Positions 1-64,000 of a DNA stretch of 64,000 nt are shown here, in pieces (within the stretch, counting starts at the first letter, position 1; the number at the start of each line of letters is the position of its first letter). The stretch spans positions 62,001-126,000 of IMG/VR virus record IMGVR_UViG_3300045974_000132; one strand, given 5' to 3'. The DNA comes from a virus. The position numbers and the translations under genes were made by a program. A model generated the notes under the pieces. The model did not search any database. It was not told the DNA's origin and saw nothing but the letters and a program-made list of their open reading frames with translations.

Positions 1-942
1 TACGAGTTTAGCGGCCATGCCAGCCCAACTCTTAGCCATAAGCTTTTCTTTATCGTTTAAGTTCCCACCCTTCAAGAACTTACCAACAGCTTTCATACCT
101 ACGCGATTGGCTTTCAACGCATGATTAATCTTCTTACGTGCATGGTAGTACGCTTTATGGAAGATTGACTTATGCCTTACGGCTTGTGTCCTTTGATTAG
201 TATCAAGTTCCGCATCTTGATCTTGCTTAGATGGGCCCCCTGCGGGCATTACTTTAGGAGCAGGTATAGGATTGTTGATAATAGGCTTAGGTGCCGGACC
301 GGTAGAGTCCTTGTTAGCTTGCTTAACGCTAACAGGTGACTTACTTCCTTCAGGAGGTTTCATCTTCTTGATCTGATCGTTGACCTTTTTAGGGTCACGC
401 TCAAGATTAGAAGTAGGGGAGGGCTTTATTCCAGCTTTCTTCTGTGCTGCCTTTAGTGTCTTCTCTAAAGCAGGATTGCCTTTAGCACCCTCTTTGCTAT
501 ACTTACTAGCAGGGTGTTGCTCAATGTACTTCTTCTTACCCAATTCAGTCTTTTTAACCCACCACTCTGGAAGTTTCACTGCTTTAGACTTGCGAGTAGT
601 TTTAGCCTTAGCTTTCGGCTTGGCTTTTGTCTTCGTTGTTGAAGCTTTCTTTTTAACCGGATAGTTTGGTTTCTTTCTAGCGGGCTTAACAGGTTTCTTA
701 GGTTTGGCAGGCTTCTTGAGATTGGATACGCGCTTTGAGATTGACTCATACGCAGCCGACACTGATACGCCGTTCAAACTTGCAACATTCTTGAAAATAC
801 CCATTACGTATTTCCAGTAGTCTTCACCTTGAGGATCTTTATTCTTCTTAGCCAAATCTTTGGCTTTATTCCAGTATTCTTCTAGTTTCTTCAGAGCTAC
901 ACCTCGCTCGTCAGCAACTTTCTTTAGGTAGGCTGTAGGCAT
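1..942 (-). CDS. Lysine-rich virion-like protein, 3' part outside window
   Basis: The reading frame starts at the ATG at 942 and runs off the left edge of the window without a stop, so it is partial (at least 314 codons). The N-terminal ~55 residues form a helical domain (AYLKKVADERG, then DYWKYVMGIFKN) of a kind I associate with phage virion proteins. Residues ~75-130 are a histone H1-like tail very rich in Lys, Pro and Ala, followed by a Pro-rich linker and a second basic segment near residues 250-310 (HKAYYHARKKIN). I infer a DNA-binding or head-interior protein; no enzymatic motif is visible. It lies 7 bases downstream of a small ORF in the same direction. The function is an inference from composition only. 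Confidence 0.75.
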   Translation of the reverse strand, partial: MPTAYLKKVADERGVALKKLEEYWNKAKDLAKKNKDPQGEDYWKYVMGIFKNVASLNGVSVSAAYESISKRVSNLKKPAKPKKPVKPARKKPNYPVKKKASTTKTKAKPKAKAKTTRKSKAVKLPEWWVKKTELGKKKYIEQHPASKYSKEGAKGNPALEKTLKAAQKKAGIKPSPTSNLERDPKKVNDQIKKMKPPEGSKSPVSVKQANKDSTGPAPKPIINNPIPAPKVMPAGGPSKQDQDAELDTNQRTQAVRHKSIFHKAYYHARKKINHALKANRVGMKAVGKFLKGGNLNDKEKLMAKSWAGMAAKLV

Positions 943-949
943 AGTTATC

Positions 950-1108
950 TCAACTCACATGCACATCGTTCTGCAACGGTTTACCTTGAAGTGTCGAGAC
1001 AGTATTCGACCATAGCACCCAAGGAAGCGTTACATAGTATTTCATTGCTTCACAAGCTCTACGAAAAGGAAGCATCCTGTAGTATTCTTTAGTTATTATA
1101 CCAGTCAT
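950..1108 (-). CDS. Small hypothetical protein (52 aa)
   Basis: This is a 52-codon ORF starting MTGIITKEYYRML. Its ATG overlaps the TGA of the upstream gene (ATGA at 1105-1108), a typical translational-coupling arrangement in this genome. A good Shine-Dalgarno sequence (AAGGAG) sits about 8 bases upstream, inside the end of the preceding gene. I do not recognise a family. Confidence 0.6.
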   Translation of the reverse strand: MTGIITKEYYRMLPFRRACEAMKYYVTLPWVLWSNTVSTLQGKPLQNDVHVS

Positions 1109-2037
1109 GATGCTTCACTCCTTGGGTAGTATTTATCGAATAGCGCATCTAGGAATTGCTTAGGCGTAAATTTATTAGTACGCATAATACCTATAAGCTT
1201 GTCTAGCATTTCACGTTCTTTTGATATGTCACCCGCTTTAGCACCCTTTGCATTATGCAGGTCTGCACTAAAGCCATGAACAGCATCTGCATACCTTAGA
1301 CGCTGAAAAGCATCGTAGGCTTTACCGCCTAAAGCTCTTGCTGCCATGTAAGGGTCTTGCCCGGGCTTTATCTTAGCAAACCAAAGTTCCAACCAAGGGC
1401 GAATTGAATTCTGCCTATTACGATACTTGAAATCGTACTCACTATTAAGTCTGTTAGCTGGGGCAAAAGCCGACTTATCAAACTTAACAGGGACTGCTTT
1501 AGCTTTATTCAACAGCATTAGTTCTTTGGTATCTTCATAAAACCAAATCTTTACACCGTGAAGTAATGCTGCCTTCTTTAAGGAAAACATTAAGTGTGTT
1601 CTTTCGTTCACATGGCAATGTATTTCCTTTATATACTTAAAAGCAGGTATCACAGGCTTGCGTGAGAATACGCGATCTTCTGATTCATACCTATCACGAC
1701 GAAGATGATACGCATCATCGGTATTGTAAGGAGCCGCATTTGCTTTATCAAGAGTTGCCCAGTAGTCTACCGGAGCAATCTTATATGACTGGCCAAGCTT
1801 ATACCCATCTAAAACAAATATAACACTTGATGACCAAACATGTTGTCTTGTATAGCTACCTACCTTAGTGCGTGTTGTACTAAGGTAGTAAGCTCCTTTA
1901 CCTAATGCTTCCTCTGCTGAAGTACCTTCACTAGGCTTTAGATAAAACTTATCCTGCGTAACGATTTGAGCAGCTGGACTTAAGGTAGTCAGATGGTATA
2001 GAACATCGCTTTTGGAGATAGATACTAGGACTTCCAT
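1105..2037 (-). CDS. ADP-ribosyltransferase-like protein with MxxLxSIS N-terminus
   Basis: 310 residues. It begins MEVLVSISKS, one of the shared N-terminal motifs found on many proteins here. It continues with YHLTT (His15), GAYYLSTTRT (STT at 53-55) and ESEDRV (ESE at 118-120). The spaced pattern H/R - aromatic or STS-like strand - ExE is that of ADP-ribosyltransferase folds, which transfer ADP-ribose from NAD to a target. A segment VIFVLDGYKLG between them looks like a core strand. T4 packages such an enzyme (Alt) in its head and injects it; by analogy this protein may be virion cargo. The C-terminal half (from ~150) is unassigned. The ART call is motif-based and not certain; another small-molecule-transferase fold is possible. 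Confidence 0.5.
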   Translation of the reverse strand: MEVLVSISKSDVLYHLTTLSPAAQIVTQDKFYLKPSEGTSAEEALGKGAYYLSTTRTKVGSYTRQHVWSSSVIFVLDGYKLGQSYKIAPVDYWATLDKANAAPYNTDDAYHLRRDRYESEDRVFSRKPVIPAFKYIKEIHCHVNERTHLMFSLKKAALLHGVKIWFYEDTKELMLLNKAKAVPVKFDKSAFAPANRLNSEYDFKYRNRQNSIRPWLELWFAKIKPGQDPYMAARALGGKAYDAFQRLRYADAVHGFSADLHNAKGAKAGDISKEREMLDKLIGIMRTNKFTPKQFLDALFDKYYPRSEAS

Positions 2038-2041
2038 AGCG

Positions 2042-2230
2042 TTACTCGTGAACTAGAGGTTGTTTTAAGTGGCACCTTACAACATTTAAGCTACATGTAA
2101 ACATAGCATGGGTATAATACATGTTTGTTGCCATCACTAAGGCAAGAAAGCCTAAGGGAGTTACAGTGGACAGGCGACGAGCTTTAACGTAATTACCAGC
2201 AAGGGTAAAATCAAGCATTTGAGTAATCAT
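2042..2230 (-). CDS. Small membrane-associated hypothetical protein (62 aa)
   Basis: Starts MITQMLDFTLAG with an AAGGGAG ribosome-binding site about 10 bases upstream. Residues ~20-45 are hydrophobic (TPLGFLALVMATNMYY) and could form one membrane segment. It ends 4 bases before the next gene. No family recognised. Confidence 0.5.
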   Translation of the reverse strand: MITQMLDFTLAGNYVKARRLSTVTPLGFLALVMATNMYYTHAMFTCSLNVVRCHLKQPLVHE

Positions 2231-2258
2231 TTTATGTAACTCCCTTATTTATCAGTAT

Positions 2259-2567
2259 TTAAAAGAAACTAGGTTGAGCAATAGAACGAGTAAGAGCCAT
2301 TAAGCCTTCTTGGAAATGCGTCTTACTGATGGATGCCCAACGCTCAGGCTCTGCGTCTTTCAATCGACTATCTTCCTCAGCAGCATCTTCAAACAACTTA
2401 CCTGAAGCTAGTCCCTTAACATGCTCCCTTTGTTTTGCAATATGCTTCTGCGCTTCTAAAATCAAAGCTTCTAGTTCCAAGCCTTTATCCTTGATAGCAT
2501 TCATCAGATCAATTTCAGCTTGGCTTAGTTCACGGTAGCCGCGAATCTTACGGTGTTGATTTTCCAT
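2259..2567 (-). CDS. acb2: Acb2-like anti-CBASS cyclic-nucleotide sponge
   Basis: 102 residues. The sequence has the hallmarks I associate with the Acb2/T4 Vs.4 hairpin family: an N-terminal GYRELSQAEIDLMNAIK block, a variable helical middle, and a C-terminal THFQEGLMALTRSIAQP block. Acb2 proteins form hexamers that bind and sequester cyclic di- and trinucleotides, the alarm signals of CBASS (and related) immunity, so the host effector is not activated. The length fits the family (about 90-100 aa). The aromatic in GYRE, known to stack on the ligand in the family, is present. It lies between a small membrane ORF and the lysis genes. Assignment is from remembered family sequence, not a search. 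Confidence 0.8.
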   Translation of the reverse strand: MENQHRKIRGYRELSQAEIDLMNAIKDKGLELEALILEAQKHIAKQREHVKGLASGKLFEDAAEEDSRLKDAEPERWASISKTHFQEGLMALTRSIAQPSFF

Positions 2568-2589
2568 TTGTATTAACTCTTTCTAGTAT

Positions 2590-3300
2590 TTAACGGTCAA
2601 AATAGGGTTTGTATTTAGGTGATCTTATTTTAATAATGTTGGTCGGGTACTCCCGACTTATATCAAAGAAGGATTTACCGTAACCTTTCTGCACTACACG
2701 GCTTTTATAACTAGTGCGTTCAACATTACCAAACCACTTGCTACTATCGCAACCTTTAGTCGAAGCACACAACCTACGATCTTGCATCATACCACCTGCA
2801 CCACCGTTGTACGAATTGAAGAAGAAGGCAGAATGCTCAACAGGATCAGGTGCACCTGCAATCTTTCCATATTCAAACTTATCACGTACAACTACTGCTA
2901 GTGCTTGCTTATCTGGATCATACCTTTTATCAAAAGACCAGTTAGCTAAATCTCGATCTAGCTTCCTAACATCATTGAAAGCGTTGAATCGTTCCTTACC
3001 GTTCTTGTCGTAAGCAACCGTTAGCTGGCCGAGGCCGAATCCATATTCCCTGCTTGTCTTTAATTCAACTGTTTCAGACCAGCAGTGGGGAGCTTTTAAA
3101 CTGACGCAGGTTTCTTGTTCTACTTGAGCCGAAATATACCAGGGAGTCTCATAAGTAGGCCACTTATCCGCAAGATGCTTTTTTAGCAGAGGTAGATTCT
3201 TTTCAGCGTGTATAGGAAGCTTAGGTAGAGCAGCAACTTGTTCTGCACTAAAAGCATTTGCTGTCAGGCAGATCGCTAATAGAGCAAGAAGAGATTTCAT
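2590..3300 (-). CDS. Endolysin: secreted lysozyme-like (SLT) transglycosylase
   Basis: 236 residues from the ATG at 3300, which overlaps the TGA of the holin gene (ATGA); a longer frame to 3342 exists but lies inside that gene. The N-terminus MKSLLALLAICLTANAFSA is a Sec signal peptide with an AxA-type cleavage site. The mature part has a lysozyme-like pattern: a probable catalytic Glu in AQVEQETC, the GFGLGQLT motif, and FFFNSYNGGAGG, as in soluble lytic transglycosylases. It should cleave peptidoglycan after Sec export. Cys pairs in the mature part fit a periplasmic location. Together with the holin just upstream it forms the lysis cassette. Confidence 0.82.
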   Translation of the reverse strand: MKSLLALLAICLTANAFSAEQVAALPKLPIHAEKNLPLLKKHLADKWPTYETPWYISAQVEQETCVSLKAPHCWSETVELKTSREYGFGLGQLTVAYDKNGKERFNAFNDVRKLDRDLANWSFDKRYDPDKQALAVVVRDKFEYGKIAGAPDPVEHSAFFFNSYNGGAGGMMQDRRLCASTKGCDSSKWFGNVERTSYKSRVVQKGYGKSFFDISREYPTNIIKIRSPKYKPYFDR

Positions 3301-3641
3301 TTTAGACCGATCAGTTGAGAAGCCGTAAAGAACAAGGTGCACATGAAGAACACAATAGATGCGAATACTACCGCTGAAGCCATAGGGCTTGCTTTAGCAT
3401 TGACTGCTAGTTCATCAAGACCTATATGCGGAAAGAAAATCCGACGCATCAAATGCACACCGATACCGAATAGCGCGATAACACCGATGAAATAAATGAC
3501 AACCTGACTAGCATCCCACATGGGAATAAGGGCAAGTAGGGCTAGCAGCCCTAGAAACATATGACGGTAAACATCTTTACGAACTTTAGTACCGTTAATG
3601 CTTGTGCTGATGTGGGCAATTTCATCTTGGAAAAAAGACAT
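3297..3641 (-). CDS. Holin (three membrane segments)
   Basis: 114 residues with three hydrophobic segments, at about 29-45 (MFLGLLALLALIPMW), 47-65 (VVIYFIGVIALFGIG) and 88-112 (AVVFASIVFFMCTLFF), separated by a basic loop with RRIFFPHIGLDEL. The size and position directly before a secreted endolysin, with overlapping start and stop, fit a class I-type holin that times lysis. A GAAGGAAC ribosome-binding site and a CTAATTTA promoter-like element lie upstream. I infer holin from topology and context. Confidence 0.75.
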   Translation of the reverse strand: MSFFQDEIAHISTSINGTKVRKDVYRHMFLGLLALLALIPMWDASQVVIYFIGVIALFGIGVHLMRRIFFPHIGLDELAVNAKASPMASAVVFASIVFFMCTLFFTASQLIGLK

Positions 3642-3685
3642 GGTAAGTTCCTTCGTAGTAAATTGTGAATACTTTGTTACTGTAA

Positions 3686-3693
3686 TAAATTAG
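3686..3693 (-). promoter_or_regulatory. Promoter-like octamer CTAATTTA upstream of the lysis genes
   Basis: On the minus strand the sequence reads CTAATTTA, about 45 bases before the holin start and just after a terminator. The same octamer (or ATAATTTA) recurs in other intergenic gaps of this window. I infer a phage-specific promoter element; it is not proven. Confidence 0.5.
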
Positions 3694-3710
3694 AATACTC
3701 ATTCTGCGGA

Positions 3711-3748
3711 CGAAAAAATACCCAGTAAATCCGAAGACGTACTGGGTA
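3711..3748 (-). terminator. Rho-independent terminator after the glycosyltransferase gene
   Basis: The minus strand reads ACCCAGTA, a 12-base loop, TACTGGGT, then ATTTTTT: an 8-bp perfect stem followed by a U tract. It closes the fibre-region transcript before the lysis cassette. Confidence 0.85.
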
Positions 3749-3761
3749 GGGTAGAACAATA

Positions 3762-4694
3762 TTACTTGTAGGCAGAAGCAATGTATTGAGCTTTAATATG
3801 CGGTAATTCCCATCCCTCACTTGGGATGTAGATGAAAGGAACTTCAGCAGCCTGGAAGTCACCTAGTAATGTGTCTAAGTGAGCAATCTCATCCTTGAAC
3901 ATCTGATCGTGTGCAGCCCAATCTCCCTTTACATCCTTATCGTACTGCTTACAGGTACTTGTTTCACCCGTTTTGTCGTAGATGTATATGCAAGTAGAGG
4001 AAGTATTGAAGTAGGATAGCTGGCCTCGGACATAAGCAGCTTGGGCATTCAAAGATAGAATGTAGTCCTCATACACAGGAAGCTGCTCAGAGCAATGCAG
4101 TAGTGTAGCTGCACGATGGGTGAACAGAATAATACGATCAGGAGTAGAGTGCGTACCTAACTTCTGATTGACACGATCTACGCGATACCTTTGTTCAGGC
4201 AGAGAGTAGATGTTATACTGACGCTCAAACCAGGAGTACAGATGGACAAACTCTTCACCAAGCATGAGGTCAATCTTACTAGTATTAGGATAGACCAACT
4301 TATCAAGGATGTCATTCGTTTGAAGACCTAGGACGTCACACTTAGTACGACTTACTACCCGATTGATATGTTGTAAAGCACACGGATAGAGAAAGTCATC
4401 ACCGTCCATCAGCAGCAAGTAATCATATTCCTGGTAGTGTTCATTGAACAAGTCGAGAGAAGCATTCTTACCCTTACCTGGTTTACCATTGCTTACAGTG
4501 GCATGAAAGTCCCACGTAGGAAAAGCTTCAGATAAACTAGCTACTGACTCACGATATTCGTCTGAAAGGGTATTGCAATTAACAATACCCTTCCATTCTA
4601 CGCCAGGCACAGTTATATTATTTTCTACACTACGCATTAAACGAGTAAGCCTAGGTAGATCGCTAGATGTTAGCGCACAGACGACGATTTTCAT
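3762..4694 (-). CDS. Glycosyltransferase family 2-like (GT-A fold)
   Basis: 310 residues. Starts MKIVVCALTSSDLPRLTRLMRS, a first Rossmann-type strand, and has YDYLLLMDGDDFLYPCAL near residue 90-105, the D-x-D metal/nucleotide-sugar motif of GT-A enzymes. The later segment with PVYEDYILSLNAQ could hold the catalytic acid. It probably transfers a sugar from a nucleotide sugar, either to a virion protein such as the neighbouring fibres or to a host surface structure; the substrate cannot be read from the sequence. It is the last gene of the fibre-region transcript, before a strong terminator. Start supported by AAGGATACATA before the ATG. Confidence 0.7.
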   Translation of the reverse strand: MKIVVCALTSSDLPRLTRLMRSVENNITVPGVEWKGIVNCNTLSDEYRESVASLSEAFPTWDFHATVSNGKPGKGKNASLDLFNEHYQEYDYLLLMDGDDFLYPCALQHINRVVSRTKCDVLGLQTNDILDKLVYPNTSKIDLMLGEEFVHLYSWFERQYNIYSLPEQRYRVDRVNQKLGTHSTPDRIILFTHRAATLLHCSEQLPVYEDYILSLNAQAAYVRGQLSYFNTSSTCIYIYDKTGETSTCKQYDKDVKGDWAAHDQMFKDEIAHLDTLLGDFQAAEVPFIYIPSEGWELPHIKAQYIASAYK

Positions 4695-4710
4695 TATGTA
4701 TCCTTATGTA

Positions 4711-5181
4711 TTACATACTGAAGGCTGGAAGAGTTTTTAAAGTAGCTTCAATAACAAAGTCTTTAGCCGTTGCAACTACTGCATCATATTGTGCCCAGCA
4801 CAGTGAACGCCACTTACGTAAGGCAAGAGCTTGTTGCTGGTATAGAGGAACAGCAGGCTCGTCAACGTAAGTAAGAGCTTCATCAATAGAGGTAAAGCCC
4901 AGAGACTTTGCTTGCTCATTTATATTTACAGTAATCTGCTGCTTTAAAGCAGCTTGCTTTTGTTCTAGGGTAGGACCAGGAGCTTCTACAAAGGGAGCTA
5001 TTGCACCGAAGTCACCGTTACAAGCACGTTGATATAGCTCTACACCGTGTTCTTCTACATCAGCCCCTTGAGCGATAAAAGGAACTTCTGAGGCAAGATG
5101 ATCAAATTTAACAGTCATCTTTATTGAACGGTTGGATGCTTCAATGTACAACGGATCTTTAACTGAAGAGTAAGTAAGCAT
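4711..5181 (-). CDS. Tail fibre assembly/chaperone-like protein
   Basis: 156 residues. N-terminal half contains KFDHLASEVPFIAQGAD and HGVELYQRACNGDFGAIAPF, a pattern I associate with small proteins encoded beside myovirus tail fibres (tail fibre assembly or cap proteins). The C-terminal half is helical with Gln-rich stretches. The gene sits between a collagen-like fibre gene and a glycosyltransferase. An AAAGGAT ribosome-binding site precedes the ATG. Assignment rests on weak motif similarity and on position. Confidence 0.5.
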   Translation of the reverse strand: MLTYSSVKDPLYIEASNRSIKMTVKFDHLASEVPFIAQGADVEEHGVELYQRACNGDFGAIAPFVEAPGPTLEQKQAALKQQITVNINEQAKSLGFTSIDEALTYVDEPAVPLYQQQALALRKWRSLCWAQYDAVVATAKDFVIEATLKTLPAFSM

Positions 5182-5193
5182 GAAAATAATCCT

Positions 5194-5742
5194 TTACGAA
5201 ACACGCTGCATCAATAAGCTACCGCCTGGTATGAAACCACGACATTGCCAAGTACCTGCCATAACGACAGGTGCTACAGACCACCACCAAGCATTGGAGT
5301 AGGTGCTAGTCACAAAGCTTGCAGAATTACCTACTTCATAAAGTGTGAAGTTTATATCTTTTGTTATTGCTACTAAATATGCACCGTACAATATAGAACC
5401 GAAAGTTAATGCTTGTGGGATATTATATTGAGCATTTGAAGAATCGTAAAATATATTATTGCCATTACCGTCATCTTGCCCAAAGACAGTAACAAATGAT
5501 CCGACTCCTCCGAAGCCTGCGGATGCTGCTCCGGCGGGCCCGGCTGGCCCAGTGGCTCCAGCGGGGCCTGTTGGTCCGACTGGGCCTTGGCTACCCGAAC
5601 CGCTACCCCCTGATCCTGCTGGTCCTTGTGGTCCAGTTGGACCCACGGGACCTACACTACCTGATCCACTTCCACTTGAGCCTAAAGCACTCAAGTCTAC
5701 TGATTTAGAAGTACCGTCTGAAAAGTCAATAATTAAAAACAT
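5194..5742 (-). CDS. Collagen-like tail fibre protein
   Basis: 182 residues. The N-terminus (MFLIIDFSDGTSKSVDLSAL) is a short strand-rich attachment segment. Residues ~31-72 are collagen-like Gly-X-Y repeats (GPVGPTGPQGPAG and GPVGPTGPAGATGPAG), interrupted by a Gly/Ser linker. The C-terminal ~105 residues form a compact domain rich in aromatic residues (YSNAWWWSVAPVV), probably the trimeric tip that contacts the host. Collagen-like repeats trimerise in phage fibres. Confidence 0.7.
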   Translation of the reverse strand: MFLIIDFSDGTSKSVDLSALGSSGSGSGSVGPVGPTGPQGPAGSGGSGSGSQGPVGPTGPAGATGPAGPAGAASAGFGGVGSFVTVFGQDDGNGNNIFYDSSNAQYNIPQALTFGSILYGAYLVAITKDINFTLYEVGNSASFVTSTYSNAWWWSVAPVVMAGTWQCRGFIPGGSLLMQRVS

Positions 5743-5758
5743 ATGCCTACCCCTCTGA

Positions 5759-6565
5759 TTATATAGTTGTTACAAAGGTACCCAAGTGCTGTCCGTACGC
5801 CGGATTGTACACAAAGGAACCATCAAAGTCAAAGTTAATAACATAACCAGTTTTAGTAGTAAGCCCTGTTAGATTTAAAGTGCCCAAGCCTGTACTTCCT
5901 ATCGCTACAGTACCGCTATAAACTGAGGCCCCTGTAGTAGCATTAGAAGCAGTCACCGTAACATTACTATTAGGAGGAGCTGTATAAATAGTTACTTTAA
6001 CAGAAGTTGCGGTAATATCTGCATTTGCAATTCCTAAAGAAGGCAGATAAGTAACGCCAGAATACGCTGTCACTGTAAAGGCTTTCGTTACCGTATTACC
6101 CGAACTATAGGTCTTTGATGAATCAAAAGTTGCAATGATCGTATAGCTACCTGCGGGTAACGCACTAGCTGAAATACTACCTGTGCCCGTGCCTGCTGAA
6201 TTTACAGTGAAGGAAGAAGAGTCAGCTACAGCACCTGAACTATTTTTAATAGTTATACCTATATTAGAGTTAGGAGGGGCCCCTGTAACATTCACACCTA
6301 AGGTCTGAGCAGTAGTAATGGCCGCTGAAGATAGTGTAACAGACGGTGTATAGGTAGAACTGCCTCCGCCGGAACCGCCTATGTCTGTTGCACTAAGTCT
6401 CAACCCTGTTATAGAAGCCCCGCCACTTGCTCCACCACCTGCTGCCCCTAAGTTTATGCTAGTACCGTCATTGAATGTAAGCGTTACAGTACCATTAGTT
6501 ACAGTGGCACCTGTTGCAATTTTGCCGTCAATCATTGACGGACTTACTTTAGTTAAACCACCCAT
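5759..6565 (-). CDS. Tail fibre protein with Ig-like repeats
   Basis: 268 residues from the ATG at 6565, preceded by a CAGGAG ribosome-binding site; the frame can be extended two codons to a TTG but this is less likely. N-terminal residues ~1-45 (TGATVTNGTVTLTFNDGTSINLG) resemble the attachment segment of the neighbouring collagen-like fibre. A Gly/Ser linker follows, then two repeats of a beta domain that share the phrase APPNSN (near residues 95 and 195), as in bacterial Ig-like domains. Likely an accessory fibre or adhesin on the baseplate. Confidence 0.6.
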   Translation of the reverse strand: MGGLTKVSPSMIDGKIATGATVTNGTVTLTFNDGTSINLGAAGGGASGGASITGLRLSATDIGGSGGGSSTYTPSVTLSSAAITTAQTLGVNVTGAPPNSNIGITIKNSSGAVADSSSFTVNSAGTGTGSISASALPAGSYTIIATFDSSKTYSSGNTVTKAFTVTAYSGVTYLPSLGIANADITATSVKVTIYTAPPNSNVTVTASNATTGASVYSGTVAIGSTGLGTLNLTGLTTKTGYVINFDFDGSFVYNPAYGQHLGTFVTTI

Positions 6566-6567
6566 AA

Positions 6568-7608
6568 TCAACTACTCCTGATATTTGATAAAGCCTGCGC
6601 GTAATGAGTTTCACACTGTCGGCAAGATGCACATTCCTTATTACAGGATAGCACATCACGCCAGTATGCTTCTGATAAATTAGAAATCTTCAATCCATCA
6701 TTAGCGGATACATTCAGAAATTCAGATAAGTCTTTATCCTCACCGTCTACGTAATGCTGGAGCATGTACTTGATGTTGGAACTACCTAAGTTACGTCCAG
6801 CTAACTTAATCTGGTCAATAAAAGGATAGTGCATTTCAAGTATCTCTTTAGTTAGAAACTGGCTAGTTAAGAACAACCAAGGAGTAAGCCTTGCTATATT
6901 TTCACATCCTATAACATGAATCTTATTCTGGCCGCTCTTAACATCGCTCAATGAGATTTCAACGTCACCGCTGTTCTTGTAGATGCAAGCATTGACACAA
7001 CCTTCATTCACCATCAGAATTAACTTACTAGCCAACTCTGGGTGCTTTGATAGATAGTGCTGAAGCTTTTTAGGATTACGATTTAGGTCGCGTTGAAGTA
7101 CCACACTATCTAAACACGCTGATCCGTACATCATCAAGAACATATCCAACTCTTGTAAGCTTGTATGGCTATTCGTACTCAATGAAACCAAGACAGCTTC
7201 ATTGATAAGCTTGGGTATTATCGTAACATCGGATACAGTTACGGCAAGCACAGGATAACGCTTACGGTAGAACTCAAGCTTATTTAAAATCTTAGCCCAG
7301 GACTCTTCTTTATAGAAGTCCGGACTATAAATATTGTTCATCAGCACTTTAACTGGAAGACCTGTAAAGGAGAGAATCTGATTTACAGCATTCTCCCAGT
7401 TAAGCACTGCTTGTGCATCCCTATTCCCATTAGGATATACAAATTGAGGAGCACGAATACCCCACACATCAATATCAGTATCTATATGACCTAATGGAAA
7501 GTACATACAGCTTATGTGATCCTTATATTTATTTATTGTGTCAATGAAACCGCTCAGAGTGCGCGGTGTAAAATGTACATTATTAGGAATAGGTACTTCT
7601 ATTTTCAT
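6568..7608 (-). CDS. Peptidase U32 / UbiU-UbiV-like protein in the tail-fibre region
   Basis: 346 residues from the ATG at 7608, which overlaps the upstream TGA (ATGA). The pattern of a TIM-barrel-like N-terminal half (LAVTVSDVTIIPKLI, then SVVLQRDLNRNPKKLQ), the motif LILMVNEGCVNAC near residue 200, and a Cys-rich C-terminus (CNKECASCRQC) resembles the U32 peptidase family and its relatives UbiU/UbiV and RlhA. Those proteins act in rRNA hydroxylation or ubiquinone synthesis, several with iron-sulphur clusters bound by four Cys. Its role in a phage fibre region is unknown; modification of a fibre protein is one possibility. Similarity is by eye and could be limited to the motif. Confidence 0.5.
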   Translation of the reverse strand: MKIEVPIPNNVHFTPRTLSGFIDTINKYKDHISCMYFPLGHIDTDIDVWGIRAPQFVYPNGNRDAQAVLNWENAVNQILSFTGLPVKVLMNNIYSPDFYKEESWAKILNKLEFYRKRYPVLAVTVSDVTIIPKLINEAVLVSLSTNSHTSLQELDMFLMMYGSACLDSVVLQRDLNRNPKKLQHYLSKHPELASKLILMVNEGCVNACIYKNSGDVEISLSDVKSGQNKIHVIGCENIARLTPWLFLTSQFLTKEILEMHYPFIDQIKLAGRNLGSSNIKYMLQHYVDGEDKDLSEFLNVSANDGLKISNLSEAYWRDVLSCNKECASCRQCETHYAQALSNIRSS

Positions 7609-8837
7609 TTGAGCCACGCCAACGTGTCGATGGATACAGAAGATGTACTGAAGAAGGAGAAGGGATACTTCTTATCAGCATCTGTTATACCAAAAGATAC
7701 ATTCTGTCCTCTGAAAACAACTTGGGTTTCAGCCCAGTTGTTTTCATCAAGCAACACTTTGGAATCTTTGAATACGCAGTTTGTACTACCTTTTAGCTTA
7801 ATAGTCTTGTTCCCTATATCGTCATACCTCGGAGTAAAAGGATAGCGAATCTGCATCTTAACAGGGATATCAACTTGCAAAGAGGAAGCATCATCCTTAA
7901 ATAGATTTGCTGTAAACCAAGTCTTTCCGTCATCAAAGGATACTTGTGGGAATAGTGTTTCATCTACATACAAGGTATCATTCTGAATACGGAAAAACGT
8001 CATTTCATCTGCAAAGGCTCTAATATACTCAGAGCGTTGCTGACGATCAGATAAGCCCATCATCTTGATACCATTTTGAAAACGATGCCACTTAATACCT
8101 GTGCCACCTATTCCACCGTAAGCAAAAGCTTCAAACTTATTGCCTACTACAACGAACGCATCTAATTCGCCTGCTTTAATACGAGCAAATACACTATGCC
8201 AAACTTCACGTTTCACATACCCTATACCTGCTGCAAACATTTCCATCAACAGATTTAGATAGTTTACACGATGGGCCGTAGCAAGAGGTATTACATAAGG
8301 GCTGCCGTCCCCTAAAGAAGGTAGATTAGATAAACCATATAGCGCATCTGCTACAGATGAACCCGAAATCTTTGCCAGTCTGTTATACACTGTACGATCC
8401 GGGTATCCTTCAAACACCCAATCGAATACAGCGTTCAACTCTTTATCAATCTCAGCCAACTCAGTATTGAACACCTCGTCATCTATAAAAGTATTAACAA
8501 AGTCAGCGGTACCGCTAAATTCAAAGGTACTTGAATACGGAAACACTGCAAGGATTCGGCTATTAACATAGTTTAGCATCCAGTCAAAGCTCATGCCGTG
8601 TCGCATAGTTTGATAGAAGTGCTTAACATTTGCCTCAGCTTCATTATCATTAACTAATTGGTCAAACTTAGCTAGAATAACTTTCGCTTTAGGCAGCGCT
8701 ACTTCCCACGAATCTAAGACGGAAGCTGCTTCCCAGATGTTTTTCATCAACTGGGTTGAGCTTCCGTCTGTAGCAGCATCCGTGATTGCCATTGAATAGC
8801 AACCCTCAACTACTTCAGACGGAGTCAACATAAACAT
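7605..8837 (-). CDS. Hypothetical tail-fibre-region protein (410 aa)
   Basis: 410 residues, starting MFMLTPSEVVEG; a second in-frame ATG (MLTP) lies two codons later, and AAAGGTAG is about 10 bases upstream of the first. No recognised domain. The N-terminal third is helical (acidic, DDEVFNTELAEIDKELN), the middle holds a Gly-rich turn (AYGGIGGTGIKW) and the C-terminal third is strand-rich with SFDDGKTWF. It follows the giant fibre gene and overlaps the U32-like gene by 4 bases, so it is probably expressed with the fibres and may be a fibre-associated structural protein. Confidence 0.55.
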   Translation of the reverse strand: MFMLTPSEVVEGCYSMAITDAATDGSSTQLMKNIWEAASVLDSWEVALPKAKVILAKFDQLVNDNEAEANVKHFYQTMRHGMSFDWMLNYVNSRILAVFPYSSTFEFSGTADFVNTFIDDEVFNTELAEIDKELNAVFDWVFEGYPDRTVYNRLAKISGSSVADALYGLSNLPSLGDGSPYVIPLATAHRVNYLNLLMEMFAAGIGYVKREVWHSVFARIKAGELDAFVVVGNKFEAFAYGGIGGTGIKWHRFQNGIKMMGLSDRQQRSEYIRAFADEMTFFRIQNDTLYVDETLFPQVSFDDGKTWFTANLFKDDASSLQVDIPVKMQIRYPFTPRYDDIGNKTIKLKGSTNCVFKDSKVLLDENNWAETQVVFRGQNVSFGITDADKKYPFSFFSTSSVSIDTLAWLK

Positions 8838-8850
8838 AGTAGTCTACCTT

Positions 8851-11800
8851 TTAAAGAATCGGAATAATATACGACAGTAGAGCTGCACCATCTTGGCCAT
8901 TACAGCCGGCCCCTAAACCAGATTCACCGCCGCCGTTACCGTAGCCTGTACCTGTACCACCGTTCCAAGAATTACCATGACCCGATGGAGGAACACCTGA
9001 GCCGTTAGAGCCACCCGCAAATGGCCCAGTATAGCCTTGTGCACCGTTAGGATGAACGCCGTTACCACCACCCGGTGAGCCACCTATACCGTTACCGAAT
9101 TGTGAACCAGGTGTGCCGCCCGTAGCTGCTACAAGCACGGTAGATCCGCGCATTACATATGTTGCACCACCTGCAGTACCTGTATCAAGACCTACAGCAG
9201 CCCCTGTGTCTGTGTAGTTGTAGCTGTAGTTGCTATTGAAGCGATACGAAGCACCAAAGCCGCGCTTGCCTACGATGATCGTAATCGTTTCACCTGGTGT
9301 TACAGTAAGAACAGTACCTAGCACTTTACCACCAGAACCACCACCGCCTCCTACCCAAGCATCGCCATTATTATTACAAGCACCTGACCCTGCACCGGCA
9401 CCGTATAAGCCGTCAACTGTAAGCGATGTTACGTTAGCTGGTATTACTAAGGAATACGTACCTGCTGTTGTATAAGCTACTTGCGTAGGAGTGGGCTGCA
9501 CAAGAATAGCTTCATTCATTGTTAGGTCGACTGCAATGTTTCCGCTTGCATCTGCTACAGTGGCTGTAACTGAGTAAGTCTGCCAAGTAAGAACGTTGGC
9601 TGTATCCTTAGACATATCTAGTGACCAGCTACCGCCGGCTGCAGTCAAAGGTGCACTAGCTAGATTACGCGTGTTCAAACTATTGGTTGTATCAAGAGCC
9701 TTAGTACCGTTTAGCGTATAGGACCAACCGTTGATTGAAACAGAGAACCCACCTGCTGCATCATTAGCTGGATATGTACCAATGATTATAGGTGTCGTAT
9801 TACCGTACGTATGCGTCGTAACTGTTGGTACTGAAGGAGGTGTATTATCGACTACCTTAGTAATTGAAATCTCATTAACTGAAGTATCAACATACGGTGC
9901 GGCTTCACCTACGTCAGCACTAGCAACTACATCGTGGAAGCCCAAGCTTAGTACAACCGAAGTCAAACTCAAGTCCAAGGACCAAGTATCATTCAAAGTA
10001 GACAGAGCAACAGAGCTACCCTTAGTAAAGGTCTGACCTTCAACCGTCACACTAAACGAATTAGCAAAGCGATACGGATACGTACCTGTTATAACCGGTT
10101 GTGCACTACCCGTAATCATTGTATTGACAGTAGGCTTGTTAGGAGTAACACCAGTACCACAATTCAATACTGATGATGCAGTAAAGTCTGTCCAGCAACA
10201 TGACTTGAACAAATCGTCATTCGAGATCATCGGATTGATAGAGCCATCCGGATTGATAGAGATTGCAGGGTAGATCGTATAACTAACAGGAATCTGAATA
10301 TTCTTAATCATCATTTCTGCTGGGAAGTAAGAATACCCAATAGTACCGCTTGTAATGCTAATCAATAGATTGCAATCACCCGTACTAGCATCAAAACTAT
10401 CTACTACAACTCCGAATGATAGATTCGCTGTGTAGGCAGCTGTTGAAGGATAATTACCATAAGCACCACCACGAACAGTAATCAACCATGCCGGCCATGC
10501 AATATCAGAGATACCTCCGTTAGCCTGCCAAGTCTTGTTGTAGACCATACACTTAATAATATCAGCATCATTATACTTCCACTGAGCATATAAGCGTGCA
10601 AAGTATTGAACATACCCAGGTGCGCCACCCGCATCAACCAAAGTCATGTATTCTGTATTGTGGTCTGCAACAACATACGGACGTTTCCACTTAACAGTGT
10701 AAGTGCTACCGCTAAACGCATCAACAATAACATGGGTGAAGGTGCGACTTTGTGTGCTATCACTGTCTACAGAAGATACGGACTGCGTATGGATGCTAGT
10801 ATTACCTAAAGTGAAACCACTTGGTAAGGTAACATGGTCACGCGACCAAATCATATCAAAGAAGTTGGTCAGTAGTGGAACACCTGAATACGTAGTGCCT
10901 TGAAGAGCATTCGGATAGTTAATATAAATACCCGTATCATACGTAATCATAGGTATAGATGCGCGAGATAAAGCTTCGTAGGTCATTGCACCAAGATTGA
11001 TGTTATCAATGAAATACTTTTTACCTTGCTCATACTTGTGAATCGTAAAGGTTGCATCGCCCAGTTCTTGCTTAAGGAATACTTCCAGATACTTATAGAC
11101 GTTGAACGTCATTTTAGCACCTAGGGTAGCACCTGATCCAACTCCTGCATAAGCCGCTGTTGGTAAAACTTGCATAGTCAGAGCTTTAGTTACAGGCTGT
11201 AGACCGTATTTATTTGCAAGATTCTGGTCACTTTGGCTGCCGTTATTGAAGTCCAGCTTCATACTACCTGTTACCAGAGCAAGCAACTTGGTAATAGGAC
11301 AAGCCAGCATATCACGTAAGCGATAGCTCAAGTTCGGCCAATCTACATACGGGCCATTACGTGGCATATACTGAGTAGAGCCATCTTCACGCAGTAACAA
11401 ACGTGTCAAGGGAGGGCCACTAACAAAATACACACTACCTAAGTGTAGATCATAGTAGTCAATAGGCAGCGGTGTAGCATACTGAACTTCTTGAATATAG
11501 TCAGCTTCAACTACCTTATACGTAGGCTTTAGCTGATAGACAGAGCTAAGGAACACAAGAGTATTCTCTTTGCGCTCAACCTTGTTCGTTATGGGATAGT
11601 GGTTTACAGAGCCCGTTGTATTGAAATCAACGTACATTTCTGTACGCCATCCGGCATGAGGTATCGTCTTAAAGTACCAAATTTCGGCAGCTTGCCCTGC
11701 TACTACTTCTTGCAAGTTCAAAGTAGTGTTGCCGCTTACGTAGTAGCTACCCTTATGTTGATAAGCACCGCCTATTGCAATAAAGATTGAATTTTCATCA

Positions 11801-13806
11801 TCGACAGTAGGTATCGTGTAAGTCAAGCTTGCAGTAGTGGTGAAGTCATAGACCTCACATAGAGTTGATCTACCTGCATCTTCTACATCCGTAAAGCAAA
11901 TGAAGTCGATCTTTACACCGAATGGTATAGCTTCCAAGATAGTCAATGTACCGAAAGCTGCACCCTTATTACCCGCAACATAGATATGATTACGTGGGTC
12001 CTGCCATGCTCCACCTGCAAGCATGATGATGTTGGACTTACGCGGTACGTTATAGACAGGATACACTGTCCGAGCACCGTCTGATGTATAGCTCATTGTT
12101 TTGGGTACTAGCTTATTAGGCGTACCCATTCGACCAGCAGGGTCAACCCACTCCGGTCCAGTATTAGTACCGCTTACCGTAGCTGTTATCGAGCTATCTA
12201 CTACCGTGAAGGTAGTAATATCAATAATGGATGTACCATTAGGATATAGAGGAGTCTTAAGGAGAGTTACAACACCCGCGTCAATAGTAAAGTCTGTTTC
12301 AAGGTAGTAGCTACCGTCAACATAGACTATGGTACGAGTAGCATCGAACATTGAAGGATCAACATTGAATGCCAGAGGCTGCCCAACTGTAGCTTGGTAG
12401 AAGTATCTCTTCAACGTTGTGTAGGAAACGTCATCCTCATACGTAGCAAAGCACACAATCTTCAAAGTTCCTACAGTAGGCGGGCTACTGAACAGAACAG
12501 AGGTTGGCTCCATCGTATAATCTGATTTGGGGATATACATATTATCAATGTATAGTTCAACCCACGCCGTATCGTCTGGAACAATAGGCAAGTAATAACG
12601 AGCAGTTATTCCGTCTGTAGGATACGTAGATTCAAACTTAGCCAGCATCCCACCTACGGCAACAACTGTAGGGATGAACGCATATACATCTACAGCTTTG
12701 CCGGCAAAGGTAGGAGCCAGCACTTCATTAGCTGCTACAGAATAGTTGCTGAAAGGGATGCACTTACCTTCTACGAAGACATACGTATCAATCTCAGTAG
12801 CACCCAGAATAGCGGGATCAGCAAACATGCCTAAAGAGTCGAAAGTGCCGCTTGCAACATGTGCAACATACTTTGTTTTATTTATTACTTGTTCTACCCG
12901 AGTCCAATCATTTAGGCCTACACCTAATACAAGGTAGTCTTCCAAGTCGGCTGTACGTGCAGGTAGTTGATTCTTTAAGCTGCGCCAGATTGAAACTGTA
13001 GAAGAAGATGCGATTGACTGCCATGCTTTATCAACAGTGGTAAAGGTATTGTTTGCCTTATTGAATGTTAACTTACGCGAGAAGCCGTCACCTACGCCAC
13101 CAACAACTTGGCAGATAACAGTTTCATTATCATTCAACCAAAAGCCACCCTTATCTGGATTTAAAGAGAAGGTAGTAGAGTCAACAATCGAATCAAGGCT
13201 CCCTTTATAGATACGATTGTAGCCTACGAAGGCCCATTGATTACCACCTGGCCCTGACTTGACAGCGATACTTGCAGAAGAAGCATCTAGGTAGTCATTG
13301 ACGTTTTCATCAAGGACAATAACTGCATTCTGATAGGAGTGTTGAGGCTGTGCTAGAGTTCGTACAAAAGGTGTAGCCGGAAGACTATTGTTGTTTGACA
13401 CAACAACATTGATAACATCACCTAAACGATTTGCTACAACTAGCAAATAGATAGTAATGGCATACTCGGAAGTCTTCTCATAAACAGGAACTAGCGGCCC
13501 ATAAGCAAAAAGCTCGCCGCTAGCTAGATATACACCGATTTCACGTAACTGCCACATGCCTGCTTTAGGCAGACTAGCTGGGACTGTTAGTGTAAGACGA
13601 ACAGAAGCAGTATCTACAACCTCAATAGCTGTAACTTGGGCTTGATAGACAGGAACACCCAGCATACCTAAAGCACTAATAGTATCAGTTTTAGATAAAC
13701 CGGATATATCGTACTCAGATACTTTGAAATCGGTTAGGTCTATTAAGAAGCCACCTTGCTCTGCATTTGCAATGGCCGCTAAACCTATGTCGGTTACTGA
13801 TAGCAT
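8851..13806 (-). CDS. Giant tail fibre protein (1651 aa)
   Basis: The N-terminal ~150 residues (SVTDIGLAAIANAEQGG, then MWQLREIGVYLASGELFAYG) match the phage tail-collar/fibre attachment domain found in P2 gpH-type fibres. A long strand-rich shaft follows, then two Ig-like repeats at roughly 1290-1460 that share ITGTYP/IIGTYP and a SLDLS/SLDMS strand. The last ~170 residues start with YTTAGTYSLVIPANVTSLTV and are dominated by Gly-rich loops, as in receptor-binding tips with polyglycine motifs. It should bind the host receptor. It directly follows the baseplate wedge genes. A ribosome-binding site AAAGGAT lies upstream. Confidence 0.85.
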   Translation of the reverse strand: MLSVTDIGLAAIANAEQGGFLIDLTDFKVSEYDISGLSKTDTISALGMLGVPVYQAQVTAIEVVDTASVRLTLTVPASLPKAGMWQLREIGVYLASGELFAYGPLVPVYEKTSEYAITIYLLVVANRLGDVINVVVSNNNSLPATPFVRTLAQPQHSYQNAVIVLDENVNDYLDASSASIAVKSGPGGNQWAFVGYNRIYKGSLDSIVDSTTFSLNPDKGGFWLNDNETVICQVVGGVGDGFSRKLTFNKANNTFTTVDKAWQSIASSSTVSIWRSLKNQLPARTADLEDYLVLGVGLNDWTRVEQVINKTKYVAHVASGTFDSLGMFADPAILGATEIDTYVFVEGKCIPFSNYSVAANEVLAPTFAGKAVDVYAFIPTVVAVGGMLAKFESTYPTDGITARYYLPIVPDDTAWVELYIDNMYIPKSDYTMEPTSVLFSSPPTVGTLKIVCFATYEDDVSYTTLKRYFYQATVGQPLAFNVDPSMFDATRTIVYVDGSYYLETDFTIDAGVVTLLKTPLYPNGTSIIDITTFTVVDSSITATVSGTNTGPEWVDPAGRMGTPNKLVPKTMSYTSDGARTVYPVYNVPRKSNIIMLAGGAWQDPRNHIYVAGNKGAAFGTLTILEAIPFGVKIDFICFTDVEDAGRSTLCEVYDFTTTASLTYTIPTVDDENSIFIAIGGAYQHKGSYYVSGNTTLNLQEVVAGQAAEIWYFKTIPHAGWRTEMYVDFNTTGSVNHYPITNKVERKENTLVFLSSVYQLKPTYKVVEADYIQEVQYATPLPIDYYDLHLGSVYFVSGPPLTRLLLREDGSTQYMPRNGPYVDWPNLSYRLRDMLACPITKLLALVTGSMKLDFNNGSQSDQNLANKYGLQPVTKALTMQVLPTAAYAGVGSGATLGAKMTFNVYKYLEVFLKQELGDATFTIHKYEQGKKYFIDNINLGAMTYEALSRASIPMITYDTGIYINYPNALQGTTYSGVPLLTNFFDMIWSRDHVTLPSGFTLGNTSIHTQSVSSVDSDSTQSRTFTHVIVDAFSGSTYTVKWKRPYVVADHNTEYMTLVDAGGAPGYVQYFARLYAQWKYNDADIIKCMVYNKTWQANGGISDIAWPAWLITVRGGAYGNYPSTAAYTANLSFGVVVDSFDASTGDCNLLISITSGTIGYSYFPAEMMIKNIQIPVSYTIYPAISINPDGSINPMISNDDLFKSCCWTDFTASSVLNCGTGVTPNKPTVNTMITGSAQPVITGTYPYRFANSFSVTVEGQTFTKGSSVALSTLNDTWSLDLSLTSVVLSLGFHDVVASADVGEAAPYVDTSVNEISITKVVDNTPPSVPTVTTHTYGNTTPIIIGTYPANDAAGGFSVSINGWSYTLNGTKALDTTNSLNTRNLASAPLTAAGGSWSLDMSKDTANVLTWQTYSVTATVADASGNIAVDLTMNEAILVQPTPTQVAYTTAGTYSLVIPANVTSLTVDGLYGAGAGSGACNNNGDAWVGGGGGSGGKVLGTVLTVTPGETITIIVGKRGFGASYRFNSNYSYNYTDTGAAVGLDTGTAGGATYVMRGSTVLVAATGGTPGSQFGNGIGGSPGGGNGVHPNGAQGYTGPFAGGSNGSGVPPSGHGNSWNGGTGTGYGNGGGESGLGAGCNGQDGAALLSYIIPIL

Positions 13807-13837
13807 ACTTTTTTATCCTTTGTTACAAACTTTATAC

Positions 13838-14509
13838 CTAAATTTGATTGTCACCAGCTGCGATTAGTTGGTAAATCCTATTAGGCGCTAGTTGCTTAAC
13901 CCCGAAAGCTACCTCTGCTTTAACATACGCTGAGAATCCCATACGCTCAATCACTAATGTTATCGGTGCTTGTTGGTAGAATATCTCTTTAGTACGCTGA
14001 TACAGAGTTTGACCTTGCTTTAACTGTAAGCCTGCTAATGTTAAGAAGCCCATAGCTAGATCAATGTGCGTCGTTTTAAACCAACGTCCACCTTTATCTA
14101 TTGTAAGACCTTTAGGCTGTGCATAAAAATTAACATAGTCTTGGCTCCACAAATAAGTTACATCACAGAAGCCGTTAATCATTAGGCTTATAAACTTTGT
14201 GAAAGCTTCTGTGCCGTTACTATCTGGATACATACCTAATTGCGTAACAATGCGCGTAAACTTATCTACGCTCATGTTCAATACGTCTTGGCTCAAGTCA
14301 AAGCCTAACATCCGACAAGCATCCGACAATATCTTTTGGTCAGCATCAGGAGGGAGATACCTAAGCATCTCCAACTGTTGAATAGGGTCATCAACGTTAG
14401 TCTTGACAACCATATCAAAAGCTGTAGCTAGCTCTGCCCATACGGTATTGTCTTTTAGCTTAGACGTAACAATATCGAGCAGTTCTGCTTCTGCAATGGT
14501 TACAGTCAT
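13838..14509 (-). CDS. Baseplate wedge / tail protein I-like
   Basis: 223 residues, starting one base after the stop of the baseplate J-like gene. The position between a J-like baseplate gene and the long fibre is that of gpI-type proteins in P2-like tails and gp7-type wedge proteins in T4-like phages, which join the wedge to the fibre. The sequence is helical at the N-terminus (EAELLDIVTSKLKDNTVW) and strand-rich later; it has the segment GFLTLAGLQLKQGQTLYQR. Assignment is by gene order. Confidence 0.55.
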   Translation of the reverse strand: MTVTIAEAELLDIVTSKLKDNTVWAELATAFDMVVKTNVDDPIQQLEMLRYLPPDADQKILSDACRMLGFDLSQDVLNMSVDKFTRIVTQLGMYPDSNGTEAFTKFISLMINGFCDVTYLWSQDYVNFYAQPKGLTIDKGGRWFKTTHIDLAMGFLTLAGLQLKQGQTLYQRTKEIFYQQAPITLVIERMGFSAYVKAEVAFGVKQLAPNRIYQLIAAGDNQI

Positions 14510-16234
14510 TTAACTACTCCCATCACCGTAAATGCTACGCTCACTGTATGTCGTATTAACCAGATAGGAAGCAAGCTTAATGAAGTAAGTACCGTCAACA
14601 GGCAACAAATCTGTGACCGCAATAGTATCATTAGTTAGTTTACACTTATTGACCTCAACGTAGTCGATGCCTTCCACCATAGCGGCCTTCACTACGTCAG
14701 ATACTGCGATGCGCCTACCTAGTGTATCGCTCTGGCGTGAGAACAAAGCATTAACTTTAGCTTCTGCATTAGGCAGTACAGTAGAAGGTATATACTCCTT
14801 CTTTAGTGCCAGCGTTAATTCAATCTCAGCATTTTGTGAAGTAGGGTTTATCGTAACAATGTTGACCGCAGCATGTCGTTTCTTCTTCATGTATGCAAGA
14901 AACTCATCCCACTCAGGTGCTGTTAAACTCATAGAGTTTGGGTCAGCAGGGAGTAAACAAATACGAAGTTGATTCATCCAGCGTAGATCGTGCGGAGCAA
15001 TGTCACGCTGTGCCATTACGTTTGCACTGATAATACCTGGGTAGTCTAACGACACTGCTAAGTAATCTGAATCAGTAACGCCTCGATTACGTGCCTTGAA
15101 GATAAGAGGCGCCATAAACCGATAATAGTTTGACGGCTTTTGGTCAGCACCACCTGAGATAACAGAAGCAGTCTTGCCTGACAACCAGTTGTAATTCGTA
15201 CAAGTTACATCCAAAGCACTTAGACCGTTATTAGCAGCTTGACCTTGCGTAATAACGTACTTGACATTGATCGTACTACCTAACAGAGGTATTGCACCGT
15301 TAGTACCGTCACCGAAAGCGATAATTGTTTCGCCTAAGCCTGACGTAGAATCATAGAACACATTGTCAGTAGAACCTGCACTCCACATACCGTCGGTGAT
15401 CTGGCCCCACGTAATAACAGTTCCGTCAATATTGGTAACAGTTACATTTACGTCAACATCCGAAACTTGGAAGTTTGTCTGGGCTAAGTATATTTGACGG
15501 AAGCCGCTACCGTCTGACGTAAAGGATTCAGTAGTGATACTACCTTCAAACAATTGCACAATCGAACTCATTACGCTAACACGAACAGAAGCGAGTTGCG
15601 TAAAGGGTGTTTCACCATCAGCTAGTGCAAATAAGTCTTCGCCTACGTTACCGCCCACGTACTTGATAGCTTTAATCTGACCCATGTCAGCACCGCTATT
15701 AATTACTAGGTTGAACGTATCACCTACCCGTAACACTGTAACGTTTAAAGCACTTATGTCTAAACGGAAGTGCGTGCCGTCAACAAAGGCTTTAACGGGC
15801 CCGTAGAACAAACGTTCGGCAGCAGTTAAGCTCCCTTGTGCAAACATCAAAGTATTGCGATTAAAGAAGTTCTGACCATTAACCGTAAGTTGTGTGTAAG
15901 CAGGTAGCGCAAAAGATACAGAGGAGTCAATACGCGATATATTTACTGTAACGCTGGCTGGATACTTACGATGAATACGAACACCCAGCATTCGAGTGAT
16001 AGCATAGATCGAGCTATCTCGAACCGCAGTAGTTAAGGTCGTTTCACGCGCTGCACTCTCAATACCAAACTGATTCATGGCCCCGACAGCAGCCATCATT
16101 TCCATCAGTGTCTCACCTGTACTCGACGTTTGAAGGTCTTGCCAAGCATTAGTACCTTGCAAATAAATTTGCAATTGCAGCAGCAAACTTTCAAAGTCTG
16201 GCCTTACATTACTTAAAACTAATGGGATGGTCAT
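14510..16234 (-). CDS. Baseplate wedge protein, J-like / T4 gp6-like
   Basis: 574 residues. N-terminal motif SSTGETLMEMMAAVGAMNQF and ESAARETTLTTAVRDSSIYA (residues ~38-78) is characteristic of baseplate J-like proteins; a conserved central part includes FKARNRGVTDSDYLAVS near residue 375, also typical of the family. In T4, gp6 forms the ring that links the wedges and triggers sheath contraction. It overlaps the gp25-like gene upstream by 4 bases. Confidence 0.85.
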   Translation of the reverse strand: MTIPLVLSNVRPDFESLLLQLQIYLQGTNAWQDLQTSSTGETLMEMMAAVGAMNQFGIESAARETTLTTAVRDSSIYAITRMLGVRIHRKYPASVTVNISRIDSSVSFALPAYTQLTVNGQNFFNRNTLMFAQGSLTAAERLFYGPVKAFVDGTHFRLDISALNVTVLRVGDTFNLVINSGADMGQIKAIKYVGGNVGEDLFALADGETPFTQLASVRVSVMSSIVQLFEGSITTESFTSDGSGFRQIYLAQTNFQVSDVDVNVTVTNIDGTVITWGQITDGMWSAGSTDNVFYDSTSGLGETIIAFGDGTNGAIPLLGSTINVKYVITQGQAANNGLSALDVTCTNYNWLSGKTASVISGGADQKPSNYYRFMAPLIFKARNRGVTDSDYLAVSLDYPGIISANVMAQRDIAPHDLRWMNQLRICLLPADPNSMSLTAPEWDEFLAYMKKKRHAAVNIVTINPTSQNAEIELTLALKKEYIPSTVLPNAEAKVNALFSRQSDTLGRRIAVSDVVKAAMVEGIDYVEVNKCKLTNDTIAVTDLLPVDGTYFIKLASYLVNTTYSERSIYGDGSS

Positions 16235-16638
16235 GATGCGGCACCCTGGCTAATGTTGAACTTATATGATACCATCTTGTTTCCTAGCATAGGAATACGA
16301 TAGCTTACATCCACATAGTATTGCTGATTGGAAATATCAGGAAGTACTATGACGCTTATGTTTGTAATACGGTTTTCCCAATCCTGCGCTACCTGCTTTA
16401 ATTCAAAAGCAATCGCGTTGGCCGTTATGTCGTCCATCGGTTGGAATAACAAGTCATTGAGCTTAGAACCGAATTGTCTGCGAAACAGTCTTGAGTATTT
16501 AGGTGTTGTAAAACATGTTTCTAAAGACTTGACTATGGAGTCTTCATTGAATACCAGTTCAAACGGTCCATCCATTGTAACATCAGGATTCACATCGCTG
16601 AAGATAATCCTATTCGGTGTGTTTAAAACTGGTTTCAT
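16231..16638 (-). CDS. Baseplate wedge protein, T4 gp25-like
   Basis: 135 residues; the usual size of the gp25/W family. It contains TTPKYSRLFRRQFGSKLNDL, with the conserved G(S/T)xL..LLF..M region, and ends in a beta domain (ISVIVLPD, YYVDVSYRIP). gp25 proteins nucleate the sheath on the baseplate. It lies between the PAAR tip gene and the J-like gene, a conserved order. Confidence 0.88.
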   Translation of the reverse strand: MKPVLNTPNRIIFSDVNPDVTMDGPFELVFNEDSIVKSLETCFTTPKYSRLFRRQFGSKLNDLLFQPMDDITANAIAFELKQVAQDWENRITNISVIVLPDISNQQYYVDVSYRIPMLGNKMVSYKFNISQGAAS

Positions 16639-16649
16639 TTAAGATCGCC

Positions 16650-16937
16650 TTAATTCACAATAACGTCACTGCTACCTGTAGCCATTGAAGAACCGCAACT
16701 AACAGCATCACCTACTCGGCACTTGGGCTTTCCGTTAACAAATACATCAGGGCTACCAGAGGCTGCAACACCACCGTGTGGCGCACATACAGAGCATCCG
16801 TGCAGAGCCCATCCGTCACCTACTCTATGACTAGGCTTTCCGTTAACAAATACATCAGGGCTTGCAGAAATATTTGCACGAGAAGGGAAGCATCCGTGCC
16901 CGCTGTCGAAATCCCCTAGTCTAACAGCACCCGTCAT
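16650..16937 (-). CDS. PAAR-motif spike tip protein
   Basis: 95 residues with the PAAR pattern: repeated SPDVFVNGKP (twice, residues ~27 and ~62), SHRVGD and CRVGD turns and several Cys/His (HGCSVCAPHGG) that bind the metal at the cone tip. In T4 the equivalent, gp5.4, sharpens the central spike for membrane piercing. Next to gp25 and downstream of the gp5-like spike. Confidence 0.9.
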   Translation of the reverse strand: MTGAVRLGDFDSGHGCFPSRANISASPDVFVNGKPSHRVGDGWALHGCSVCAPHGGVAASGSPDVFVNGKPKCRVGDAVSCGSSMATGSSDVIVN

Positions 16938-16947
16938 AAGTATTCCC

Positions 16948-17265
16948 TTACTTGTCTAAGTAGGCATTAATTTCATACTTACCGCTCGGCATCTTATGCC
17001 ACTGTAAGTGCAAAGCATTGCATACCTTATTGTCGCGCTTATCGCCTAAGTCGATTGTAGCTCTACCGTCACGCCCTGTTAAGAAGCCTTCCCACGGTTC
17101 ACCGTCTTCATCTAGCAAAGACATACGAGCTTCTTCACAAGCTGCCCAAATATTATCCATCGGAATCTTTGGATAATACGTCTTACACAAATGGGAAAGA
17201 GCTTCCTTGAGCTTATCAGGAAGTGGGCCATACGTATTAGCAGATACGCTGATAAGAAGTTCCAT
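16948..17265 (-). CDS. Hypothetical protein with MELLISVS N-terminal tag (105 aa)
   Basis: Begins MELLISVSANTYG, one of the clearest copies of the shared N-terminal motif. The rest is a small alpha/beta domain (LKEALSHLCKTYYPKIPMD, then KVCNALHLQWHKMPSGKYEI) that I do not recognise. It is isolated among baseplate genes, far from the other tagged genes at 44.8-52 kb. If the motif is a virion-targeting tag this protein would be cargo. Confidence 0.65.
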   Translation of the reverse strand: MELLISVSANTYGPLPDKLKEALSHLCKTYYPKIPMDNIWAACEEARMSLLDEDGEPWEGFLTGRDGRATIDLGDKRDNKVCNALHLQWHKMPSGKYEINAYLDK

Positions 17266-17284
17266 AGCAGTCTCTTAGAGTAAC

Positions 17285-17324
17285 TGCACCAGTTCCTTAA
17301 GTATTACTAAGTATTCCTGGTGCA
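17285..17324. other. Inverted repeat TGCACCAG / CTGGTGCA
   Basis: Eight-base perfect arms with a 24-base loop that holds a direct repeat of TAAGTATT. It spans the end of a small ORF and the leader of the MELLISVS gene. No U tract follows on either strand, so it is not a standard terminator; it may shape the leader of the downstream gene. Confidence 0.5.
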
Positions 17325-17444
17325 ATAAAAATCGGATTGTAAAGCTTGTACCGGATCGTCTGACTTAAAAACTGCCTTTTCTATACTTTGTTTTCTTTTA
17401 AACAGTTCGCTAAGTCGGAGCTTTCGCTCTGTGACAGCAAACAT
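17307..17444 (-). CDS. Small hypothetical protein (45 aa)
   Basis: A 45-codon ORF starting MFAVTERKLRLSELFKRK, with a strong ribosome-binding site (AAAGGGAG) 6 bases before the ATG and a CTAATTTA promoter-like element 22 bases upstream. It is basic at the N-terminus and has no recognised family. The SD and promoter spacing argue that it is expressed. Confidence 0.6.
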   Translation of the reverse strand: MFAVTERKLRLSELFKRKQSIEKAVFKSDDPVQALQSDFYCTRNT

Positions 17445-17466
17445 TTTGACTCCCTTTTACTTCATC

Positions 17467-17474
17467 TAAATTAG
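17467..17474 (-). promoter_or_regulatory. Promoter-like octamer CTAATTTA
   Basis: Minus-strand CTAATTTA in the 41-base gap between the spike gene stop and the 45-aa ORF, 22 bases before its ATG. Same motif as at 3686, 33775, 44306 and 54237. Confidence 0.5.
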
Positions 17475-17485
17475 CACTTTCATTT

Positions 17486-19015
17486 CTAACCTGTATATGT
17501 CACGCCACCGACGCCCGGCTGATTCTTGAGCAAGATGATACCTTGCTTATAGCCGTTGTTTACGGAAACGCGAGTTTTGAAGTTTGTAGTGCTAAGGGCC
17601 GTTGAGTTGTATGCTACGTGAATCCAAGGACGATTGGCCCCATACTCTAGGATTACTTCAGAGAACGGAAGATTGTCTTTAATCCAAACAGCACGATCAT
17701 AGTATTCCTTATCACTAATACCCGGCCACTGCAAGTCTGTAGCACTACCCTTAGTATGCCAGCTATTAGGAGCACTTGCATTTGCAACTAAACGGAAGCC
17801 GCTTGTTACAACAGGCTTACCATACTTAGCAGTAATTGGCTCCAGCATATTCTTAGCATGTTGGCTAAGGTTGCATACTATCTGGGCCGCAGTAAGACCT
17901 TGCTGGGCTGCAACAGCATTACGTTGCAAGGCAGCATTCGTTGAAAGCATACCCAGGTTGAAGCTAGTTGAAAGTTGAGTAGTCGGTGGAAAGTCTGTCA
18001 TTGCTTCAAAAGCAGAACAATCCTTAGGTGCAGCAGTTTTAGCAGGAGGGGCCACTTCACTCTTCTCCGTTTCAGTAGGATTATTAGGAGCAGTTGACAT
18101 ACCCGCTGCGGTAAGTGCTTCTTTAGAAGGTGTCGCTCCTTCAAAGTTTGTTACCGCCACATCTTCTTTAGTTGCAGATGAAGAGAAACCATCACCTGGA
18201 GCAGCGCCTCTGATACCAGGCCAATCTTTTAGTTGGACTGCTGCTGCATCACCTGGGCTACCCGGATCACCTGCGCCCGTTCCACCGTTTTCTTGCAAAG
18301 GCGATCCTTCAAGCGATAGCACCCCACCCGCTTTGACTGTTGCAGCAGCCGAAGCAGAATGCGTAAGTTGTCCTTGTGCAGAAATCAAATGGTCGGCAGA
18401 CTGTGTATGACTCTTACCTGATATATGTTCCTTGAAGTCACCCTTGACAGTAACAGAATGGCTACCATCAATCGTTTCATCGAGATTGCCTTGAATGTGC
18501 CTAGTTACATTGCCGTGAACCAACTCAGCAACATTACCTAATACTTCAAGCTGTAAGTCTCCGACTACGCAAATGCGACAGTCACCAGGGCTACGCATAT
18601 AAATGATGTTTGCTTGGGTATCAACAATCATCATTGAATTGTTTTGAAAGCGAAGAACAGCCCGATTAGGATAGTTCATTTCTGCTTCTTGCAAAGCAGT
18701 ACCCTTATCTACATTGTATCCTCTATACTCCGGATACATCGGACTGCCCTTCTGAAAGCGTACTTGAACTTTAGTTCCAACTTTCGGTACTAACAATATA
18801 CCCGAGCTACCGAACGCCCCATCTGGGTGATTCCAACCAGCTGAGATTGCCCAAGGTAGGTCTTCGTCAGGGATGCCATCGAATATTTCTTTTACACGCG
18901 CTTGAATACGCCCATACTTATCAGGATCGTTATTATGTACGACAGTAGCAGCATACCAAATATCTTTATTTAGGCCTTGCCCTTCGGCCATATCGGTCGC
19001 TAGGTTCATTGTCAT
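17486..19015 (-). CDS. Baseplate central spike, gp5-like, with C-terminal M15 peptidase domain
   Basis: 509 residues. N-terminal OB-fold (residues ~15-110: AATVVHNNDPDKYGRIQARV, ending PMYPEYRGY) as in gp5/VgrG-type spikes; a central beta-helix-like stretch follows with repeats such as HGNVTRHIQGNLDETI. After a Ser/Pro-rich linker, residues ~345-480 form a D,D-peptidase M15-type domain: SWHTKGSATDLQ near 418 (the SxHxxGxAxD zinc motif) and PWIHVAY near 463 with the third ligand. T4 gp5 carries a lysozyme here instead; this enzyme should cut peptide crosslinks of the host wall during penetration. The start overlaps the stop of the hub gene (ATGA). Confidence 0.85.
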   Translation of the reverse strand: MTMNLATDMAEGQGLNKDIWYAATVVHNNDPDKYGRIQARVKEIFDGIPDEDLPWAISAGWNHPDGAFGSSGILLVPKVGTKVQVRFQKGSPMYPEYRGYNVDKGTALQEAEMNYPNRAVLRFQNNSMMIVDTQANIIYMRSPGDCRICVVGDLQLEVLGNVAELVHGNVTRHIQGNLDETIDGSHSVTVKGDFKEHISGKSHTQSADHLISAQGQLTHSASAAATVKAGGVLSLEGSPLQENGGTGAGDPGSPGDAAAVQLKDWPGIRGAAPGDGFSSSATKEDVAVTNFEGATPSKEALTAAGMSTAPNNPTETEKSEVAPPAKTAAPKDCSAFEAMTDFPPTTQLSTSFNLGMLSTNAALQRNAVAAQQGLTAAQIVCNLSQHAKNMLEPITAKYGKPVVTSGFRLVANASAPNSWHTKGSATDLQWPGISDKEYYDRAVWIKDNLPFSEVILEYGANRPWIHVAYNSTALSTTNFKTRVSVNNGYKQGIILLKNQPGVGGVTYTG

Positions 19016-21069
19016 GATAGATTTGCCATTAAACGATTGGAATAAGATTTAGCTTCATCAATTGACGAAGCGGCAGAGCTACCTGAGGTGGGACTCAACG
19101 CAGTAGGTGACAACCAACTCGGGGAACCGTTGTAGTCTTTACTAAGCCCACTATTAACTACCCCTAGCAGATTAACATCTGACATTGAAGGTGTCTTCAA
19201 CCCTTGTTGCAGATTTACAGAAAACTGCGGAGTGCTATTGCTGAAAGAAGAAGGAGCCGTTACACCTCGTAGAGTACCAAGAGTCTTATTCCATTGACTA
19301 TTAGTTCCACCTGTCAATGTTGCAATATCACTAGCAGTACCTGACAAAGTGCTGTGCAGGATTGAGTAGTCACCGGAAGCTTTAACTACGTCAGCAGGCA
19401 TAATACCTAAAGTGCTTTGCATAGCAGAGCAGACAGCTTGCATGGGCATTGCTACAGCATACTGATTAACTAAGCTAGTTGTAATGCCGTTAGTCTGAGA
19501 TATTAAGGATGACTTAACACCGCTTGCTTGTCCTACTAAAGAGGACAGTAATCCACCGTTAGCGTTACTAACGAAGGAGAATACCGACTTCATATCTACA
19601 GCCGAAGCAGCTAGGATACGCGCATCTTGCAGCATACCAGTAATCGTAGAAGGTGAAGCAAGCCCATTAGAAACAAGTGACTTAACTCCGTCTAAGCGCC
19701 CCGCAATTCCAACAAGAGGACTTGCAATAGAGTTCTTCAGTCCGTCAAGCATCGAATTGCCGGTAGATACACCCGATACCAAACCTGACAAAGATGTAGC
19801 GTTGGCTCTATTAGCAGCAGCTAAGACGCCTGTGCTACCCGCGTTGACCGTAACATCAGGTATCATTGACCGCTCACTAGCGAAGTTACCTGGTTTCTCT
19901 AAAGAAGTGCTACCTGACATAGTTAAACTCATCCTTGCAAGTTCAATGCGTTCTGCGTAATGGACACCACCAGATATTGCATAGGTCTTACCTAAAACAA
20001 TATAGATGTCCGTGTTCTTAACAGGCTGTCGAAGGTCTGCATCTTCCTGACGATAGATAATAACATCATAAAGCTGAACTTCCGTAACACTGTCCATCAA
20101 TAAGGACATCTTCTCTGTGAACAGAGCATTCAGTTTTGTATTTTGGTATTGAGCAACCTCATAATTGTTATGAACGTTGCCGCAGTCTAAAGGGGCGTAC
20201 TCAATTCGGGAACGATCAATTTGTCCAGATACTGAACTATTGATAGGTAGATAGCTACCCGGCATTTTAACAGCTAGTTCCTTATGAGCATCTACATCGC
20301 CAGTCAACTTATTCTGAACGCGAGTGCTGCCATAGTTCTGCCAGGATGTCATCACACCCGCACTGCTACGGTCACGTGCTTCCTTAACAAAGTACAACTT
20401 ACGATTGTTATCGGTTGAACTAAGCGGAGCACTGTGCATAAACACATACTGAATTTTATCAATAGGTGTGTTAATAAGAGCTATCAAATCCCTATAGCGT
20501 AGTTCTCCGTATGACGTAACAGAAGCTGACATACCGCTATGAGGATCAATCCAACCGTGCTTTACAACGTCTTGCGCAAAGGTAGCTCGATTACGACAAA
20601 CATTCAACCATGTCTGAGAGTCATTAGGTGTACGTCCATCTAACGAAGACTGCCCAGAGAAGGTCAAACCGCACTTGGTTGCAAGTTGATTTAAGACAGT
20701 TTCAGAGCTACCCTTGTAGGACTCAATGGAACTTTTTGATATGTACTTAGGTGAATTCACTATGCACACAATGTCCATCGTAGGATTGAAAGCTTGATTC
20801 CCTCGACTGACACTGAACACTCTATACTTTCTAGGGCGAACAGTATTATCTTTATGCGAACGCGCAAGTGAAATCTCTACCTCATTACCTTCAGTTATAG
20901 CAGACTTAGGTGAAGAGAAGAGGCTGAGAGGATCAGAAATAGAAATCTTTAGCGCAGGTATTAGCGCACCGTTACCCTCAGTACCTATGATTGAAATTAA
21001 ACCTGCGTATTCTACTTCTGTACCGTCAATCTTTAACGATACAAATACTTTATCTTGGATATTTAGCAT
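19012..21069 (-). CDS. Baseplate hub protein, gp27-like
   Basis: 685 residues. The N-terminal ~390 residues look like a hub domain that binds the tube end: strand-rich start (KVFVSLKIDGTEVEYAGL), ALKISISDPLSLF, and SSETVLNQLATKCGLTF, the kind of sequence seen in gp27/D proteins. The C-terminal ~290 residues are Ser/Ala/Gly-rich and low complexity, without a recognised fold. It sits directly upstream of the spike gene and downstream of the gp53-like gene, the expected order. Confidence 0.78.
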   Translation of the reverse strand: MLNIQDKVFVSLKIDGTEVEYAGLISIIGTEGNGALIPALKISISDPLSLFSSPKSAITEGNEVEISLARSHKDNTVRPRKYRVFSVSRGNQAFNPTMDIVCIVNSPKYISKSSIESYKGSSETVLNQLATKCGLTFSGQSSLDGRTPNDSQTWLNVCRNRATFAQDVVKHGWIDPHSGMSASVTSYGELRYRDLIALINTPIDKIQYVFMHSAPLSSTDNNRKLYFVKEARDRSSAGVMTSWQNYGSTRVQNKLTGDVDAHKELAVKMPGSYLPINSSVSGQIDRSRIEYAPLDCGNVHNNYEVAQYQNTKLNALFTEKMSLLMDSVTEVQLYDVIIYRQEDADLRQPVKNTDIYIVLGKTYAISGGVHYAERIELARMSLTMSGSTSLEKPGNFASERSMIPDVTVNAGSTGVLAAANRANATSLSGLVSGVSTGNSMLDGLKNSIASPLVGIAGRLDGVKSLVSNGLASPSTITGMLQDARILAASAVDMKSVFSFVSNANGGLLSSLVGQASGVKSSLISQTNGITTSLVNQYAVAMPMQAVCSAMQSTLGIMPADVVKASGDYSILHSTLSGTASDIATLTGGTNSQWNKTLGTLRGVTAPSSFSNSTPQFSVNLQQGLKTPSMSDVNLLGVVNSGLSKDYNGSPSWLSPTALSPTSGSSAASSIDEAKSYSNRLMANLS

Positions 21070-21092
21070 GGTTTAAATCCTAAAGACTGCGC

Positions 21093-21443
21093 CTAAATAA
21101 TAGCTATGTTGGAGCCACTAGGCTGTGCGATCAACACATCATTGGTTACAGCAATGATACTACCTAGAGTAGGCATACGTAGTGTCATGCCCTCAGTAAT
21201 ATCTCTGAAGCGACATATGCCGTTGTACGTCATTATGTGCCACCAGTAATCTTCAACTCCGTACTCACGCAAGGAGATTAAATCAGGCGCACCCCGTTCA
21301 TCTTGCACAACAGGGTGATTTGAATAAGTAGTGATCTGTAGAAGCTTAGGTACTATCTTATCTAGAAGAGGATCAATACCGTACTTATCAATAGTGACGG
21401 CATAAACCCGGAAGAAGCGATTATTGAAATCGACGGCGTACAT
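21093..21443 (-). CDS. Baseplate wedge protein, gp53-like
   Basis: 116 residues. Contains DLISLREYGVEDYWWHIMTY and EGMTLRMPTLGSIIAV, a combination seen in gp53 / LysM-like baseplate proteins that attach wedges to the hub. The RBS GAAGGG precedes the ATG and a CTAATTTC element lies 17 bases before the start. Confidence 0.72.
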   Translation of the reverse strand: MYAVDFNNRFFRVYAVTIDKYGIDPLLDKIVPKLLQITTYSNHPVVQDERGAPDLISLREYGVEDYWWHIMTYNGICRFRDITEGMTLRMPTLGSIIAVTNDVLIAQPSGSNIAII

Positions 21444-21460
21444 AAAATCCCTTCTTTTAA

Positions 21461-21468
21461 GAAATTAG
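21461..21468 (-). promoter_or_regulatory. Promoter-like octamer CTAATTTC (one mismatch)
   Basis: Minus-strand CTAATTTC in the divergent gap between the plus-strand endonuclease and the gp53-like gene, 17 bases before the latter's ATG. One mismatch to the recurrent element. It would restart minus-strand transcription downstream of the inserted antisense gene. Confidence 0.4.
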
Positions 21469-21506
21469 TAATTTTATAGAGTATACGCAACTAAAGGAAC
21501 TAAAAA

Positions 21507-22448
21507 ATGGCTTACACTATAAAAGACTTTATAAAAGCTTCCAAGGAAAAGCACGGTAATACCTATGTATATACTACCGTTGTATATGAAAATGCTCATG
21601 CTGATGTGGTAATAAAATGTAGGAAGCACGGAGAATTTAAACAAAAGCCTATGGTACATCTACGAGGAGCTGGCTGCCCGGTGTGCGCTCAAGATAGACG
21701 GAATAAAACACGTACTTTAAGCTCAGAAGAATTTATAAAAAGAGCAAAACAAAAGCACGGTCGTAAATTTGACTATTCAAAAGTAGAATATAAAAACTCT
21801 ACCACAAGAATTACTGTAGGCTGTAAAAAGCACGGAGACTTTACGATTTCACCTAATGGGCACATGAACGGCTACGGTTGTACGAAATGTTGTTACGAAG
21901 GTAGAGCAGAGCGAAGACTAAGTAACAGGGAGGAGTTCCTCAAAAAAGCGAAAGAAGTACACGGCTCAAAGTATTCTTATAAAAAATCAGAGTATACCAA
22001 AGCTTCTGTTAATATTATTATTACCTGTAAAGAGCATGGTGATTTTTTACAAACCCCTAACAATCATTTAAGTGGTAAAGGGTGCTCTGATTGCACTGTC
22101 TGTGTAAACTTTTCAAATATAGCAATAGAATGGATTGAAAAGGAGGCAAAACGTCGTCGCTTGAAAAGTGTACAACATGCTTTAAAGGGAGGTGAATTTC
22201 GTATACCTGGAACACGCCTTCGAGTAGACGGTTTCCATGCCCGCTCTAACACAATCTTTGAATTTTACGGAGACTGTTTTCACGGCAACCCAACTGTTTA
22301 TAAGCCTAGGTCTTATCCAAATCCTTTAAATAAGAAACTTACTGCAAAACAGTTATACACGAAAACCATGGAACGCGAATACTTACTAAAGTCCTTAGGC
22401 TACAACGTAGTATCCATGTGGGAGTACGACTACCGAAATTCAAAGTAA
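21507..22448 (+). CDS. Homing endonuclease with zinc-finger repeats and Vsr/EDxHD-like nuclease domain
   Basis: 313 residues; the only plus-strand gene. Three tandem ~60-residue repeats (about 1-60, 70-130, 135-195), each of the form F-x-KA-x-x-x-HG-x-x-Y, then C-x-x-HG-x-F and GC-x-x-C, are DNA-binding DUF723-type repeats. The C-terminal part (about 225-313) has RVDGFHARSNTIFEFYGDCFHGNP and ends MWEYDY, as in Vsr/EDxHD nucleases of the PD-(D/E)xK type. Such free-standing enzymes cut phage alleles lacking the gene and spread by gene conversion. It is inserted antisense between two baseplate genes. An AAGGAAC ribosome-binding site precedes the ATG. Confidence 0.8.
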   Translation: MAYTIKDFIKASKEKHGNTYVYTTVVYENAHADVVIKCRKHGEFKQKPMVHLRGAGCPVCAQDRRNKTRTLSSEEFIKRAKQKHGRKFDYSKVEYKNSTTRITVGCKKHGDFTISPNGHMNGYGCTKCCYEGRAERRLSNREEFLKKAKEVHGSKYSYKKSEYTKASVNIIITCKEHGDFLQTPNNHLSGKGCSDCTVCVNFSNIAIEWIEKEAKRRRLKSVQHALKGGEFRIPGTRLRVDGFHARSNTIFEFYGDCFHGNPTVYKPRSYPNPLNKKLTAKQLYTKTMEREYLLKSLGYNVVSMWEYDYRNSK

Positions 22449-22463
22449 GCCATAATCCACCTC

Positions 22464-23192
22464 TTATTTGTTTAGGAACATGCTATCAATATCGGTTGTA
22501 GTAAAGCATGTGAAGTAACTCTTAATATCAACAGTTGCTTTTGCTTTATGTGGGATACCTGTTGAGCCAAATAAGCTGTCAAACTGAACATCAACCCGCT
22601 CGATAATGCAGTTATCGAGCCTTAGAAAATTACCAATCTTTAAGATGATACGCTTACTGTCCATTGCTTGATTTATAAGCGTTGGCCCAGGGGCTTTAAG
22701 AGTTACTGCACTCAAAACATTACCGGCCTTCTCTCCTAAGATTTCTTTCACACCTCCACCACCTAAGCTAGGAGCAACAAGCTTCAATAACTTTTGAATC
22801 TTGTCCTGTACTTCTTTCTTAGGATCACGTTGAGCAATAAACGTGAAAGGTATCTGAAAGCCAATAGGGTCTGAAGACTGCCATACTTGAGCAGATGTAG
22901 CGCGGCTCTTAACTGAGATACCTGCTGCTTTCATGCCCTGTTGTGCAATTGAAGATACTGCTCCGTTACCCATAGCCTCTTGTAGAACATTAGCAAAAGG
23001 AGCATCCCACTGCGCCCCTAAACTAATGCTAAAAGATTCATCAATGGATGTCGCTACAGAGAAGTTTTCTTCTGGGTTGGAGTCACCGCGAACTTCTAAG
23101 GTGACTATATAGTTTTCATGCAAACCCCATGAAGCTATATATTCTGTAGCAGCAGGTGGGGATGCTGTTCCTTTACCACTAATGACAGCCAT
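22464..23192 (-). CDS. Baseplate tail-tube-junction protein (gp48/gp54-like by position)
   Basis: 242 residues. Located between the tape measure gene and the baseplate genes. The C-terminal ~90 residues (DSKRIILKIGNFLRLDNCII, then HKAKATVDIKSYFTCFTT) resemble a tail-tube fold, as in tube-initiator proteins gp48 and gp54. The N-terminal part contains GQWDAPFANVLQE-like sequence without a recognised fold. I infer that it forms the platform on which the tube polymerises. Confidence 0.6.
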   Translation of the reverse strand: MAVISGKGTASPPAATEYIASWGLHENYIVTLEVRGDSNPEENFSVATSIDESFSISLGAQWDAPFANVLQEAMGNGAVSSIAQQGMKAAGISVKSRATSAQVWQSSDPIGFQIPFTFIAQRDPKKEVQDKIQKLLKLVAPSLGGGGVKEILGEKAGNVLSAVTLKAPGPTLINQAMDSKRIILKIGNFLRLDNCIIERVDVQFDSLFGSTGIPHKAKATVDIKSYFTCFTTTDIDSMFLNK

Positions 23193-23207
23193 GATGTTTT
23201 CCTAAGA

Positions 23208-25607
23208 TTAGATGTGTCCAATATTCAATAGAACAAGACCCATATCAGTAAGTTGTAACGGTAGTGAATCTAAAGTAGGCACTGTGCTAGAGCCACCTTG
23301 AGACGGAGTTTTATCTGCTTCAGAAACAGTAGGAGCATCAGGCTTGAGTTGCTCTGCATTAGCTACCTTAACAGGCTTAGCTTCTTCAGGAGCAGACTTA
23401 TCTACCATGCGGGGAGATTCTTTCTTCACCGACATTATCGAAGCATCTGTCTTAGCAATAGCAGCTTGCTTCTTACTGACTTCAATATGGTTGGCTTCAT
23501 TAGCAAGCCTCATATCTTCATCAGTAGCAGGAGTAGGTTTAGCACCTGACTTAACTACCTTGTCAGATACATTGTCTGTTTTAGATACGGGCTTTTGCTT
23601 AGTCGCATCGGTATCTGCTTTAGCAACTTGCGTCTTACCTGTTTCAGGCTGACCTACTGCCTTAGCAACTTGCGTCTTACCTGTTTCAGGCTGACCTACT
23701 GCCTTAGCATCCTTAGTTGCATCCTTGTCAGTTACTCCGTGCTGGGCACTTACAGCAACCTTCATCTGGTCTTTAGTAATATCTTTACCAGACGCATCTG
23801 TATAAGCAGTCTTACCTTCTTTGAAGCCTTCTTGCTGCTTCATTGCTGCTAATACCTTTTGACGCTGATCCGGCGTCAAGTCACTCATTTTAGTCTTACC
23901 GTCTACACCAGCAGCTTCACGAACTTTCTTCTGATAGGCAGCCGTGTCATTCTCAGTAGAAGGAGCATACCTAGAGATTGCATCATCAATCGACTTGTCT
24001 TTGTAGTTCTTGCTTTCAAATAGCAAGCTCTCTTTAGCCTTCGCACCAGACTGTTGATCTGGAAATATAGCAAAGCCGTCTTTGTCTTGACCGATAGCCC
24101 CTTTAGACTTAGCATAGTCTCCATAACGCATGTTGCCTTCGTTATTGTTACGCCAAGCACGAGAACCACCTTCTCTAGTTTCAGTATTACCTGCGTCGTC
24201 TTTAAACTGACGTTGGTTGCCGACACCTACAGCACTCTTTATAGCGCCTGCAATGCCACCTTCTTTGTAGCCTTGCTTAACATCTTCTACTTTATTACCT
24301 ACCGCAGTACCCACAGAGCCGACAGCAGACTTGGCTCCTTGAAAGATTGCACCGGCCCCTGCTTTGAAGTTATCGCCAAAGTCTGAGAAGGTCTTACTCA
24401 ACCCGGTAAGCATACTAACAGTGTTGGTTTCAAAGTTATCAGTAAACTTACCGAAGTTGTCTGTTACTGACTTGAAGCCTGGGATTACACTGTTCTTAAA
24501 GCCTGCTGCAATGCTGCCGCCCATATCTGAAACAGAAGTCATTGCCTTAGAAGTATTATCTACTGCACCGTGATATAGACTAGAGGCTCCTCTTTGAACA
24601 GCATCTACACCGTCGTATATATCGCCACCTAAAGAGCCGCTGCCTCCAAGTGCTGTAGAAGTAGCATTGATACCGTTGTTTATCTTATCACCAGCATACA
24701 TACCCCAACGCATAGGTGAGATCATATCCCAGCCCGACGGCATTTCTGTTTGCTTCTTACCGTCTAGCAAATCAGATACACCGCTACCTACGTCAAGGGC
24801 TGCACCTAAAGGAGCTGCTACTTTACCTAATAGATTGCCACCTGCTTTAACTACAGCAGGCATCTTACCGAATAAGCCCTTTAAAGCGCCACCTGCTTTA
24901 CCTGCAATGTTACCTGCGCCTTCAGCGATAGACTCTCCTGCACCACCTACTTTACCCTTGACAGCATCCCACCAAGAGCCACCGCCACCTACGCTGGGTA
25001 CGCGTGCTTGACCCATAGCTTTACCCATGCGCCCCGCCTTACCCATCTTACCTTTGCCACCCTTTCCGCCTTTACCACCCTTGCGGTTATCCCACTTCTC
25101 TTTACCCCAATCCCAAACGTCTTTTATATCGTCTATGATTGAACCTCCTCCACCTTCTTTACTAGGCTTGTCTTTCCAACCCATACTACGAGCAGCATTC
25201 TTTGCTTCTGCATCGCGCTTACTGTGGGTGCCATCGGGCTTTAAGTAGTGGGCAATTTCATCGAGCTTACTACCCAGCGTATCTACTAGAGCTTTATTAA
25301 GATCCCGTAGGTCGTTTGAAATAGTTTTCGTTTGGCTATTCTGATTAGCTGCAAATTCATGGAAGACTGCAATCTGTTCCTTAGAGAACTTACCGTAAAC
25401 TGCATCCTTCTGAGTATCTGTAGCTGTTTTAGAACCAATACTACCTAGTATCTGGGTGCTAGTCTTCCGATTAGCTTCCGTGCTGTTAGCAACTAGTTTA
25501 ATATTGGAGTTCAAGGAAGCCAAGAGTTCGGCTGTTTCAGTGCTATCTTCTGCACTGTTAACCTCTTCCCTACGCTTTTCCAGATAGTCTCTTAGAAAGT
25601 TACTCAT
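23208..25607 (-). CDS. Tape measure protein with lysozyme-like/structural insert
   Basis: 799 residues. Identification by position (between the tail chaperone and the baseplate) and composition: helical N-terminus (RDYLEKRREEVNSAEDS), a Gly/Lys-rich stretch near 175-200, then Gly/Ala-rich helices (GNLLGKVAAPLGAALDVGSG). Residues ~480-610 form a globular insert with RAWRNNNEGNMRYGDYAK and YAPSTENDTAAYQKKV, which I take for a peptidoglycan-interacting domain of the kind often carried by tape measures. The C-terminal part has an exact 14-residue tandem repeat and is Lys/Asp/Pro-rich. The protein sets tail length and is probably ejected. Confidence 0.78.
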   Translation of the reverse strand: MSNFLRDYLEKRREEVNSAEDSTETAELLASLNSNIKLVANSTEANRKTSTQILGSIGSKTATDTQKDAVYGKFSKEQIAVFHEFAANQNSQTKTISNDLRDLNKALVDTLGSKLDEIAHYLKPDGTHSKRDAEAKNAARSMGWKDKPSKEGGGGSIIDDIKDVWDWGKEKWDNRKGGKGGKGGKGKMGKAGRMGKAMGQARVPSVGGGGSWWDAVKGKVGGAGESIAEGAGNIAGKAGGALKGLFGKMPAVVKAGGNLLGKVAAPLGAALDVGSGVSDLLDGKKQTEMPSGWDMISPMRWGMYAGDKINNGINATSTALGGSGSLGGDIYDGVDAVQRGASSLYHGAVDNTSKAMTSVSDMGGSIAAGFKNSVIPGFKSVTDNFGKFTDNFETNTVSMLTGLSKTFSDFGDNFKAGAGAIFQGAKSAVGSVGTAVGNKVEDVKQGYKEGGIAGAIKSAVGVGNQRQFKDDAGNTETREGGSRAWRNNNEGNMRYGDYAKSKGAIGQDKDGFAIFPDQQSGAKAKESLLFESKNYKDKSIDDAISRYAPSTENDTAAYQKKVREAAGVDGKTKMSDLTPDQRQKVLAAMKQQEGFKEGKTAYTDASGKDITKDQMKVAVSAQHGVTDKDATKDAKAVGQPETGKTQVAKAVGQPETGKTQVAKADTDATKQKPVSKTDNVSDKVVKSGAKPTPATDEDMRLANEANHIEVSKKQAAIAKTDASIMSVKKESPRMVDKSAPEEAKPVKVANAEQLKPDAPTVSEADKTPSQGGSSTVPTLDSLPLQLTDMGLVLLNIGHI
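23620..23703. repeat. Exact 42-bp tandem duplication in the tape measure gene
   Basis: Two identical 42-base copies (23620-23661 and 23662-23703) encode the 14-residue unit AVGQPETGKTQVAK twice in a row; a partial third copy follows. The frame is kept. It points to recent slippage or unequal recombination in the disordered C-terminal part. Confidence 0.9.
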
Positions 25608-25674
25608 GGTGTTCCACCTTTGAACAAACTCTTAGTCATTCGGACTAACATAAGGGCTACGGGTGTCCATACCG

Positions 25675-25860
25675 TTACCTCCCTCCAACCCGTATAGTTC
25701 GCAGATTCGTATTTGCATTACGAGCATCTTCACGATCTTTACGGTACTTGGAGTAGAAGTAGAGGAGGGTCATACTAGAAACATCATCAACAGGTTGGAG
25801 ACCTCTGTGCTTCAAAAGGTCGTACTGCATATCTAGTATGTCCCCCTCAGTCACTATTGA
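25675..25860 (-). CDS. Downstream -1-frame part of the tail assembly chaperone
   Basis: In the -1 frame relative to the chaperone gene, an open frame continues from the T6 run for 61 codons (SIVTEGDILDMQYDLL ... TIRVGGR). If ribosomes slip back one base at the T run, the product is the chaperone fused to this segment (about 322 residues), as for lambda G-GT and most long-tailed phages, where the GT-type product binds the tape measure. An independent start is also possible: ATG at 25830 with GAGGGGG about 13 bases upstream, giving a 51-residue protein. The gene order tube - chaperone - this frame - tape measure supports the frameshift model. Confidence 0.6.
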   Translation of the reverse strand, partial: SIVTEGDILDMQYDLLKHRGLQPVDDVSSMTLLYFYSKYRKDREDARNANTNLRTIRVGGR

Positions 25861-26642
25861 AAAAACGTGAGAGCGTTGAGCTTGAGTGTTTGGGTATGCT
25901 CGACTCGGCACTTACGGCAATTAAAGGTAACAGTCTCATTAATGCCGTGCACAACTTCCCGATTGATCTTTAGCGCCTTAGCGATTAAGTTCATGCCGCG
26001 ATCAGACTCAGCCGTTGCAATCTTTTCTGCCCAAGTACTACCCTGCAACCACTGAATAGCAGGTGCAAGCATACACAAATCGGCATCCAGCAAAGACGCA
26101 TTGAGATTAACAAGGATGTTAACGCGAGGATAGTCTAAGTCAGGATCAAGTTCAAACTCTTCATCCAAGCACAGAACATCAATAGTAGGAATCTGTACAA
26201 CGCTAGTGTTGTGCGTATCACAGGATTCAACATCGTAATCTTTGGTAAGCATTTCCGCATTAGGCCAATTCTCTTCTGTGTATAGAAGAGCCTTGTTAGT
26301 TTCTTTATGCGTGAAGTACGGCTGATTGCAATACCATTCAAGGATGTACGGACTGTCGGGCATCGAATAGATACGCAACCACAGTAGTACATAGTAGAAG
26401 TCACCGATTGTAAGATCGTAAACGTCATGGCTGATACACAGATCAACAGCACGAATCAAAGGATCAAGGTCGTTTAATTGTGCTGATTTTGACAAAAGGC
26501 GCATTTCATTAAGGCGAAAGGGTCGAATGAACAGTTTATCCATTCGACCCTTATAAGGATGACCTTGAGAAGGTAGCGTACCTACATCGTGGTAGGCAGA
26601 ATCTTTAGAAATCTGCTCAAATTGTGCAGCATCGCATTTCAT
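25854..26642 (-). CDS. Tail assembly chaperone (G-like / T4 gp26-like)
   Basis: 262 residues. N-terminal part contains FIRPFRLNEMRLLSKSAQLND and a helical region LIRAVDLCISHDVYDLTIGD; the C-terminal part has FNCRKCRVEHTQTL, a CxxC zinc-binding-like turn, and ends ALTFFQ. This organisation matches tail assembly chaperone/baseplate hub-assembly proteins of large myoviruses. It lies between the tube-like genes and the tape measure. The last codons are TTT TTT CAA TAG, a run of six T directly before the stop (see the frameshift site). Confidence 0.65.
   Translation of the reverse strand: MKCDAAQFEQISKDSAYHDVGTLPSQGHPYKGRMDKLFIRPFRLNEMRLLSKSAQLNDLDPLIRAVDLCISHDVYDLTIGDFYYVLLWLRIYSMPDSPYILEWYCNQPYFTHKETNKALLYTEENWPNAEMLTKDYDVESCDTHNTSVVQIPTIDVLCLDEEFELDPDLDYPRVNILVNLNASLLDADLCMLAPAIQWLQGSTWAEKIATAESDRGMNLIAKALKINREVVHGINETVTFNCRKCRVEHTQTLKLNALTFFQ
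25860..25865 (-). promoter_or_regulatory. Candidate -1 programmed frameshift site (T6)
   Basis: On the minus strand the end of the chaperone gene reads ACG TTT TTT CAA TAG. A one-base backward slip on the second TTT keeps perfect pairing and opens a 61-codon frame. It is not a canonical X XXY YYZ heptamer for tandem slippage (the base before the run is G), so P-site slippage is the likelier mechanism. Confidence 0.5.
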
Positions 26643-26669
26643 GTTGTATTCCTTTGTGTAAAATTTTAA

Positions 26670-27230
26670 TTAACTCTTTGGATTCTTAGGCCAATCGCCT
26701 GCTTTAGGATAGTTCTTTAAAACAATAGACATGCTATCCACGCTGAAGGTTTGAGCAAGTGTAATACGACTGCTACCTTCTTGATCTAATGTTATGTTGT
26801 TTGTATCAGCAGGCCAACAACCTGCAAAAGTTATAGTAGCTAGTGCGACACCCTTAGAGTCATTTAATAAAACAACCCAATCTTTCTTAAATCCATTAGC
26901 ACCTGCTGGTAGCCCATATAGACCTGTACTGAAGTCTTTAACTTGTTGCTTCCAATCCCACAAGTACGCTAGAGCGCGCCCTTCACTGTCACCGTAGAAC
27001 GTAACAGAGAATGCAGAAGTATCATGAAACTCCGGAAAGTAGTTATAGCCTCCGCCAAAGAATACACCTGTCGTCTTAACATTACTGAATGGGACATCAA
27101 ATGATTCAATATAAGAGGCTGGATTGTTTCCGAAATAAACATCACCACCTGGGACTGTTTTAACTTCCCACTGAAACGTAAGCATCGGATCAGGCCTAGC
27201 TAAAGCTTGTTGCAGTTGAGTTCTAGCCAT
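26670..27230 (-). CDS. Tail tube-family protein (second paralog)
   Basis: 186 residues from the ATG at 27230; a GTG three codons upstream is an alternative. It has the tube-fold signature: MLTFQWEVKTVPGG at the start, YIESFDVPFSNVKTTGVFFGG in the middle, SAFSVTFYGDSEGRA, and a late strand segment ITLAQTFSVDSMSIV. It is the second gp19-type protein after the one at 27313-27870; one probably builds the tube and the other a tube terminator, initiator or hub ring. A hairpin terminator and a possible promoter separate the two. Confidence 0.65.
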   Translation of the reverse strand: MARTQLQQALARPDPMLTFQWEVKTVPGGDVYFGNNPASYIESFDVPFSNVKTTGVFFGGGYNYFPEFHDTSAFSVTFYGDSEGRALAYLWDWKQQVKDFSTGLYGLPAGANGFKKDWVVLLNDSKGVALATITFAGCWPADTNNITLDQEGSSRITLAQTFSVDSMSIVLKNYPKAGDWPKNPKS

Positions 27231-27265
27231 ACACACCACCTAATCTCAGTTGTAATATAATACCT

Positions 27266-27302
27266 AGAAAGAGAAGAGTGGGTGTACGAAGTCCACTCTT
27301 CT
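27266..27302 (-). terminator. Hairpin terminator after the tail tube gene
   Basis: Minus strand: AGAAGAGTGG, 11-base loop, CCACTCTTCT, then CTTTCT. A 10-bp perfect stem directly after the tube gene stop; the U tract is weak. It probably lowers transcription from the highly expressed tube gene into the tail genes beyond. Confidence 0.75.
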
Positions 27303-27312
27303 ATTTACAGTA

Positions 27313-27870
27313 TTAAGCGGGTGTGTTAGCTGACAAAGAACCAGCAGCACTACCGCCTGTGCATTCATAGTAGTCATACTTGAAGGACACGCTGTGCGTA
27401 ATCAAACTTGCATTGCTACCGTCGAATGAAGTATCCGGCACATTGCTAGGCCAAACATTGACAATCTTGTAGATCAGAACTGCATCACCCTTGTTGTCAA
27501 AGATTGTAAGCTTTGCGTCACGCGCATAACCAGCTTTGAATTCGCCATGTTGGCTAATGTGGTTACGTGCAACTTCAGCCCAACGTTCAAGGCAGCGCAT
27601 GATGCCACCGCGAACGTTCTCAACAAACGTAACGGACATATCATGGCTGAATGTCAAGTTGCCTGCATACACAAGTGTATGCCCGAATACTTGAACTTGA
27701 ACTTCATTCAGAGTCATACCTGGCTTGGTAGCTTGTTGACAGTGAATCATCAACGGTTCACTATCCGCACCACCGGTAGGAACATCCGGAAATTCTAAAA
27801 CGAATTGGTCTGAGACCATAGGGTCTTTAATTACGGAAATGACCTTCCCGATTTGCGGCTTACCGGCCAT
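27313..27870 (-). CDS. Tail tube protein, gp19-like
   Basis: 185 residues, the normal size of the family. Contains FVLEFPDVPTGG, then VQVQVFGHTLVYAGNLTFSHDM and MRCLERWAEVARNH, a pattern of T4 gp19-type tube subunits, followed by VWPSNVPDTSFDGSNASLITH near the end. It should form the hexameric rings inside the sheath. A GIY-YIG endonuclease gene separates it from the sheath gene, which would normally be adjacent. Confidence 0.85.
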   Translation of the reverse strand: MAGKPQIGKVISVIKDPMVSDQFVLEFPDVPTGGADSEPLMIHCQQATKPGMTLNEVQVQVFGHTLVYAGNLTFSHDMSVTFVENVRGGIMRCLERWAEVARNHISQHGEFKAGYARDAKLTIFDNKGDAVLIYKIVNVWPSNVPDTSFDGSNASLITHSVSFKYDYYECTGGSAAGSLSANTPA

Positions 27871-27896
27871 AATTTACTCCTTCAAATTAAGTGATT

Positions 27897-28622
27897 TTAC
27901 TGAGAATACCAAGAATTAGTACCTTGAACTTTTCGTTTCTGCCAAGCTTTCTTACCTGCATCTGAAAGTGACTTAGAAATTCTAGCTTTGTCTTCATGCG
28001 TTAAATTAGACATATAAATTTTTCTGCCTTTAGACATACGCTTTTTTATCTTATCCAATTCAGTAGCAGATAGCGTATCAAAGGTAAATACCTTCTTACA
28101 CCTAGCAGCATAAGCTTTTGGATCTTGCCTTAAGCGTTCCCAGTAAGCAGCTTGGCCTGAACCTATTTTTGCACCCCTTGAAGACTTTTGCTCTTCATTA
28201 AAATTACGGTGCATACGTTTAGAGTTACGACTTATATTTTTCCTAACACGTTCTGAAGGAGAAACACCGGTCCAACCTGCATTAGCATTAAGTAGAACGC
28301 CCTCTTCTCTATCTATACGTCCAATCTTTTCAATAAAGAAAGCTTCCAACGTAAAAGCTTGCTTCTCAGTAATATCCGAACGCTTAATTATTGTGATGGG
28401 TTCAAAACCCTTTCTATAAATTTCTTTTATACGTTTGGCTTTTAGATTGGTGCTATTTTCAAGATGGGCTTTTGAACAATGTACAGTATGTCTACTCCCC
28501 TTACCCTTACCTATGTAGAAAGGTTCGTGGGAGAACTTCCAATGTCCGTATTGAAAGGGTCCAGGCTTTCTAGGATCTAGTAAAGCATAGACGTAATAAA
28601 TCTTATGTCTATCGTATTTCAT
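27897..28622 (-). CDS. GIY-YIG homing endonuclease
   Basis: 241 residues. The N-terminal ~100 residues are a GIY-YIG nuclease domain: YYVYALLDPRKPG, then EPFYIGKGKGSRH, a conserved Arg/Lys helix and an EAFFIEKIGR helix with the catalytic Glu. Residues ~115-240 hold repeated basic short helices (SERVRKNISRNSKR, THEDKARISKSLSDAGKK) like NUMOD3-type DNA-binding modules. It is free-standing, inserted between the sheath and tube genes, and I see no intron in either neighbour. It is expected to spread by cutting phage genomes that lack it. Confidence 0.9.
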   Translation of the reverse strand: MKYDRHKIYYVYALLDPRKPGPFQYGHWKFSHEPFYIGKGKGSRHTVHCSKAHLENSTNLKAKRIKEIYRKGFEPITIIKRSDITEKQAFTLEAFFIEKIGRIDREEGVLLNANAGWTGVSPSERVRKNISRNSKRMHRNFNEEQKSSRGAKIGSGQAAYWERLRQDPKAYAARCKKVFTFDTLSATELDKIKKRMSKGRKIYMSNLTHEDKARISKSLSDAGKKAWQKRKVQGTNSWYSQ

Positions 28623-28642
28623 TTCTACTCCAGTAAAGTAGT

Positions 28643-28710
28643 AGTGCTTGGCAACTATTTGTTGTTACTGGCAACAAATCAGCTGGCCGGCTTTTTCATT
28701 GCCAAGCACT
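28643..28710. other. Large compound inverted repeat between sheath gene and GIY-YIG gene
   Basis: Outer arms AGTGCTTGGCAA (28643-28654) and TTGCCAAGCACT (28699-28710) pair over 12 bp without mismatch. Inside are a second 8-bp stem, ATTTGTTG/CAACAAAT (28657-28664 / 28672-28679), and the near-palindrome AGCTGGCCGGCT (28681-28692). A further 7-bp stem, AGATACC/GGTATCT on the minus strand, lies just upstream near 28730-28760. It could be a terminator-like or processing structure, or a relic of endonuclease insertion. Confidence 0.75.
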
Positions 28711-28770
28711 TTGAACACAGTTATTTTCAGATACCTGGCTGGGGCTTCTCCACGGTATCTACTCCCTTGC

Positions 28771-30360
28771 TTAAATGTTAGAACCAGTAACGCGAACACC
28801 CGTTGCGTTAATGACTGCGGTAAATTGAACACGCTTTACTGGCAGAACAGGATCAAGCCAGAAGTCGATATAAAGATCACCTGCTGCGATACTCTCATTG
28901 GTGTTATTACTTTCATCACAAACAACACCGAAGTTGTACAAGCCGCGTGCGTTCTTAATAGGACGGAGCAAACGAGTACCTGCATCTTCAAGACGGCTAC
29001 GCAGTTGTTGATCGTTAGGATCGAACACGCTATACAACAGAACGTTCTCCATCGACTTCTCGATAAAGATCATTAGGCGACGTACGGACATGTTAGACAG
29101 TGAACTACCTATGATCTGGAGAGTATCAGCACCCCAAATCTTGATACCACTGCCTTCAATCAGACGAATTGAATTAACTTGCGACTCATACAGAGCATCG
29201 CGCTTACCTTGGTCATATACAACACGAACGCCATCTACCTTCAGATCGCCGCGTGTCATACCTGCTGGTGCAAACCAAAGTTCATAGTCACGATCGGTAC
29301 GTGCATAACAAGCAGCAACAAAGCCTGACGGTGGAACATACAAACGTATATCGTTGTACTGGTCACCGATCAGAAGATCACTAGAGTACAAAGCACTATA
29401 GGAACTATCAACTGCTAGGTCTGTACGACGATAAGCAATTGCATCTGTTACCTTTTGTTGATCGGAAGGAACATCCAAGATCGCAATACAATCCATCCGA
29501 GTACGGCATAGATCATCAATAGCTCGTTGGTAGTCAGTATCAGTAATGCCACCGTTGATGAACATGTTAATGTCAATCACTTCAGGATCTGCAAAGCTAT
29601 CCAGGGCTTGAATGAAGTCATACTTGTTCGGGCGAGCACCGTCAGCACCACCTACGATTGAGATACCTAATGAAGTAGCACTGCCACCTGCATCAAAAGT
29701 ATTAATCAATTGCTTCGCTGGCGTAGCAATCAGTTCAGCATTTTGGTGATTCTGAACGATTTGAATGTAGCTGGACTTACGGTTGATCTGTTGTTCAATA
29801 TTCAATTGAACACCGTAGCCGTCAACAACATAAGCTAAGTGACAACGCCATTTCTCAACAGGCTGTGAGCTACCTGTTACATAGACTTCAAGATAGAAGA
29901 AGCCTTGACCGAACTTCGTATCAGGATAGACACGAACGTAGAGTCGTGCATTCCAGTCACCCGGATTGATTGCATAGATTGCAAACAGGTCAGTAGGTGC
30001 AATAGAAATGTCGTCAGCCGTTGCTACACCTGAAGCAAACGGAAGTGACGTATTGAAGCTACCGTCAAAGCCGATGTTGCAACCACCGTATAGAGCATGA
30101 GGTGCAACACGTAGAGCGTACATGCGGTCGCCTTCAGACAAGAAAGCAACAGCAGAGTGACCCATGAAACCGATTGTAGCATCAGGCTTGCCGAAGATTG
30201 AAATGTACTCACTCTCAGAAGTTACTAGAGTAGGAATACCTACAGGGCCTTGATGCGCTTCACCTATCAATACAGCAATAGACGTTGTAGCAGCTACAGG
30301 TGTTTGGGAGAAGTCGCGTTCTTGAACATAAACGCCGGCACTGTTGTGAACATTACCCAT
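28771..30360 (-). CDS. Contractile tail sheath protein
   Basis: 529 residues. Sheath signature at the N-terminus (SAGVYVQERDFSQTPVAATTSIAV is the typical G-x-Y-x-x-E-x-D start, then GEAHQGPVGIPTLVTSESEY and FGKPDA) and at the C-terminus (YSVFDPNDQQLRSRLEDAG, DLYIDFWLDPVLPVKRVQFT). It polymerises around the tube and contracts on infection. RBS GGAGGGG precedes the ATG. Codon use and base composition appear more regular than in accessory genes. Confidence 0.93.
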   Translation of the reverse strand: MGNVHNSAGVYVQERDFSQTPVAATTSIAVLIGEAHQGPVGIPTLVTSESEYISIFGKPDATIGFMGHSAVAFLSEGDRMYALRVAPHALYGGCNIGFDGSFNTSLPFASGVATADDISIAPTDLFAIYAINPGDWNARLYVRVYPDTKFGQGFFYLEVYVTGSSQPVEKWRCHLAYVVDGYGVQLNIEQQINRKSSYIQIVQNHQNAELIATPAKQLINTFDAGGSATSLGISIVGGADGARPNKYDFIQALDSFADPEVIDINMFINGGITDTDYQRAIDDLCRTRMDCIAILDVPSDQQKVTDAIAYRRTDLAVDSSYSALYSSDLLIGDQYNDIRLYVPPSGFVAACYARTDRDYELWFAPAGMTRGDLKVDGVRVVYDQGKRDALYESQVNSIRLIEGSGIKIWGADTLQIIGSSLSNMSVRRLMIFIEKSMENVLLYSVFDPNDQQLRSRLEDAGTRLLRPIKNARGLYNFGVVCDESNNTNESIAAGDLYIDFWLDPVLPVKRVQFTAVINATGVRVTGSNI

Positions 30361-30400
30361 GATAGGCCCCTCCTAAGCTATTAGGTTTAAAAATCATAAC

Positions 30401-30772
30401 TTAACTCCAAAGATATTGTAGACGGATTTGAGACATACCTGAGATAGGTGTAACTGTGATTTGTGCAACAGGGCCTTGATGCACAAATAATCCGCTGCAT
30501 TCAAGTGTTACCTGAGTACCTGCTACATCCCGTATTGATACCAGATAAGGATCAAAAGATGAAAGTATAACGATAGACTTAATATCTGTTATTGTATAGG
30601 GAGTGCTACCGACGTTTGTGTCACCGTTATTAAAGCCGTTAGCATCTAATATCGGTGTTGCGCAACTCCCTTTCATTCGTACAGTTCGTGATAGAACATC
30701 GGCCAGTTGGACAATAAATTCTACTACGACTGTCTTTGAGAACGGAAGCCTTTTCTTACCAAGGTTGGACAT
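30401..30772 (-). CDS. Hypothetical head-tail neck protein (123 aa)
   Basis: A small strand-rich protein (TVVVEFIVQLADVL, ITVTPISGMSQIRLQYLWS). No family recognised. It overlaps the upstream gene by 17 bases and precedes the sheath gene, the location of neck, head-completion or tail-terminator genes in myoviruses; the assignment is positional. Confidence 0.5.
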   Translation of the reverse strand: MSNLGKKRLPFSKTVVVEFIVQLADVLSRTVRMKGSCATPILDANGFNNGDTNVGSTPYTITDIKSIVILSSFDPYLVSIRDVAGTQVTLECSGLFVHQGPVAQITVTPISGMSQIRLQYLWS

Positions 30773-31439
30773 AAGATGGCCCTTCTATTTCAAAAACTTC
30801 TTCAGTCTGACCGTTAGACTGCAAGGATACCCGCAATTTAGTAGCTTGCCCATTGACAGCCGATACATCACGGAAGAAACCTATTTCACTAGACATTATG
30901 ATCTGTGTAACAATGTCAGTAGCTTCAGGGAGTTGCGGATTCTGTTCTTCTTGTATATCAATTGTGCTATCAAGAGGAATCTCCAGGCCGACTGTAAAAC
31001 TATACATGTCGCCTACGTCGATCTGAAACTTTAATCCACCTGTTGAGCTTAACAGAACTAAGGTTTGTGCCATCGTCAACAAACGTCTAGGGTCTGTATC
31101 AATGTAGTGAAACTCTAAGCCTAGCTTAACCGGAAACAGATATATTTTCTTGCTTGTTGCAAGTTCCCCCGCAGTGCTTACTCTAACACCATGCTTACGA
31201 ATAGCATAGTTGTTGGTAGTATCTCTTGAACCTGCTAAGGACTGTATCTTGAAGTAGCTCCAGGGAAAAGAAAGTTGTTCACCCTTAGTCTCAGCCCTGC
31301 GAATTAAGTCCTGCTTGTAGTTCTCAGACATAGTGAACAGTATGTCTTTTATATCCAACTCACGTTCTAACACACCTCTTACACCTGTTAAGGCAATAAA
31401 AAGCAAGTTTTCTTTAGCGAGTTCTTTGATTAAGGACAT
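30756..31439 (-). CDS. Hypothetical neck / tail-completion protein (227 aa)
   Basis: 227 residues. It starts MSLIKELAKENLLFIALTG and has a middle region SFPWSYFKIQSLAG followed by KIYLFPVKLGLEFHYIDTD and SFTVGLEIPLDSTI. This looks like an alpha/beta fold with a long strand region, as in tail terminator or neck proteins, but I do not recognise it firmly. The RBS GGGAGGAG precedes the ATG; a terminator lies between it and the acidic head gene upstream. Confidence 0.5.
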   Translation of the reverse strand: MSLIKELAKENLLFIALTGVRGVLERELDIKDILFTMSENYKQDLIRRAETKGEQLSFPWSYFKIQSLAGSRDTTNNYAIRKHGVRVSTAGELATSKKIYLFPVKLGLEFHYIDTDPRRLLTMAQTLVLLSSTGGLKFQIDVGDMYSFTVGLEIPLDSTIDIQEEQNPQLPEATDIVTQIIMSSEIGFFRDVSAVNGQATKLRVSLQSNGQTEEVFEIEGPSYVQPW

Positions 31440-31465
31440 TAAATATGCTCCTCCCTAGAACTTGA

Positions 31466-31504
31466 AATGAAAAAGCCCCACCCACATAGTGAGCAGGGCT
31501 TTAG
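31466..31504 (-). terminator. Rho-independent terminator after the acidic head protein gene
   Basis: Minus strand: AAAGCCC, a Gly-codon-unrelated structured loop with CTCAC/GGGTG pairing, GGGCTTT then TTC. The T run overlaps the distal arm. It closes the capsid transcript before the neck and tail genes. Confidence 0.75.
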
Positions 31505-31513
31505 TCCTGTGGC

Positions 31514-32311
31514 TTACTGTTTCACCTTTACAGGGGAGCTTACGTCCAAGCCCTTCACGATCTTAATGCTTGAGAACGACACAGGTATGCGCTGCTCCCC
31601 CGGGACATCAGGGTCGGCTTCAACGTCTAGGTCTTCCTCGTCAGAAGAGTCTGATTCCGATTCAGTATCTTCGGCTGCTTGCGTAGAGCTATCTTCAGAA
31701 GCTGTAGCCTCCATAGATGCTGCAAGGATTCTACCAATCTGGTGCATAGAAGTAACACGACGACGAATAGGAGAAGGTTTGTGTTCAGAAGATTCCGACT
31801 CTAGGTCTTCTGCATCTGCGTCCTCGTCCTCTTCAGCCCATTCATCAGTGTCTTCATCGTCACTATCTGCGCCCTCTTCACCAGCTAGTTGCTGAAGGTT
31901 TTCAGTAGTGATAGGATTTTGACTATCTTGAAGATGGTCACTTACCGGTTCTAGCAAAGCGTTCGTCAACCGTTTAACATCACCGCATTCAGCAGCTTGT
32001 GCAAACAGAGCGCCCGCTTCTTCAAATTGTTTAGCAGCAAAGGCTTGCAGGGAAAGAGCTAAGAACTTCTTAGCCATAATAACATCTGCACTAACACTTG
32101 CTTCTAGGTTGAAGTTCTCAGAGGTGCCTTCACGCTTAGTGTCAATATCTTTAGTTACGTCCATATCTGTTTCCTTAGAACTATCGTCTGTTTCTTTGTT
32201 AGGGTCGATCACCTCAGGCGTTGCATCTGTGGCAATGTCCTTGTCTGTTGTCGTATCTTCGGAAGGAGTTTCAGGTTTGGTTGTATCTTTGTTGTCGTCA
32301 GTAATTGCCAT
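31514..32311 (-). CDS. Acidic head (prohead core-like) protein
   Basis: 265 residues, very rich in Asp, Glu, Ser and Thr. A helical block at ~70-115 (NLEASVSADVIMAKKFLAL, then QAFAAKQFEEAGALFAQAA) is the only ordered-looking part; acidic tracts follow (DSDDEDTDEWAEEDEDADAED) and a short basic strip PIRRRVTSMHQ at ~180. Composition fits a scaffold/prohead core or internal head protein. It lies a few bases downstream of a homing endonuclease gene that separates it from the major capsid protein. No family is recognised. Confidence 0.55.
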   Translation of the reverse strand: MAITDDNKDTTKPETPSEDTTTDKDIATDATPEVIDPNKETDDSSKETDMDVTKDIDTKREGTSENFNLEASVSADVIMAKKFLALSLQAFAAKQFEEAGALFAQAAECGDVKRLTNALLEPVSDHLQDSQNPITTENLQQLAGEEGADSDDEDTDEWAEEDEDADAEDLESESSEHKPSPIRRRVTSMHQIGRILAASMEATASEDSSTQAAEDTESESDSSDEEDLDVEADPDVPGEQRIPVSFSSIKIVKGLDVSSPVKVKQ

Positions 32312-32317
32312 ATTATG

Positions 32318-33703
32318 TCACCCTACGTTAGCTTTAAACCATTTGACTATTTCCCGATGGGTGTAGTCATACCAATTTCTAGGAAGCTTGACTCGTGTGT
32401 TTCCACCGTCAAACACTAGCATTTGAAACTTATACCCTGCTACAATGCAAGCCTTTGCTTTCGCTCTAGTTCTATCCCATAATGTTTTGGGCTGAACATA
32501 GAAGAACTCATGACCTAAGCCTATAGTAGTAAGGCTTTTTACTTCGATCAATATATTCCTATCACGTATAAGCATGTCTGGATAGTAATAACACTTTTTA
32601 CGATTGAATGTATATAAGATAGAAGGTATAGTTCTATCAGAGTCTAATTCAATCGAATTAGGCTTTATAGAAGTGTTATTTAGTAGCCAGTGTATTGCAG
32701 CAGCTTCTTTCCCGCGTACTTTAAATTCGTATCCTCTATACTTGTATAAGTAGAAAGAACCTGAACTCGTAGGAGAACACCTTGGACACCGAAACAATTT
32801 TCGTCTTATATCAGAAGGAGTAGTTTCAAATTTAGCACCGCAGTCTAAATGCTTATACTTAATGCGTGTCTTAGAGTCTACATACCTACCTAACAATTTA
32901 AACTCTGGCTTTTTAAAGCTAAGTTCATCTTTGTATTCAGTATGTGTTTTAACCCTAGTGCCGAACTTATTAGGAAAGCAAGTCGGACATCTTAAATCGA
33001 AACTTCTATTCCAAGGTAGCTCAACTTTGTGCCTACAATCTATATGCTGTAGGGTAACCAAGTCAGACCCAGGCGTGTATTTAACGGGTGTCCAAACAGA
33101 GTTGCGCTCTGCGTGGATTGCTTTAAGATTTGTAAGTGTCTGTACAACCACCTTCTTATGCAAGCACTCACACTTAACACCGCCTCGGTATAGAGCGTAG
33201 TTGTCCGCTTCAAACTTAAGCCCACAATCATGTTTAAACGTTGATCTAGGATGACCAAATTTAACCATCTTATAGCCCGGACGTTTTGCTTTAAGTTGCT
33301 TACGAAATTCAACTTCTTTACTACCTAAATCTACTTTAGGCCCTGTTTTACTATAAGTGTTATCACGATATTTAGTGGAGCACTCGTGACAACAAAACCT
33401 ATCTTTGTATTGTTCAATAAAACCTTTACATGTTGGGCATAGATGCGGTTTAGTATCACTATTTATATAGTAGTACCAACGTTCTATACCTACATCAAAA
33501 GACTTAGGTAGGAAAGATGTTTGTACGTCTAAAAACTTTTTGAAACTAGGTTGAGTGTAAAGCTTTGTTATCTTCCTACGAAAATAGGAATGTATATCAT
33601 TGCCTGCTGGTTTATCAAATCCTAAATCAGAGGCAATAGCCAGCAATTGTTTTGAGTGCTTAGGTAGTTTATTTAATAGTGTTGTATTGGCACAGTTGGA
33701 CAT
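32318..33703 (-). CDS. Homing endonuclease-like protein with zinc-finger repeats and PD-(D/E)xK domain
   Basis: 461 residues. An array of Cys/His fingers covers residues ~90-340 (HLCPTCKGFI, FCCHECSTKY, FKHDCGLKFEAD, LQHIDCRHKVELPW, LRCPTCFP, YKHLDCGAKFETTP, FRCPRCSP). The last ~130 residues have YYYPDMLIRDRNILIEVKSL, the P-D...E-x-K motif of PD-(D/E)xK nucleases, and end in a KLPRNWYDY segment also seen in the endonuclease at 56481. It sits directly downstream of the major capsid gene and its terminator, typical for free-standing homing endonucleases. Confidence 0.8.
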   Translation of the reverse strand: MSNCANTTLLNKLPKHSKQLLAIASDLGFDKPAGNDIHSYFRRKITKLYTQPSFKKFLDVQTSFLPKSFDVGIERWYYYINSDTKPHLCPTCKGFIEQYKDRFCCHECSTKYRDNTYSKTGPKVDLGSKEVEFRKQLKAKRPGYKMVKFGHPRSTFKHDCGLKFEADNYALYRGGVKCECLHKKVVVQTLTNLKAIHAERNSVWTPVKYTPGSDLVTLQHIDCRHKVELPWNRSFDLRCPTCFPNKFGTRVKTHTEYKDELSFKKPEFKLLGRYVDSKTRIKYKHLDCGAKFETTPSDIRRKLFRCPRCSPTSSGSFYLYKYRGYEFKVRGKEAAAIHWLLNNTSIKPNSIELDSDRTIPSILYTFNRKKCYYYPDMLIRDRNILIEVKSLTTIGLGHEFFYVQPKTLWDRTRAKAKACIVAGYKFQMLVFDGGNTRVKLPRNWYDYTHREIVKWFKANVG

Positions 33704-33726
33704 AGTAGAACCTCTTTACTTGAAGT

Positions 33727-33765
33727 AAGAAAGGTGTGGGACACCTTTTGAGCATCCCACACTTC
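33727..33765 (-). terminator. Terminator after the major capsid protein gene
   Basis: Minus strand GTGTGGGA, 13-base loop, TCCCACAC, then CTTTCTTACTT. An 8-bp perfect stem with a pyrimidine-rich tail; the internal GGTGT/ACACC offers an alternative fold. It should shield the endonuclease gene from capsid-level transcription. Confidence 0.78.
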
Positions 33766-33774
33766 TTATACAAG

Positions 33775-33782
33775 TAAATTAG
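33775..33782 (-). promoter_or_regulatory. CTAATTTA octamer between capsid gene and its terminator
   Basis: Minus-strand CTAATTTA, 24 bases downstream of the capsid stop and about 10 bases before the terminator stem. If it is a promoter it would fire straight into a terminator, so here its role is unclear; RNA processing is an alternative. Confidence 0.35.
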
Positions 33783-33805
33783 TATTTCTACTAATTATTT
33801 ACTCG

Positions 33806-34903
33806 TCATATTCTCTTGCCCTTAGCAACAGAGCGCGAGTTAGCCAGCGTGAAGCTGAGAACTTCGCTCATGAGCCAGCCGCGAGCGGTAGAGCCGCTGT
33901 CAGCACCCGAAGTAGGTTCGCTACGAACACCACCACGATCACTGTACATAGCGTGATGTTCCGGGGTCGACAGAACGTAGATTTCGCCACGATTCAGGAC
34001 CTTCTGGTTCGGTTGGCGGAAGCCGTCCGTCAGAAGAGTCAGACCAACCAGAGTACCGAGTTCGCCGTTCAGGACCAAGTCATACTTGGTGACCGGATCA
34101 AGGAATGACGAGAAATCGTTGTTGCCGATAATGTCGTTCCAGTAATCGTTAGCGATGATCGCAGTGGTGGCCGGCAGGTTCCAGTCAGTGATGGCGGTAC
34201 GCAGATTGGCAAGCAATTGCGGCGTCAGTTGACCAGCGATGTAGTTAAGCGGATTGACAACGCCAACGGTCAAGTCAGCAGATTGCTTCCACAGCTTATC
34301 TTCCTTGACCATGATTGCGTCAAGACCCATGTTGTACAGGTTGTCAAGCGTGTCGCCGCCAACTTGTTCCATTTCGATACGATCAGCGCGCAGATTTGCC
34401 ACGACTTCAAATTCAGCCGGGTAGAACTGCTTGTTACGAATCATTTGGAACTGTACGTTTGCAGGGCCAGTAGCAACAACAGCCATTGCATCCCACATCG
34501 GGACGTTAACGCGCGGCAGTTCGCCTTGCTTCAGAGTCTGACCAACAGCAACGCGACGGAGGAAGCCTTCGCGGTTACGTTGTTCTTGAATCTGAACAGC
34601 CAGATCGGCGCCCAGAGCAGCCCACTTGACCGGATCAGCAGCAGCAGCGATCATAACTTCGCGGCGCTCTTGAGCCAGTTGCATTTGTTCTTCAGCAGAA
34701 GTAGATTGATGACGGATGTCACCCTTTTCCATTGCAGAGAACATGCCAGTAATGGCGCGAATCAGTTCTTTCTTGTCGTTTGCGTTGAACTCACCAGTCG
34801 AGGTCGACAGGAGACGTTCAGCAGTGCCAGGCATACGGAACTCAGTAACCGGGGCGCCGCTAGCAAGCACAACTTGGGAACCAGCGTACGGATTTGCTTT
34901 CAT
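33806..34903 (-). CDS. Major capsid protein
   Basis: 365 residues. Position after the prohead core and small head genes, size, and HK97-fold features: a helical N-terminal arm (NDKKELIRAITGMFSAMEKG), a segment GELPRVNVPMWDAMAVVATG, and a C-terminal half with ATTAIIANDYWNDIIGNNDF and LVGLTLLTDGFRQPN, as in capsid proteins of large myoviruses. The N-terminal ~60 residues could be removed on maturation by the prohead protease. Composition is visibly richer in G and C at third positions than neighbouring non-structural genes, as expected for a highly expressed gene. Good SD (AGGAG) before the ATG. Confidence 0.87.
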   Translation of the reverse strand: MKANPYAGSQVVLASGAPVTEFRMPGTAERLLSTSTGEFNANDKKELIRAITGMFSAMEKGDIRHQSTSAEEQMQLAQERREVMIAAAADPVKWAALGADLAVQIQEQRNREGFLRRVAVGQTLKQGELPRVNVPMWDAMAVVATGPANVQFQMIRNKQFYPAEFEVVANLRADRIEMEQVGGDTLDNLYNMGLDAIMVKEDKLWKQSADLTVGVVNPLNYIAGQLTPQLLANLRTAITDWNLPATTAIIANDYWNDIIGNNDFSSFLDPVTKYDLVLNGELGTLVGLTLLTDGFRQPNQKVLNRGEIYVLSTPEHHAMYSDRGGVRSEPTSGADSGSTARGWLMSEVLSFTLANSRSVAKGKRI

Positions 34904-34945
34904 AATGTAAAACTCCTATTGCTTGTAAGATGTACCGGCCTACGA

Positions 34946-35641
34946 TTAGCCGACGTTGATTTCAACAACCAGGAACGGCGAACCGGCTGAAGGGCTGTCC
35001 TTAACAGTCAAGCCCGGAATAGCCTTGTCTGAAGGGCCAGTAGACGGGCCAAGCTTACCACCAGCCAGGAGCTTTGCGAACAGGGCCGTAGACCAGTCCG
35101 CAGAAGCGTCGAAGAAGGAAGTAGCAACTTCCGCTTGCTTGATAGCAGCGATAGTGCCGAGAGCGTTTGCGGCCAGACCACCGTAAGGAGCATCACCGAT
35201 AACGGTACGAGCTTCTTGGACAGTAGGAGCATACAGGTATTGAGCATGGATAGCTTTGCCTGCATTGGAAGCATCAAGAACGTAGTTGGCGCCAACCAGA
35301 ACTACTTCACCAGCAGTCGGGGTACCCGAAGCGATGATAGCTAGAGCAACACCACCGACGGTGATCAGAGCTTGACCAGCGATAGGAGCGCGAGTAAGCG
35401 AACCTGTAGCTGAAGCATCGACGACGCCATCTTCAACCAGCGGCAGAGTAGCCGGTGGCATGTTACGAGCAAGTGCGAAACCTGCAAAGACTTCACCGGC
35501 AGCACCAGTGGAGGGTTGAACCTTGGTTGAACCGGCTTCTTTGACGAAAGCCAGAGCAATACCTTCTTCTTGAATAGCCACGCCGGTAGCGAGGTTTTCA
35601 AAAAGAGATTTAAAAATACGAGTATTCCGAAGTTGCAGCAT
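34946..35641 (-). CDS. Small head protein (decoration/stabilisation-like)
   Basis: 231 residues, Ala/Gly/Val-rich and strand-rich, between the core protein gene and the major capsid gene. Segments such as GEVFAGFALARNMPPATLPLVEDG and GQALITVGGVALAIIASGTP are typical of small beta-barrel head proteins that decorate or stabilise capsids. High G+C at third positions like the capsid gene suggests strong expression. The exact role (decoration, vertex or fibre) cannot be read. Confidence 0.6.
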   Translation of the reverse strand: MLQLRNTRIFKSLFENLATGVAIQEEGIALAFVKEAGSTKVQPSTGAAGEVFAGFALARNMPPATLPLVEDGVVDASATGSLTRAPIAGQALITVGGVALAIIASGTPTAGEVVLVGANYVLDASNAGKAIHAQYLYAPTVQEARTVIGDAPYGGLAANALGTIAAIKQAEVATSFFDASADWSTALFAKLLAGGKLGPSTGPSDKAIPGLTVKDSPSAGSPFLVVEINVG

Positions 35642-35666
35642 GGTTTAAACTCCTTGTTAATTACTC

Positions 35667-37574
35667 TTACCGAGCGCGACGGCCGAGAGAGGAAACAGCA
35701 CGATGGATTTTTTGCATACCTACAGTATCTTCAGTAGAGACAGACACCTCAGTATTTGCACCGGGCTTCTGCTCAGTCGAAACAGAAGTACCCATGCCTG
35801 CTAAACGGCTCTCGATGGAATCAGAAGGTTGTGCAGAAGAAACCGCCTGATAGTTTGTACCGAGAATAGTCTTTGCGAGGCTTTCTTGCACTTCAGAAGG
35901 CTTACTAACAATGTCATTTGCTTGAGCAAACAGCACTGAGTGATAAGCATCTGCGTGTGCCTTGAACGCATTGTCGATAACGACTTCCGGATTACGTACG
36001 CCGGCACTCGACATTGCATTCCAAAGAGCGGACTTGAGAGGATTCTGGACGCCAGCAAAGAAGCCACGGTTGATACCGATAGCAGCAGTTGCCATAGCAG
36101 CCATAAACTTCTCTTGATGGCCCTTAATTTCAGCAGAAAGAGCAGCACGTTGTTCGGAGACTTGCGAATCCACTAAACGGCGAACTTCCTTAGAGACAGA
36201 AACCTTATGCTTGATCGGAGCAAAGCCGAGTTCAGCAAGAGCCTTCTTGATACCCGAGACCTTAGCGGTTGCCAGAGCAGCATGACCGAAAGACGGAGTA
36301 TCGAAAATATCAGCATTCTTACCAGCAGTAGCAGCGCGTGCCATTGCAATAGGAACACCCTTGTGGTATGCAGTCCAAGCAGCACAACCAGCAACCGTAG
36401 AGCTATAGCTTACGTCGAGGTCATCAGCAGAGGCACTTTCATCCAAGTCAGAATCAGCCGCGATTTCTTCGGTATCTTCACCGAGTTCATCACCTTCATC
36501 TTCAGAGCTATCATCGAGAACTGACAAAGCATTACCCTCATCTTCTTCATCTTCAGAAGCGTCATCCGATTCATCATCGCCGGAAGTTGATTTATCTGCA
36601 TCGCTAGATTCAGCAGCAGCAGCGTCTTCCTCACCAGCATCTTCAGAACCTTCATCTTCTTCAGCAGCGCCTTCGTCTGTGCCTTCTTCAGCAGCAGCAT
36701 CGTCGCCTTCGCCTTCATCTTCAGTAGAAGCATCTTCAACGTTGTCACCAGGAACTTCACCGTCGCCCAGGTCTTCTGACTTAGAGACAGTAACCTTAGT
36801 AGCGACAGCTTCTTCAACCGGCTTTTCGCTGAGGTCGATTTCACCAGCAACATCTTCAGAAGGTTCTTGAACTTCGCTCAAGCAAATCGGGCACTCTGAA
36901 ACGTTCTTATCCGAAAGGATGTGAACACCGCAGCCAGCAGAACTACATACAACGTACTGGGTCTTAACCTTAGTACCGCTGGACATAGAAGACAGCTTTT
37001 TGTGGGCAGAGAAAACGCGCATAGCTTCCTTGAATGAAGAAGAAACAACTACTGAAGAGTCTTCGTCTTCGTCGTCTTCTGCATCATCTTCTTCCGAAGA
37101 ATCGTCATCTTCTTCCTCGTCATCTGATTCATCATCATCTGATTCGGAAGCAATGTCTTCATCTTCGTCGGTATCTACATCACCCAGGTCATCTTCATCT
37201 TCATCACCGTCACATTCAGTGGCTAGAGCAGAAGTGCACTGCGGGCAATACTTAACCAGGGATTCACTGTCAAACACAACGTGGGCACCGCAACCAGACG
37301 AGCAAACCAGGTGGTTCGCTTCGATGTCCGCGCTGGAATTAGAAGCGAATTCCAGGGTATCGAGAATTTGGTTATCAGTTTCCAGGTCCATGTCACCAGT
37401 GCTTGGATTGAACATCTGTTCAGCATGACTGGCATGTGTAACGAAGGCTAACTTCCCATCATTACTCACTTGTGCAACCGCGCCCTTGCCCATGGCGAGC
37501 AACCGATACTTATTAATAGCATCGGTTTTAGAACGGCCCACTGCCAGGATGCCGTGAAATTCAGCTTTAGGCAT
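35667..37574 (-). CDS. Prohead core/scaffold-like protein with two zinc ribbons and acidic tracts
   Basis: 635 residues from the ATG at 37574, which has an AGGAG site; the frame could extend 18 codons further but without a site. Residues ~1-75 are a compact domain (KAEFHGILAVGRSKTDAINKY). Two similar zinc ribbons follow, HLVCSSGCGAHVVF...YCPQC near 90 and QYVVCSSAGCGVHIL...CPICL near 205, each succeeded by a long Asp/Glu/Ser tract. The C-terminal ~230 residues are helical (KEVRRLVDSQVSEQRAALSAE). First gene of the capsid transcript. The acidic composition and position match a prohead core or scaffold; zinc ribbons are unusual for that role. Confidence 0.6.
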   Translation of the reverse strand: MPKAEFHGILAVGRSKTDAINKYRLLAMGKGAVAQVSNDGKLAFVTHASHAEQMFNPSTGDMDLETDNQILDTLEFASNSSADIEANHLVCSSGCGAHVVFDSESLVKYCPQCTSALATECDGDEDEDDLGDVDTDEDEDIASESDDDESDDEEEDDDSSEEDDAEDDEDEDSSVVVSSSFKEAMRVFSAHKKLSSMSSGTKVKTQYVVCSSAGCGVHILSDKNVSECPICLSEVQEPSEDVAGEIDLSEKPVEEAVATKVTVSKSEDLGDGEVPGDNVEDASTEDEGEGDDAAAEEGTDEGAAEEDEGSEDAGEEDAAAAESSDADKSTSGDDESDDASEDEEDEGNALSVLDDSSEDEGDELGEDTEEIAADSDLDESASADDLDVSYSSTVAGCAAWTAYHKGVPIAMARAATAGKNADIFDTPSFGHAALATAKVSGIKKALAELGFAPIKHKVSVSKEVRRLVDSQVSEQRAALSAEIKGHQEKFMAAMATAAIGINRGFFAGVQNPLKSALWNAMSSAGVRNPEVVIDNAFKAHADAYHSVLFAQANDIVSKPSEVQESLAKTILGTNYQAVSSAQPSDSIESRLAGMGTSVSTEQKPGANTEVSVSTEDTVGMQKIHRAVSSLGRRAR

Positions 37575-37629
37575 ACTTTTGGCTCCTGTTAATTGTTGAA
37601 ACGAACGTGCAATTTCAAACACGTACAAA

Positions 37630-37637
37630 TAAATTAT
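37630..37637 (-). promoter_or_regulatory. Promoter-like octamer ATAATTTA before the capsid genes
   Basis: Minus-strand ATAATTTA, 55 bases before the start of the core gene, in the 116-base gap that precedes the core - small head protein - major capsid transcript. Same element as in other gaps. Confidence 0.45.
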
Positions 37638-37690
37638 GGTATTCAGAAATTGCGCTAGACCTACAAAACCTACAAACTACCAATCTACTA

Positions 37691-38185
37691 CTAAAACTGC
37701 ATATCCCGCACCTTTAATCTATTAAAGGCAAGAACATGTTTTTCCCGGTGTACATATTGGGTACTATGGTGTGCCCATTGGTGCATCTTTTCATCAGGGA
37801 CATCTAGGTTTAACGCTATTGTCACATGAGGTACGTAATCCGGATATCTATGCTTTGCACCCCTTTGGAGAAACAAGGAATGAACATGCTTAAATATGGG
37901 TGAATCCAAGATAAATACAGCAATTCCTTTACCGTTTTGCTTCCAATACTCAACCCTAGCAATCTTAGTGAACACCGGCGCCTTAGGATACGGTATTCGG
38001 AGAGTGCGTAAAGCATTATCAGAGCATACAGCTGTTACATGAGAGGTATAAGGAACACTATGGGTTGCGAAAGGTGGATGGGTATACCATACCAGTCCTG
38101 TTAGTAAGTGAGTTGTCCGGTAGTCAGGCGTAAAATGTGCATACACTCCCTTTGTACCGGTATAGTGTTTTGTACATATACGCAT
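37691..38185 (-). CDS. 2H phosphoesterase, Acb1-like (copy A)
   Basis: 164 residues from the ATG at 38185 (an upstream TTG at 38206 lies in the terminator tail). Two H-x-T motifs, SHVTAVCS near 50 and PHVTIALN near 121, define the 2H phosphoesterase superfamily. The extended pattern KGVYAHF, VEYW..., LDSPIFKHVHSL and RGAKHRYPDYVPHVT resembles T4 57B/Acb1, which hydrolyses the cyclic oligonucleotide alarm signals of CBASS. 2',3'-cyclic RNA ends are the alternative substrate for the superfamily. It is preceded by a strong terminator, so its promoter or read-through source is unclear. Confidence 0.6.
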   Translation of the reverse strand: MRICTKHYTGTKGVYAHFTPDYRTTHLLTGLVWYTHPPFATHSVPYTSHVTAVCSDNALRTLRIPYPKAPVFTKIARVEYWKQNGKGIAVFILDSPIFKHVHSLFLQRGAKHRYPDYVPHVTIALNLDVPDEKMHQWAHHSTQYVHREKHVLAFNRLKVRDMQF

Positions 38186-38205
38186 GGTATCCCGATCTGA
38201 CGCCA

Positions 38206-38240
38206 ATAAAAAAAGGAGTATACCTTTCGATATACTCCTT
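38206..38240 (-). terminator. Strong rho-independent terminator
   Basis: Minus strand AAGGAGTATA, 8-base loop, TATACTCCTT followed by TTTTTATT: a 10-bp perfect stem with a run of seven T. It ends the transcript of the membrane protein at 38269-38664. Confidence 0.92.
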
Positions 38241-38241
38241 C

Positions 38242-38249
38242 TAAATTAT
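38242..38249 (-). promoter_or_regulatory. ATAATTTA octamer abutting a terminator
   Basis: Minus-strand ATAATTTA one base before the terminator stem at 38240. As at 33775 the octamer sits on the upstream side of a terminator, which does not fit a simple promoter for the next gene; it could be coincidental in AT-rich DNA. Confidence 0.3.
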
Positions 38250-38268
38250 GTTGCACAGATTTTGAGAA

Positions 38269-38664
38269 CTACCGATAGTTACTTCGGCGTCGATCATTCA
38301 CAATAGGACGGTCAGAAGCACGCCTATCTCTACCTACCTGTCGTTTATTCCGGCGGGTAGTAAACCGTTTAAATGCCCAAACAGCACCTAGAAGTAATAG
38401 AACTATTGTCCCAAAGAACATACATATAGGAGGCATAGGTGGGCAATCTTCATCATCAAAGGTTTTTATATATCCTTCAAATCCGAACATAGAATACCAA
38501 GGATACCTTAGCTTATCCGGGGGAACATAATGAGTACGTTTATTAGTACGCGGATCATAGTGGAGAACATGGGGCATACACCAATGCGAAGAACGCCTAA
38601 ATTCAACGTACCCACCTATCTCATTCCATTGATCTAAAGCATAATACAAACATTGAGTTGCCAT
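38269..38664 (-). CDS. Single-pass membrane protein (131 aa)
   Basis: One clear membrane segment at ~80-98 (CMFFGTIVLLLLGAVWAF), followed by a strongly basic tail (RRNKRQVGRDRRASDRP). The N-terminal part is aromatic-rich with several Cys and Pro. The RBS AAAGGATT precedes the ATG. No family recognised. It follows the prohead protease gene but its role is unknown. Confidence 0.6.
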   Translation of the reverse strand: MATQCLYYALDQWNEIGGYVEFRRSSHWCMPHVLHYDPRTNKRTHYVPPDKLRYPWYSMFGFEGYIKTFDDEDCPPMPPICMFFGTIVLLLLGAVWAFKRFTTRRNKRQVGRDRRASDRPIVNDRRRSNYR

Positions 38665-38673
38665 TTTAATCCT

Positions 38674-39810
38674 TTACAGCTTTCTAGGATCGAGCAAGTG
38701 TGGGCCAATAGCGGACACAAAAGCAGGCGTGTTAACAACCGAGCATTCAAAGCCCTTTGCATCATGGCACTTACGGAAAGCCAAACGTCCATCTGCTTGC
38801 TTATACGTAGGACGACCCATTTGGGTATGCTTGCAAGGGGATAAGTTAATACCCTTACCGACTACTTGGTTGCAGATAGAACACGAATACGAGGTATAGT
38901 AGAAGCCTACTGAATACGCATTCTGCTGACGGGTAAGGATTTGATCTACGAGTAAGCTATCCTTAGTACGGTCAAACGCCATAAGAAGAACAATCTTGTA
39001 GTAATTCGGATTGAACTTAATAGGACGTAAGAATGACTCAAGAATTACACCCTTGGCTTTCAACAGATTCTTGTTGTCGTGTTCCTGGTGGGTAGGCTGA
39101 CCCTTGAAGGTCTTGTACATCTGCATACCGTATTCAGGTTTGAACGACAGCATTTCCCTCAGTGAAAGTGAATCACCGTTGGTGTTGGGTAATCCGCTGA
39201 AGATTGCAGGTATAGGGACAAGAATATAATCCCTAATATCGCGGCTAATATCGTAATGCTCCGCAGCATACGGAAGCCAGTAGTTGCAATCGAGGATACG
39301 CTCAGAGTGCCCAGTGCCAGAAATCTGGGCCGAAAGTGGTAGTTCATTTGTGCCTTGTGCTAGTTTATCTAATGGTATGGGATTAAGGCCTAAACCAAAG
39401 CTTTGACTCAGCATCCCTGTAGAGGAACTAGCTAAAGCCAGTTTGTCTAAACTCCTACATAATGAAGTATCAATCCCACCTTTAATAGCGTTAGGATTTT
39501 GACCATCACTAAGAAGAGGATATCCTGTACCTGGGTTACCTGCGCCTAAGTAGGGCACGCTGGGATCATAATGCCCATGCGGTACATCAGCATTAGGATT
39601 GATAGGTTCTTCTGAGCCAATCTCACCAACATCTTCAGGATTGGCTACTTGGTCAAGTTGCTTGAACTCAAAGTAGTCACCAATTTGGGTAAGAACACCG
39701 ACAGGATTACCTTGGAAAGCAACAGTCGTAAACTTGGAATTACTTTGCGGCATTAAAGAGTAACTATTACTCTTTGCCCACGTATGCGGGTCTTGAATTT
39801 GAACAGTCAT
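38674..39810 (-). CDS. Prohead (capsid maturation) protease
   Basis: 378 residues. The catalytic core at ~185-320 fits the prohead protease family seen in large myoviruses: DYILVPIPAIFSGLPNTNGDSL, then YKTFKGQPTHQEHDN (His near 240), KAKGVILESFLRP, LLMAFDRTKDSLLVDQI and NAYSVGFYYTSYSCSIC (Ser near 303). A Cys2-His zinc-like site (CSIC...PCKH) follows. The ~180 N-terminal residues are Pro/Asn/Gly-rich and disordered-looking. It should cut scaffold, capsid and any internal proteins during maturation; it is therefore the candidate enzyme to trim an N-terminal targeting tag. Confidence 0.72.
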   Translation of the reverse strand: MTVQIQDPHTWAKSNSYSLMPQSNSKFTTVAFQGNPVGVLTQIGDYFEFKQLDQVANPEDVGEIGSEEPINPNADVPHGHYDPSVPYLGAGNPGTGYPLLSDGQNPNAIKGGIDTSLCRSLDKLALASSSTGMLSQSFGLGLNPIPLDKLAQGTNELPLSAQISGTGHSERILDCNYWLPYAAEHYDISRDIRDYILVPIPAIFSGLPNTNGDSLSLREMLSFKPEYGMQMYKTFKGQPTHQEHDNKNLLKAKGVILESFLRPIKFNPNYYKIVLLMAFDRTKDSLLVDQILTRQQNAYSVGFYYTSYSCSICNQVVGKGINLSPCKHTQMGRPTYKQADGRLAFRKCHDAKGFECSVVNTPAFVSAIGPHLLDPRKL

Positions 39811-39842
39811 AGTACTTCCTTAATATAGGTCTTGCACATAAA

Positions 39843-40127
39843 TTAGCAAACCTCGTATTTATACTGTATGGAAATACCGTCAGGCGATCCTGACATGATA
39901 TGACCATCATACGCTCGGAAGTTATGTAGTGTTAGATTGCGCAACCAACCAATTTCAAGCTGTGACTTATCAAGCTCTGGGAAATTAGTTAGGTATAAAC
40001 GGGCACACCCTTTCTCAGGTATGTCAACGATTAGCTTTTCAGGGCGGCTTTTGAATTGTTGAAGTAAGGGATGCTCAAGAAACTCATCCCTTAGCTCTGC
40101 TATTATTTTAGGGGTCGGGAAGGCCAT
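39843..40127 (-). CDS. Hypothetical protein (94 aa)
   Basis: Starts MAFPTPKIIAELRDEFLEH. A small alpha/beta protein with a basic-acidic mix; no family recognised. It lies between the topoisomerase and prohead protease genes, with an AAGGATT site before the ATG. Confidence 0.55.
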   Translation of the reverse strand: MAFPTPKIIAELRDEFLEHPLLQQFKSRPEKLIVDIPEKGCARLYLTNFPELDKSQLEIGWLRNLTLHNFRAYDGHIMSGSPDGISIQYKYEVC

Positions 40128-40135
40128 TACAATCC

Positions 40136-41761
40136 TTAAATCTTAGGTATCCACTTCGGAACACGCAAGCCTAGGTTGTCAAAGAACTCTTTGAGAACGT
40201 TCGGTGAGATATACGCATTGATTGCAGTCATACCTGTAAGCTTCTGATTCTCACCGCTACCTACACGGTGATGAAGCATTTCGCCTACTTGCTTCATTTC
40301 CTCTTTAATCCATTTCTCAACACTGGCTTGACTAGGATGTTCAGACTTCTTGAAAGGCGCGCCGCTAAGAATCTTCAACGCGAGTTTAGTACCAGCTAAG
40401 TGGCGGAACTTATGAATCGTGATACCTGTAGGAACACCCAGGCTCTTCAGATACGCATTGACAGGAGCTGCACCTAGAGGCTTACTACGATTGGTGAACA
40501 CAACGTCAGTCGGCTTCTTACCCTTGATAAGTTCCCTGATGATTGCAATCACCTTACGGTTTGTTGCAGTCGTACCTAGTAAGATGTGATGCTGCTCAGT
40601 ACCCTTCTTACCAGTGTATTTGAATTCAAAGCCCTTGCTGATAGGAAGTAACTGCTTTACCAACAGCGTACTCATACCGTAACGATCTTCGCCTTCCATG
40701 TTCTTGCTATCACCGCCGATACGAGCTTGGGTTTGATAGATTGCTTCAACCAGAGCAGCAAGCACTTGGGTACGCGTATCAAGCGAGTCAAGATCCTTCA
40801 CCCACTTAGTACGGAACTTATCAACTTCCTTCATGAAGGAAGAGACTTTATCAAATCGTGCAGCTTTATTGCCTGAAGTAAATGCAACGGTACGAAGACG
40901 CTGTGCGACATTACCTACTAATGAACAAACATAGGTATTATCAGTCAAAGGGTCATACTTCGGGTTCATCTTCACTTCGCCGATAAGCATACCTGCAATT
41001 TGCTTGCCTGCTGTCGTGTATAAGCGGCCTTGTTCGTCAATGCTCCCTATAAAGCCTCTAGGGATGTAATTGCAACCTAAGGTATCTAGGTATTTACGAA
41101 CAATCTTAACGTCGATAAACGGCTTACCTGACGACCGGATGAACTTGAATAGATACTTCTTATAGTTGGCTACGAAGACTTTACGCAGTTCACTATAGCG
41201 TTCAACCAGTTTAACCTTACCCGGAAGCTCACGGAAGTCACGCATTTCATTGAGAGTCAGAATAGGATCATTCCGACGCCCAGTGAGTTGCAGTACCAAC
41301 TTAATCATTCCGCCTTCAGTAGCTTTATCACCTACTGCTGCTTCAACCTCTTCATCATCTGGAACGAAGTTTGTTGCAAGCTTTGAATCACCGGTGACTG
41401 CATAGATATTACGCGTGATGCGATTCCAGGCAGGCTCACTATCCTTACGATAGTACAGAAGGCAATCTTTAATCATCGCCAACTGTTCTTGGGAGATAGA
41501 AGTATCTGCTTGGAAATCAGCAACAGCTTCTTTCAGCCGGGCACTTGCATCTGCACCATCGTTCACCGTAAACTCCATGCGTGAGCGAATGAAGTTGTTG
41601 GTGATAGTAGTGAAGTCACGCAAGATTCCGAACTTCTTCAGAAAGGGTTGTGAAGCACTCACCCATTGCGTGAATTGAGCCTTTAGCGGCAACACATCTT
41701 TTTCTGTAAGGCTGAGAGCCATAACAGCCAAGCATTTAGTAAAGTTAATAACTGGATTCAT
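40136..41761 (-). CDS. DNA topoisomerase type IB
   Basis: 541 residues from the ATG at 41761 (GGTGAT site 7 bases before; a GTG three codons upstream is an alternative). The catalytic set of type IB enzymes is visible: TQARIGGD...RYGMSTLLVKQL near 340-370 (first Arg), FKYTGKKGTEQHH near 385 (Lys), TIHKFRHLAGTKLAL near 450 (second Arg and its His), and NAYISPNVLKEFF near 515 with the Tyr nucleophile. GSIDEQGRLYTTAGKQ near 245 is also family-like. Type IB enzymes relax supercoils through a 3'-phosphotyrosine. Presence among head genes is unusual; most phages that encode topoisomerases use type II. Confidence 0.85.
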   Translation of the reverse strand: MNPVINFTKCLAVMALSLTEKDVLPLKAQFTQWVSASQPFLKKFGILRDFTTITNNFIRSRMEFTVNDGADASARLKEAVADFQADTSISQEQLAMIKDCLLYYRKDSEPAWNRITRNIYAVTGDSKLATNFVPDDEEVEAAVGDKATEGGMIKLVLQLTGRRNDPILTLNEMRDFRELPGKVKLVERYSELRKVFVANYKKYLFKFIRSSGKPFIDVKIVRKYLDTLGCNYIPRGFIGSIDEQGRLYTTAGKQIAGMLIGEVKMNPKYDPLTDNTYVCSLVGNVAQRLRTVAFTSGNKAARFDKVSSFMKEVDKFRTKWVKDLDSLDTRTQVLAALVEAIYQTQARIGGDSKNMEGEDRYGMSTLLVKQLLPISKGFEFKYTGKKGTEQHHILLGTTATNRKVIAIIRELIKGKKPTDVVFTNRSKPLGAAPVNAYLKSLGVPTGITIHKFRHLAGTKLALKILSGAPFKKSEHPSQASVEKWIKEEMKQVGEMLHHRVGSGENQKLTGMTAINAYISPNVLKEFFDNLGLRVPKWIPKI

Positions 41762-41815
41762 TTGTATCACCGGTATTTGTTATAAGCGTAGAGTGTGTAT
41801 AAATGCTCTTTACAC

Positions 41816-42034
41816 TTATTCAACCTTCGGCTTAGACTTGGAGGCAGAGGCTGCGATTTCATCAACAACCTTATACATCTCCTTCTTGAAGCCCTCAATG
41901 TCCTGATTGACTAACAAATCAGAAACAGTGTTACCCCGATCACCAGCTAGCGCCGTCATAAGCCTAGAAAAGAAGGCACTACGATTAGACTTGTGCGACT
42001 TCTTCTTGCTTGTAGAAATTAATAGGATTGTCAT
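41816..42034 (-). CDS. Small basic protein with MTILLISTS start (72 aa)
   Basis: From the ATG at 42034 (AAAGGAAAC site); the longer frame to 42094 would start within the PAS gene. The N-terminus MTILLISTSKKKSHKSNR is a variant of the shared N-terminal motif, followed by a Lys/Ser-rich strip and two helices. No family recognised. Confidence 0.55.
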   Translation of the reverse strand: MTILLISTSKKKSHKSNRSAFFSRLMTALAGDRGNTVSDLLVNQDIEGFKKEMYKVVDEIAASASKSKPKVE

Positions 42035-42044
42035 ATAGTTTCCT

Positions 42045-43940
42045 TTATGGGTGCTGGGCGGCTTGCCCAAAACGACGTAGATCAGATACATCAATCATAC
42101 TGCAAATTAAGCCTTCAAAGCCTTCATCGCCTACTAATGCGTGCTTGTAAAATATAACATCGCGCATTTCGTTTAGTTCAAAGTTCCATACCTGTTGTTC
42201 AATAACCGATATAGTGGATTCTAAACTACAGGATATCTCAATATCGTTATCCTTCTGTACTTGAAAGGCTTTTAGAGTGCGTTCTTCTATGCTCTCTAAA
42301 ATAGACTGCTTACTCGGATTTCCTATTGCTTGCTTCCGCACATAGGCAACTAGATCAGCGCGAGTTCTACCTACAAAGTCGGACTTAGATAAACCGTACC
42401 AACGAGCATATAGGTCATTGCACGTTATATACTTTAGGTCTTTGTCTTTGTAGAATACCGGTAGAGGACTGCTATCAAAGATGTGCTGATGGAAACGCTG
42501 TACTGCCCGAATATCTGAAATATTGGTCACTACTGCAACGATACCGTCAAACTTACCATCGACAGACCTAAGCACCGACCTATATACTACTACGTCAAGG
42601 ATGCTCTTTGTTACGCGGTTGTACACTTGAGATTCATACGACTGTGCGGTCTGCCCACTAGTGAGCATTTCAAAATCTTTTTGCCGGTAGAACTCAGTTA
42701 AGATACCAGCATTCTGAAGATCGTATGTAAGTATTTGTTCTCTGGTGCGTCCTACCACTTCATCAATAGGAATTCCTATCAGATTGCAATACTTATCGTT
42801 ACAACCCGCATACTTTAAATCTCGATCTAGGTAGTACACAGGAGCTGGAATACTACTCAACAGTGTTTCCTTAAACCGCTTCATAGACAAGAGGTCTGTC
42901 AGATCAACAAAGGTTGCAAGCACGCCTTTAAACTCTTGCGACTTACTACGCAGGGCTGTGCAATACATCATCACTTCCCGCACTTCCGTATTATCTAAAG
43001 TACGAAAGTCCAACTTGTGTATCTGAATATCCGGAGCATCTTGGTCTTTTAAATCGTCTTCGATGCTATTTATAGTCGATTCCAAGTCTTTAGGAAACAA
43101 GTCTGCATTGGTCTTACCGATGAAGTCCGACGGCTTCTTGTTGATAAACGCATCGAAGGCTTGATTACTACCGATGATCTTAAACGAAGAGTCCTTATAG
43201 AATACCGGATTAGGTAGAGCCGCCAGCAAACTTAGTTGGAACTGCGTCAAGGATTCAACTTCTGATATAGCAGCTACCTGCTCAGAAGTGTCACGAAAGA
43301 TAACAAGGAATATAATGTTGTCTGGGGTTTCACTATCTACATTCAAGATGTTCGCAAACATCTCCGCAGGTAGGATATTGCCGGATCGTGTAACACATGA
43401 AACCGACTTTTTCTTATTCAGGAATTCTGTTGAATTGCCTGTTACGTAGTCCCGGTATAAGTCACGATACTCAACCATCGTAGTAGGCCGCATACTGTCC
43501 ACATATGCGATATACCGTAAAGCTTCCTCTTTAAACAGAACCGCATAGTCCTGTGTAGAATTCGAGATAAGGAAGTTAACGGACTTCCCAATCAAATCTG
43601 TAGAGGTAAATCCAAGGATGCGCTCGGCTGTTTGATTTGTACTAACAATGAAACCGTTAGCATCAATACTGATAAGCGGGTCCATTAAGCTATCTGAAAT
43701 AAGGGATACGCGCATCTTAGCACGTTCCAGTTCAGAGGACATACGAGATACGATCTGTTTAGCTTGGTCACGGGTAGAGTTTATGTCTTCCTGTAATTCA
43801 AGATGGGTTTTATCAATGCGCTCTAAGTCTTCACGACGGAGCATTGGGCGCTGGATATCGCACATAGCCTGGACTACTTGCAGACTTACTGTGGATTCAG
43901 ACGGCTTCTTTTTAAAGATATTATCTAGCCATGCAAACAT
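42045..43940 (-). CDS. Four-PAS-domain protein without an output domain
   Basis: 631 residues. N-terminal ~75 residues form a coiled-coil-like helix (EDLERIDKTHLELQEDINS). Four PAS domains follow: ~78-205 (DPLISIDANGFIVSTNQTAE), ~228-345 (PNPVFYKDSSFKIIGSNQAF), ~355-475 (PAPVYYLDRDLKYAGCNDKY) and ~485-625 (PLPVFYKDKDLKYITCNDLY). PAS 2-4 are close relatives, so the array arose by duplication. There is no kinase, GGDEF, EAL, HTH or nuclease domain. PAS folds bind small ligands or other proteins; here a scaffold or host-interaction role is likely. The next gene upstream encodes a membrane/coiled-coil protein, 2 bases away, which may anchor it. Confidence 0.85.
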   Translation of the reverse strand: MFAWLDNIFKKKPSESTVSLQVVQAMCDIQRPMLRREDLERIDKTHLELQEDINSTRDQAKQIVSRMSSELERAKMRVSLISDSLMDPLISIDANGFIVSTNQTAERILGFTSTDLIGKSVNFLISNSTQDYAVLFKEEALRYIAYVDSMRPTTMVEYRDLYRDYVTGNSTEFLNKKKSVSCVTRSGNILPAEMFANILNVDSETPDNIIFLVIFRDTSEQVAAISEVESLTQFQLSLLAALPNPVFYKDSSFKIIGSNQAFDAFINKKPSDFIGKTNADLFPKDLESTINSIEDDLKDQDAPDIQIHKLDFRTLDNTEVREVMMYCTALRSKSQEFKGVLATFVDLTDLLSMKRFKETLLSSIPAPVYYLDRDLKYAGCNDKYCNLIGIPIDEVVGRTREQILTYDLQNAGILTEFYRQKDFEMLTSGQTAQSYESQVYNRVTKSILDVVVYRSVLRSVDGKFDGIVAVVTNISDIRAVQRFHQHIFDSSPLPVFYKDKDLKYITCNDLYARWYGLSKSDFVGRTRADLVAYVRKQAIGNPSKQSILESIEERTLKAFQVQKDNDIEISCSLESTISVIEQQVWNFELNEMRDVIFYKHALVGDEGFEGLICSMIDVSDLRRFGQAAQHP

Positions 43941-43942
43941 GA

Positions 43943-44269
43943 TTATACACCACGCTGACTTAAGGCTGAAATGGTACTCAGCACAGCCTTCACTTCATTA
44001 ATAGCTTCGCGGATACTGATTTGACTCTGATGGTATTTTTCAATAATACTTAGTAGCATTTCGCGTTCCTCACCTGTCTTTTGGTTCAAGGACGACTGGA
44101 GCTTTTCCATGGTTTCTTTGTACTCTTTTAGTTCTTCTTTATGCTCTTTCTTGGTTGTATAGTTCTGCCAAGCTAAGTAGCCTATAATGATTAATAGCAA
44201 GGGCATTACTCCGCCGCTATTACCTTGGCCGAGTAGGCTTACTACTAGTTTGTCTAAGAGTTCCATCAT
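43943..44269 (-). CDS. Membrane-anchored coiled-coil protein (108 aa)
   Basis: One membrane segment at ~20-38 (VMPLLLIIIGYLAWQNY), then a charged coiled coil (KKEHKEELKEYKETMEKLQ). Lies directly upstream of the multi-PAS gene (2-base gap) and downstream of a promoter-like element, so the two are probably made together; the helix may pair with the N-terminal coiled coil of the PAS protein. Start at the first of two adjacent ATGs, with GGATAA before it. No family recognised. Confidence 0.65.
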   Translation of the reverse strand: MMELLDKLVVSLLGQGNSGGVMPLLLIIIGYLAWQNYTTKKEHKEELKEYKETMEKLQSSLNQKTGEEREMLLSIIEKYHQSQISIREAINEVKAVLSTISALSQRGV

Positions 44270-44305
44270 GTTAATTATCCATTCATAGAATTACTGCATT
44301 TCCCT

Positions 44306-44313
44306 TAAATTAG
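44306..44313 (-). promoter_or_regulatory. Promoter-like octamer CTAATTTA before the PAS operon
   Basis: Minus-strand CTAATTTA 36 bases before the ATG of the membrane/coiled-coil gene and 32 bases after a hairpin terminator. The terminator - octamer - gene layout is the same as in front of the holin. Confidence 0.5.
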
Positions 44314-44345
44314 TAACCCACTATTTTTACCGTAAGTACAAATGG

Positions 44346-44373
44346 AAAGAGCTACCCAAAAGGATAGCTCTTT
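44346..44373 (-). terminator. Hairpin terminator (bidirectional-looking)
   Basis: Minus strand AAAGAGCTATCC, TTTT, GGGTAGCTCTTT: a 12-bp stem with one G-U pair and a 4-base loop. The U tract is limited to the end of the stem, so strength is uncertain. It follows the gene at 44383-44775. Confidence 0.7.
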
Positions 44374-44382
44374 ATGCACAAC

Positions 44383-44775
44383 TTATTGCGGTTGTTGATT
44401 TGATCTAGGTAGCGCGGTTTCAAGTTCTTGTTGCTGGCGTTGGTATCGACGATATTGAGCATCCTCAATAGGAGATAGGGCGCCACCTTGACCCCGTTTA
44501 GCATCAAGTTCAAACAACTTATCATCAACCAACTGTTTGCGTAACAGAATACCTTGATTTTGAAGTTCCTGCGTTTGCTTTTGAATTATTTGCTGGGTCT
44601 GCTTTTGATAGCTCTCAAAGTCAGCCGCAAGCACATAGCGGGAATCAACTGTAAGGAAGGCTCCGATTATTGCCCCTATAACGCTGATAGAACTAAGGAC
44701 GATCTTAACGGTACGTCCTAGTGCTACCACTTCCTCAGTATCGGATGTATTAGCTTTAGCAACCACGATGTTCAC
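44383..44775 (-). CDS. Membrane-anchored coiled-coil protein (130 aa)
   Basis: No ATG is available; starts at GTG (44775) or at the GTG at 44766, which has GGGTGA 5 bases upstream. A membrane segment at ~25-45 (VLSSISVIGAIIGAFLTV) is followed by a Gln-rich coiled coil (YQKQTQQIIQKQTQELQ) and LFELDAKRGQGGALSPIEDAQYRRYQRQQQ. Topology resembles an inner-membrane spanin or a tail/head-associated membrane protein, but it is not near the lysis cassette. Confidence 0.55.
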   Translation of the reverse strand: MNIVVAKANTSDTEEVVALGRTVKIVLSSISVIGAIIGAFLTVDSRYVLAADFESYQKQTQQIIQKQTQELQNQGILLRKQLVDDKLFELDAKRGQGGALSPIEDAQYRRYQRQQQELETALPRSNQQPQ

Positions 44776-44822
44776 CCAAATATAATGTCTTTGAATAAGT
44801 TGACAACTACCTTACTAGACTT

Positions 44823-45344
44823 CTATAGTTTAACGCCTTTATTCAACCATTGTTTAAACGCATCCCTATTCTCAACATGGCGGGCACGATACCCAATGAA
44901 CTGTAATTGAACAGGGAGTTCTTTAACACCTAACTTCTTTAAAGCAAGAGTACGGGCACGCCCTTCATGTCCTACAAACATTGGTACGCCTTCTTCGTTC
45001 TCAACAAAGAGATCAATGTTAATATCAAGAAAGGGACTTGCAATACTCTCACCTTGCTTCAGAAGATCAACCATCTGATAAGAGTCTCGATCACGCTTAT
45101 CTATGTCCGGTAAGGCATATAATAGAGTGTCGATATTCATAATAGCCATGCAACCCTTGTACAGCACATTTTGGTTGTTGGGCGTATTCCCTAAGCCGTC
45201 TTTATTATCAATGACAAACCATCCGTGCATACCTTTGAGCTTATATACACCTTCAGCATGTTTAAGACTAAACTCAGACAGACGGTCTACATCATCCGGT
45301 GGATATATTCTACCTTCTTTGCTTATGGATATGTAGAGTTCCAT
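44823..45344 (-). CDS. ParB/Srx-fold-like protein with MELYISIS tag
   Basis: 173 residues. Starts MELYISISKEGRIYPPDD, the shared N-terminal motif. The segment FVGHEGRARTLALKKLGVKELPV near 125-150 is the GHxR...A...G.....P motif of ParB-like nuclease/NTPase folds (ParB N-terminal domain, sulfiredoxin), and GLGNTPNNQNVLYKGC lies before it. ParB folds bind CTP or ATP and sometimes cut DNA; the activity here is unknown. It is the last of a run of similar small genes. Confidence 0.6.
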   Translation of the reverse strand: MELYISISKEGRIYPPDDVDRLSEFSLKHAEGVYKLKGMHGWFVIDNKDGLGNTPNNQNVLYKGCMAIMNIDTLLYALPDIDKRDRDSYQMVDLLKQGESIASPFLDINIDLFVENEEGVPMFVGHEGRARTLALKKLGVKELPVQLQFIGYRARHVENRDAFKQWLNKGVKL

Positions 45345-45345
45345 A

Positions 45346-46578
45346 TTAATACCTCATTCCATTACGTATGCTGCGCCGCATTGACCTAATGTCCTGCTTG
45401 CGTTCTACATGAGCTACAATCCTCTGCGCTTCCGCTCTAAGGGTTGCAAGCTGGGCTTCTGATACTTCGGTAGGTGGCAATTCATGGAACCACTCATTAG
45501 GAACTATGTCAAAGCGAGAAGAGGTAGCACCTATACGTATAAACGTCCACCGCTTACCGGCCCTGTCATTAGGACATACTATCATACCCTTAATCCAGGT
45601 CTTAGTATCTGGGTGATACCATTGAGCAAGACGCATATTAGAAGGACGGATAGCACGAGTCTCAGCTTTATCCCTAGCAGCTTTAAAGTTCTGCATCTTT
45701 TCTTGAGCAGCTTGTTGCCTCTGTTCAATCTGCTTCTTCTCATCCTCGTCAAAGTATTCCATCTTATTGAACTGAGAATAGCGAGAAGGGGTAAGACCGA
45801 ACTTATACATCCACTTAGCCCATAGAGGACCGTGACCGTTATTACCTTCAGGTGCTGACTTTTCTATGTCTGTAACAGCTTGATGGGCAATTTCATGTAC
45901 GATAGTCGTCAAAGCAACATGTTCCTGGGCTTTTAACAAGCGCGGAGAAACACCCAACTTATGCTGACGCGCATACCATACACCTAGTCTGCTAGTTTTA
46001 GCTCCCATATCCTTAGTAACAATGAAGGAAGGCATGAGCAACTTATTATCGCACTTAGTCTTGTTGACCTTATTCCATACTTCAATCAGATAACCAATTG
46101 CATCGGTGTTGGAGCGAATACGACTAAACCTAAGTGGATTACCGTAAGCTGTAACAAGAGCATGTTCTTCTTTTTCTTTCGGGGTCTCTTTTACTTCTTT
46201 AACCGCAGCAGGTGGAGTAGACGGGCGTTGCTCTTTCTTCAGAACAGGTAGGCGTGTTCCGGTTCTAGCTGCTCTATCTCTAGTAGTGGGTGCCTCTTGT
46301 GCTGCAAATAGCTTCTTAGCCCTAGCAGGCTTTAGTTCATCGGCTCGAGGAGCAACGCGCTTATCAAAGTCATCTTCTGTTATTTTGTATTCGTATGTTA
46401 AACCGCGTTCGGGAGTAACGACATAGACCGCAGTCCTGCCGTCACGATAACCGAAAACATCACCTTTCTTCAATGTCAAAGAACGAGCACCTGCGCTTAG
46501 ATTTAAAGCACGGGTTCCATTGAAGGTAGCAAAGTCATAGCTCTCGAAGTCCTTAGACAAGGATAAAAGGATCTTCAT
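45346..46578 (-). CDS. SprT-like zinc metalloprotease with MKILLSLS tag and repeated beta domain
   Basis: 410 residues. Begins MKILLSLSKDFE (tag). Residues ~15-75 form a small beta domain (SLTLKKGDVFGYRDGRTAV) shared with two neighbours. A Lys/Pro-rich linker follows. The catalytic region has TTIVHEIAHQAV (HExxH near 228-232) and HGPLWAKWMYKFG with a third zinc ligand, the SprT/Spartan pattern. SprT-like proteases cut DNA-bound proteins. The last ~100 residues (WYHPDTKTWIKGMIVC) are another small domain. Packaged or early-acting host-attack function is an inference. Confidence 0.75.
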   Translation of the reverse strand: MKILLSLSKDFESYDFATFNGTRALNLSAGARSLTLKKGDVFGYRDGRTAVYVVTPERGLTYEYKITEDDFDKRVAPRADELKPARAKKLFAAQEAPTTRDRAARTGTRLPVLKKEQRPSTPPAAVKEVKETPKEKEEHALVTAYGNPLRFSRIRSNTDAIGYLIEVWNKVNKTKCDNKLLMPSFIVTKDMGAKTSRLGVWYARQHKLGVSPRLLKAQEHVALTTIVHEIAHQAVTDIEKSAPEGNNGHGPLWAKWMYKFGLTPSRYSQFNKMEYFDEDEKKQIEQRQQAAQEKMQNFKAARDKAETRAIRPSNMRLAQWYHPDTKTWIKGMIVCPNDRAGKRWTFIRIGATSSRFDIVPNEWFHELPPTEVSEAQLATLRAEAQRIVAHVERKQDIRSMRRSIRNGMRY

Positions 46579-46587
46579 GGTAAACCT

Positions 46588-46992
46588 TTAAAAGTATATT
46601 TTCTTAAAAGCAGGAATGCTGATTGCTTTCATACAGGGTAGTGTAGTACTACCGTCAGGAAGCTTCGCTTTGTAGAATACCTCACCGTCGGCATCAAAGA
46701 TATGTCCAGTAGTTTCAGTATCCACTATTCGATGCTGATGACGATCATACACAACGGCATGAAAAGGATCTTTTACCATATCAAGAAAACCGCCAAATAT
46801 GTAGATCGTCCAGTCGCTACCCCAGTCCTCAAAGTCTTCTGCTTTAAGGTACCAAGCTATAGCCCCATAACAGCTATCCTTCGTGTAGGTTCCCGGTTCA
46901 TGTCCTGGGTTTGTGGATTTAATAGTCTTGGCTATTTTCTGTAGCACTTCTTCGGGTGTCTTACGGCCTGAAACAGATATGTAGAGTTCCAT
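46588..46992 (-). CDS. Hypothetical protein with MELYISVS tag; possible Cys-peptidase-like fold
   Basis: 134 residues starting MELYISVSGRKTPEE, the clearest tag. The order DSCYGAIAWYL (Cys near 41), DPFHAVVYD (His near 88) and RIVDTE (Asp near 100) resembles the Cys-His-Asp layout of papain-like or transglutaminase-like folds, but the match is weak. It overlaps no neighbour and lies between ligase and SprT genes. Confidence 0.6.
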   Translation of the reverse strand: MELYISVSGRKTPEEVLQKIAKTIKSTNPGHEPGTYTKDSCYGAIAWYLKAEDFEDWGSDWTIYIFGGFLDMVKDPFHAVVYDRHQHRIVDTETTGHIFDADGEVFYKAKLPDGSTTLPCMKAISIPAFKKIYF

Positions 46993-47000
46993 ATAACACC

Positions 47001-49046
47001 TTAGAATAGTAGATTCAAATACTTCTTTAGAAGTTCCTCAGAGGTGTATATCGGAATCCCAAGTTCTTTAGCTTTGGTGGCTTTGCTAGATGCACTACTT
47101 TTATCTTTGACAACAAGGGCCGTTGTCTTCGCATTGACGCCAGAAGCGATTGTACCACCATGTCTGACGATGGCGTTCTCAAGTTCGACATTTCTAAATC
47201 CTGTGAAACATATTGCCTGATCTTTCATTGTTGCACTCTTGACAACAACCTTCTCAGGCTTCTTGAAGGTAATAGGCAGAGTATCAACCCACTTGATAAA
47301 CTTCGGCAAACCTGCTGCAAACTGTTCCGCAGTAACAGAACTAAACCCGTCAATGCTTTCCACTATATCAACTATGTTACCTTCAAGTTTTGTAGCTAGT
47401 TTGAACAGGTCGTGCTTATCAATAATCATCTGCATACGTTTCGTACCGAAGTTGCGTCCAAAGAATCCACTATGGGCTGCAACATTGGCAAGATTAGCTT
47501 CCTTCAGCTTGGACTGAATTTGCTGATAGTATTTGTTTGCAGATACTTCCTTAATACCTTCAAACTTCAAGAACGTAACAGGCTTTGCAAGCAAGAAGTC
47601 TTTGATCTTTGTCATCCCACCGTCGTAGCACTTACGGATGGTTGCAATAGCTAGATGTTCAACACCTAAGCCGGATGACAAGAAAGCATAGATACGTTTA
47701 ACTGCAACAACAGGATTACCGGCTTCCTTAATCAGAATATCAACTTCGTTTGCATTCCAAGTAAAGGGAACTTTCGGCAGATCAGGCTTACGTGCAGGTT
47801 TTACAACACGCGTTATATACGGAATTACTTCACCGCTGCGTGTTACTTCTACAATAGCCCCTGGACCAATAGGTCTATCAGGTTTGCCTTCATACTTCTT
47901 ACGATCTTTGTACGAATAACCGTGAACGATGAAGAAGCCGTTATGACCAGTTGCCCAATCGACAGTGGCTCCCGCTAGTTCAACAGGTTCGATCTTGATA
48001 CGAGGCTTTGCAGAACCGTGTTTGCTTGCATTCCATTCAACGTACTCTACCTTAGTCTGTACTAAGTTTTCCGTTTCATCATTGATCTTGAAAGCAATTG
48101 CATACGAAGGATCTTCACCTGTAAGAGAAGCACGATGCGGTTTGTCTTGATTGATAACTAGACCGTCAATCATATATTTGGATGCAGTCTTACGCTTTGC
48201 CAGCATAGTCGAGAGGACAGAATCACTCAATCGACCAACTACTGTATGCGGTACTACATCAAAGCCTAACTTCTTCAACTTAGCCAGTTGAGCAGATGGA
48301 CTTAAGGCACTATTCATAATCTCATGTGCAAGAATCTTTACGTCAGGTAGTGCTTTATGCACACCTTTAGTATTGAATACACCTGCTACCATATTACGTG
48401 CATTCTTGTAGTTCTTTGCATTACCTGAGTCACGACCGTGCTTTGCTAAGAATACACTCTTCGGGAGAATAGTCTCAAACCGAACAGCAATGTTTTCATT
48501 CAATTGCTGAGGTATGTTCATATGCGGAACAAGGAATGATACATCTTGTCCGATAGTAGGACTAGTCTTTGTATAAGCTTTAGGGGTTGCACCCTTTGTA
48601 TAAACAACTTCGAGAGCATTACCATCAAGCTTGTCTGATACAACCCAAGGGCCAGTATTCTTCTTAGCAAATATATCAAGCTTACCGTCACCTGGGTAGG
48701 ATTTGCCTAAGCTAGACATGGCATATGGAAGCTTCGTCTTCACTTTGCCTACGACAGGCTTAGCTCCAGAGATAGGCTTCCACGTTGGGTCATTTGCTTC
48801 AATGATCTTTTCTAGCAGATCGTATCGGTCATCAGTAAGCTCAAGCATACCTTTGTCGATGATTGCTACATCAGGTAGTACGGGTACTGCACCTCTGTGC
48901 AACTTACCCATCTTCAAAGCTGTCGCAACTTCAGGAGAATACTCTGACAGTTTAATACGGAGGTTTTTAGCCTTATTGTAGTACGCATCTTTTGCAGCAA
49001 GTACCAACTTCTTCAGTGCTGCAATATCACGTTTAAGGAATTTCAT
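47001..49046 (-). CDS. NAD+-dependent DNA ligase (LigA-like)
   Basis: 681 residues. The adenylation motif SDKLDGNALEVVY near 134-146 (KxDG with the nucleophilic Lys) is preceded by the conserved AMSSLGKSYPGDG stretch. Motif-bearing segments YMIDGLVIN near 290 (DG-V) and AIAFKIN follow, then an OB-fold-like part with GPGAIVEVTRSGEVIPYI, HhH-like segments, and a C-terminal BRCT domain (QAICFTGFRNVELENAI, from ~605). The N-terminal Ia domain for NMN binding looks shorter than in bacterial LigA. It seals nicks in phage DNA. No tag at its N-terminus, although it lies within the run of tagged genes. Confidence 0.85.
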   Translation of the reverse strand: MKFLKRDIAALKKLVLAAKDAYYNKAKNLRIKLSEYSPEVATALKMGKLHRGAVPVLPDVAIIDKGMLELTDDRYDLLEKIIEANDPTWKPISGAKPVVGKVKTKLPYAMSSLGKSYPGDGKLDIFAKKNTGPWVVSDKLDGNALEVVYTKGATPKAYTKTSPTIGQDVSFLVPHMNIPQQLNENIAVRFETILPKSVFLAKHGRDSGNAKNYKNARNMVAGVFNTKGVHKALPDVKILAHEIMNSALSPSAQLAKLKKLGFDVVPHTVVGRLSDSVLSTMLAKRKTASKYMIDGLVINQDKPHRASLTGEDPSYAIAFKINDETENLVQTKVEYVEWNASKHGSAKPRIKIEPVELAGATVDWATGHNGFFIVHGYSYKDRKKYEGKPDRPIGPGAIVEVTRSGEVIPYITRVVKPARKPDLPKVPFTWNANEVDILIKEAGNPVVAVKRIYAFLSSGLGVEHLAIATIRKCYDGGMTKIKDFLLAKPVTFLKFEGIKEVSANKYYQQIQSKLKEANLANVAAHSGFFGRNFGTKRMQMIIDKHDLFKLATKLEGNIVDIVESIDGFSSVTAEQFAAGLPKFIKWVDTLPITFKKPEKVVVKSATMKDQAICFTGFRNVELENAIVRHGGTIASGVNAKTTALVVKDKSSASSKATKAKELGIPIYTSEELLKKYLNLLF

Positions 49047-49047
49047 A

Positions 49048-49359
49048 TCAGTCTGCCCGAATATTATTGTGAAGTCGATGCCCAGCCGGTGTTTTACAGC
49101 AGTTAGGATACTGCAATCCCGTTATACCGTTTACAGACATTGGATAGTAGATATTGTTACAGCTAGGACACATCCAAGCATATCCTGCACTGACTTTCAT
49201 ACCCCAATCACCTCTACCCGGTATAGCACCTCTACCCTCAGTGTATATAACACGATAGGTATAGCGATCATTGAAAGCTTTTGCAATAGCTTCTTTCTCA
49301 GAATTTTCAGCCCTTGCCTGTAACTTATTTTTTAGTTGTGTAAGCCAAGCTTTAATCAT
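49048..49359 (-). CDS. Small zinc-ribbon protein (103 aa)
   Basis: Helical N-terminus (KAWLTQLKNKLQARAENSEK) and a C-terminal zinc-like site: CPSCNNIYYPMSVNG, then PNCCKTPAGHRLH. Ends 1 base before the ligase start. RBS AAGGGCTGA precedes the ATG. No family recognised. Confidence 0.55.
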   Translation of the reverse strand: MIKAWLTQLKNKLQARAENSEKEAIAKAFNDRYTYRVIYTEGRGAIPGRGDWGMKVSAGYAWMCPSCNNIYYPMSVNGITGLQYPNCCKTPAGHRLHNNIRAD

Positions 49360-49364
49360 TTGAG

Positions 49365-49730
49365 TCAGCCCTTAGGATATTCTTTTACGAAGGTGTTGTA
49401 CATTTTGATAGCCTGCTCACGTTCTTCCCTCAAAACGTTTAGGCCCTTCTCCTTACCAGCAGAAGTTTTAGCAGTGTAGAGTGCGATTATAGAACTTACC
49501 GTCTCCAATCTATCTACTACATTGCTTTTTGTTTCCTTCAAGTCAGCTACCCAATCAGGGTCTTGATAGTTGGTACGTATCTGTCGATCCAGGTCTGCTA
49601 TGTTAGACTTGTAAGTAGTCCGCAACTTATCGAGCAAGATCATAGGAAAAGGTTTAGGATTAACAGGCAGAGCGTCTGTTAAATAACCGTATTCACTTCT
49701 AGAAATAGATGTTTCAATAAGGAGTTGCAT
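49365..49730 (-). CDS. Helical hypothetical protein with MQLLIETSIS start (121 aa)
   Basis: Begins MQLLIETSISRSEYG, a divergent copy of the shared N-terminus (extra residues before the second Ser). The rest is largely helical and charged (RTTYKSNIADLDRQIRTN, KEKGLNVLREEREQAIKM). No family recognised. Confidence 0.55.
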   Translation of the reverse strand: MQLLIETSISRSEYGYLTDALPVNPKPFPMILLDKLRTTYKSNIADLDRQIRTNYQDPDWVADLKETKSNVVDRLETVSSIIALYTAKTSAGKEKGLNVLREEREQAIKMYNTFVKEYPKG

Positions 49731-49739
49731 TTCTATTCC

Positions 49740-50384
49740 TTATACGTACCAATTAGAAGAGTATGAGAATACACGACCTGAAAACGGCTTGCCTGCAACA
49801 CGAACATTACCGTAAGTAGCGGTGTGCGATTTAGGCTTATCTGTTTCAATACCGTATTTTGTAGTTAGGTACTTTGCAAACTTGGAGAAGCTACGCTGAA
49901 GAAGCGGTGTAGCTGACCATCCCTCAACAGCTTCCTTACTAGAACAATACGCCCCTACAGAGATAGAGGTCTTAGTCATCTGATATACGACCACGATAGA
50001 TTCCGGTCGACGATCATATACCGTATTGAAAGCTATGCAAATTGTTTCATCTTTGAAAAAGCTACGAACCTCACTACCTTTTAAAGCAGTTATGATAGAG
50101 GCTGTATTCTTTACCAAAGCTTCTTCAATGTCTAGTCCATGCACATTGAGGAATTCAACTTGTTCTTTGAAAGAGTCACCTACGGCTGCTGCTAGCGACC
50201 TATCTTTTAACTCTTTGACAAGACGTTTATTAACGCCGTAAACTACACCGTCCTTGATTACACTAGGGCGGCCTTCGTACAGCGCAAGGCGGAAGATGTC
50301 ATTTTTGTGCAAAACCAATTCTTTTTGGCCAGACCTAAAACGAGCACCCTTATCCGCAGTGTAATATCTATAGGACGGTTTCAT
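49740..50384 (-). CDS. Hypothetical protein sharing the LKKGD beta domain (214 aa)
   Basis: Residues 1-60 (RYYTADKGARFRSGQKELVLHKNDIFRLALYEG) align with a domain in the SprT-like protein and in the next protein. The remainder is alpha/beta with ETICIAFNTVYDRRPESIVVV and a C-terminal strand KPFSGRVFSYSSNWYV. It lacks the tag motif itself. Its start is one base from the end of the upstream neighbour, so they are probably co-translated. Confidence 0.55.
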   Translation of the reverse strand: MKPSYRYYTADKGARFRSGQKELVLHKNDIFRLALYEGRPSVIKDGVVYGVNKRLVKELKDRSLAAAVGDSFKEQVEFLNVHGLDIEEALVKNTASIITALKGSEVRSFFKDETICIAFNTVYDRRPESIVVVYQMTKTSISVGAYCSSKEAVEGWSATPLLQRSFSKFAKYLTTKYGIETDKPKSHTATYGNVRVAGKPFSGRVFSYSSNWYV

Positions 50385-51086
50385 TTAGATACCCGGCTTA
50401 ACTTCAGTGTCTTTGTCTTCGTCATCTTCCTTATCCTTAGATTCAGCACCCTCAGGTACGTCATCACCGATAGTAGGATCGACAAAACTGATACTAATCT
50501 TCTCTACACGAACGCCTGTGCTTTCAACCGTTTTATAGCGGCGGAACTCTTCAGGAATTTCATCGTCATTGAAGTCTTCAATTTCAGGAAGATGCAACTC
50601 TGATAACTTTACTTTTACAGTTCTAGGAGCATCTGGATTACCCGGCTTGGTAACGCCCGTCATCTTAGTCACTACTGCCTTACGCGGGTCTTTATGGACA
50701 ACAGCTGCCGGCTTGGGAGTAGAAACTTTAAGCATAGTACCTAGCTTAGTGATAGGTATTGCCTTTTGCTTAACAGGACTTGTAGGAGCCGCAGAGGACT
50801 TGCGAGTAGTAGGTTTTGCAGAAGTAAGAGTAGGTATCTTACCGTTATACTGCTTAGAAGCATTCATCAAGTTTTCAGACTTGGTGATCTTCAGTTGGAA
50901 CTTTGAACCGTCTTCTAAAACGATTTCATCGTATTCCTTATTACGCAGTTCCCGTACTCCGAATAAAGCTTTAGGGGCTAATACGTGCTTGTCACCCTTT
51001 TCAGATAGAACAGTGCGTGACTTGGCTCCTGCGTAACGCATCCAGTAATACTTAGCAGGATTAGCGGCTGAGATAGATATTTTCAT
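50385..51086 (-). CDS. Hypothetical protein with MKISISAA start and LKKGD-like beta domain (233 aa)
   Basis: Begins MKISISAANPAKYYW, a copy of the shared N-terminus. Residues ~15-75 (RYAGAKSRTVLSEKGDKHVLAPKALFGV) correspond to the beta domain of the SprT-like protein. A Lys/Pro/Thr-rich linker (TTRKSSAAPTSPVKQK) leads to VKVKLSELHLPEIEDFNDDEIPEE and an acidic C-terminus (KDKEDDEDKDTE). No enzyme motif seen. Confidence 0.55.
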   Translation of the reverse strand: MKISISAANPAKYYWMRYAGAKSRTVLSEKGDKHVLAPKALFGVRELRNKEYDEIVLEDGSKFQLKITKSENLMNASKQYNGKIPTLTSAKPTTRKSSAAPTSPVKQKAIPITKLGTMLKVSTPKPAAVVHKDPRKAVVTKMTGVTKPGNPDAPRTVKVKLSELHLPEIEDFNDDEIPEEFRRYKTVESTGVRVEKISISFVDPTIGDDVPEGAESKDKEDDEDKDTEVKPGI

Positions 51087-51088
51087 AG

Positions 51089-51583
51089 TCAGTCCTTAAT
51101 GTCTTCAACCTGTTCACCCGTAAGAGTGATCTCAAATTTCAGGGAAGATAACATGCGGTTAAGCTTTGCAAAGCACTTAGGCTTATCACCGATTTTGTCG
51201 GCAAGTGTAATGTGCGCTTCATAGTCTGGGAAGCTATGCTGACAACCTAGATCAACGTATTGCTCATGGCGAATAGCAAGATCGCGTGAATTAAGTTGAA
51301 GCACAAGATACCCTGCATTGTCATGACCCGGCCAGTAGGATAGCTTGTCGGACCACGCTTTGAATGTGAACGGTCCTGCATTCAATAGTTTGGTTACGCG
51401 AATGCTGTGAGGAGCTTCCTCTTTACTGTACATAATCGTGCAGTGTAGATCCGCTTCCTCATATGTCTTAACACCCTCTGCTTGAAGTTCTTCATTGAGG
51501 GCACTCATTAGCTGGCTAAATCCTTTTACAGGCATAACGCAGCTATATAGTCCAGACTTACCTGTGTATGTTGCTTTCTTCAT
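51089..51583 (-). CDS. acb1: 2H phosphoesterase, Acb1-like (copy B)
   Basis: 164 residues. GLYSCVMPVKG at the start, LHCTIMYS near 47 (first HxT), YLVLQLNSRDLAIRHEQY, then LGCQHSFPDYEAHITLAD near 115-127 (second HxT) and KIGD, with GEQVEDIKD at the end. This whole layout matches what I recall of T4 57B/Acb1 proteins, 2H phosphoesterases that degrade 3'3'-cGAMP and related CBASS messengers. It sits upstream of the tagged genes and overlaps the next gene by 4 bases. A second, more divergent copy is at 37691-38185. The substrate is inferred. Confidence 0.7.
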   Translation of the reverse strand: MKKATYTGKSGLYSCVMPVKGFSQLMSALNEELQAEGVKTYEEADLHCTIMYSKEEAPHSIRVTKLLNAGPFTFKAWSDKLSYWPGHDNAGYLVLQLNSRDLAIRHEQYVDLGCQHSFPDYEAHITLADKIGDKPKCFAKLNRMLSSLKFEITLTGEQVEDIKD

Positions 51584-52143
51584 GCTGGTGCCCCTTCAGA
51601 CCCTTCATCAAAATCTAGTAGAGTTTCCTCATAGCTGCTACCACCACCTTGCCTATTAGCAGGCTGCTGCATAGCTTGTTTAAATCGTAGAGCAGCTTCT
51701 TCCTTAGTCATTTTAACAAGGTGTGTTCTATCTACGACTGCTGCCCAGAACTGAAAAGCGTCTTTAATCGGATAGGATAAGGGCAGTGTATAGTGCTGTC
51801 CCATGCGTAGTTTGCACAGATCAATTGCCATCTGACCTACTTGAATAACACCGTGCGTTAGTTGCGATGGTGACTTTTCAGCAAAAGCATCCGTCATCGT
51901 ATCATCCATGTTATGGCGATACCCAGAATACTCAATAAGTTTTGCATCAATGTCGGCATGCTCCAACTCTTTAAGCATGTTCTTAAGGAGTCGCGGATAA
52001 GCATGTTGAGCTTGCTCTGCACTAACCTGAGCCTGCCTAGCCAAAGTATCTGTCTGTATGTAATGGTTTATTATGTGAGCTACGGTTGCGGATAAGCTGG
52101 CGTAGGAAAGAATACTATTGCTTACGGAAATTAATATATTCAT
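51580..52143 (-). CDS. Hypothetical protein with MNILISVS tag (187 aa)
   Basis: Begins MNILISVSNSILSYASL. The rest is mainly helical (HAYPRLLKNMLKELEHADIDAK, AFQFWAAVVDRTHLVKMTKEEAALRFKQAM). The ATG overlaps the stop of the portal gene (ATGA) and its own stop overlaps the next start. No family recognised. Confidence 0.6.
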   Translation of the reverse strand: MNILISVSNSILSYASLSATVAHIINHYIQTDTLARQAQVSAEQAQHAYPRLLKNMLKELEHADIDAKLIEYSGYRHNMDDTMTDAFAEKSPSQLTHGVIQVGQMAIDLCKLRMGQHYTLPLSYPIKDAFQFWAAVVDRTHLVKMTKEEAALRFKQAMQQPANRQGGGSSYEETLLDFDEGSEGAPA

Positions 52144-53999
52144 TTCATACCCTTCTTGTTCAAGTTCTTAATTGCCTTGATGATAGTTTCGTTAGCTTTA
52201 GACTCAAAGGTATTACGATTTACCACATGCTTACGCTTACCTGTCTTGGTAAAAGCATAGGGTTCATGGCCTGTAAAGTCACGATCTAACAATGGGCGAG
52301 CTCCATTAGCCCCTAATACAGCAGACCTAGAGCCAGCCCTAACAGGAGAAGCTAATGCAAGTAACGCACGTTCTGCGGATTCAGACTCTTCTCCGCCTTC
52401 ACCACCAGCAGGAGCAGGATTTAGAGCAGTAATCTTCTTCATGTATTCCGAGATACGCTTACGAATATCTAGGTCTTCATCTTGCTGACGGATGAGTGTT
52501 TCAAGATCAAGCCCACCTGCAGCAGCCAATGCGCGTAACGGAACTGGAACACCCTTCTGTGTCAAGGAATCAAGCATGTCGATATATGCAGTATCACCTT
52601 CAGCCTTAAGTTGCTTAGTCCAATGCACAGAAGGAATAAACAACTTACTACCGTCATTCATTTGCATCAAGGCTTGTTCACTATCAACCTGATTCATCAG
52701 ATTCGGATTGATATTGACGCGACCGTTCTTAACAGTGAAGCCGTTGATTAGCGAAATCAGTGGGAAGAGGGTATCATAGAACAACTTCCGAGTCATAGTC
52801 TCACGGAAGCTACGAATCATATCAAGGAATACTGTGATAGCATTACCTGAAGTGTCGTAGTTTGCGTCACCGGATAAGAAGCCTTCTGATATACCTAGAC
52901 CGCGCAGCTTATGGCTTAATACGCTATCTGCAAAGTCTGTTGACTTCCAGAAGTCACCACCCTGACGTAATTCTTCAACCATCACACCTGAGCGTGTTGC
53001 AATGATAGCACCGATCGGGTCACTATCTGCATTCATAAACAACTCAGTCATGAATTCCATATCTTGTACAGAAGGAATCCATTGATCGCCGTCACCCAAA
53101 GACAAGTGAAGAATGCCTCGTTGGCGTCTAGCTGATTCAACTAGAGTACCGCGGAAGAGATTCTTTTCAATCAAATAAATGGGCAAAATCCGACGGAAGT
53201 ACGAAGTACCTCGGTCAGATCGAGAGAATGTTCTACGTGGGACATAGATGGTGCTTAAAGGATCAAGCTCGATAGACCCTTCAAGGATCTTGTCGATAAT
53301 CTCATGCCCTAAATGTTCTTTGATCCGTTTGATTCTAGGCGTATCTCTACCTAGGATTTCTTTCAATTGATCTGGGAACTTAACTGTGATAATGGGCTGT
53401 TGACTATAGAACGGAAGTGATTCAACGGTCAAGTCATCAGCTTGGTGAGGAAGAATATCCGTAAAGATTTTCTTCTCACGATTATACAGTAGGGAGCTAC
53501 AATGCTCACCTAATACCAGATAATCTACAGCAATCTCTGGAATCAATGTACGGAAGTTCAACCGTTCAATTGTCTCCAGATATATCTCACTGATCTTTTT
53601 GGTGTCACCTTTAACAGACGGAAAACCGCCTAGGTTGAACTCACCAAAAGGTAGCATAGACATTAAGTCAACAGCAGAACCTGCGACGCTATCATTGTAG
53701 TAAATATCCCTATATACGCTATGTAGTACCGACTCCGTCTGAGGAGTCATACCTGTTAGCATAGGATCTACGTCGATAGTGATTGCATTACCCGATATGT
53801 TCGTATTCGGACTACCGGTTACGCGCATTGACGTATTTGAAGTTGATTCAAATCCTTTAGAGATAGGCTTAGTCCCTACTCTCGTACCAGATTTTGAGGT
53901 AGTGCCTAAGTTTCTTTTTAAGTCAATTGGTTCTGTTTTTGTAGTTTGTTGACGGACAGCCTGGATTGCAGGATGCCCGCTTTTAGACACTTTAAACAT
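52140..53999 (-). CDS. Portal protein
   Basis: 619 residues. Portal features: VLHSVYRDIYYNDSVAGSAVDL near 90-110, the clip/stem-like YVPRRTFSRSDRGTSYFRRILPIYLIEKN near 250-280, KLRGLGISEGFLSGDANYD near 375 and a helical crown (QMNDGSKLFIPSVHWTKQL). It lies directly after the terminase and zinc-ribbon genes. It forms the dodecameric vertex through which DNA is packaged. Basic C-terminus (KTGKRKHVVNRN). Confidence 0.85.
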   Translation of the reverse strand: MFKVSKSGHPAIQAVRQQTTKTEPIDLKRNLGTTSKSGTRVGTKPISKGFESTSNTSMRVTGSPNTNISGNAITIDVDPMLTGMTPQTESVLHSVYRDIYYNDSVAGSAVDLMSMLPFGEFNLGGFPSVKGDTKKISEIYLETIERLNFRTLIPEIAVDYLVLGEHCSSLLYNREKKIFTDILPHQADDLTVESLPFYSQQPIITVKFPDQLKEILGRDTPRIKRIKEHLGHEIIDKILEGSIELDPLSTIYVPRRTFSRSDRGTSYFRRILPIYLIEKNLFRGTLVESARRQRGILHLSLGDGDQWIPSVQDMEFMTELFMNADSDPIGAIIATRSGVMVEELRQGGDFWKSTDFADSVLSHKLRGLGISEGFLSGDANYDTSGNAITVFLDMIRSFRETMTRKLFYDTLFPLISLINGFTVKNGRVNINPNLMNQVDSEQALMQMNDGSKLFIPSVHWTKQLKAEGDTAYIDMLDSLTQKGVPVPLRALAAAGGLDLETLIRQQDEDLDIRKRISEYMKKITALNPAPAGGEGGEESESAERALLALASPVRAGSRSAVLGANGARPLLDRDFTGHEPYAFTKTGKRKHVVNRNTFESKANETIIKAIKNLNKKGMK

Positions 54000-54010
54000 A
54001 AGTCACACCC

Positions 54011-54214
54011 TTAAACAGGTAGCGGTTGTGAAACGCGGCAAGGCTCACAATAAAATACTTGAACATTGTCAACCAAGGCATTACCGAAGGGTTGCTGACA
54101 TTTAGGGCACATGCCCATAGTGTCATTTATCAGGGCAGACGTAGACTCAAATTCAGAAGCCGCTAGTTCAACAGCCGCTTCAGTCTCTAAGTGTGTCAAG
54201 GGATTAAAAGTCAT
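54011..54214 (-). CDS. Small zinc-ribbon protein (67 aa)
   Basis: Residues ~35-60 hold CPKCQQPFGNAL and FYCEPCRVSQ, a four-Cys zinc ribbon. An AAGGAGGT ribosome-binding site (perfect) precedes the ATG and a CTAATTTA element lies 22 bases upstream of it. Located between terminase and portal; it could be a packaging accessory or transcription factor. Confidence 0.65.
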   Translation of the reverse strand: MTFNPLTHLETEAAVELAASEFESTSALINDTMGMCPKCQQPFGNALVDNVQVFYCEPCRVSQPLPV

Positions 54215-54236
54215 AACTATACCTCCTTAATACTTC

Positions 54237-54244
54237 TAAATTAG
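54237..54244 (-). promoter_or_regulatory. Promoter-like octamer CTAATTTA before the portal operon
   Basis: Minus-strand CTAATTTA in the 45-base gap after the terminase stop, 22 bases before the zinc-ribbon ATG, with the same spacing as at 17467. It could start a transcript for portal and the downstream run of small genes. Confidence 0.5.
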
Positions 54245-54259
54245 TTTCCTGCGTTTTTA

Positions 54260-56494
54260 CTAAGTATTAGCTCTTTGCCGAGTCATCCCTAAGCTACTAC
54301 CCTGGGAAACTTGTTGCCCCATCCCGCCGTTCTTAGAACCCGATCCTCCACCGCTGTAGTTACGATATACAGCCATCTGGGAAGCATCTACATGGGAAGT
54401 CATAGTCTTTTCCGGAAGCTTTAAAAGCTCCTGATTATCTTCATGCACAAGTTGCTGGAATAACAAGAACACAGCGCGTGCAATGTCATCCGTTAACTGG
54501 TCTCCCTTGATAACCCCTGCCCCTGTATCTTGGACGGTCAGCAGTTGGAGCATGAAGTGTTCAACCGGCTTATTCTTAAAGCAGCCCGGATACTCACTAT
54601 GGTCATACTTCAATACTTCATCCATCGGAGTAGTACATAAAGGTAGAGTAACTTGAGTGTCCTCGATGTAGGACTTGAACAATTGCATGTCTGTGTATTT
54701 AAGGCTGTACACTTGACGTTCGCAATCGTGATCTACTTCCATGTCTGCAAGAATCTTCAAGCTATTCCAACGGTCTGCAACTACCTTAACGATGTTGCAA
54801 AATTCAAATAGCTTTGACAGCAAGTGAGAATACATCTTGCTATGATTGATACGCATACCTTGCGTGGGAATAACTTCACCCACAACACTGATAATGGGCT
54901 TATCATCTTTACCCAAGAAGCCTAACGAGAAGGCAAAAGAGTTATTTGATAGGCCTGCATCCAGCGCAAGAATACAAGGACGTGCAATAATCTTAACTGC
55001 TTCTAGGTCACCATACACTTCAATTTGACCGTCTGAGGTCTTATAGGTGGTATAGTGCATCTTCAATGCGTTCTTCTTCTGCCCCATACATGCCATAACA
55101 GCATCTTTGTTTGGAAGGAAGGCATTGTTGGTAAGAGGAGGTTGCGCACCGAAATCTCGCATAGCCCCTACCGGGTCATTCTTAAACTTTTCACGGATGA
55201 AAGCAGAACTACGGGGAAGATTAGGATTCATTTCCCAAGTAGGTGCCTGAATACCGTAGATCACTTTGCTATGTTGGGCTTTCTTTACCAACTCACAAAT
55301 CTTATCTCGAATAGAAGACGGAGAAGAAATGTTGGCAAATAAACCAAAGGGAACATTGTAGAATCCCTTCTTAATTACATTGCGGGCTGATTGACGAAGC
55401 GTACCTAGACTGTTTTCAAGAGCCACATAGACTTCATTGGCGTTCATCTTAACATTCTTGGCAGCTTCAATACTATTGTCAAACCAACCCAGTTCGTCAA
55501 TCCCTGCTGCGTAACGAGTACGTCCGCGAAGAATCCGTTTATCCGGACCTGCTGGGTAGGCAAGCAGACGACGATGTTTGTATTGGACGAATGTATCTTT
55601 CAGCTTGTAGAGTTCTTCACCAGTGCGGGATTGAACATCATCAAGCATAGCATGGTATTCTTTAAACCAAGCAGAGTCTAAAAGATTACCGTAGAACGGT
55701 TCCCACAGAGTATCCTTGGCCTGTGCATATGTAAGAGCTACGAAGGTTGCCTGCAATACTGTCGCTCTCAAAAGCCCATACACTTCATTAGGTCGTTCAA
55801 GCTTAATCATCCGATGGGTGAGATAGGAAATAAGCATCCCAAACAAAGCAGATTTACCCGAACGCTGACCTGCATTGATTGCAAGTTCATAATACGGATT
55901 TAGCTTCTTACTGCGGTAGAAGTTTAACCGAGTCTTCTTACACGAAGGACATTTACCATGTTCTAGTAAGCATACCTTACGTGTGAATTTCTCAAGGCTG
56001 TCATCTACTCGGTGCTTGCTTTCAATGTACTCCATATCACTGCACTCAGGACAATACTCACCGAATACAATAGTACCTACTAGAGCTTGCTTCAGATAGG
56101 GCTTCTGGCCTAAGAACTTATCTGATACACACCAAGTATAGAAGTTTGGAGCTTCTGCAAAGTCACCTTCTGGGATGTTAATATCCGGACTAACAATGCG
56201 CTTGTCTTTGATGATATTCTTGATTGTCTGAAACGCATTAAATCCGCCGAAGTTTATATCGTAAATGTCTAAGTTTGAGCCACCGTACTTAGTCATCTTG
56301 CCTTCGGGCACTATAATTCTACTGTCTTCCGAACTGGAAAGAGGTAGCTCTAGGATATCTTCCAGTAGAGCTACCTCTTGTTTGCCACTTGCTTTCATCA
56401 AACTAAAACGTTTGCAGGTATAGATCAACGACTTAGCTGGTTCTCGGCATTCAAAATAATGAGAGCATTTTAAACAGTTTCTAGCTAAATTCAT
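54260..56494 (-). CDS. Large terminase subunit (ATPase/nuclease)
   Basis: 744 residues. N-terminal zinc-like segment CLKCSHYFECREP; Walker A INAGQRSGKSALFG near 207; Walker B-like RYAAGIDELGWFD near 330; RNase H-type nuclease with ILALDAGLSNNSFAF near 508 (first Asp), VKVVADRWNS near 568 and DDIARAVFLL near 672. It pumps DNA into the prohead and cuts concatemers. A CPECSDMEY...CPSCKKTR pair near 150-200 adds another zinc site, an insertion relative to T4 gp17. A homing endonuclease gene overlaps its start by 14 bases. Confidence 0.92.
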   Translation of the reverse strand: MNLARNCLKCSHYFECREPAKSLIYTCKRFSLMKASGKQEVALLEDILELPLSSSEDSRIIVPEGKMTKYGGSNLDIYDINFGGFNAFQTIKNIIKDKRIVSPDINIPEGDFAEAPNFYTWCVSDKFLGQKPYLKQALVGTIVFGEYCPECSDMEYIESKHRVDDSLEKFTRKVCLLEHGKCPSCKKTRLNFYRSKKLNPYYELAINAGQRSGKSALFGMLISYLTHRMIKLERPNEVYGLLRATVLQATFVALTYAQAKDTLWEPFYGNLLDSAWFKEYHAMLDDVQSRTGEELYKLKDTFVQYKHRRLLAYPAGPDKRILRGRTRYAAGIDELGWFDNSIEAAKNVKMNANEVYVALENSLGTLRQSARNVIKKGFYNVPFGLFANISSPSSIRDKICELVKKAQHSKVIYGIQAPTWEMNPNLPRSSAFIREKFKNDPVGAMRDFGAQPPLTNNAFLPNKDAVMACMGQKKNALKMHYTTYKTSDGQIEVYGDLEAVKIIARPCILALDAGLSNNSFAFSLGFLGKDDKPIISVVGEVIPTQGMRINHSKMYSHLLSKLFEFCNIVKVVADRWNSLKILADMEVDHDCERQVYSLKYTDMQLFKSYIEDTQVTLPLCTTPMDEVLKYDHSEYPGCFKNKPVEHFMLQLLTVQDTGAGVIKGDQLTDDIARAVFLLFQQLVHEDNQELLKLPEKTMTSHVDASQMAVYRNYSGGGSGSKNGGMGQQVSQGSSLGMTRQRANT
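56339..56379. other. Perfect 14-bp inverted repeat inside the terminase gene
   Basis: Arms AAGAGGTAGCTCTA (56339-56352) and TAGAGCTACCTCTT (56366-56379) with a 13-base spacer, within codons ~39-52 of the terminase gene. It lies about 100 bases from the homing endonuclease gene. It may be an RNA hairpin that modulates terminase expression or a recognition site. Confidence 0.8.
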
Positions 56495-57668
56495 TTAGCG
56501 CACCTATTTTCGTTCTAAGTTTTAGCGCAGATAGCTCAAACCAGTTCTTAGGAACTCTTAGCCGTCGGCCATCCTTTGCCATAACCATTAAAATAAAGTC
56601 ATAGCCTTGCTCAATAGTTGCTTTTGCTTTAGCACAATTTCGTAAAAAGGTATCAGAACTTCTTCCTAATAGCGTCCAGATACTCTTTACCTCAATTATC
56701 CTATTCTTAGACGTATGATAAAAGTCAGGAATGTATAACTTAGGCTGCGCTTTATACTTATACGAAATTGTAGGCTTGCCTTCCTTAGCAAGGACTGCGA
56801 TCTTATCCATATTACAGCCCTTAGTCTCTAGCCATCTTAAAGCAGAAGGCTCAAAGCCTTGTACTGTAACATTACGTCCGTTTATTTCTATTTCTTTCCT
56901 ATTAAAAGAAGATTTAAGTCTTTTATCAGAAGCACAAGACCCAGGACAACCCGTACCTAAGTCTCGAATAGCTCGAGGTTGTGCTTTCCAATGATGATCG
57001 CACGTAAGACAGTGGTGATTAGCAGGCTTGCTGATATGTAAGTAGTTAGTGCATTCTATATTTAAGGAGCTTAATAGGGATATATACTCTTCCCGTACAG
57101 AATCCTTTTTGCAGTATTCACAGTCTAAGCTTCTACCTGACAATAAAGCTTGGGTAATCTTCTTAAAGCTACGCTTGCATACCTTGCACTTATAGGTATT
57201 ATGTACTCTACCTTTTTGAAAGTCAGTGCATCTTATACCCAAATCGGCAATTTCAATATTGTGGGATTTTAAAGTCCTCGTCGTAACTTTACTACTACAC
57301 GCAGGGCAGTTTACACTGCGCTCTGTTATAAAAGCTAAAGGCTTGCGAAGGAATATAGCATTGCACTTTAAGCACTCATGCTCTGCACTTGTAGCCGTGT
57401 TTATATAAGAAGAAGCTTTAACTTTGAATTTGCGTAGTTCTTCATTATAGGAAGTTAAATTACGAGAGCTGGGTGATTTAGTACAGAAAGGGCAGGAAGC
57501 TCTACCTCGTATAACGGTACTAGGTAGTCTATCAAATGTATTATTACATATAGAGCAAGTATGTGGAATAAGTACATTTGTAGTGATGAAAGTTTCACAT
57601 TTTAATTTATGAGCCTTTAATAGTTTATTGTAGCTTTCTGTAGACCATACGACTCTAGGTTTTCTCAC
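56481..57668 (-). CDS. Homing endonuclease-like protein with zinc-finger repeats and PD-(D/E)xK domain
   Basis: 395 residues. Cys/His fingers through residues ~45-235 (HTCSICNNTFDRLPS, CPFCTKS, HECLKCNAIFLRKP, CPACSS, YKCKVCKRSFKKI, CEYCKKD, HHCLTCDHHWKAQP). The C-terminal part has KLYIPDFYHTSKNRIIEVKS (P-D...E-x-K) and ends RLRVPKNWFEL, like the endonuclease at 32318, so the two are paralogs. It lies between a DNA-packaging-region gene and terminase, overlapping both by 4 and 14 bases. Free-standing homing endonuclease is the likely role. Confidence 0.8.
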   Translation of the reverse strand: MRKPRVVWSTESYNKLLKAHKLKCETFITTNVLIPHTCSICNNTFDRLPSTVIRGRASCPFCTKSPSSRNLTSYNEELRKFKVKASSYINTATSAEHECLKCNAIFLRKPLAFITERSVNCPACSSKVTTRTLKSHNIEIADLGIRCTDFQKGRVHNTYKCKVCKRSFKKITQALLSGRSLDCEYCKKDSVREEYISLLSSLNIECTNYLHISKPANHHCLTCDHHWKAQPRAIRDLGTGCPGSCASDKRLKSSFNRKEIEINGRNVTVQGFEPSALRWLETKGCNMDKIAVLAKEGKPTISYKYKAQPKLYIPDFYHTSKNRIIEVKSIWTLLGRSSDTFLRNCAKAKATIEQGYDFILMVMAKDGRRLRVPKNWFELSALKLRTKIGALNEFS

Positions 57669-58447
57669 CGGGCCGATCTCCGTTTAACTGCAACGGGCAT
57701 AGAATCATTACGTGAGCCGGGCTTATCAGTCTTCTTGTCATCTACTGTATGGACAGTCGTCTTTCTTTGCTGCCCAGAATAGACAACCGCTTGAAGCTCT
57801 TGCTGTAGGGTCTGCTTAGCCTGCAACTTGTTAGTTTCTATCAGAGTAGTCATTGACTGATTAGCCAAGGCATCTGAGAAGGTACGCATGAAGCGCTGTT
57901 TCAAACTCTTTGGGAGCTTACTCTTCTTGATATAGAAAAAGATAACGTTTAGGTAGCCGATGTGCTTAATTGCTTCGCCTAAGCCCTGGTCAAAGTCCAT
58001 TTCAATGTTAAGCCCATCGCGCATAGCAGCGCGGGCATAACTAGTGCCTGTCTCATAAGACAGCATCAATGGAATTAGAGTTTCAAGTAACAGCGCATTA
58101 ACTTGTGCCGTATTGTGATCTACACCGCGGGCAATCTTTCTTAATAAGGACTCAGGTACTGATACCACATTAGCAACATCCAACCCTTCACCTTCTTCAG
58201 GCATACGAGGAGTTTGAATCTGCATGTTGGGCAGTACACGCGGTCGACGAGGCTCTATTTTCTTAGGCTTACGCAAAGCCTGAACAGCAGCATCATCTGC
58301 TTCTTTTTGTGCACGGTCTAGGTGGTTATCAAGAACACCGAACACTCCTTCAGGCAGGCCGTCTCCTACGAGTTCGTCTACTAGGCCTTCTAGCTCTTCG
58401 GGATTGAGTTTTAGAGGCTTTCTTTTCTTTTTCTTGTCTGTATACAT
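57665..58447 (-). CDS. Hypothetical protein upstream of terminase (260 aa)
   Basis: Lys-rich N-terminus (DKKKKRKPLKLNPEELEGL), a Pro/Arg-rich linker, and a helical domain from ~95 (LRKIARGVDHNTAQVNALLLE, LPKSLKQRFMRTFSDALANQ). The C-terminal ~40 residues are basic (SMPVAVKRRSAR). The place just before the large terminase and the basic helical make-up would fit a small terminase, but I see no specific motif. The first 98 bases overlap the end of the MmcB-like gene in another frame. AGAGGAAG precedes the ATG. Confidence 0.5.
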   Translation of the reverse strand: MYTDKKKKRKPLKLNPEELEGLVDELVGDGLPEGVFGVLDNHLDRAQKEADDAAVQALRKPKKIEPRRPRVLPNMQIQTPRMPEEGEGLDVANVVSVPESLLRKIARGVDHNTAQVNALLLETLIPLMLSYETGTSYARAAMRDGLNIEMDFDQGLGEAIKHIGYLNVIFFYIKKSKLPKSLKQRFMRTFSDALANQSMTTLIETNKLQAKQTLQQELQAVVYSGQQRKTTVHTVDDKKTDKPGSRNDSMPVAVKRRSAR

Positions 58448-58943
58448 TTTGATCTTCCTCTGTTAAAAACACACGTTCTCTACGCCCAGTGCGCTTGCTG
58501 TACTCACCGCCACGCCACGCCATTCTAGTTACAACCAACTTCTTCGTAGCGCCCTTCATAGGTCTACGTTTGCAAGGAAGCTTAACTCTAAGCCAACCCT
58601 CTTTAGGACAAAGCACCAATACGCCAGCACCCGCGATAAGCAGATCATCGCGTATTCGAGGCTTTAACTTTTCCCATACAGCTTCTGGAAAAATGAAGAA
58701 AAAGCGATTACAATAGGGCATGTACCCACGCCACTTACTGTCTGTCATGAAATCAGCTACCGACGACTTTACCTCAGCAATCACTATCTCTGACTTCAAA
58801 TTGACTGCAAGTATGTCCGCACGAAGCTTACCCCATGGGCAAACTCCCAATTCCGAAAAGCAGGAAAAGCCGGTCTTCAACAGGTAGCTGAAGCCGGCTT
58901 TCTTTAAGGAATCTGCGATAAATTTTCGTGAGACTTTTTCCAT
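58350..58943 (-). CDS. MmcB-like PD-(D/E)xK DNA repair nuclease homolog
   Basis: 197 residues. RADILAVNLKSEIVIAEVKSSVADFMTDSKWRGY at ~42-75 contains the D...E-x-K catalytic pattern and the K-W-x-x-Y of the MmcB family, followed by CNRFFFIFPEAVW. MmcB proteins are proposed repair nucleases. The C-terminal ~20 residues are almost all Arg (RRARRPSRRTRRRR); this tail overlaps the next gene by 98 bases, so a dual-coding stretch may have evolved. A hairpin (58866-58901) lies in codons 15-27. Confidence 0.7.
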   Translation of the reverse strand: MEKVSRKFIADSLKKAGFSYLLKTGFSCFSELGVCPWGKLRADILAVNLKSEIVIAEVKSSVADFMTDSKWRGYMPYCNRFFFIFPEAVWEKLKPRIRDDLLIAGAGVLVLCPKEGWLRVKLPCKRRPMKGATKKLVVTRMAWRGGEYSKRTGRRERVFLTEEDQNVYRQEKEKKASKTQSRRARRPSRRTRRRRPA

Positions 58944-58973
58944 GACATTCTTTTATGTGTTTTTACATACCGT

Positions 58974-58981
58974 TAAATTAT
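58974..58981 (-). promoter_or_regulatory. Promoter-like octamer ATAATTTA before the MmcB-like gene
   Basis: Minus-strand ATAATTTA, 30 bases before the ATG, in the 41-base gap after the GNAT gene. It would start the terminase-region transcript. Confidence 0.42.
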
Positions 58982-58984
58982 TAA

Positions 58985-59464
58985 TTACAAATTACTGGGA
59001 TGAAGAGACATTGTATAAGCATGCCCTAGTAAATCAGCTACCTTGAATCCAAATTTTTCATAACGAGCTTTGTGGGTAGTAGATACGAGCAAACGAGCAC
59101 TAGGGTTGTATTCCTTAATGTAGTCTATACGAGCATCAATCAAAGCAGAACCTATTCCTTGATTTCTATACTCGCTATTAACCGCAGCCAAGAACAGCGT
59201 GTAGGTATTCAAGGCCCAGTCAACTTCTTTAAGACCTGCTACTCCTATTACATTACCTTCAGACTGTGCTATGAAAAATACAGAATGTGGAAATGTCTCT
59301 TTGTAGGAATGGAGGACTTCATACAGAATACGATCATACCCATAGCGTCTTTGAACAACGTCCTCGAATTCAGGCCCTTTAAACTTTTCAACAAAGGTGT
59401 TATGAAGGAGCATTGCCGCCCCTTCAGCTTTTGAAATAGGTAGCCTCTCGATAGTGTAGTCCAT
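58985..59464 (-). CDS. GNAT-family acetyltransferase
   Basis: 159 residues from the ATG at 59464 (AAAGGATT site); the longer frame would start inside the preceding gene. Motif A of GNAT folds is LFLAAVNSEYRNQGIGSALIDARI near 95-118, with R-x-x-G-I-G for acetyl-CoA. FFIAQSEGNVIGVAGLKEVD precedes it and the late ARYEKFGFKVAD gives motif B. The substrate (small molecule, host protein or antibiotic-like compound) is unknown. Confidence 0.8.
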   Translation of the reverse strand: MDYTIERLPISKAEGAAMLLHNTFVEKFKGPEFEDVVQRRYGYDRILYEVLHSYKETFPHSVFFIAQSEGNVIGVAGLKEVDWALNTYTLFLAAVNSEYRNQGIGSALIDARIDYIKEYNPSARLLVSTTHKARYEKFGFKVADLLGHAYTMSLHPSNL

Positions 59465-59484
59465 TTTAATCCTTTGAGGTTGTA

Positions 59485-59757
59485 CTACTTGCCCATCATC
59501 CATTCCCACAATAGCATATAACAAGCTATTACTATGCTAACTGCAAACCAAACAGCAATGCCTACTAAAAACCAACGCCCAGCAATTACAAGTTGGTACG
59601 CTATAGCTGGGCCAGGGATATTAGCAGGAACTTCAATGCTAGATATGCTATAAGTGAGGATTAACACTACCTCTATCACTATCGTCCAACGATTGACACG
59701 CTTTTGGTACAACGCATGATTCCAATGATCGGGATTGTCGATTTTATCTTTTAACAT
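59485..59757 (-). CDS. Two-segment membrane protein (90 aa)
   Basis: Membrane segments at ~25-42 (IVIEVVLILTYSISSIE) and ~58-80 (LVIAGRWFLVGIAVWFAVSIVI), joined by a Pro-rich loop. No family recognised. The next gene upstream also encodes a small membrane protein; they may act together on the host envelope. Confidence 0.6.
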   Translation of the reverse strand: MLKDKIDNPDHWNHALYQKRVNRWTIVIEVVLILTYSISSIEVPANIPGPAIAYQLVIAGRWFLVGIAVWFAVSIVIACYMLLWEWMMGK

Positions 59758-59784
59758 TAGTGTTACTCCACTCTAACTAACTAG

Positions 59785-60045
59785 TCACTTACGGTCTTCA
59801 TATAAATTATGAATGCCTAGGACGGTACCGCTGATAAGAAAAACAGTTAAGGTAATTTTAAAAAATTGCCAGACGGTATTAAATAATACTACGTTGAGTA
59901 AATCATCCTCTGTGTATTGAGCAACATCCTCTACTGCTATAAGTATAGAGGTGATTAAAATAATAATCAGTAGTACCGCTAAGGCAAACTTGCGAAGGTA
60001 GTGCTCTTCAGACCGACTCCTGGAGCTGCTGAGGTAGAAATTCAT
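59785..60045 (-). CDS. Two-segment membrane protein (86 aa)
   Basis: From the ATG at 60045 (AAAGAAG site), starting MNFYLSSSRSRSEEHY. Two membrane segments, ~22-40 (FALAVLLIIILITSILIAV) and ~58-78 (WQFFKITLTVFLISGTVLGI). It overlaps the upstream gene by 38 bases. An ATAATTTA octamer occurs near its 3' end (59803-59810), 45 bases before the next start. No family recognised. Confidence 0.6.
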   Translation of the reverse strand: MNFYLSSSRSRSEEHYLRKFALAVLLIIILITSILIAVEDVAQYTEDDLLNVVLFNTVWQFFKITLTVFLISGTVLGIHNLYEDRK

Positions 60046-60316
60046 TTTTCTTCTTTCTATCAAGAGGCTTGATGTGTTTGCTTACATAGACGAAAGCTGC
60101 CCGTTTAGCAGTGTTTGCATCTTTGAAGCCGGGCAGGTCATCCCTAGTTCTATTATATGGAATCTGGTGAGCAGTGTTACCAGCATTGTATCCCCAACCG
60201 CCTGATTGATTACGCATTACAGAAGCAGCATGTTCATGATCGAGCATCAACCTTTGCTCATCCCAGTTCGTATCACCCTTGACCCAACGAGGCTGCATTG
60301 CTGCCCTAGCTCCCAT
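60008..60316 (-). CDS. Hypothetical protein (102 aa)
   Basis: From the ATG at 60316 (AGGTGA site) inside the stop region of the upstream gene. Residues include RWVKGDTNWDEQRLMLDHEHAA and NQSGGWGYNAGNTAHQIPYN, then a Lys-rich C-terminus (KHIKPLDRKKKNEF). No family recognised. Confidence 0.5.
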   Translation of the reverse strand: MGARAAMQPRWVKGDTNWDEQRLMLDHEHAASVMRNQSGGWGYNAGNTAHQIPYNRTRDDLPGFKDANTAKRAAFVYVSKHIKPLDRKKKNEFLPQQLQESV

Positions 60317-60719
60317 TTTCGTCACCTGTATTGTATGCAACAAACCACAGTGGGAAACCTGTTGCTTGATTGCAGCACTGCATAACATACACTACTTTCA
60401 AGTTAGGCTTCTCAAAGTAATCTTTGATGAAAGCTTCGATCTTGTCCTTATCCGAAGCATACCAGTACTGCCCTTTTAGGCCATGCTTCTTCCAAAGCTC
60501 GTCAAACTTCTTGTAGTTCCACTGCATCATGCGGTCACTATAAGCAGACGCATTCATTTGGTCATTGGGCAGATTACGCCAAAGAATGTAGCTATCGTAG
60601 CTGTAAGGATGCGTAGAAGGAGTACGCTCAATAATCTGGTTATGCTCATCCATGTAAAAGCCATAGATGTAACTACCTTCTACTTGCGGTACAAGATCAC
60701 CGTTTATATTCTGTTGCAT
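60306..60719 (-). CDS. Hypothetical protein (137 aa)
   Basis: From the ATG at 60719 (AAAGGATT site; a TTG three codons upstream is unlikely). Rich in aromatic residues (YGFYMDEHNQIIERTPSTHP, LKGQYWYASDKDKIEAFIKDY). No family recognised. Overlaps both neighbours slightly. Confidence 0.55.
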   Translation of the reverse strand: MQQNINGDLVPQVEGSYIYGFYMDEHNQIIERTPSTHPYSYDSYILWRNLPNDQMNASAYSDRMMQWNYKKFDELWKKHGLKGQYWYASDKDKIEAFIKDYFEKPNLKVVYVMQCCNQATGFPLWFVAYNTGDENGS

Positions 60720-61056
60720 TCTGTTCAATCCTTTTCTTACGCTTTGATTCAGACCGTTTTGCTATCAACAAGTAAGACTCTTCCATTGGCTTACCCATGA
60801 AATAAATCTCTTTGTAGTCTTCAATTTCAAGGTAGTCTTTGTAGCCGTAAAATAAACCAACTACAACATCTTCACACCACTTACGGAAGTCTGGGTAGTC
60901 CTCCCGATAAGGTTTCATTTCAGCATTGAATTGTGTAGCAGACATTTGCCAAAGCTTGCCGTCTTCATCTTGGCATACTACCCTACAGGAAGCAGCGATC
61001 TTACTGGCCTTAGCATCTACGATTTTTACCGGAGCAACTAAGCCTTTTGGTTTCAC
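60697..61056 (-). CDS. Hypothetical protein (119 aa, GTG start)
   Basis: GTG start whose bases overlap the TGA of the upstream gene (GTGA), with GAGGTT upstream. Contains KIAASCRVVCQDEDGKLWQM and DFRKWCEDVVVGLFYGYKDYL, with a Lys/Arg-rich end (KRSESKRKKRIEQN). No family recognised. Confidence 0.55.
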   Translation of the reverse strand: MKPKGLVAPVKIVDAKASKIAASCRVVCQDEDGKLWQMSATQFNAEMKPYREDYPDFRKWCEDVVVGLFYGYKDYLEIEDYKEIYFMGKPMEESYLLIAKRSESKRKKRIEQNATEYKR

Positions 61057-61289
61057 GGAGCAACCTCGATAGGGACTGACGCATACACGGTACGATCAGA
61101 AACAAGTTCCACCCATTGAACATCTTCGGTTTCATAGCGTTCGTCTTCACCGGGTAGGCCGAAAGCAGCTAACGGGTTTTCAAAAGCAACTGTCTTTGCA
61201 GTAAGTTCCTTGATACAAACTTTGGATACTTTCTTTTGACCGGGTAGTTTAACAAACCAATTTTCACCAGTTGTAATCATTTGTTTCAT
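61053..61289 (-). CDS. Small beta-rich hypothetical protein (78 aa)
   Basis: Starts MKQMITTGENWFVKLPGQKK; strand-rich (KVCIKELTAKTVAFEN, VQWVELVSDRTVYASVP). Overlaps the upstream stop by 4 bases (ATGA). No family recognised. Confidence 0.55.
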   Translation of the reverse strand: MKQMITTGENWFVKLPGQKKVSKVCIKELTAKTVAFENPLAAFGLPGEDERYETEDVQWVELVSDRTVYASVPIEVAP

Positions 61290-61474
61290 TTTATTTCCTT
61301 ATCAGCTACAATATGGAACACATTCATATCGACAGTGTAGTCACCGTTCGACTTTGGGCCAGAGCGCAACACCTTAGTGTAGCCGTTATCATAAACGTAA
61401 TTGACAGCTTCTACACGTTTGTCCATTGGGCAGGTAACAGTGATACGCTCAATCTTTGTAAGTTTGATGTCCAT
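61286..61474 (-). CDS. Small hypothetical protein (62 aa)
   Basis: Alpha/beta sequence MDIKLTKIERITVTCPMDKR, then VEAVNYVYDNGYTKVLRSGP. Starts in a TAATG overlap with the upstream gene. No family recognised. Confidence 0.5.
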   Translation of the reverse strand: MDIKLTKIERITVTCPMDKRVEAVNYVYDNGYTKVLRSGPKSNGDYTVDMNVFHIVADKEIK

Positions 61475-61725
61475 TAGAAGCCCTCTTTGGTCAAAGTTTC
61501 AGCAATGATTTGGGCAATGCGATAAGACTGAGCATCTTCAACATGGTCATGCTCTTCAGCAGGTGTCCAATCGTTCTGCTTGATTTCACGTTCAGAAGCA
61601 AAGGGCTCAGCAAAGTGATCGGGAAACCAAACAGTGATTTCATCGGTATCACGAGGGCACGTAGGATTCTTGATCTTGATCTTTGTGCCGTAATACTTAC
61701 CTTCGAGCGGAAGAATCTCAGCCAT
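61474..61725 (-). CDS. Small hypothetical protein (83 aa)
   Basis: MAEILPLEGKYYGTKIKIKN, then PRDTDEITVWFPDHFAEPF and a C-terminal helix (SYRIAQIIAETLTKEGF). Starts in a TAATG overlap with the GNAT gene upstream. No family recognised. Confidence 0.5.
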   Translation of the reverse strand: MAEILPLEGKYYGTKIKIKNPTCPRDTDEITVWFPDHFAEPFASEREIKQNDWTPAEEHDHVEDAQSYRIAQIIAETLTKEGF

Positions 61726-62195
61726 TATGTTGTCCGTTCAATCTGTTTTGAGTACAGTAGAGCATCGACACCTAAACGCTTAACTAGTATAAAGCCTCTG
61801 CGTTTGTAGAACTTCAAAGCACGCTCATTGTTTCGATGCACTGCCAGCGATAAGGTTTTACACTTCAGGGCTTTGGCTTGCTTCACCGCTTGAGCAAACA
61901 GCCTGTCTGCACCTCCCTTACCCTTTTCAGAGTCAAGCACGCTTATCAGGTCGATGTACATGTCTTCAGGCTCATTCGGATCAAGGACAAGCTGCCCAAC
62001 AATTTCCCCATCACGCATTAGAAGGGTGAAGTTATCCCCCTGTTCAACCCACTCAGATGCCTCTCTGAGGTTCATTCGATTAACGTTATTAGACTCTTCA
62101 TGAGAACGTTGGCGAAAAGCAACCAAGTCTTCAGGTGTCACCTTAGACACAGGCACAATGCTCAAAGAGCCGGCCAAACTTATACTAAATTCCAT
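61725..62195 (-). CDS. GNAT-family acetyltransferase with MEFSISLA tag
   Basis: 156 residues. It begins MEFSISLAGSLSIVP, a copy of the shared N-terminal motif, then a GNAT fold: EIVGQLVLDPNEPEDMYIDL, VLDSEKGKGGADRLFAQAVK near 90-110 (motif A; the usual Q/R-x-x-G-x-G/A is EKGKGGA) and NNERALKFYKRRGFILVKRL (motif B). It is the only tagged protein outside the left and central gene groups. The substrate is unknown. Confidence 0.78.
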   Translation of the reverse strand: MEFSISLAGSLSIVPVSKVTPEDLVAFRQRSHEESNNVNRMNLREASEWVEQGDNFTLLMRDGEIVGQLVLDPNEPEDMYIDLISVLDSEKGKGGADRLFAQAVKQAKALKCKTLSLAVHRNNERALKFYKRRGFILVKRLGVDALLYSKQIERTT

Positions 62196-62199
62196 ATGC

Positions 62200-62451
62200 C
62201 TACCTCAGTAGGTTGTCGAGTTCGTCAACGTGTTTAACTACATCAGCAAACCCATAAGCAGCAGGCTGTCTGTATGCAGCAACAACAAGGCGTGCCGTTA
62301 CTTTCAAGGAAATGTAGTGATTGCGATCAGCACACCCCGCGAGTTCCCATCGACTAAATCCGTGTAGCTTAAACCAGCTGCCAACCTTCTCAGCAGCTTC
62401 AATAATGTCAGCGGGCACTTCAGGAATTATTACCGCAATAGGCTCAGACAT
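62200..62451 (-). CDS. Hypothetical protein (83 aa)
   Basis: From the ATG at 62451 (AGGTGA site; the GTG at 62460 is less likely). Contains PADIIEAAEKVGSWFKLHGF and SRWELAGCADRNHY. No family recognised. Confidence 0.5.
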   Translation of the reverse strand: MSEPIAVIIPEVPADIIEAAEKVGSWFKLHGFSRWELAGCADRNHYISLKVTARLVVAAYRQPAAYGFADVVKHVDELDNLLR

Positions 62452-62833
62452 TTTTGTCACCTAGCCCTTCCTCACATTGAAACGCATCCTTGAGAGCTAG
62501 TTGATACTCACTAGCAGCAACCTCTCGCATGAAGGTATCTCGTATTTCAGGTTGCACGCCTTCACAATCAGGACTAGTTAGGCGCATTGCTGCCCAGTCG
62601 GTCTTGAAATTGACTGTAGTAAGATGCTCTGACAGAGTAGGGTGTTCTGCCCGAGACTTGATAATACGCATCGTCACAACACCGTTAGGCTCAATTTTAG
62701 TTGCACCTAAGGATTTCAGTAGCTCTGAGTAGGGCCGATCAACAGGCTTTGTACTAAGGATATACGGAGGATACCTTTTAGAGATATCCTGTAGTTCTTG
62801 AAACAGCTTTTCAATATCTTCATTCTCAGACAT
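62444..62833 (-). CDS. Hypothetical protein (129 aa)
   Basis: Starts MSENEDIEKLFQELQDISKR. A mid segment VVTMRIIKSRAEHPTLSEHL is basic and the C-terminal part is helical. First gene after the helicase terminator. No family recognised; overlaps the next gene by 8 bases. Confidence 0.5.
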   Translation of the reverse strand: MSENEDIEKLFQELQDISKRYPPYILSTKPVDRPYSELLKSLGATKIEPNGVVTMRIIKSRAEHPTLSEHLTTVNFKTDWAAMRLTSPDCEGVQPEIRDTFMREVAASEYQLALKDAFQCEEGLGDKNV

Positions 62834-62875
62834 GAAATCACCTCAACGTTTTGTATTATGTTATCAAACGTAGGT

Positions 62876-62909
62876 AGAGGGTTGGCACCTACTAAGATAC
62901 CAACCCTCT
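62876..62909 (-). terminator. Hairpin terminator after the helicase gene
   Basis: Minus strand AGAGGGTTGG ... CCAACCCTCT, with inner GGTATC/GGTGCC pairing (two G-U pairs) that extends the stem to about 16 bp and leaves a 6-base loop. The following U tract is weak (ACCTACGTTT). Confidence 0.7.
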
Positions 62910-62916
62910 GTGCCCA

Positions 62917-63996
62917 TTACTTTTGCCCTGCTTCGTAATCTACTTCAACTTCATCATCGTTTAGGTTTAGATCATGCTCACCTTTACTGCGTGAAGAAGT
63001 ACGCTTGCTACCATTGCTTACGTTAACTTCGCCACCTTCTTTTGATGAACCGTCTACTGCTTCTTCTCCGTCCATGTTCTCGACAGACATAACTTCAAAC
63101 AGCTCCTTCAATTCAAACGGGAACAGTTCTTGGTCACGCGCCTTCAACTGGCGAATCGGAAGTACCTTGCTCTCACGCTGTTCGGGCTTGTAGTAGTTCC
63201 AAGTCCAGGCTGCGTCAGCATGTTCAAGCATACCCTTAGAGTACCGAATGCGATCATCATCACTGTCAAGCTGGGCAAGAAGAATAACAAGACAATTATT
63301 CTCACCACTAAACAACTTGCATTGTCGCACGACAGCAGATAGTGCCTTCCACTGATCCTTTTCATCTATACCGTCCAGTAGTGAAATGTAGTCAATGCCT
63401 ATTACTTTGTAACCATAAGGCTTGACCAGCGTTAGCAACTGCGTAATGTTGACACCGCGCTTCGGGCAGATGAAAGAGTATTGAGCATCATACTTCTCAC
63501 CATACCGATGTAACTTACGCCAAGCGCGTTTAGCTTCTGCCCGTTCTTCGTCTGACAAGGCTTTCTTAACGAATTTCCAATACGGAATCTTCGTCAAGCT
63601 GGACAATAAGCGGCGTGTAATCTTACGCTCATTCATTTCAAGCGAAACATTCGCTACGCTGATCTTGTTGATCCTATACATATTGGTCAACATGTTCATC
63701 AATAGCGTGGACTTACCACCAGAAGTAGTTGCTGCTAACAGCATTACACCCTCTGAAGGAACACCACCATTCTTTTCATCAATGTCTTTGAAGCCGCACT
63801 TGAGTAGGGCTTCATCTTCCATACTTAAAGCATCATCAACTAGGTCTATAGCATTCGCGTCACGACCGATTGAATGCACAAGATTACCTAGTTCATGCCT
63901 AGATCGAGTTGTCGTAAGGACGTTTGTAACCTCGTCTAGTAAGTCATCTACTTCTACCTCCGGCTTTTTAAGTTCATCAATGATGTCCTTGGCCAT
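62917..63996 (-). CDS. DnaB-family replicative helicase (probably 5'-truncated by window edge)
   Basis: At least 359 residues from the ATG at 63996; the frame is open to the window end, so the true start may lie outside. It begins in the linker-like region (TRSRHELGNLVHSIGRDANA), then Walker A LLAATTSGGKSTLL near 100, VANVSLEMNERKITRR (H1a-like), VIGIDYISLLDG (Walker B) and LAQLDSDDDRIRYSKGMLEHA (H3-like), RQLKARDQELFPFEL. This is a DnaB/gp41-type hexameric helicase that unwinds at the fork. The acidic, Ser-rich C-terminal tail (SKEGGEVNVSNGSKR...) is a possible protein-interaction tail. Whether the N-terminal primase-binding domain exists cannot be seen. Confidence 0.82.
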   Translation of the reverse strand: MAKDIIDELKKPEVEVDDLLDEVTNVLTTTRSRHELGNLVHSIGRDANAIDLVDDALSMEDEALLKCGFKDIDEKNGGVPSEGVMLLAATTSGGKSTLLMNMLTNMYRINKISVANVSLEMNERKITRRLLSSLTKIPYWKFVKKALSDEERAEAKRAWRKLHRYGEKYDAQYSFICPKRGVNITQLLTLVKPYGYKVIGIDYISLLDGIDEKDQWKALSAVVRQCKLFSGENNCLVILLAQLDSDDDRIRYSKGMLEHADAAWTWNYYKPEQRESKVLPIRQLKARDQELFPFELKELFEVMSVENMDGEEAVDGSSKEGGEVNVSNGSKRTSSRSKGEHDLNLNDDEVEVDYEAGQK

Positions 63997-64000
63997 GTAA

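Follow-up and report, generated by a model that had tools for sequence, protein, structure and literature searches.

A lineage-specific N-terminal tag on otherwise unlike proteins of a giant phage, a candidate cleavable capsid-targeting sequence

An eight-residue N-terminal tag is common to ~16 otherwise unlike proteins of a giant phage, part of which are encoded in the window analysed here, i.e., a stretch of 64,000 nucleotides (positions 62,001 to 126,000 of record IMGVR_UViG_3300045974_000132). The tag is found in genome-specific versions, has been gained or lost in a modular way on homologous proteins, and matches motifs in the capsid protein and in a scaffold-like protein. Judged from these sequence patterns, it very probably represents a cleavable, lineage-specific capsid-targeting sequence of ~8–9 residues that would load proteins into the head. 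No published account of the tag has been found in the literature open to search.

The tag and its enrichment in the genome

Across the 286-kb genome to which the window belongs, the strict pattern M[EKNQTDS][LIVMFYA]x[ILVF]S[ILVAST][SA] has been found at 11 N-termini among 355 called genes, more than 100 times the 0.08 that its occurrence at internal positions (17 of 74,541) would lead one to expect. An iterated tag profile has returned 15 genes at or below an expectation of 0.01, followed by two at ~0.2. Besides the genes collected in Table 1, about seven tagged genes lie outside the window, at record positions 132318(-), 271655(+), 274050(+), 274360(+), 277825(+), 279107(+) and, more weakly, 173361(-). 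The same protein set emerges from an unbiased comparison of N-termini over residues 2–10, in which 36 non-homologous pairs have been alike versus 2–9 in later blocks; this excess persists with pairs of homologous bodies removed, and the T4 capsid-targeting sequence MKTYQEFIAE has been recovered as a positive control. MKAIVAVSS at position 1228 of the record has been rejected as a tag, as it begins at an internal Met of a large helicase whose ORF reaches the edge of the record.

Table 1. Tagged genes and head genes in the window (positions of the window; tag DNA, the stretch encoding the tag).
Feature	Position	Strand	N-terminus	Remarks
Tagged protein, 310 aa	1105..2037	-	MEVLVSISKSDVLYHL...	tag DNA 2014-2037
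Tagged protein, 105 aa	16948..17265	-	MELLISVSANTYG...	tag DNA 17242-17265
Major capsid protein (MCP)	33806..34903	-		54% identical to PaBG gp80
Acidic scaffold-like protein	35667..37628	-		PaBG gp82 homologue; initiates at TTG; the gene call, with its end at 37574, gives 635 aa
Head maturation (prohead) protease homologue	38674..39810	-		50% identical to PaBG gp260
Tagged small protein, 72 aa from ATG 42034	41816..42034	-	MTILLISTSKKK...	longer TTG ORF to 42094 less likely
Tagged protein, 173 aa	44823..45344	-	MELYISISKEGR...	tag DNA 45321-45344; resemblance to ParB seen by eye only (GHEGRARTLALKKLGVKELPVQ)
Tagged SprT-like metallopeptidase, 410 aa	45346..46578	-	MKILLSLSKDFE...	Pfam; tag DNA 46555-46578
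Tagged protein, 134 aa	46588..46992	-	MELYISVSGRKT...	tag DNA 46969-46992
Tagged protein, degenerate tag, 121 aa	49365..49730	-	MQLLIETSISRSE...	tag DNA 49707-49730
Tagged protein, KMPT-N domain (weak), 233 aa	50385..51086	-	MKISISAANPAKYYW...	tag DNA 51063-51086
Tagged protein directly downstream of portal gene, 187 aa	51580..52143	-	MNILISVSNS...	tag DNA 52120-52143
Portal protein	52140..53999	-		
Tagged GNAT acetyltransferase, 156 aa	61725..62195	-	MEFSISLAGSL/SIVPVSKVTPEDL...	Pfam; tag DNA 62172-62195

An earlier sequence-only reading had listed ten proteins sharing the pattern. All ten coordinates are correct and nine of the proteins fit the pattern, the tenth, at 49365–49730 (MQLLIETSIS), doing so only loosely; the ORF given as 41816–42094 starts with TTG at 42094, and its tag is present from the inner ATG at 42034 (MTILLISTSK). 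The carriers had all been called unrelated, which has to be corrected for those at 45346 and 50385, as both weakly share the Pfam domain KMPT-N (in the former it follows the tag). Regarding the assigned folds, SprT and GNAT have been recovered by Pfam, and the labels ART-like (1105) and ParB-like (44823) are without Pfam support. The argument that selection acts on the peptide and not on a ribosome-binding context holds, since Ser at tag positions 6 and 8 is encoded by both TCN and AGY codons, and therefore the conserved entity is the peptide, not the DNA. The background count that had been proposed as a possible refutation has left the idea standing, the pattern being absent from T4, Illi-2, RHph_N28_1 and PhiXhv-12, and the suggested examination of the remaining genome and of related phages has yielded the tagged genes outside the window as well as tags in the relatives. 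Searching viral contigs with three tagged proteins has returned no relatives, and metagenomic relatives with a 40% identical terminase (L014–L016, parts of G003) have no such tags. AlphaFold predictions from single sequences have reached a pLDDT of 36 for the 310-aa and 46 for the 134-aa tagged protein, too low for use.

Tag versions across related jumbo phages

The tag has the form xISxS in the window phage, JA11, Alexandra, fHe-Yen9-02 and, weakly, NCTB, the form xLAxA in Lu11 and HRDY3, and the form AxxRLxA in Motura and BcepSauron. Homologous proteins carry whichever tag their genome uses, and there are homologues with no tag at all: those of the 310-aa protein wear the respective tag in HRDY3 and Lu11 and lack it in JA11, and the SprT-type proteins of Lu11 and HRDY3 begin directly at the domain. 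Consequently, the receptor is probably a common one, and specific to each phage. At both small positions, the choice between S/T and A/G follows genome class (43:3 versus 2:22 and 37:9 versus 0:25), and no matching difference has been observed in the overall A/S content.

The one virion proteome in the group, that of PaBG, consists of 14 gel bands (PMC7412058), among which no clearly tagged protein occurs, only abundant bands having been read and PaBG tags being few. The PaBG virion helicase gp202 (RefSeq gp284) has been checked for the tag and has none. The virion proteome of fENko-Kae01 has been set aside as a test, as this phage has been judged from its described relatives and its 360-kb genome to belong to another lineage.

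The tag core in head proteins

The MCP of the window phage contains two hSxS motifs only, L32-STS (34799–34810) and Q66-STS/AEE (34697–34708), the latter lying at the predicted pro-region junction. The MCPs of Lu11 and HRDY3 each have a single [ILVM]A[VTIL]A, which is located at residue 68/69, at the pro-region junction (QVATA/SS, QIATA/SS), and in the SxS phages the junction reads STSA, SESH, STSAN or SESQ. The loss of ~20% of the PaBG MCP on maturation (PMC7412058) agrees with residue 72 of 368.

The scaffold-like protein of the window phage holds six hSxS motifs versus 2.9 expected and ranks 12th among 330 proteins (fourth under a tighter motif, chosen afterwards). In Lu11 (8 versus 0.69), HRDY3, JA11, Alexandra and fHe-Yen9-02, its counterpart is the most motif-dense protein of the proteome for the motif of its own class and not first for that of the other class; the idea of a motif in gp82 and the MCP arose from looking at six phages, so that the out-of-sample cases are limited to JA11, Alexandra and fHe-Yen9-02, and the compared phages are related, hence not independent trials. 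The same ranking on T4 has placed gp22, gp23, gp68 and gp21 at positions one to four. As a sequence motif, the end of the leader is thus shared with capsid and scaffold, strongly in Lu11, HRDY3, JA11, Alexandra and fHe-Yen9-02 and weakly in the window phage; the Motura tag motif has been sought in the Motura scaffold-like protein and not found. The tag core matches the predicted cutting site of the prohead protease, whose homologue in the window phage has an N-terminal extension of ~120 aa compared to its relatives. The gene of the scaffold-like protein lies beside the capsid gene.

The sequence-only reading had proposed, as a candidate, a head-loading tag analogous to that of T4 yet different from it. 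Since a cleavable capsid-targeting sequence predicts a match of the tag core to capsid and scaffold motifs, the agreement observed here supports this interpretation. That the tag core recurs at the capsid pro-region junction and is dense in the scaffold-like protein had not been part of the proposal.

Proposed mechanism and alternatives

We infer that tagged proteins may bind the scaffold, be cleaved, become packaged and finally be injected. The first half of the tag (M-E/K-hydrophobic-x) would bind the scaffold-like prohead core, and the second half (I-S-V/I/L-S, then A/K/S/G/N) would serve as the cleavage site of the prohead protease, with S or A as predicted P1. Tagged proteins and the acidic scaffold-like protein would be drawn together into the prohead, upon which the protease would cut the MCP pro-region, degrade the scaffold and clip the tag, and the freed enzymes would be kept in the head, injected with the DNA and disarm the next host. 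For the clade of PaBG, Lu11, JA11 and Alexandra and its neighbours Motura and BcepSauron, we consider it fairly probable that the tag forms a lineage-specific "address code", the letters of which shift jointly in capsid, scaffold and at least 12 cargo proteins while the specificity of the protease drifts. Reading the tag in a sequence would therefore list the injected counter-defence arsenal of each phage, including a virion-carried anti-Thoeris protein.

The sequence facts would suit any head-assembly partner recognising the motif, and the N-terminus may be only a protease site, cut and not targeting, or a scaffold-docking strand that is bound and left uncut, in which case the scaffold repeats would be binding sites. 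We regard this as unlikely, as the motif sits where the PaBG loss would place the MCP cut and the same method selects true protease substrates in T4. A route to the tail, the membrane or an infection compartment, or to another time, unconnected with the head, appears highly improbable: a short hydrophobic-polar leader could suit other sorting machines and some tagged genes are distant from the head genes (173361, 271655–279418 of the record), but the presence of the motif in MCP and scaffold-like protein of the same genome, changing in step with the class, indicates the head.

The position of the tags immediately at the start codon would also be compatible with a regulatory role of the 5' coding DNA or of a ribosome-binding context; however, synonymous codons vary freely and the peptide class of homologues changes with the genome, which leaves this explanation with hardly any credibility. 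Chance, or a remnant of duplications that gave rise to tagged genes, could be invoked on account of the KMPT-N domain in two carriers and of paralogues in some families, but is refuted by the enrichment and by its persistence among pairs with non-homologous bodies, and its probability is negligible.

Comparison with known systems

The T4 capsid-targeting sequence, a short N-terminal leader (7–19 aa), is carried by several differing cargo proteins, i.e., the internal proteins IPI–IPIII and Alt, and is removed by gp21 (PMC9026906). In the functional sense the tag described here is of this type, being a short N-terminal sequence shared within one phage by several proteins that are otherwise unrelated; the end of the leader is in both systems a prohead-protease site recurring in scaffold and capsid protein (here as predicted), and the T4 cargo, once injected, acts on the host, as we propose for the tagged proteins. 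By sequence it does not belong to the T4 family (MKTYQEFIAE, [LI]xE/; E at P1), as its predicted P1 is S or A and ISxS, LAxA or AxxRLxA stand in place of FIAE and LxE. Moreover, there are more carriers per genome (~16), related phages differ in tag class together with their capsid and scaffold sites, and packaging is a prediction from sequence. In phage P1, the N-terminal packaging signal of the anti-restriction protein DarB, of which 30 residues suffice for a reporter (PMC9024508), directs a protein into the head in a manner resembling our proposal, whereas it has been described for one protein and the 8-residue tag here is shared by a set of ~16.

In the jumbo phages SPN3US and phiKZ, the prohead protease acting on head proteins is AXE-specific (PMC10052503); many proteins are ejected and N-terminal propeptides removed, as would be the case for the tag. 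The V-A-x-E/S preference resembles the small-x-small logic of the tag, but recognition ends in E instead of S or A, the propeptides mostly comprise 111–254 aa (two of 20–24 aa), and no shared short tag has been described. Polyvalent proteins, for which injection with the DNA has been predicted as well, fuse many domains in one large polypeptide (PMC5512222). Their domains overlap with the cargo (ART-PolyVal ADP-ribosyltransferase, metallopeptidase), while the tagged proteins are separate, mostly small, single-domain or without known domain, and united by a common leader, and are thus not polyvalent proteins in the sense of several disparate effector domains per polypeptide.

Candidate cargo

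The injected proteins of jumbo phages are mostly unknown, and virion proteomics rarely tells cargo from contamination. A tag that is readable from DNA, differs between lineages and is linked with a protease motif would directly list candidates for injected effectors in many phages. It would further offer a testable case of a protease co-evolving with a dozen or more substrates, and possibly a short address with which very large phage heads could be loaded with foreign proteins. The tagged cargo already includes a Tad6-type anti-Thoeris protein, polyvalent-type ADP-ribosyltransferases (ART-PolyVal), and SprT, GNAT and NUDIX proteins. In YerA41, an unrelated phage, a Tad6-like protein carries the annotation of a structural protein.

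A Shared N-Terminal Tag

An N-terminus of about eight residues, shared by otherwise unlike proteins, had been claimed for ten genes in the sequence-only reading, and it stands as described apart from two corrections: for the gene placed at 41816 the start is the ATG at position 42034, and the protein at 49365 is a loose match. When we called genes ourselves across the entire record, the supposed excess over background was borne out, as the strict pattern occurs at 11 N-termini versus 0.08 expected from internal positions, and a profile derived from the tags sets 15 genes (expectation ≤0.01) apart from the remaining ones. In an unbiased pairwise comparison of residues 2-10 of all proteins, excluding pairs with homologous bodies, 36 similar pairs have been observed versus 2-9 per later block; the same test recovers the known T4 leader MKTYQEFIAE. 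Since the tag serine codons are drawn from both the TCN and AGY sets, the peptide is the conserved entity, in agreement with the selection on peptide proposed earlier. A protein with apparent repeated PAS-type sensor segments, rare in phage, adjoins a tagged small gene.

Related Phages and Head Genes

The source virus record comprises 286,393 bases (the window being bases 62001-126000). The large terminase shares 40-45% identity with its counterparts in the Pseudomonas phages HRDY3, Lu11 and PaBG, in phage NCTB, in Erwinia phage Alexandra and in Dickeya phage JA11, a jumbo group named 'Lupandier' (PMC7412058). The head genes lie inside the window (table below). The prohead protease ORF has ∼120 additional N-terminal residues compared with its relatives, which may reflect a fusion or an incorrectly assigned start.

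Features of the phage and their positions
Feature	Window	Record	Strand
Capsid protein	33806-34903		
Acidic 635-residue protein (gp82 after PaBG)	35667-37628		
Protease	38674-39810		
Protein with PAS-type segments	42045-43940		
Untagged protein with HxT-type motifs	51089-51583		
Portal	52140-53999		
Very large DNA helicase (L001)		1-6231	+
Tagged Tad6 protein (L013:4825-5577)		277825-278577	+

Shared N-termini recur in related phages, with tag sets in HRDY3 (MELMLALAA...), Lu11 (MKIQLAVA...), Motura (MEIQAxARLxA...) and in JA11, Alexandra and fHe-Yen9-02 (MEIVISLSA...). NCTB has a shorter version (MKIVSISA, MKIISISA) next to its head genes, and BcepSauron a form (MKLEAATRLLAT) resembling that of Motura; the same kind of test has revealed no tag set in Illi-2, RHph_N28_1 and PhiXhv-12. 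For the Lu11 and JA11 tagged genes checked, start sites in the public annotation equal ours. The third tag class, AAxRLxA, is found on many small proteins of Motura (112891-145187 and 177347) and on small proteins of BcepSauron (35607, 51391, 53403, 151820, 175135). Topoisomerase I also starts tag-like in HRDY3 (106693, MMEMSIAAAA), Lu11 (154604, MNVHIAVAAA), PaBG (56209, MHTSLSAV) and NCTB (182625, MLITLS), which suggests that this enzyme may be packaged.

Concerted Change and the Prohead Protease as Probable Partner

The tag is a module that alters in concert across the proteins of a genome, as homologous proteins bear the tag of their own genome. The family of the gene at window 1105 begins with MEVLVSISKSDVLYHL in this phage, MEMMLALAGSSVLYHL in HRDY3, MKIQLAVAGSSVLYHI in Lu11 and a tagless MKPLYHFTQ in JA11; a family of 600-900 residues carries VSISAL/VSLSAL in JA11 and LAVAAV/LALAAV in Lu11 and HRDY3; NUDIX proteins carry VSLSAK, ISLSAK or QIAVAK and are tagless in PaBG. 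Over all tags, in hand-compiled lists, the residues at the two small positions follow the genome class, being S/T in one class and A/G in the other (43:3 versus 2:22 and 37:9 versus 0:25), and overall A/(A+S) is nearly equal between classes (e.g., Alexandra 0.58, Lu11 0.59).

Such concerted change is expected if one lineage-specific partner reads all tags, and from the sequences this partner is probably the prohead protease. The acidic gp82, adjoining the capsid gene, is absent from the PaBG virion list (PMC7412058), which fits the expectation for a scaffold. Lu11 gp82 contains the AxA motif eight times versus 0.69 expected, including QLAVA and LATA, identical to tags. For the motif of its own class, gp82 ranks first in the proteomes of Lu11, HRDY3, JA11, Alexandra and fHe-Yen9-02 and second in PaBG, a comparison among phages related to one another. 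Inspection of six of the phages had prompted the idea, which leaves JA11, Alexandra and fHe-Yen9-02 as the sole out-of-sample cases. In the same ranking gp82 does not top the proteome for the opposite class's motif. The excess is weaker in the present phage (6 versus 2.9 expected, rank 12 of 330), where a tighter motif, picked afterwards, places gp82 fourth and the capsid protein third. Applied to T4 with its [LI]xE motif, this ranking puts gp22, gp23, gp68 and gp21, the genuine head substrates and the protease, at proteome ranks 1-4. The Motura tag has found no explanation when its motif was sought in that phage's scaffold-like protein.

Maturation removes ∼20% of the PaBG capsid protein (PMC7412058), a loss that indicates residue 72 of 368. 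The aligned junction reads QVATA|SS in Lu11 and QIATA|SS in HRDY3, in both the sole AxA-motif match of the entire capsid protein, and in the SxS phages QSTSA (this phage), VSESH (JA11), HSTSAN (Alexandra) and VSESQ (fHe-Yen9-02). Several Alexandra proteins (166074-168900) have a second, longer leader type, MxLIKINLxxAV...SxSA; the leaders MALIKINLAGAVESVSA (before K) and MCLIKLNLDEAVKSTSA (before N) end in a site also present in the Alexandra capsid protein. The sole similar N-terminus outside Alexandra is that of PaBG gp83 (MLIKINLLEAV, 54998-55960), which has been detected in PaBG virions (PMC7412058).

The first part of the T4 leader serves core targeting, whereas gp21 cleaves the final part (PMC9026906). 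From this analogy we infer that the hydrophobic first part of the tag would bind the prohead core and that the prohead protease would cleave after ISxS or LAxA, leaving the enzyme free inside the head to be injected.

Putative Cargo

Few carriers are named by Pfam: a SprT-like peptidase and GNAT in this phage, ART-PolyVal (2e-27) and KMPT-N in JA11, NUDIX and GNAT in fHe-Yen9-02, and an RMF-like match below cutoff in Motura. A further tagged protein has the domain of Tad6, a Type I Thoeris inhibitor (E 7e-36), and by sequence is thus a candidate for an anti-defence factor that travels in the virion. Phage YerA41, whose particles have been analyzed by LC-MS/MS (PMC7354516), has a Tad6-like protein annotated as 'structural'. 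All these cargo types are proteins thought to be injected with the DNA (PMC5512222). One protein without a tag resembles 2H phosphoesterases in having a pair of HxT-type motifs (HCTIMY, HITLAD) and is possibly of the kind destroying cyclic-nucleotide signals; LigT-type genes lie close to the protease in PaBG and Motura. The very large helicase (PHROG 21391/62), whose ORF continues past the end of the record, is split by an intein that contains a LAGLIDADG endonuclease, and its PaBG homologue (221 kDa) is present in virions by MS.
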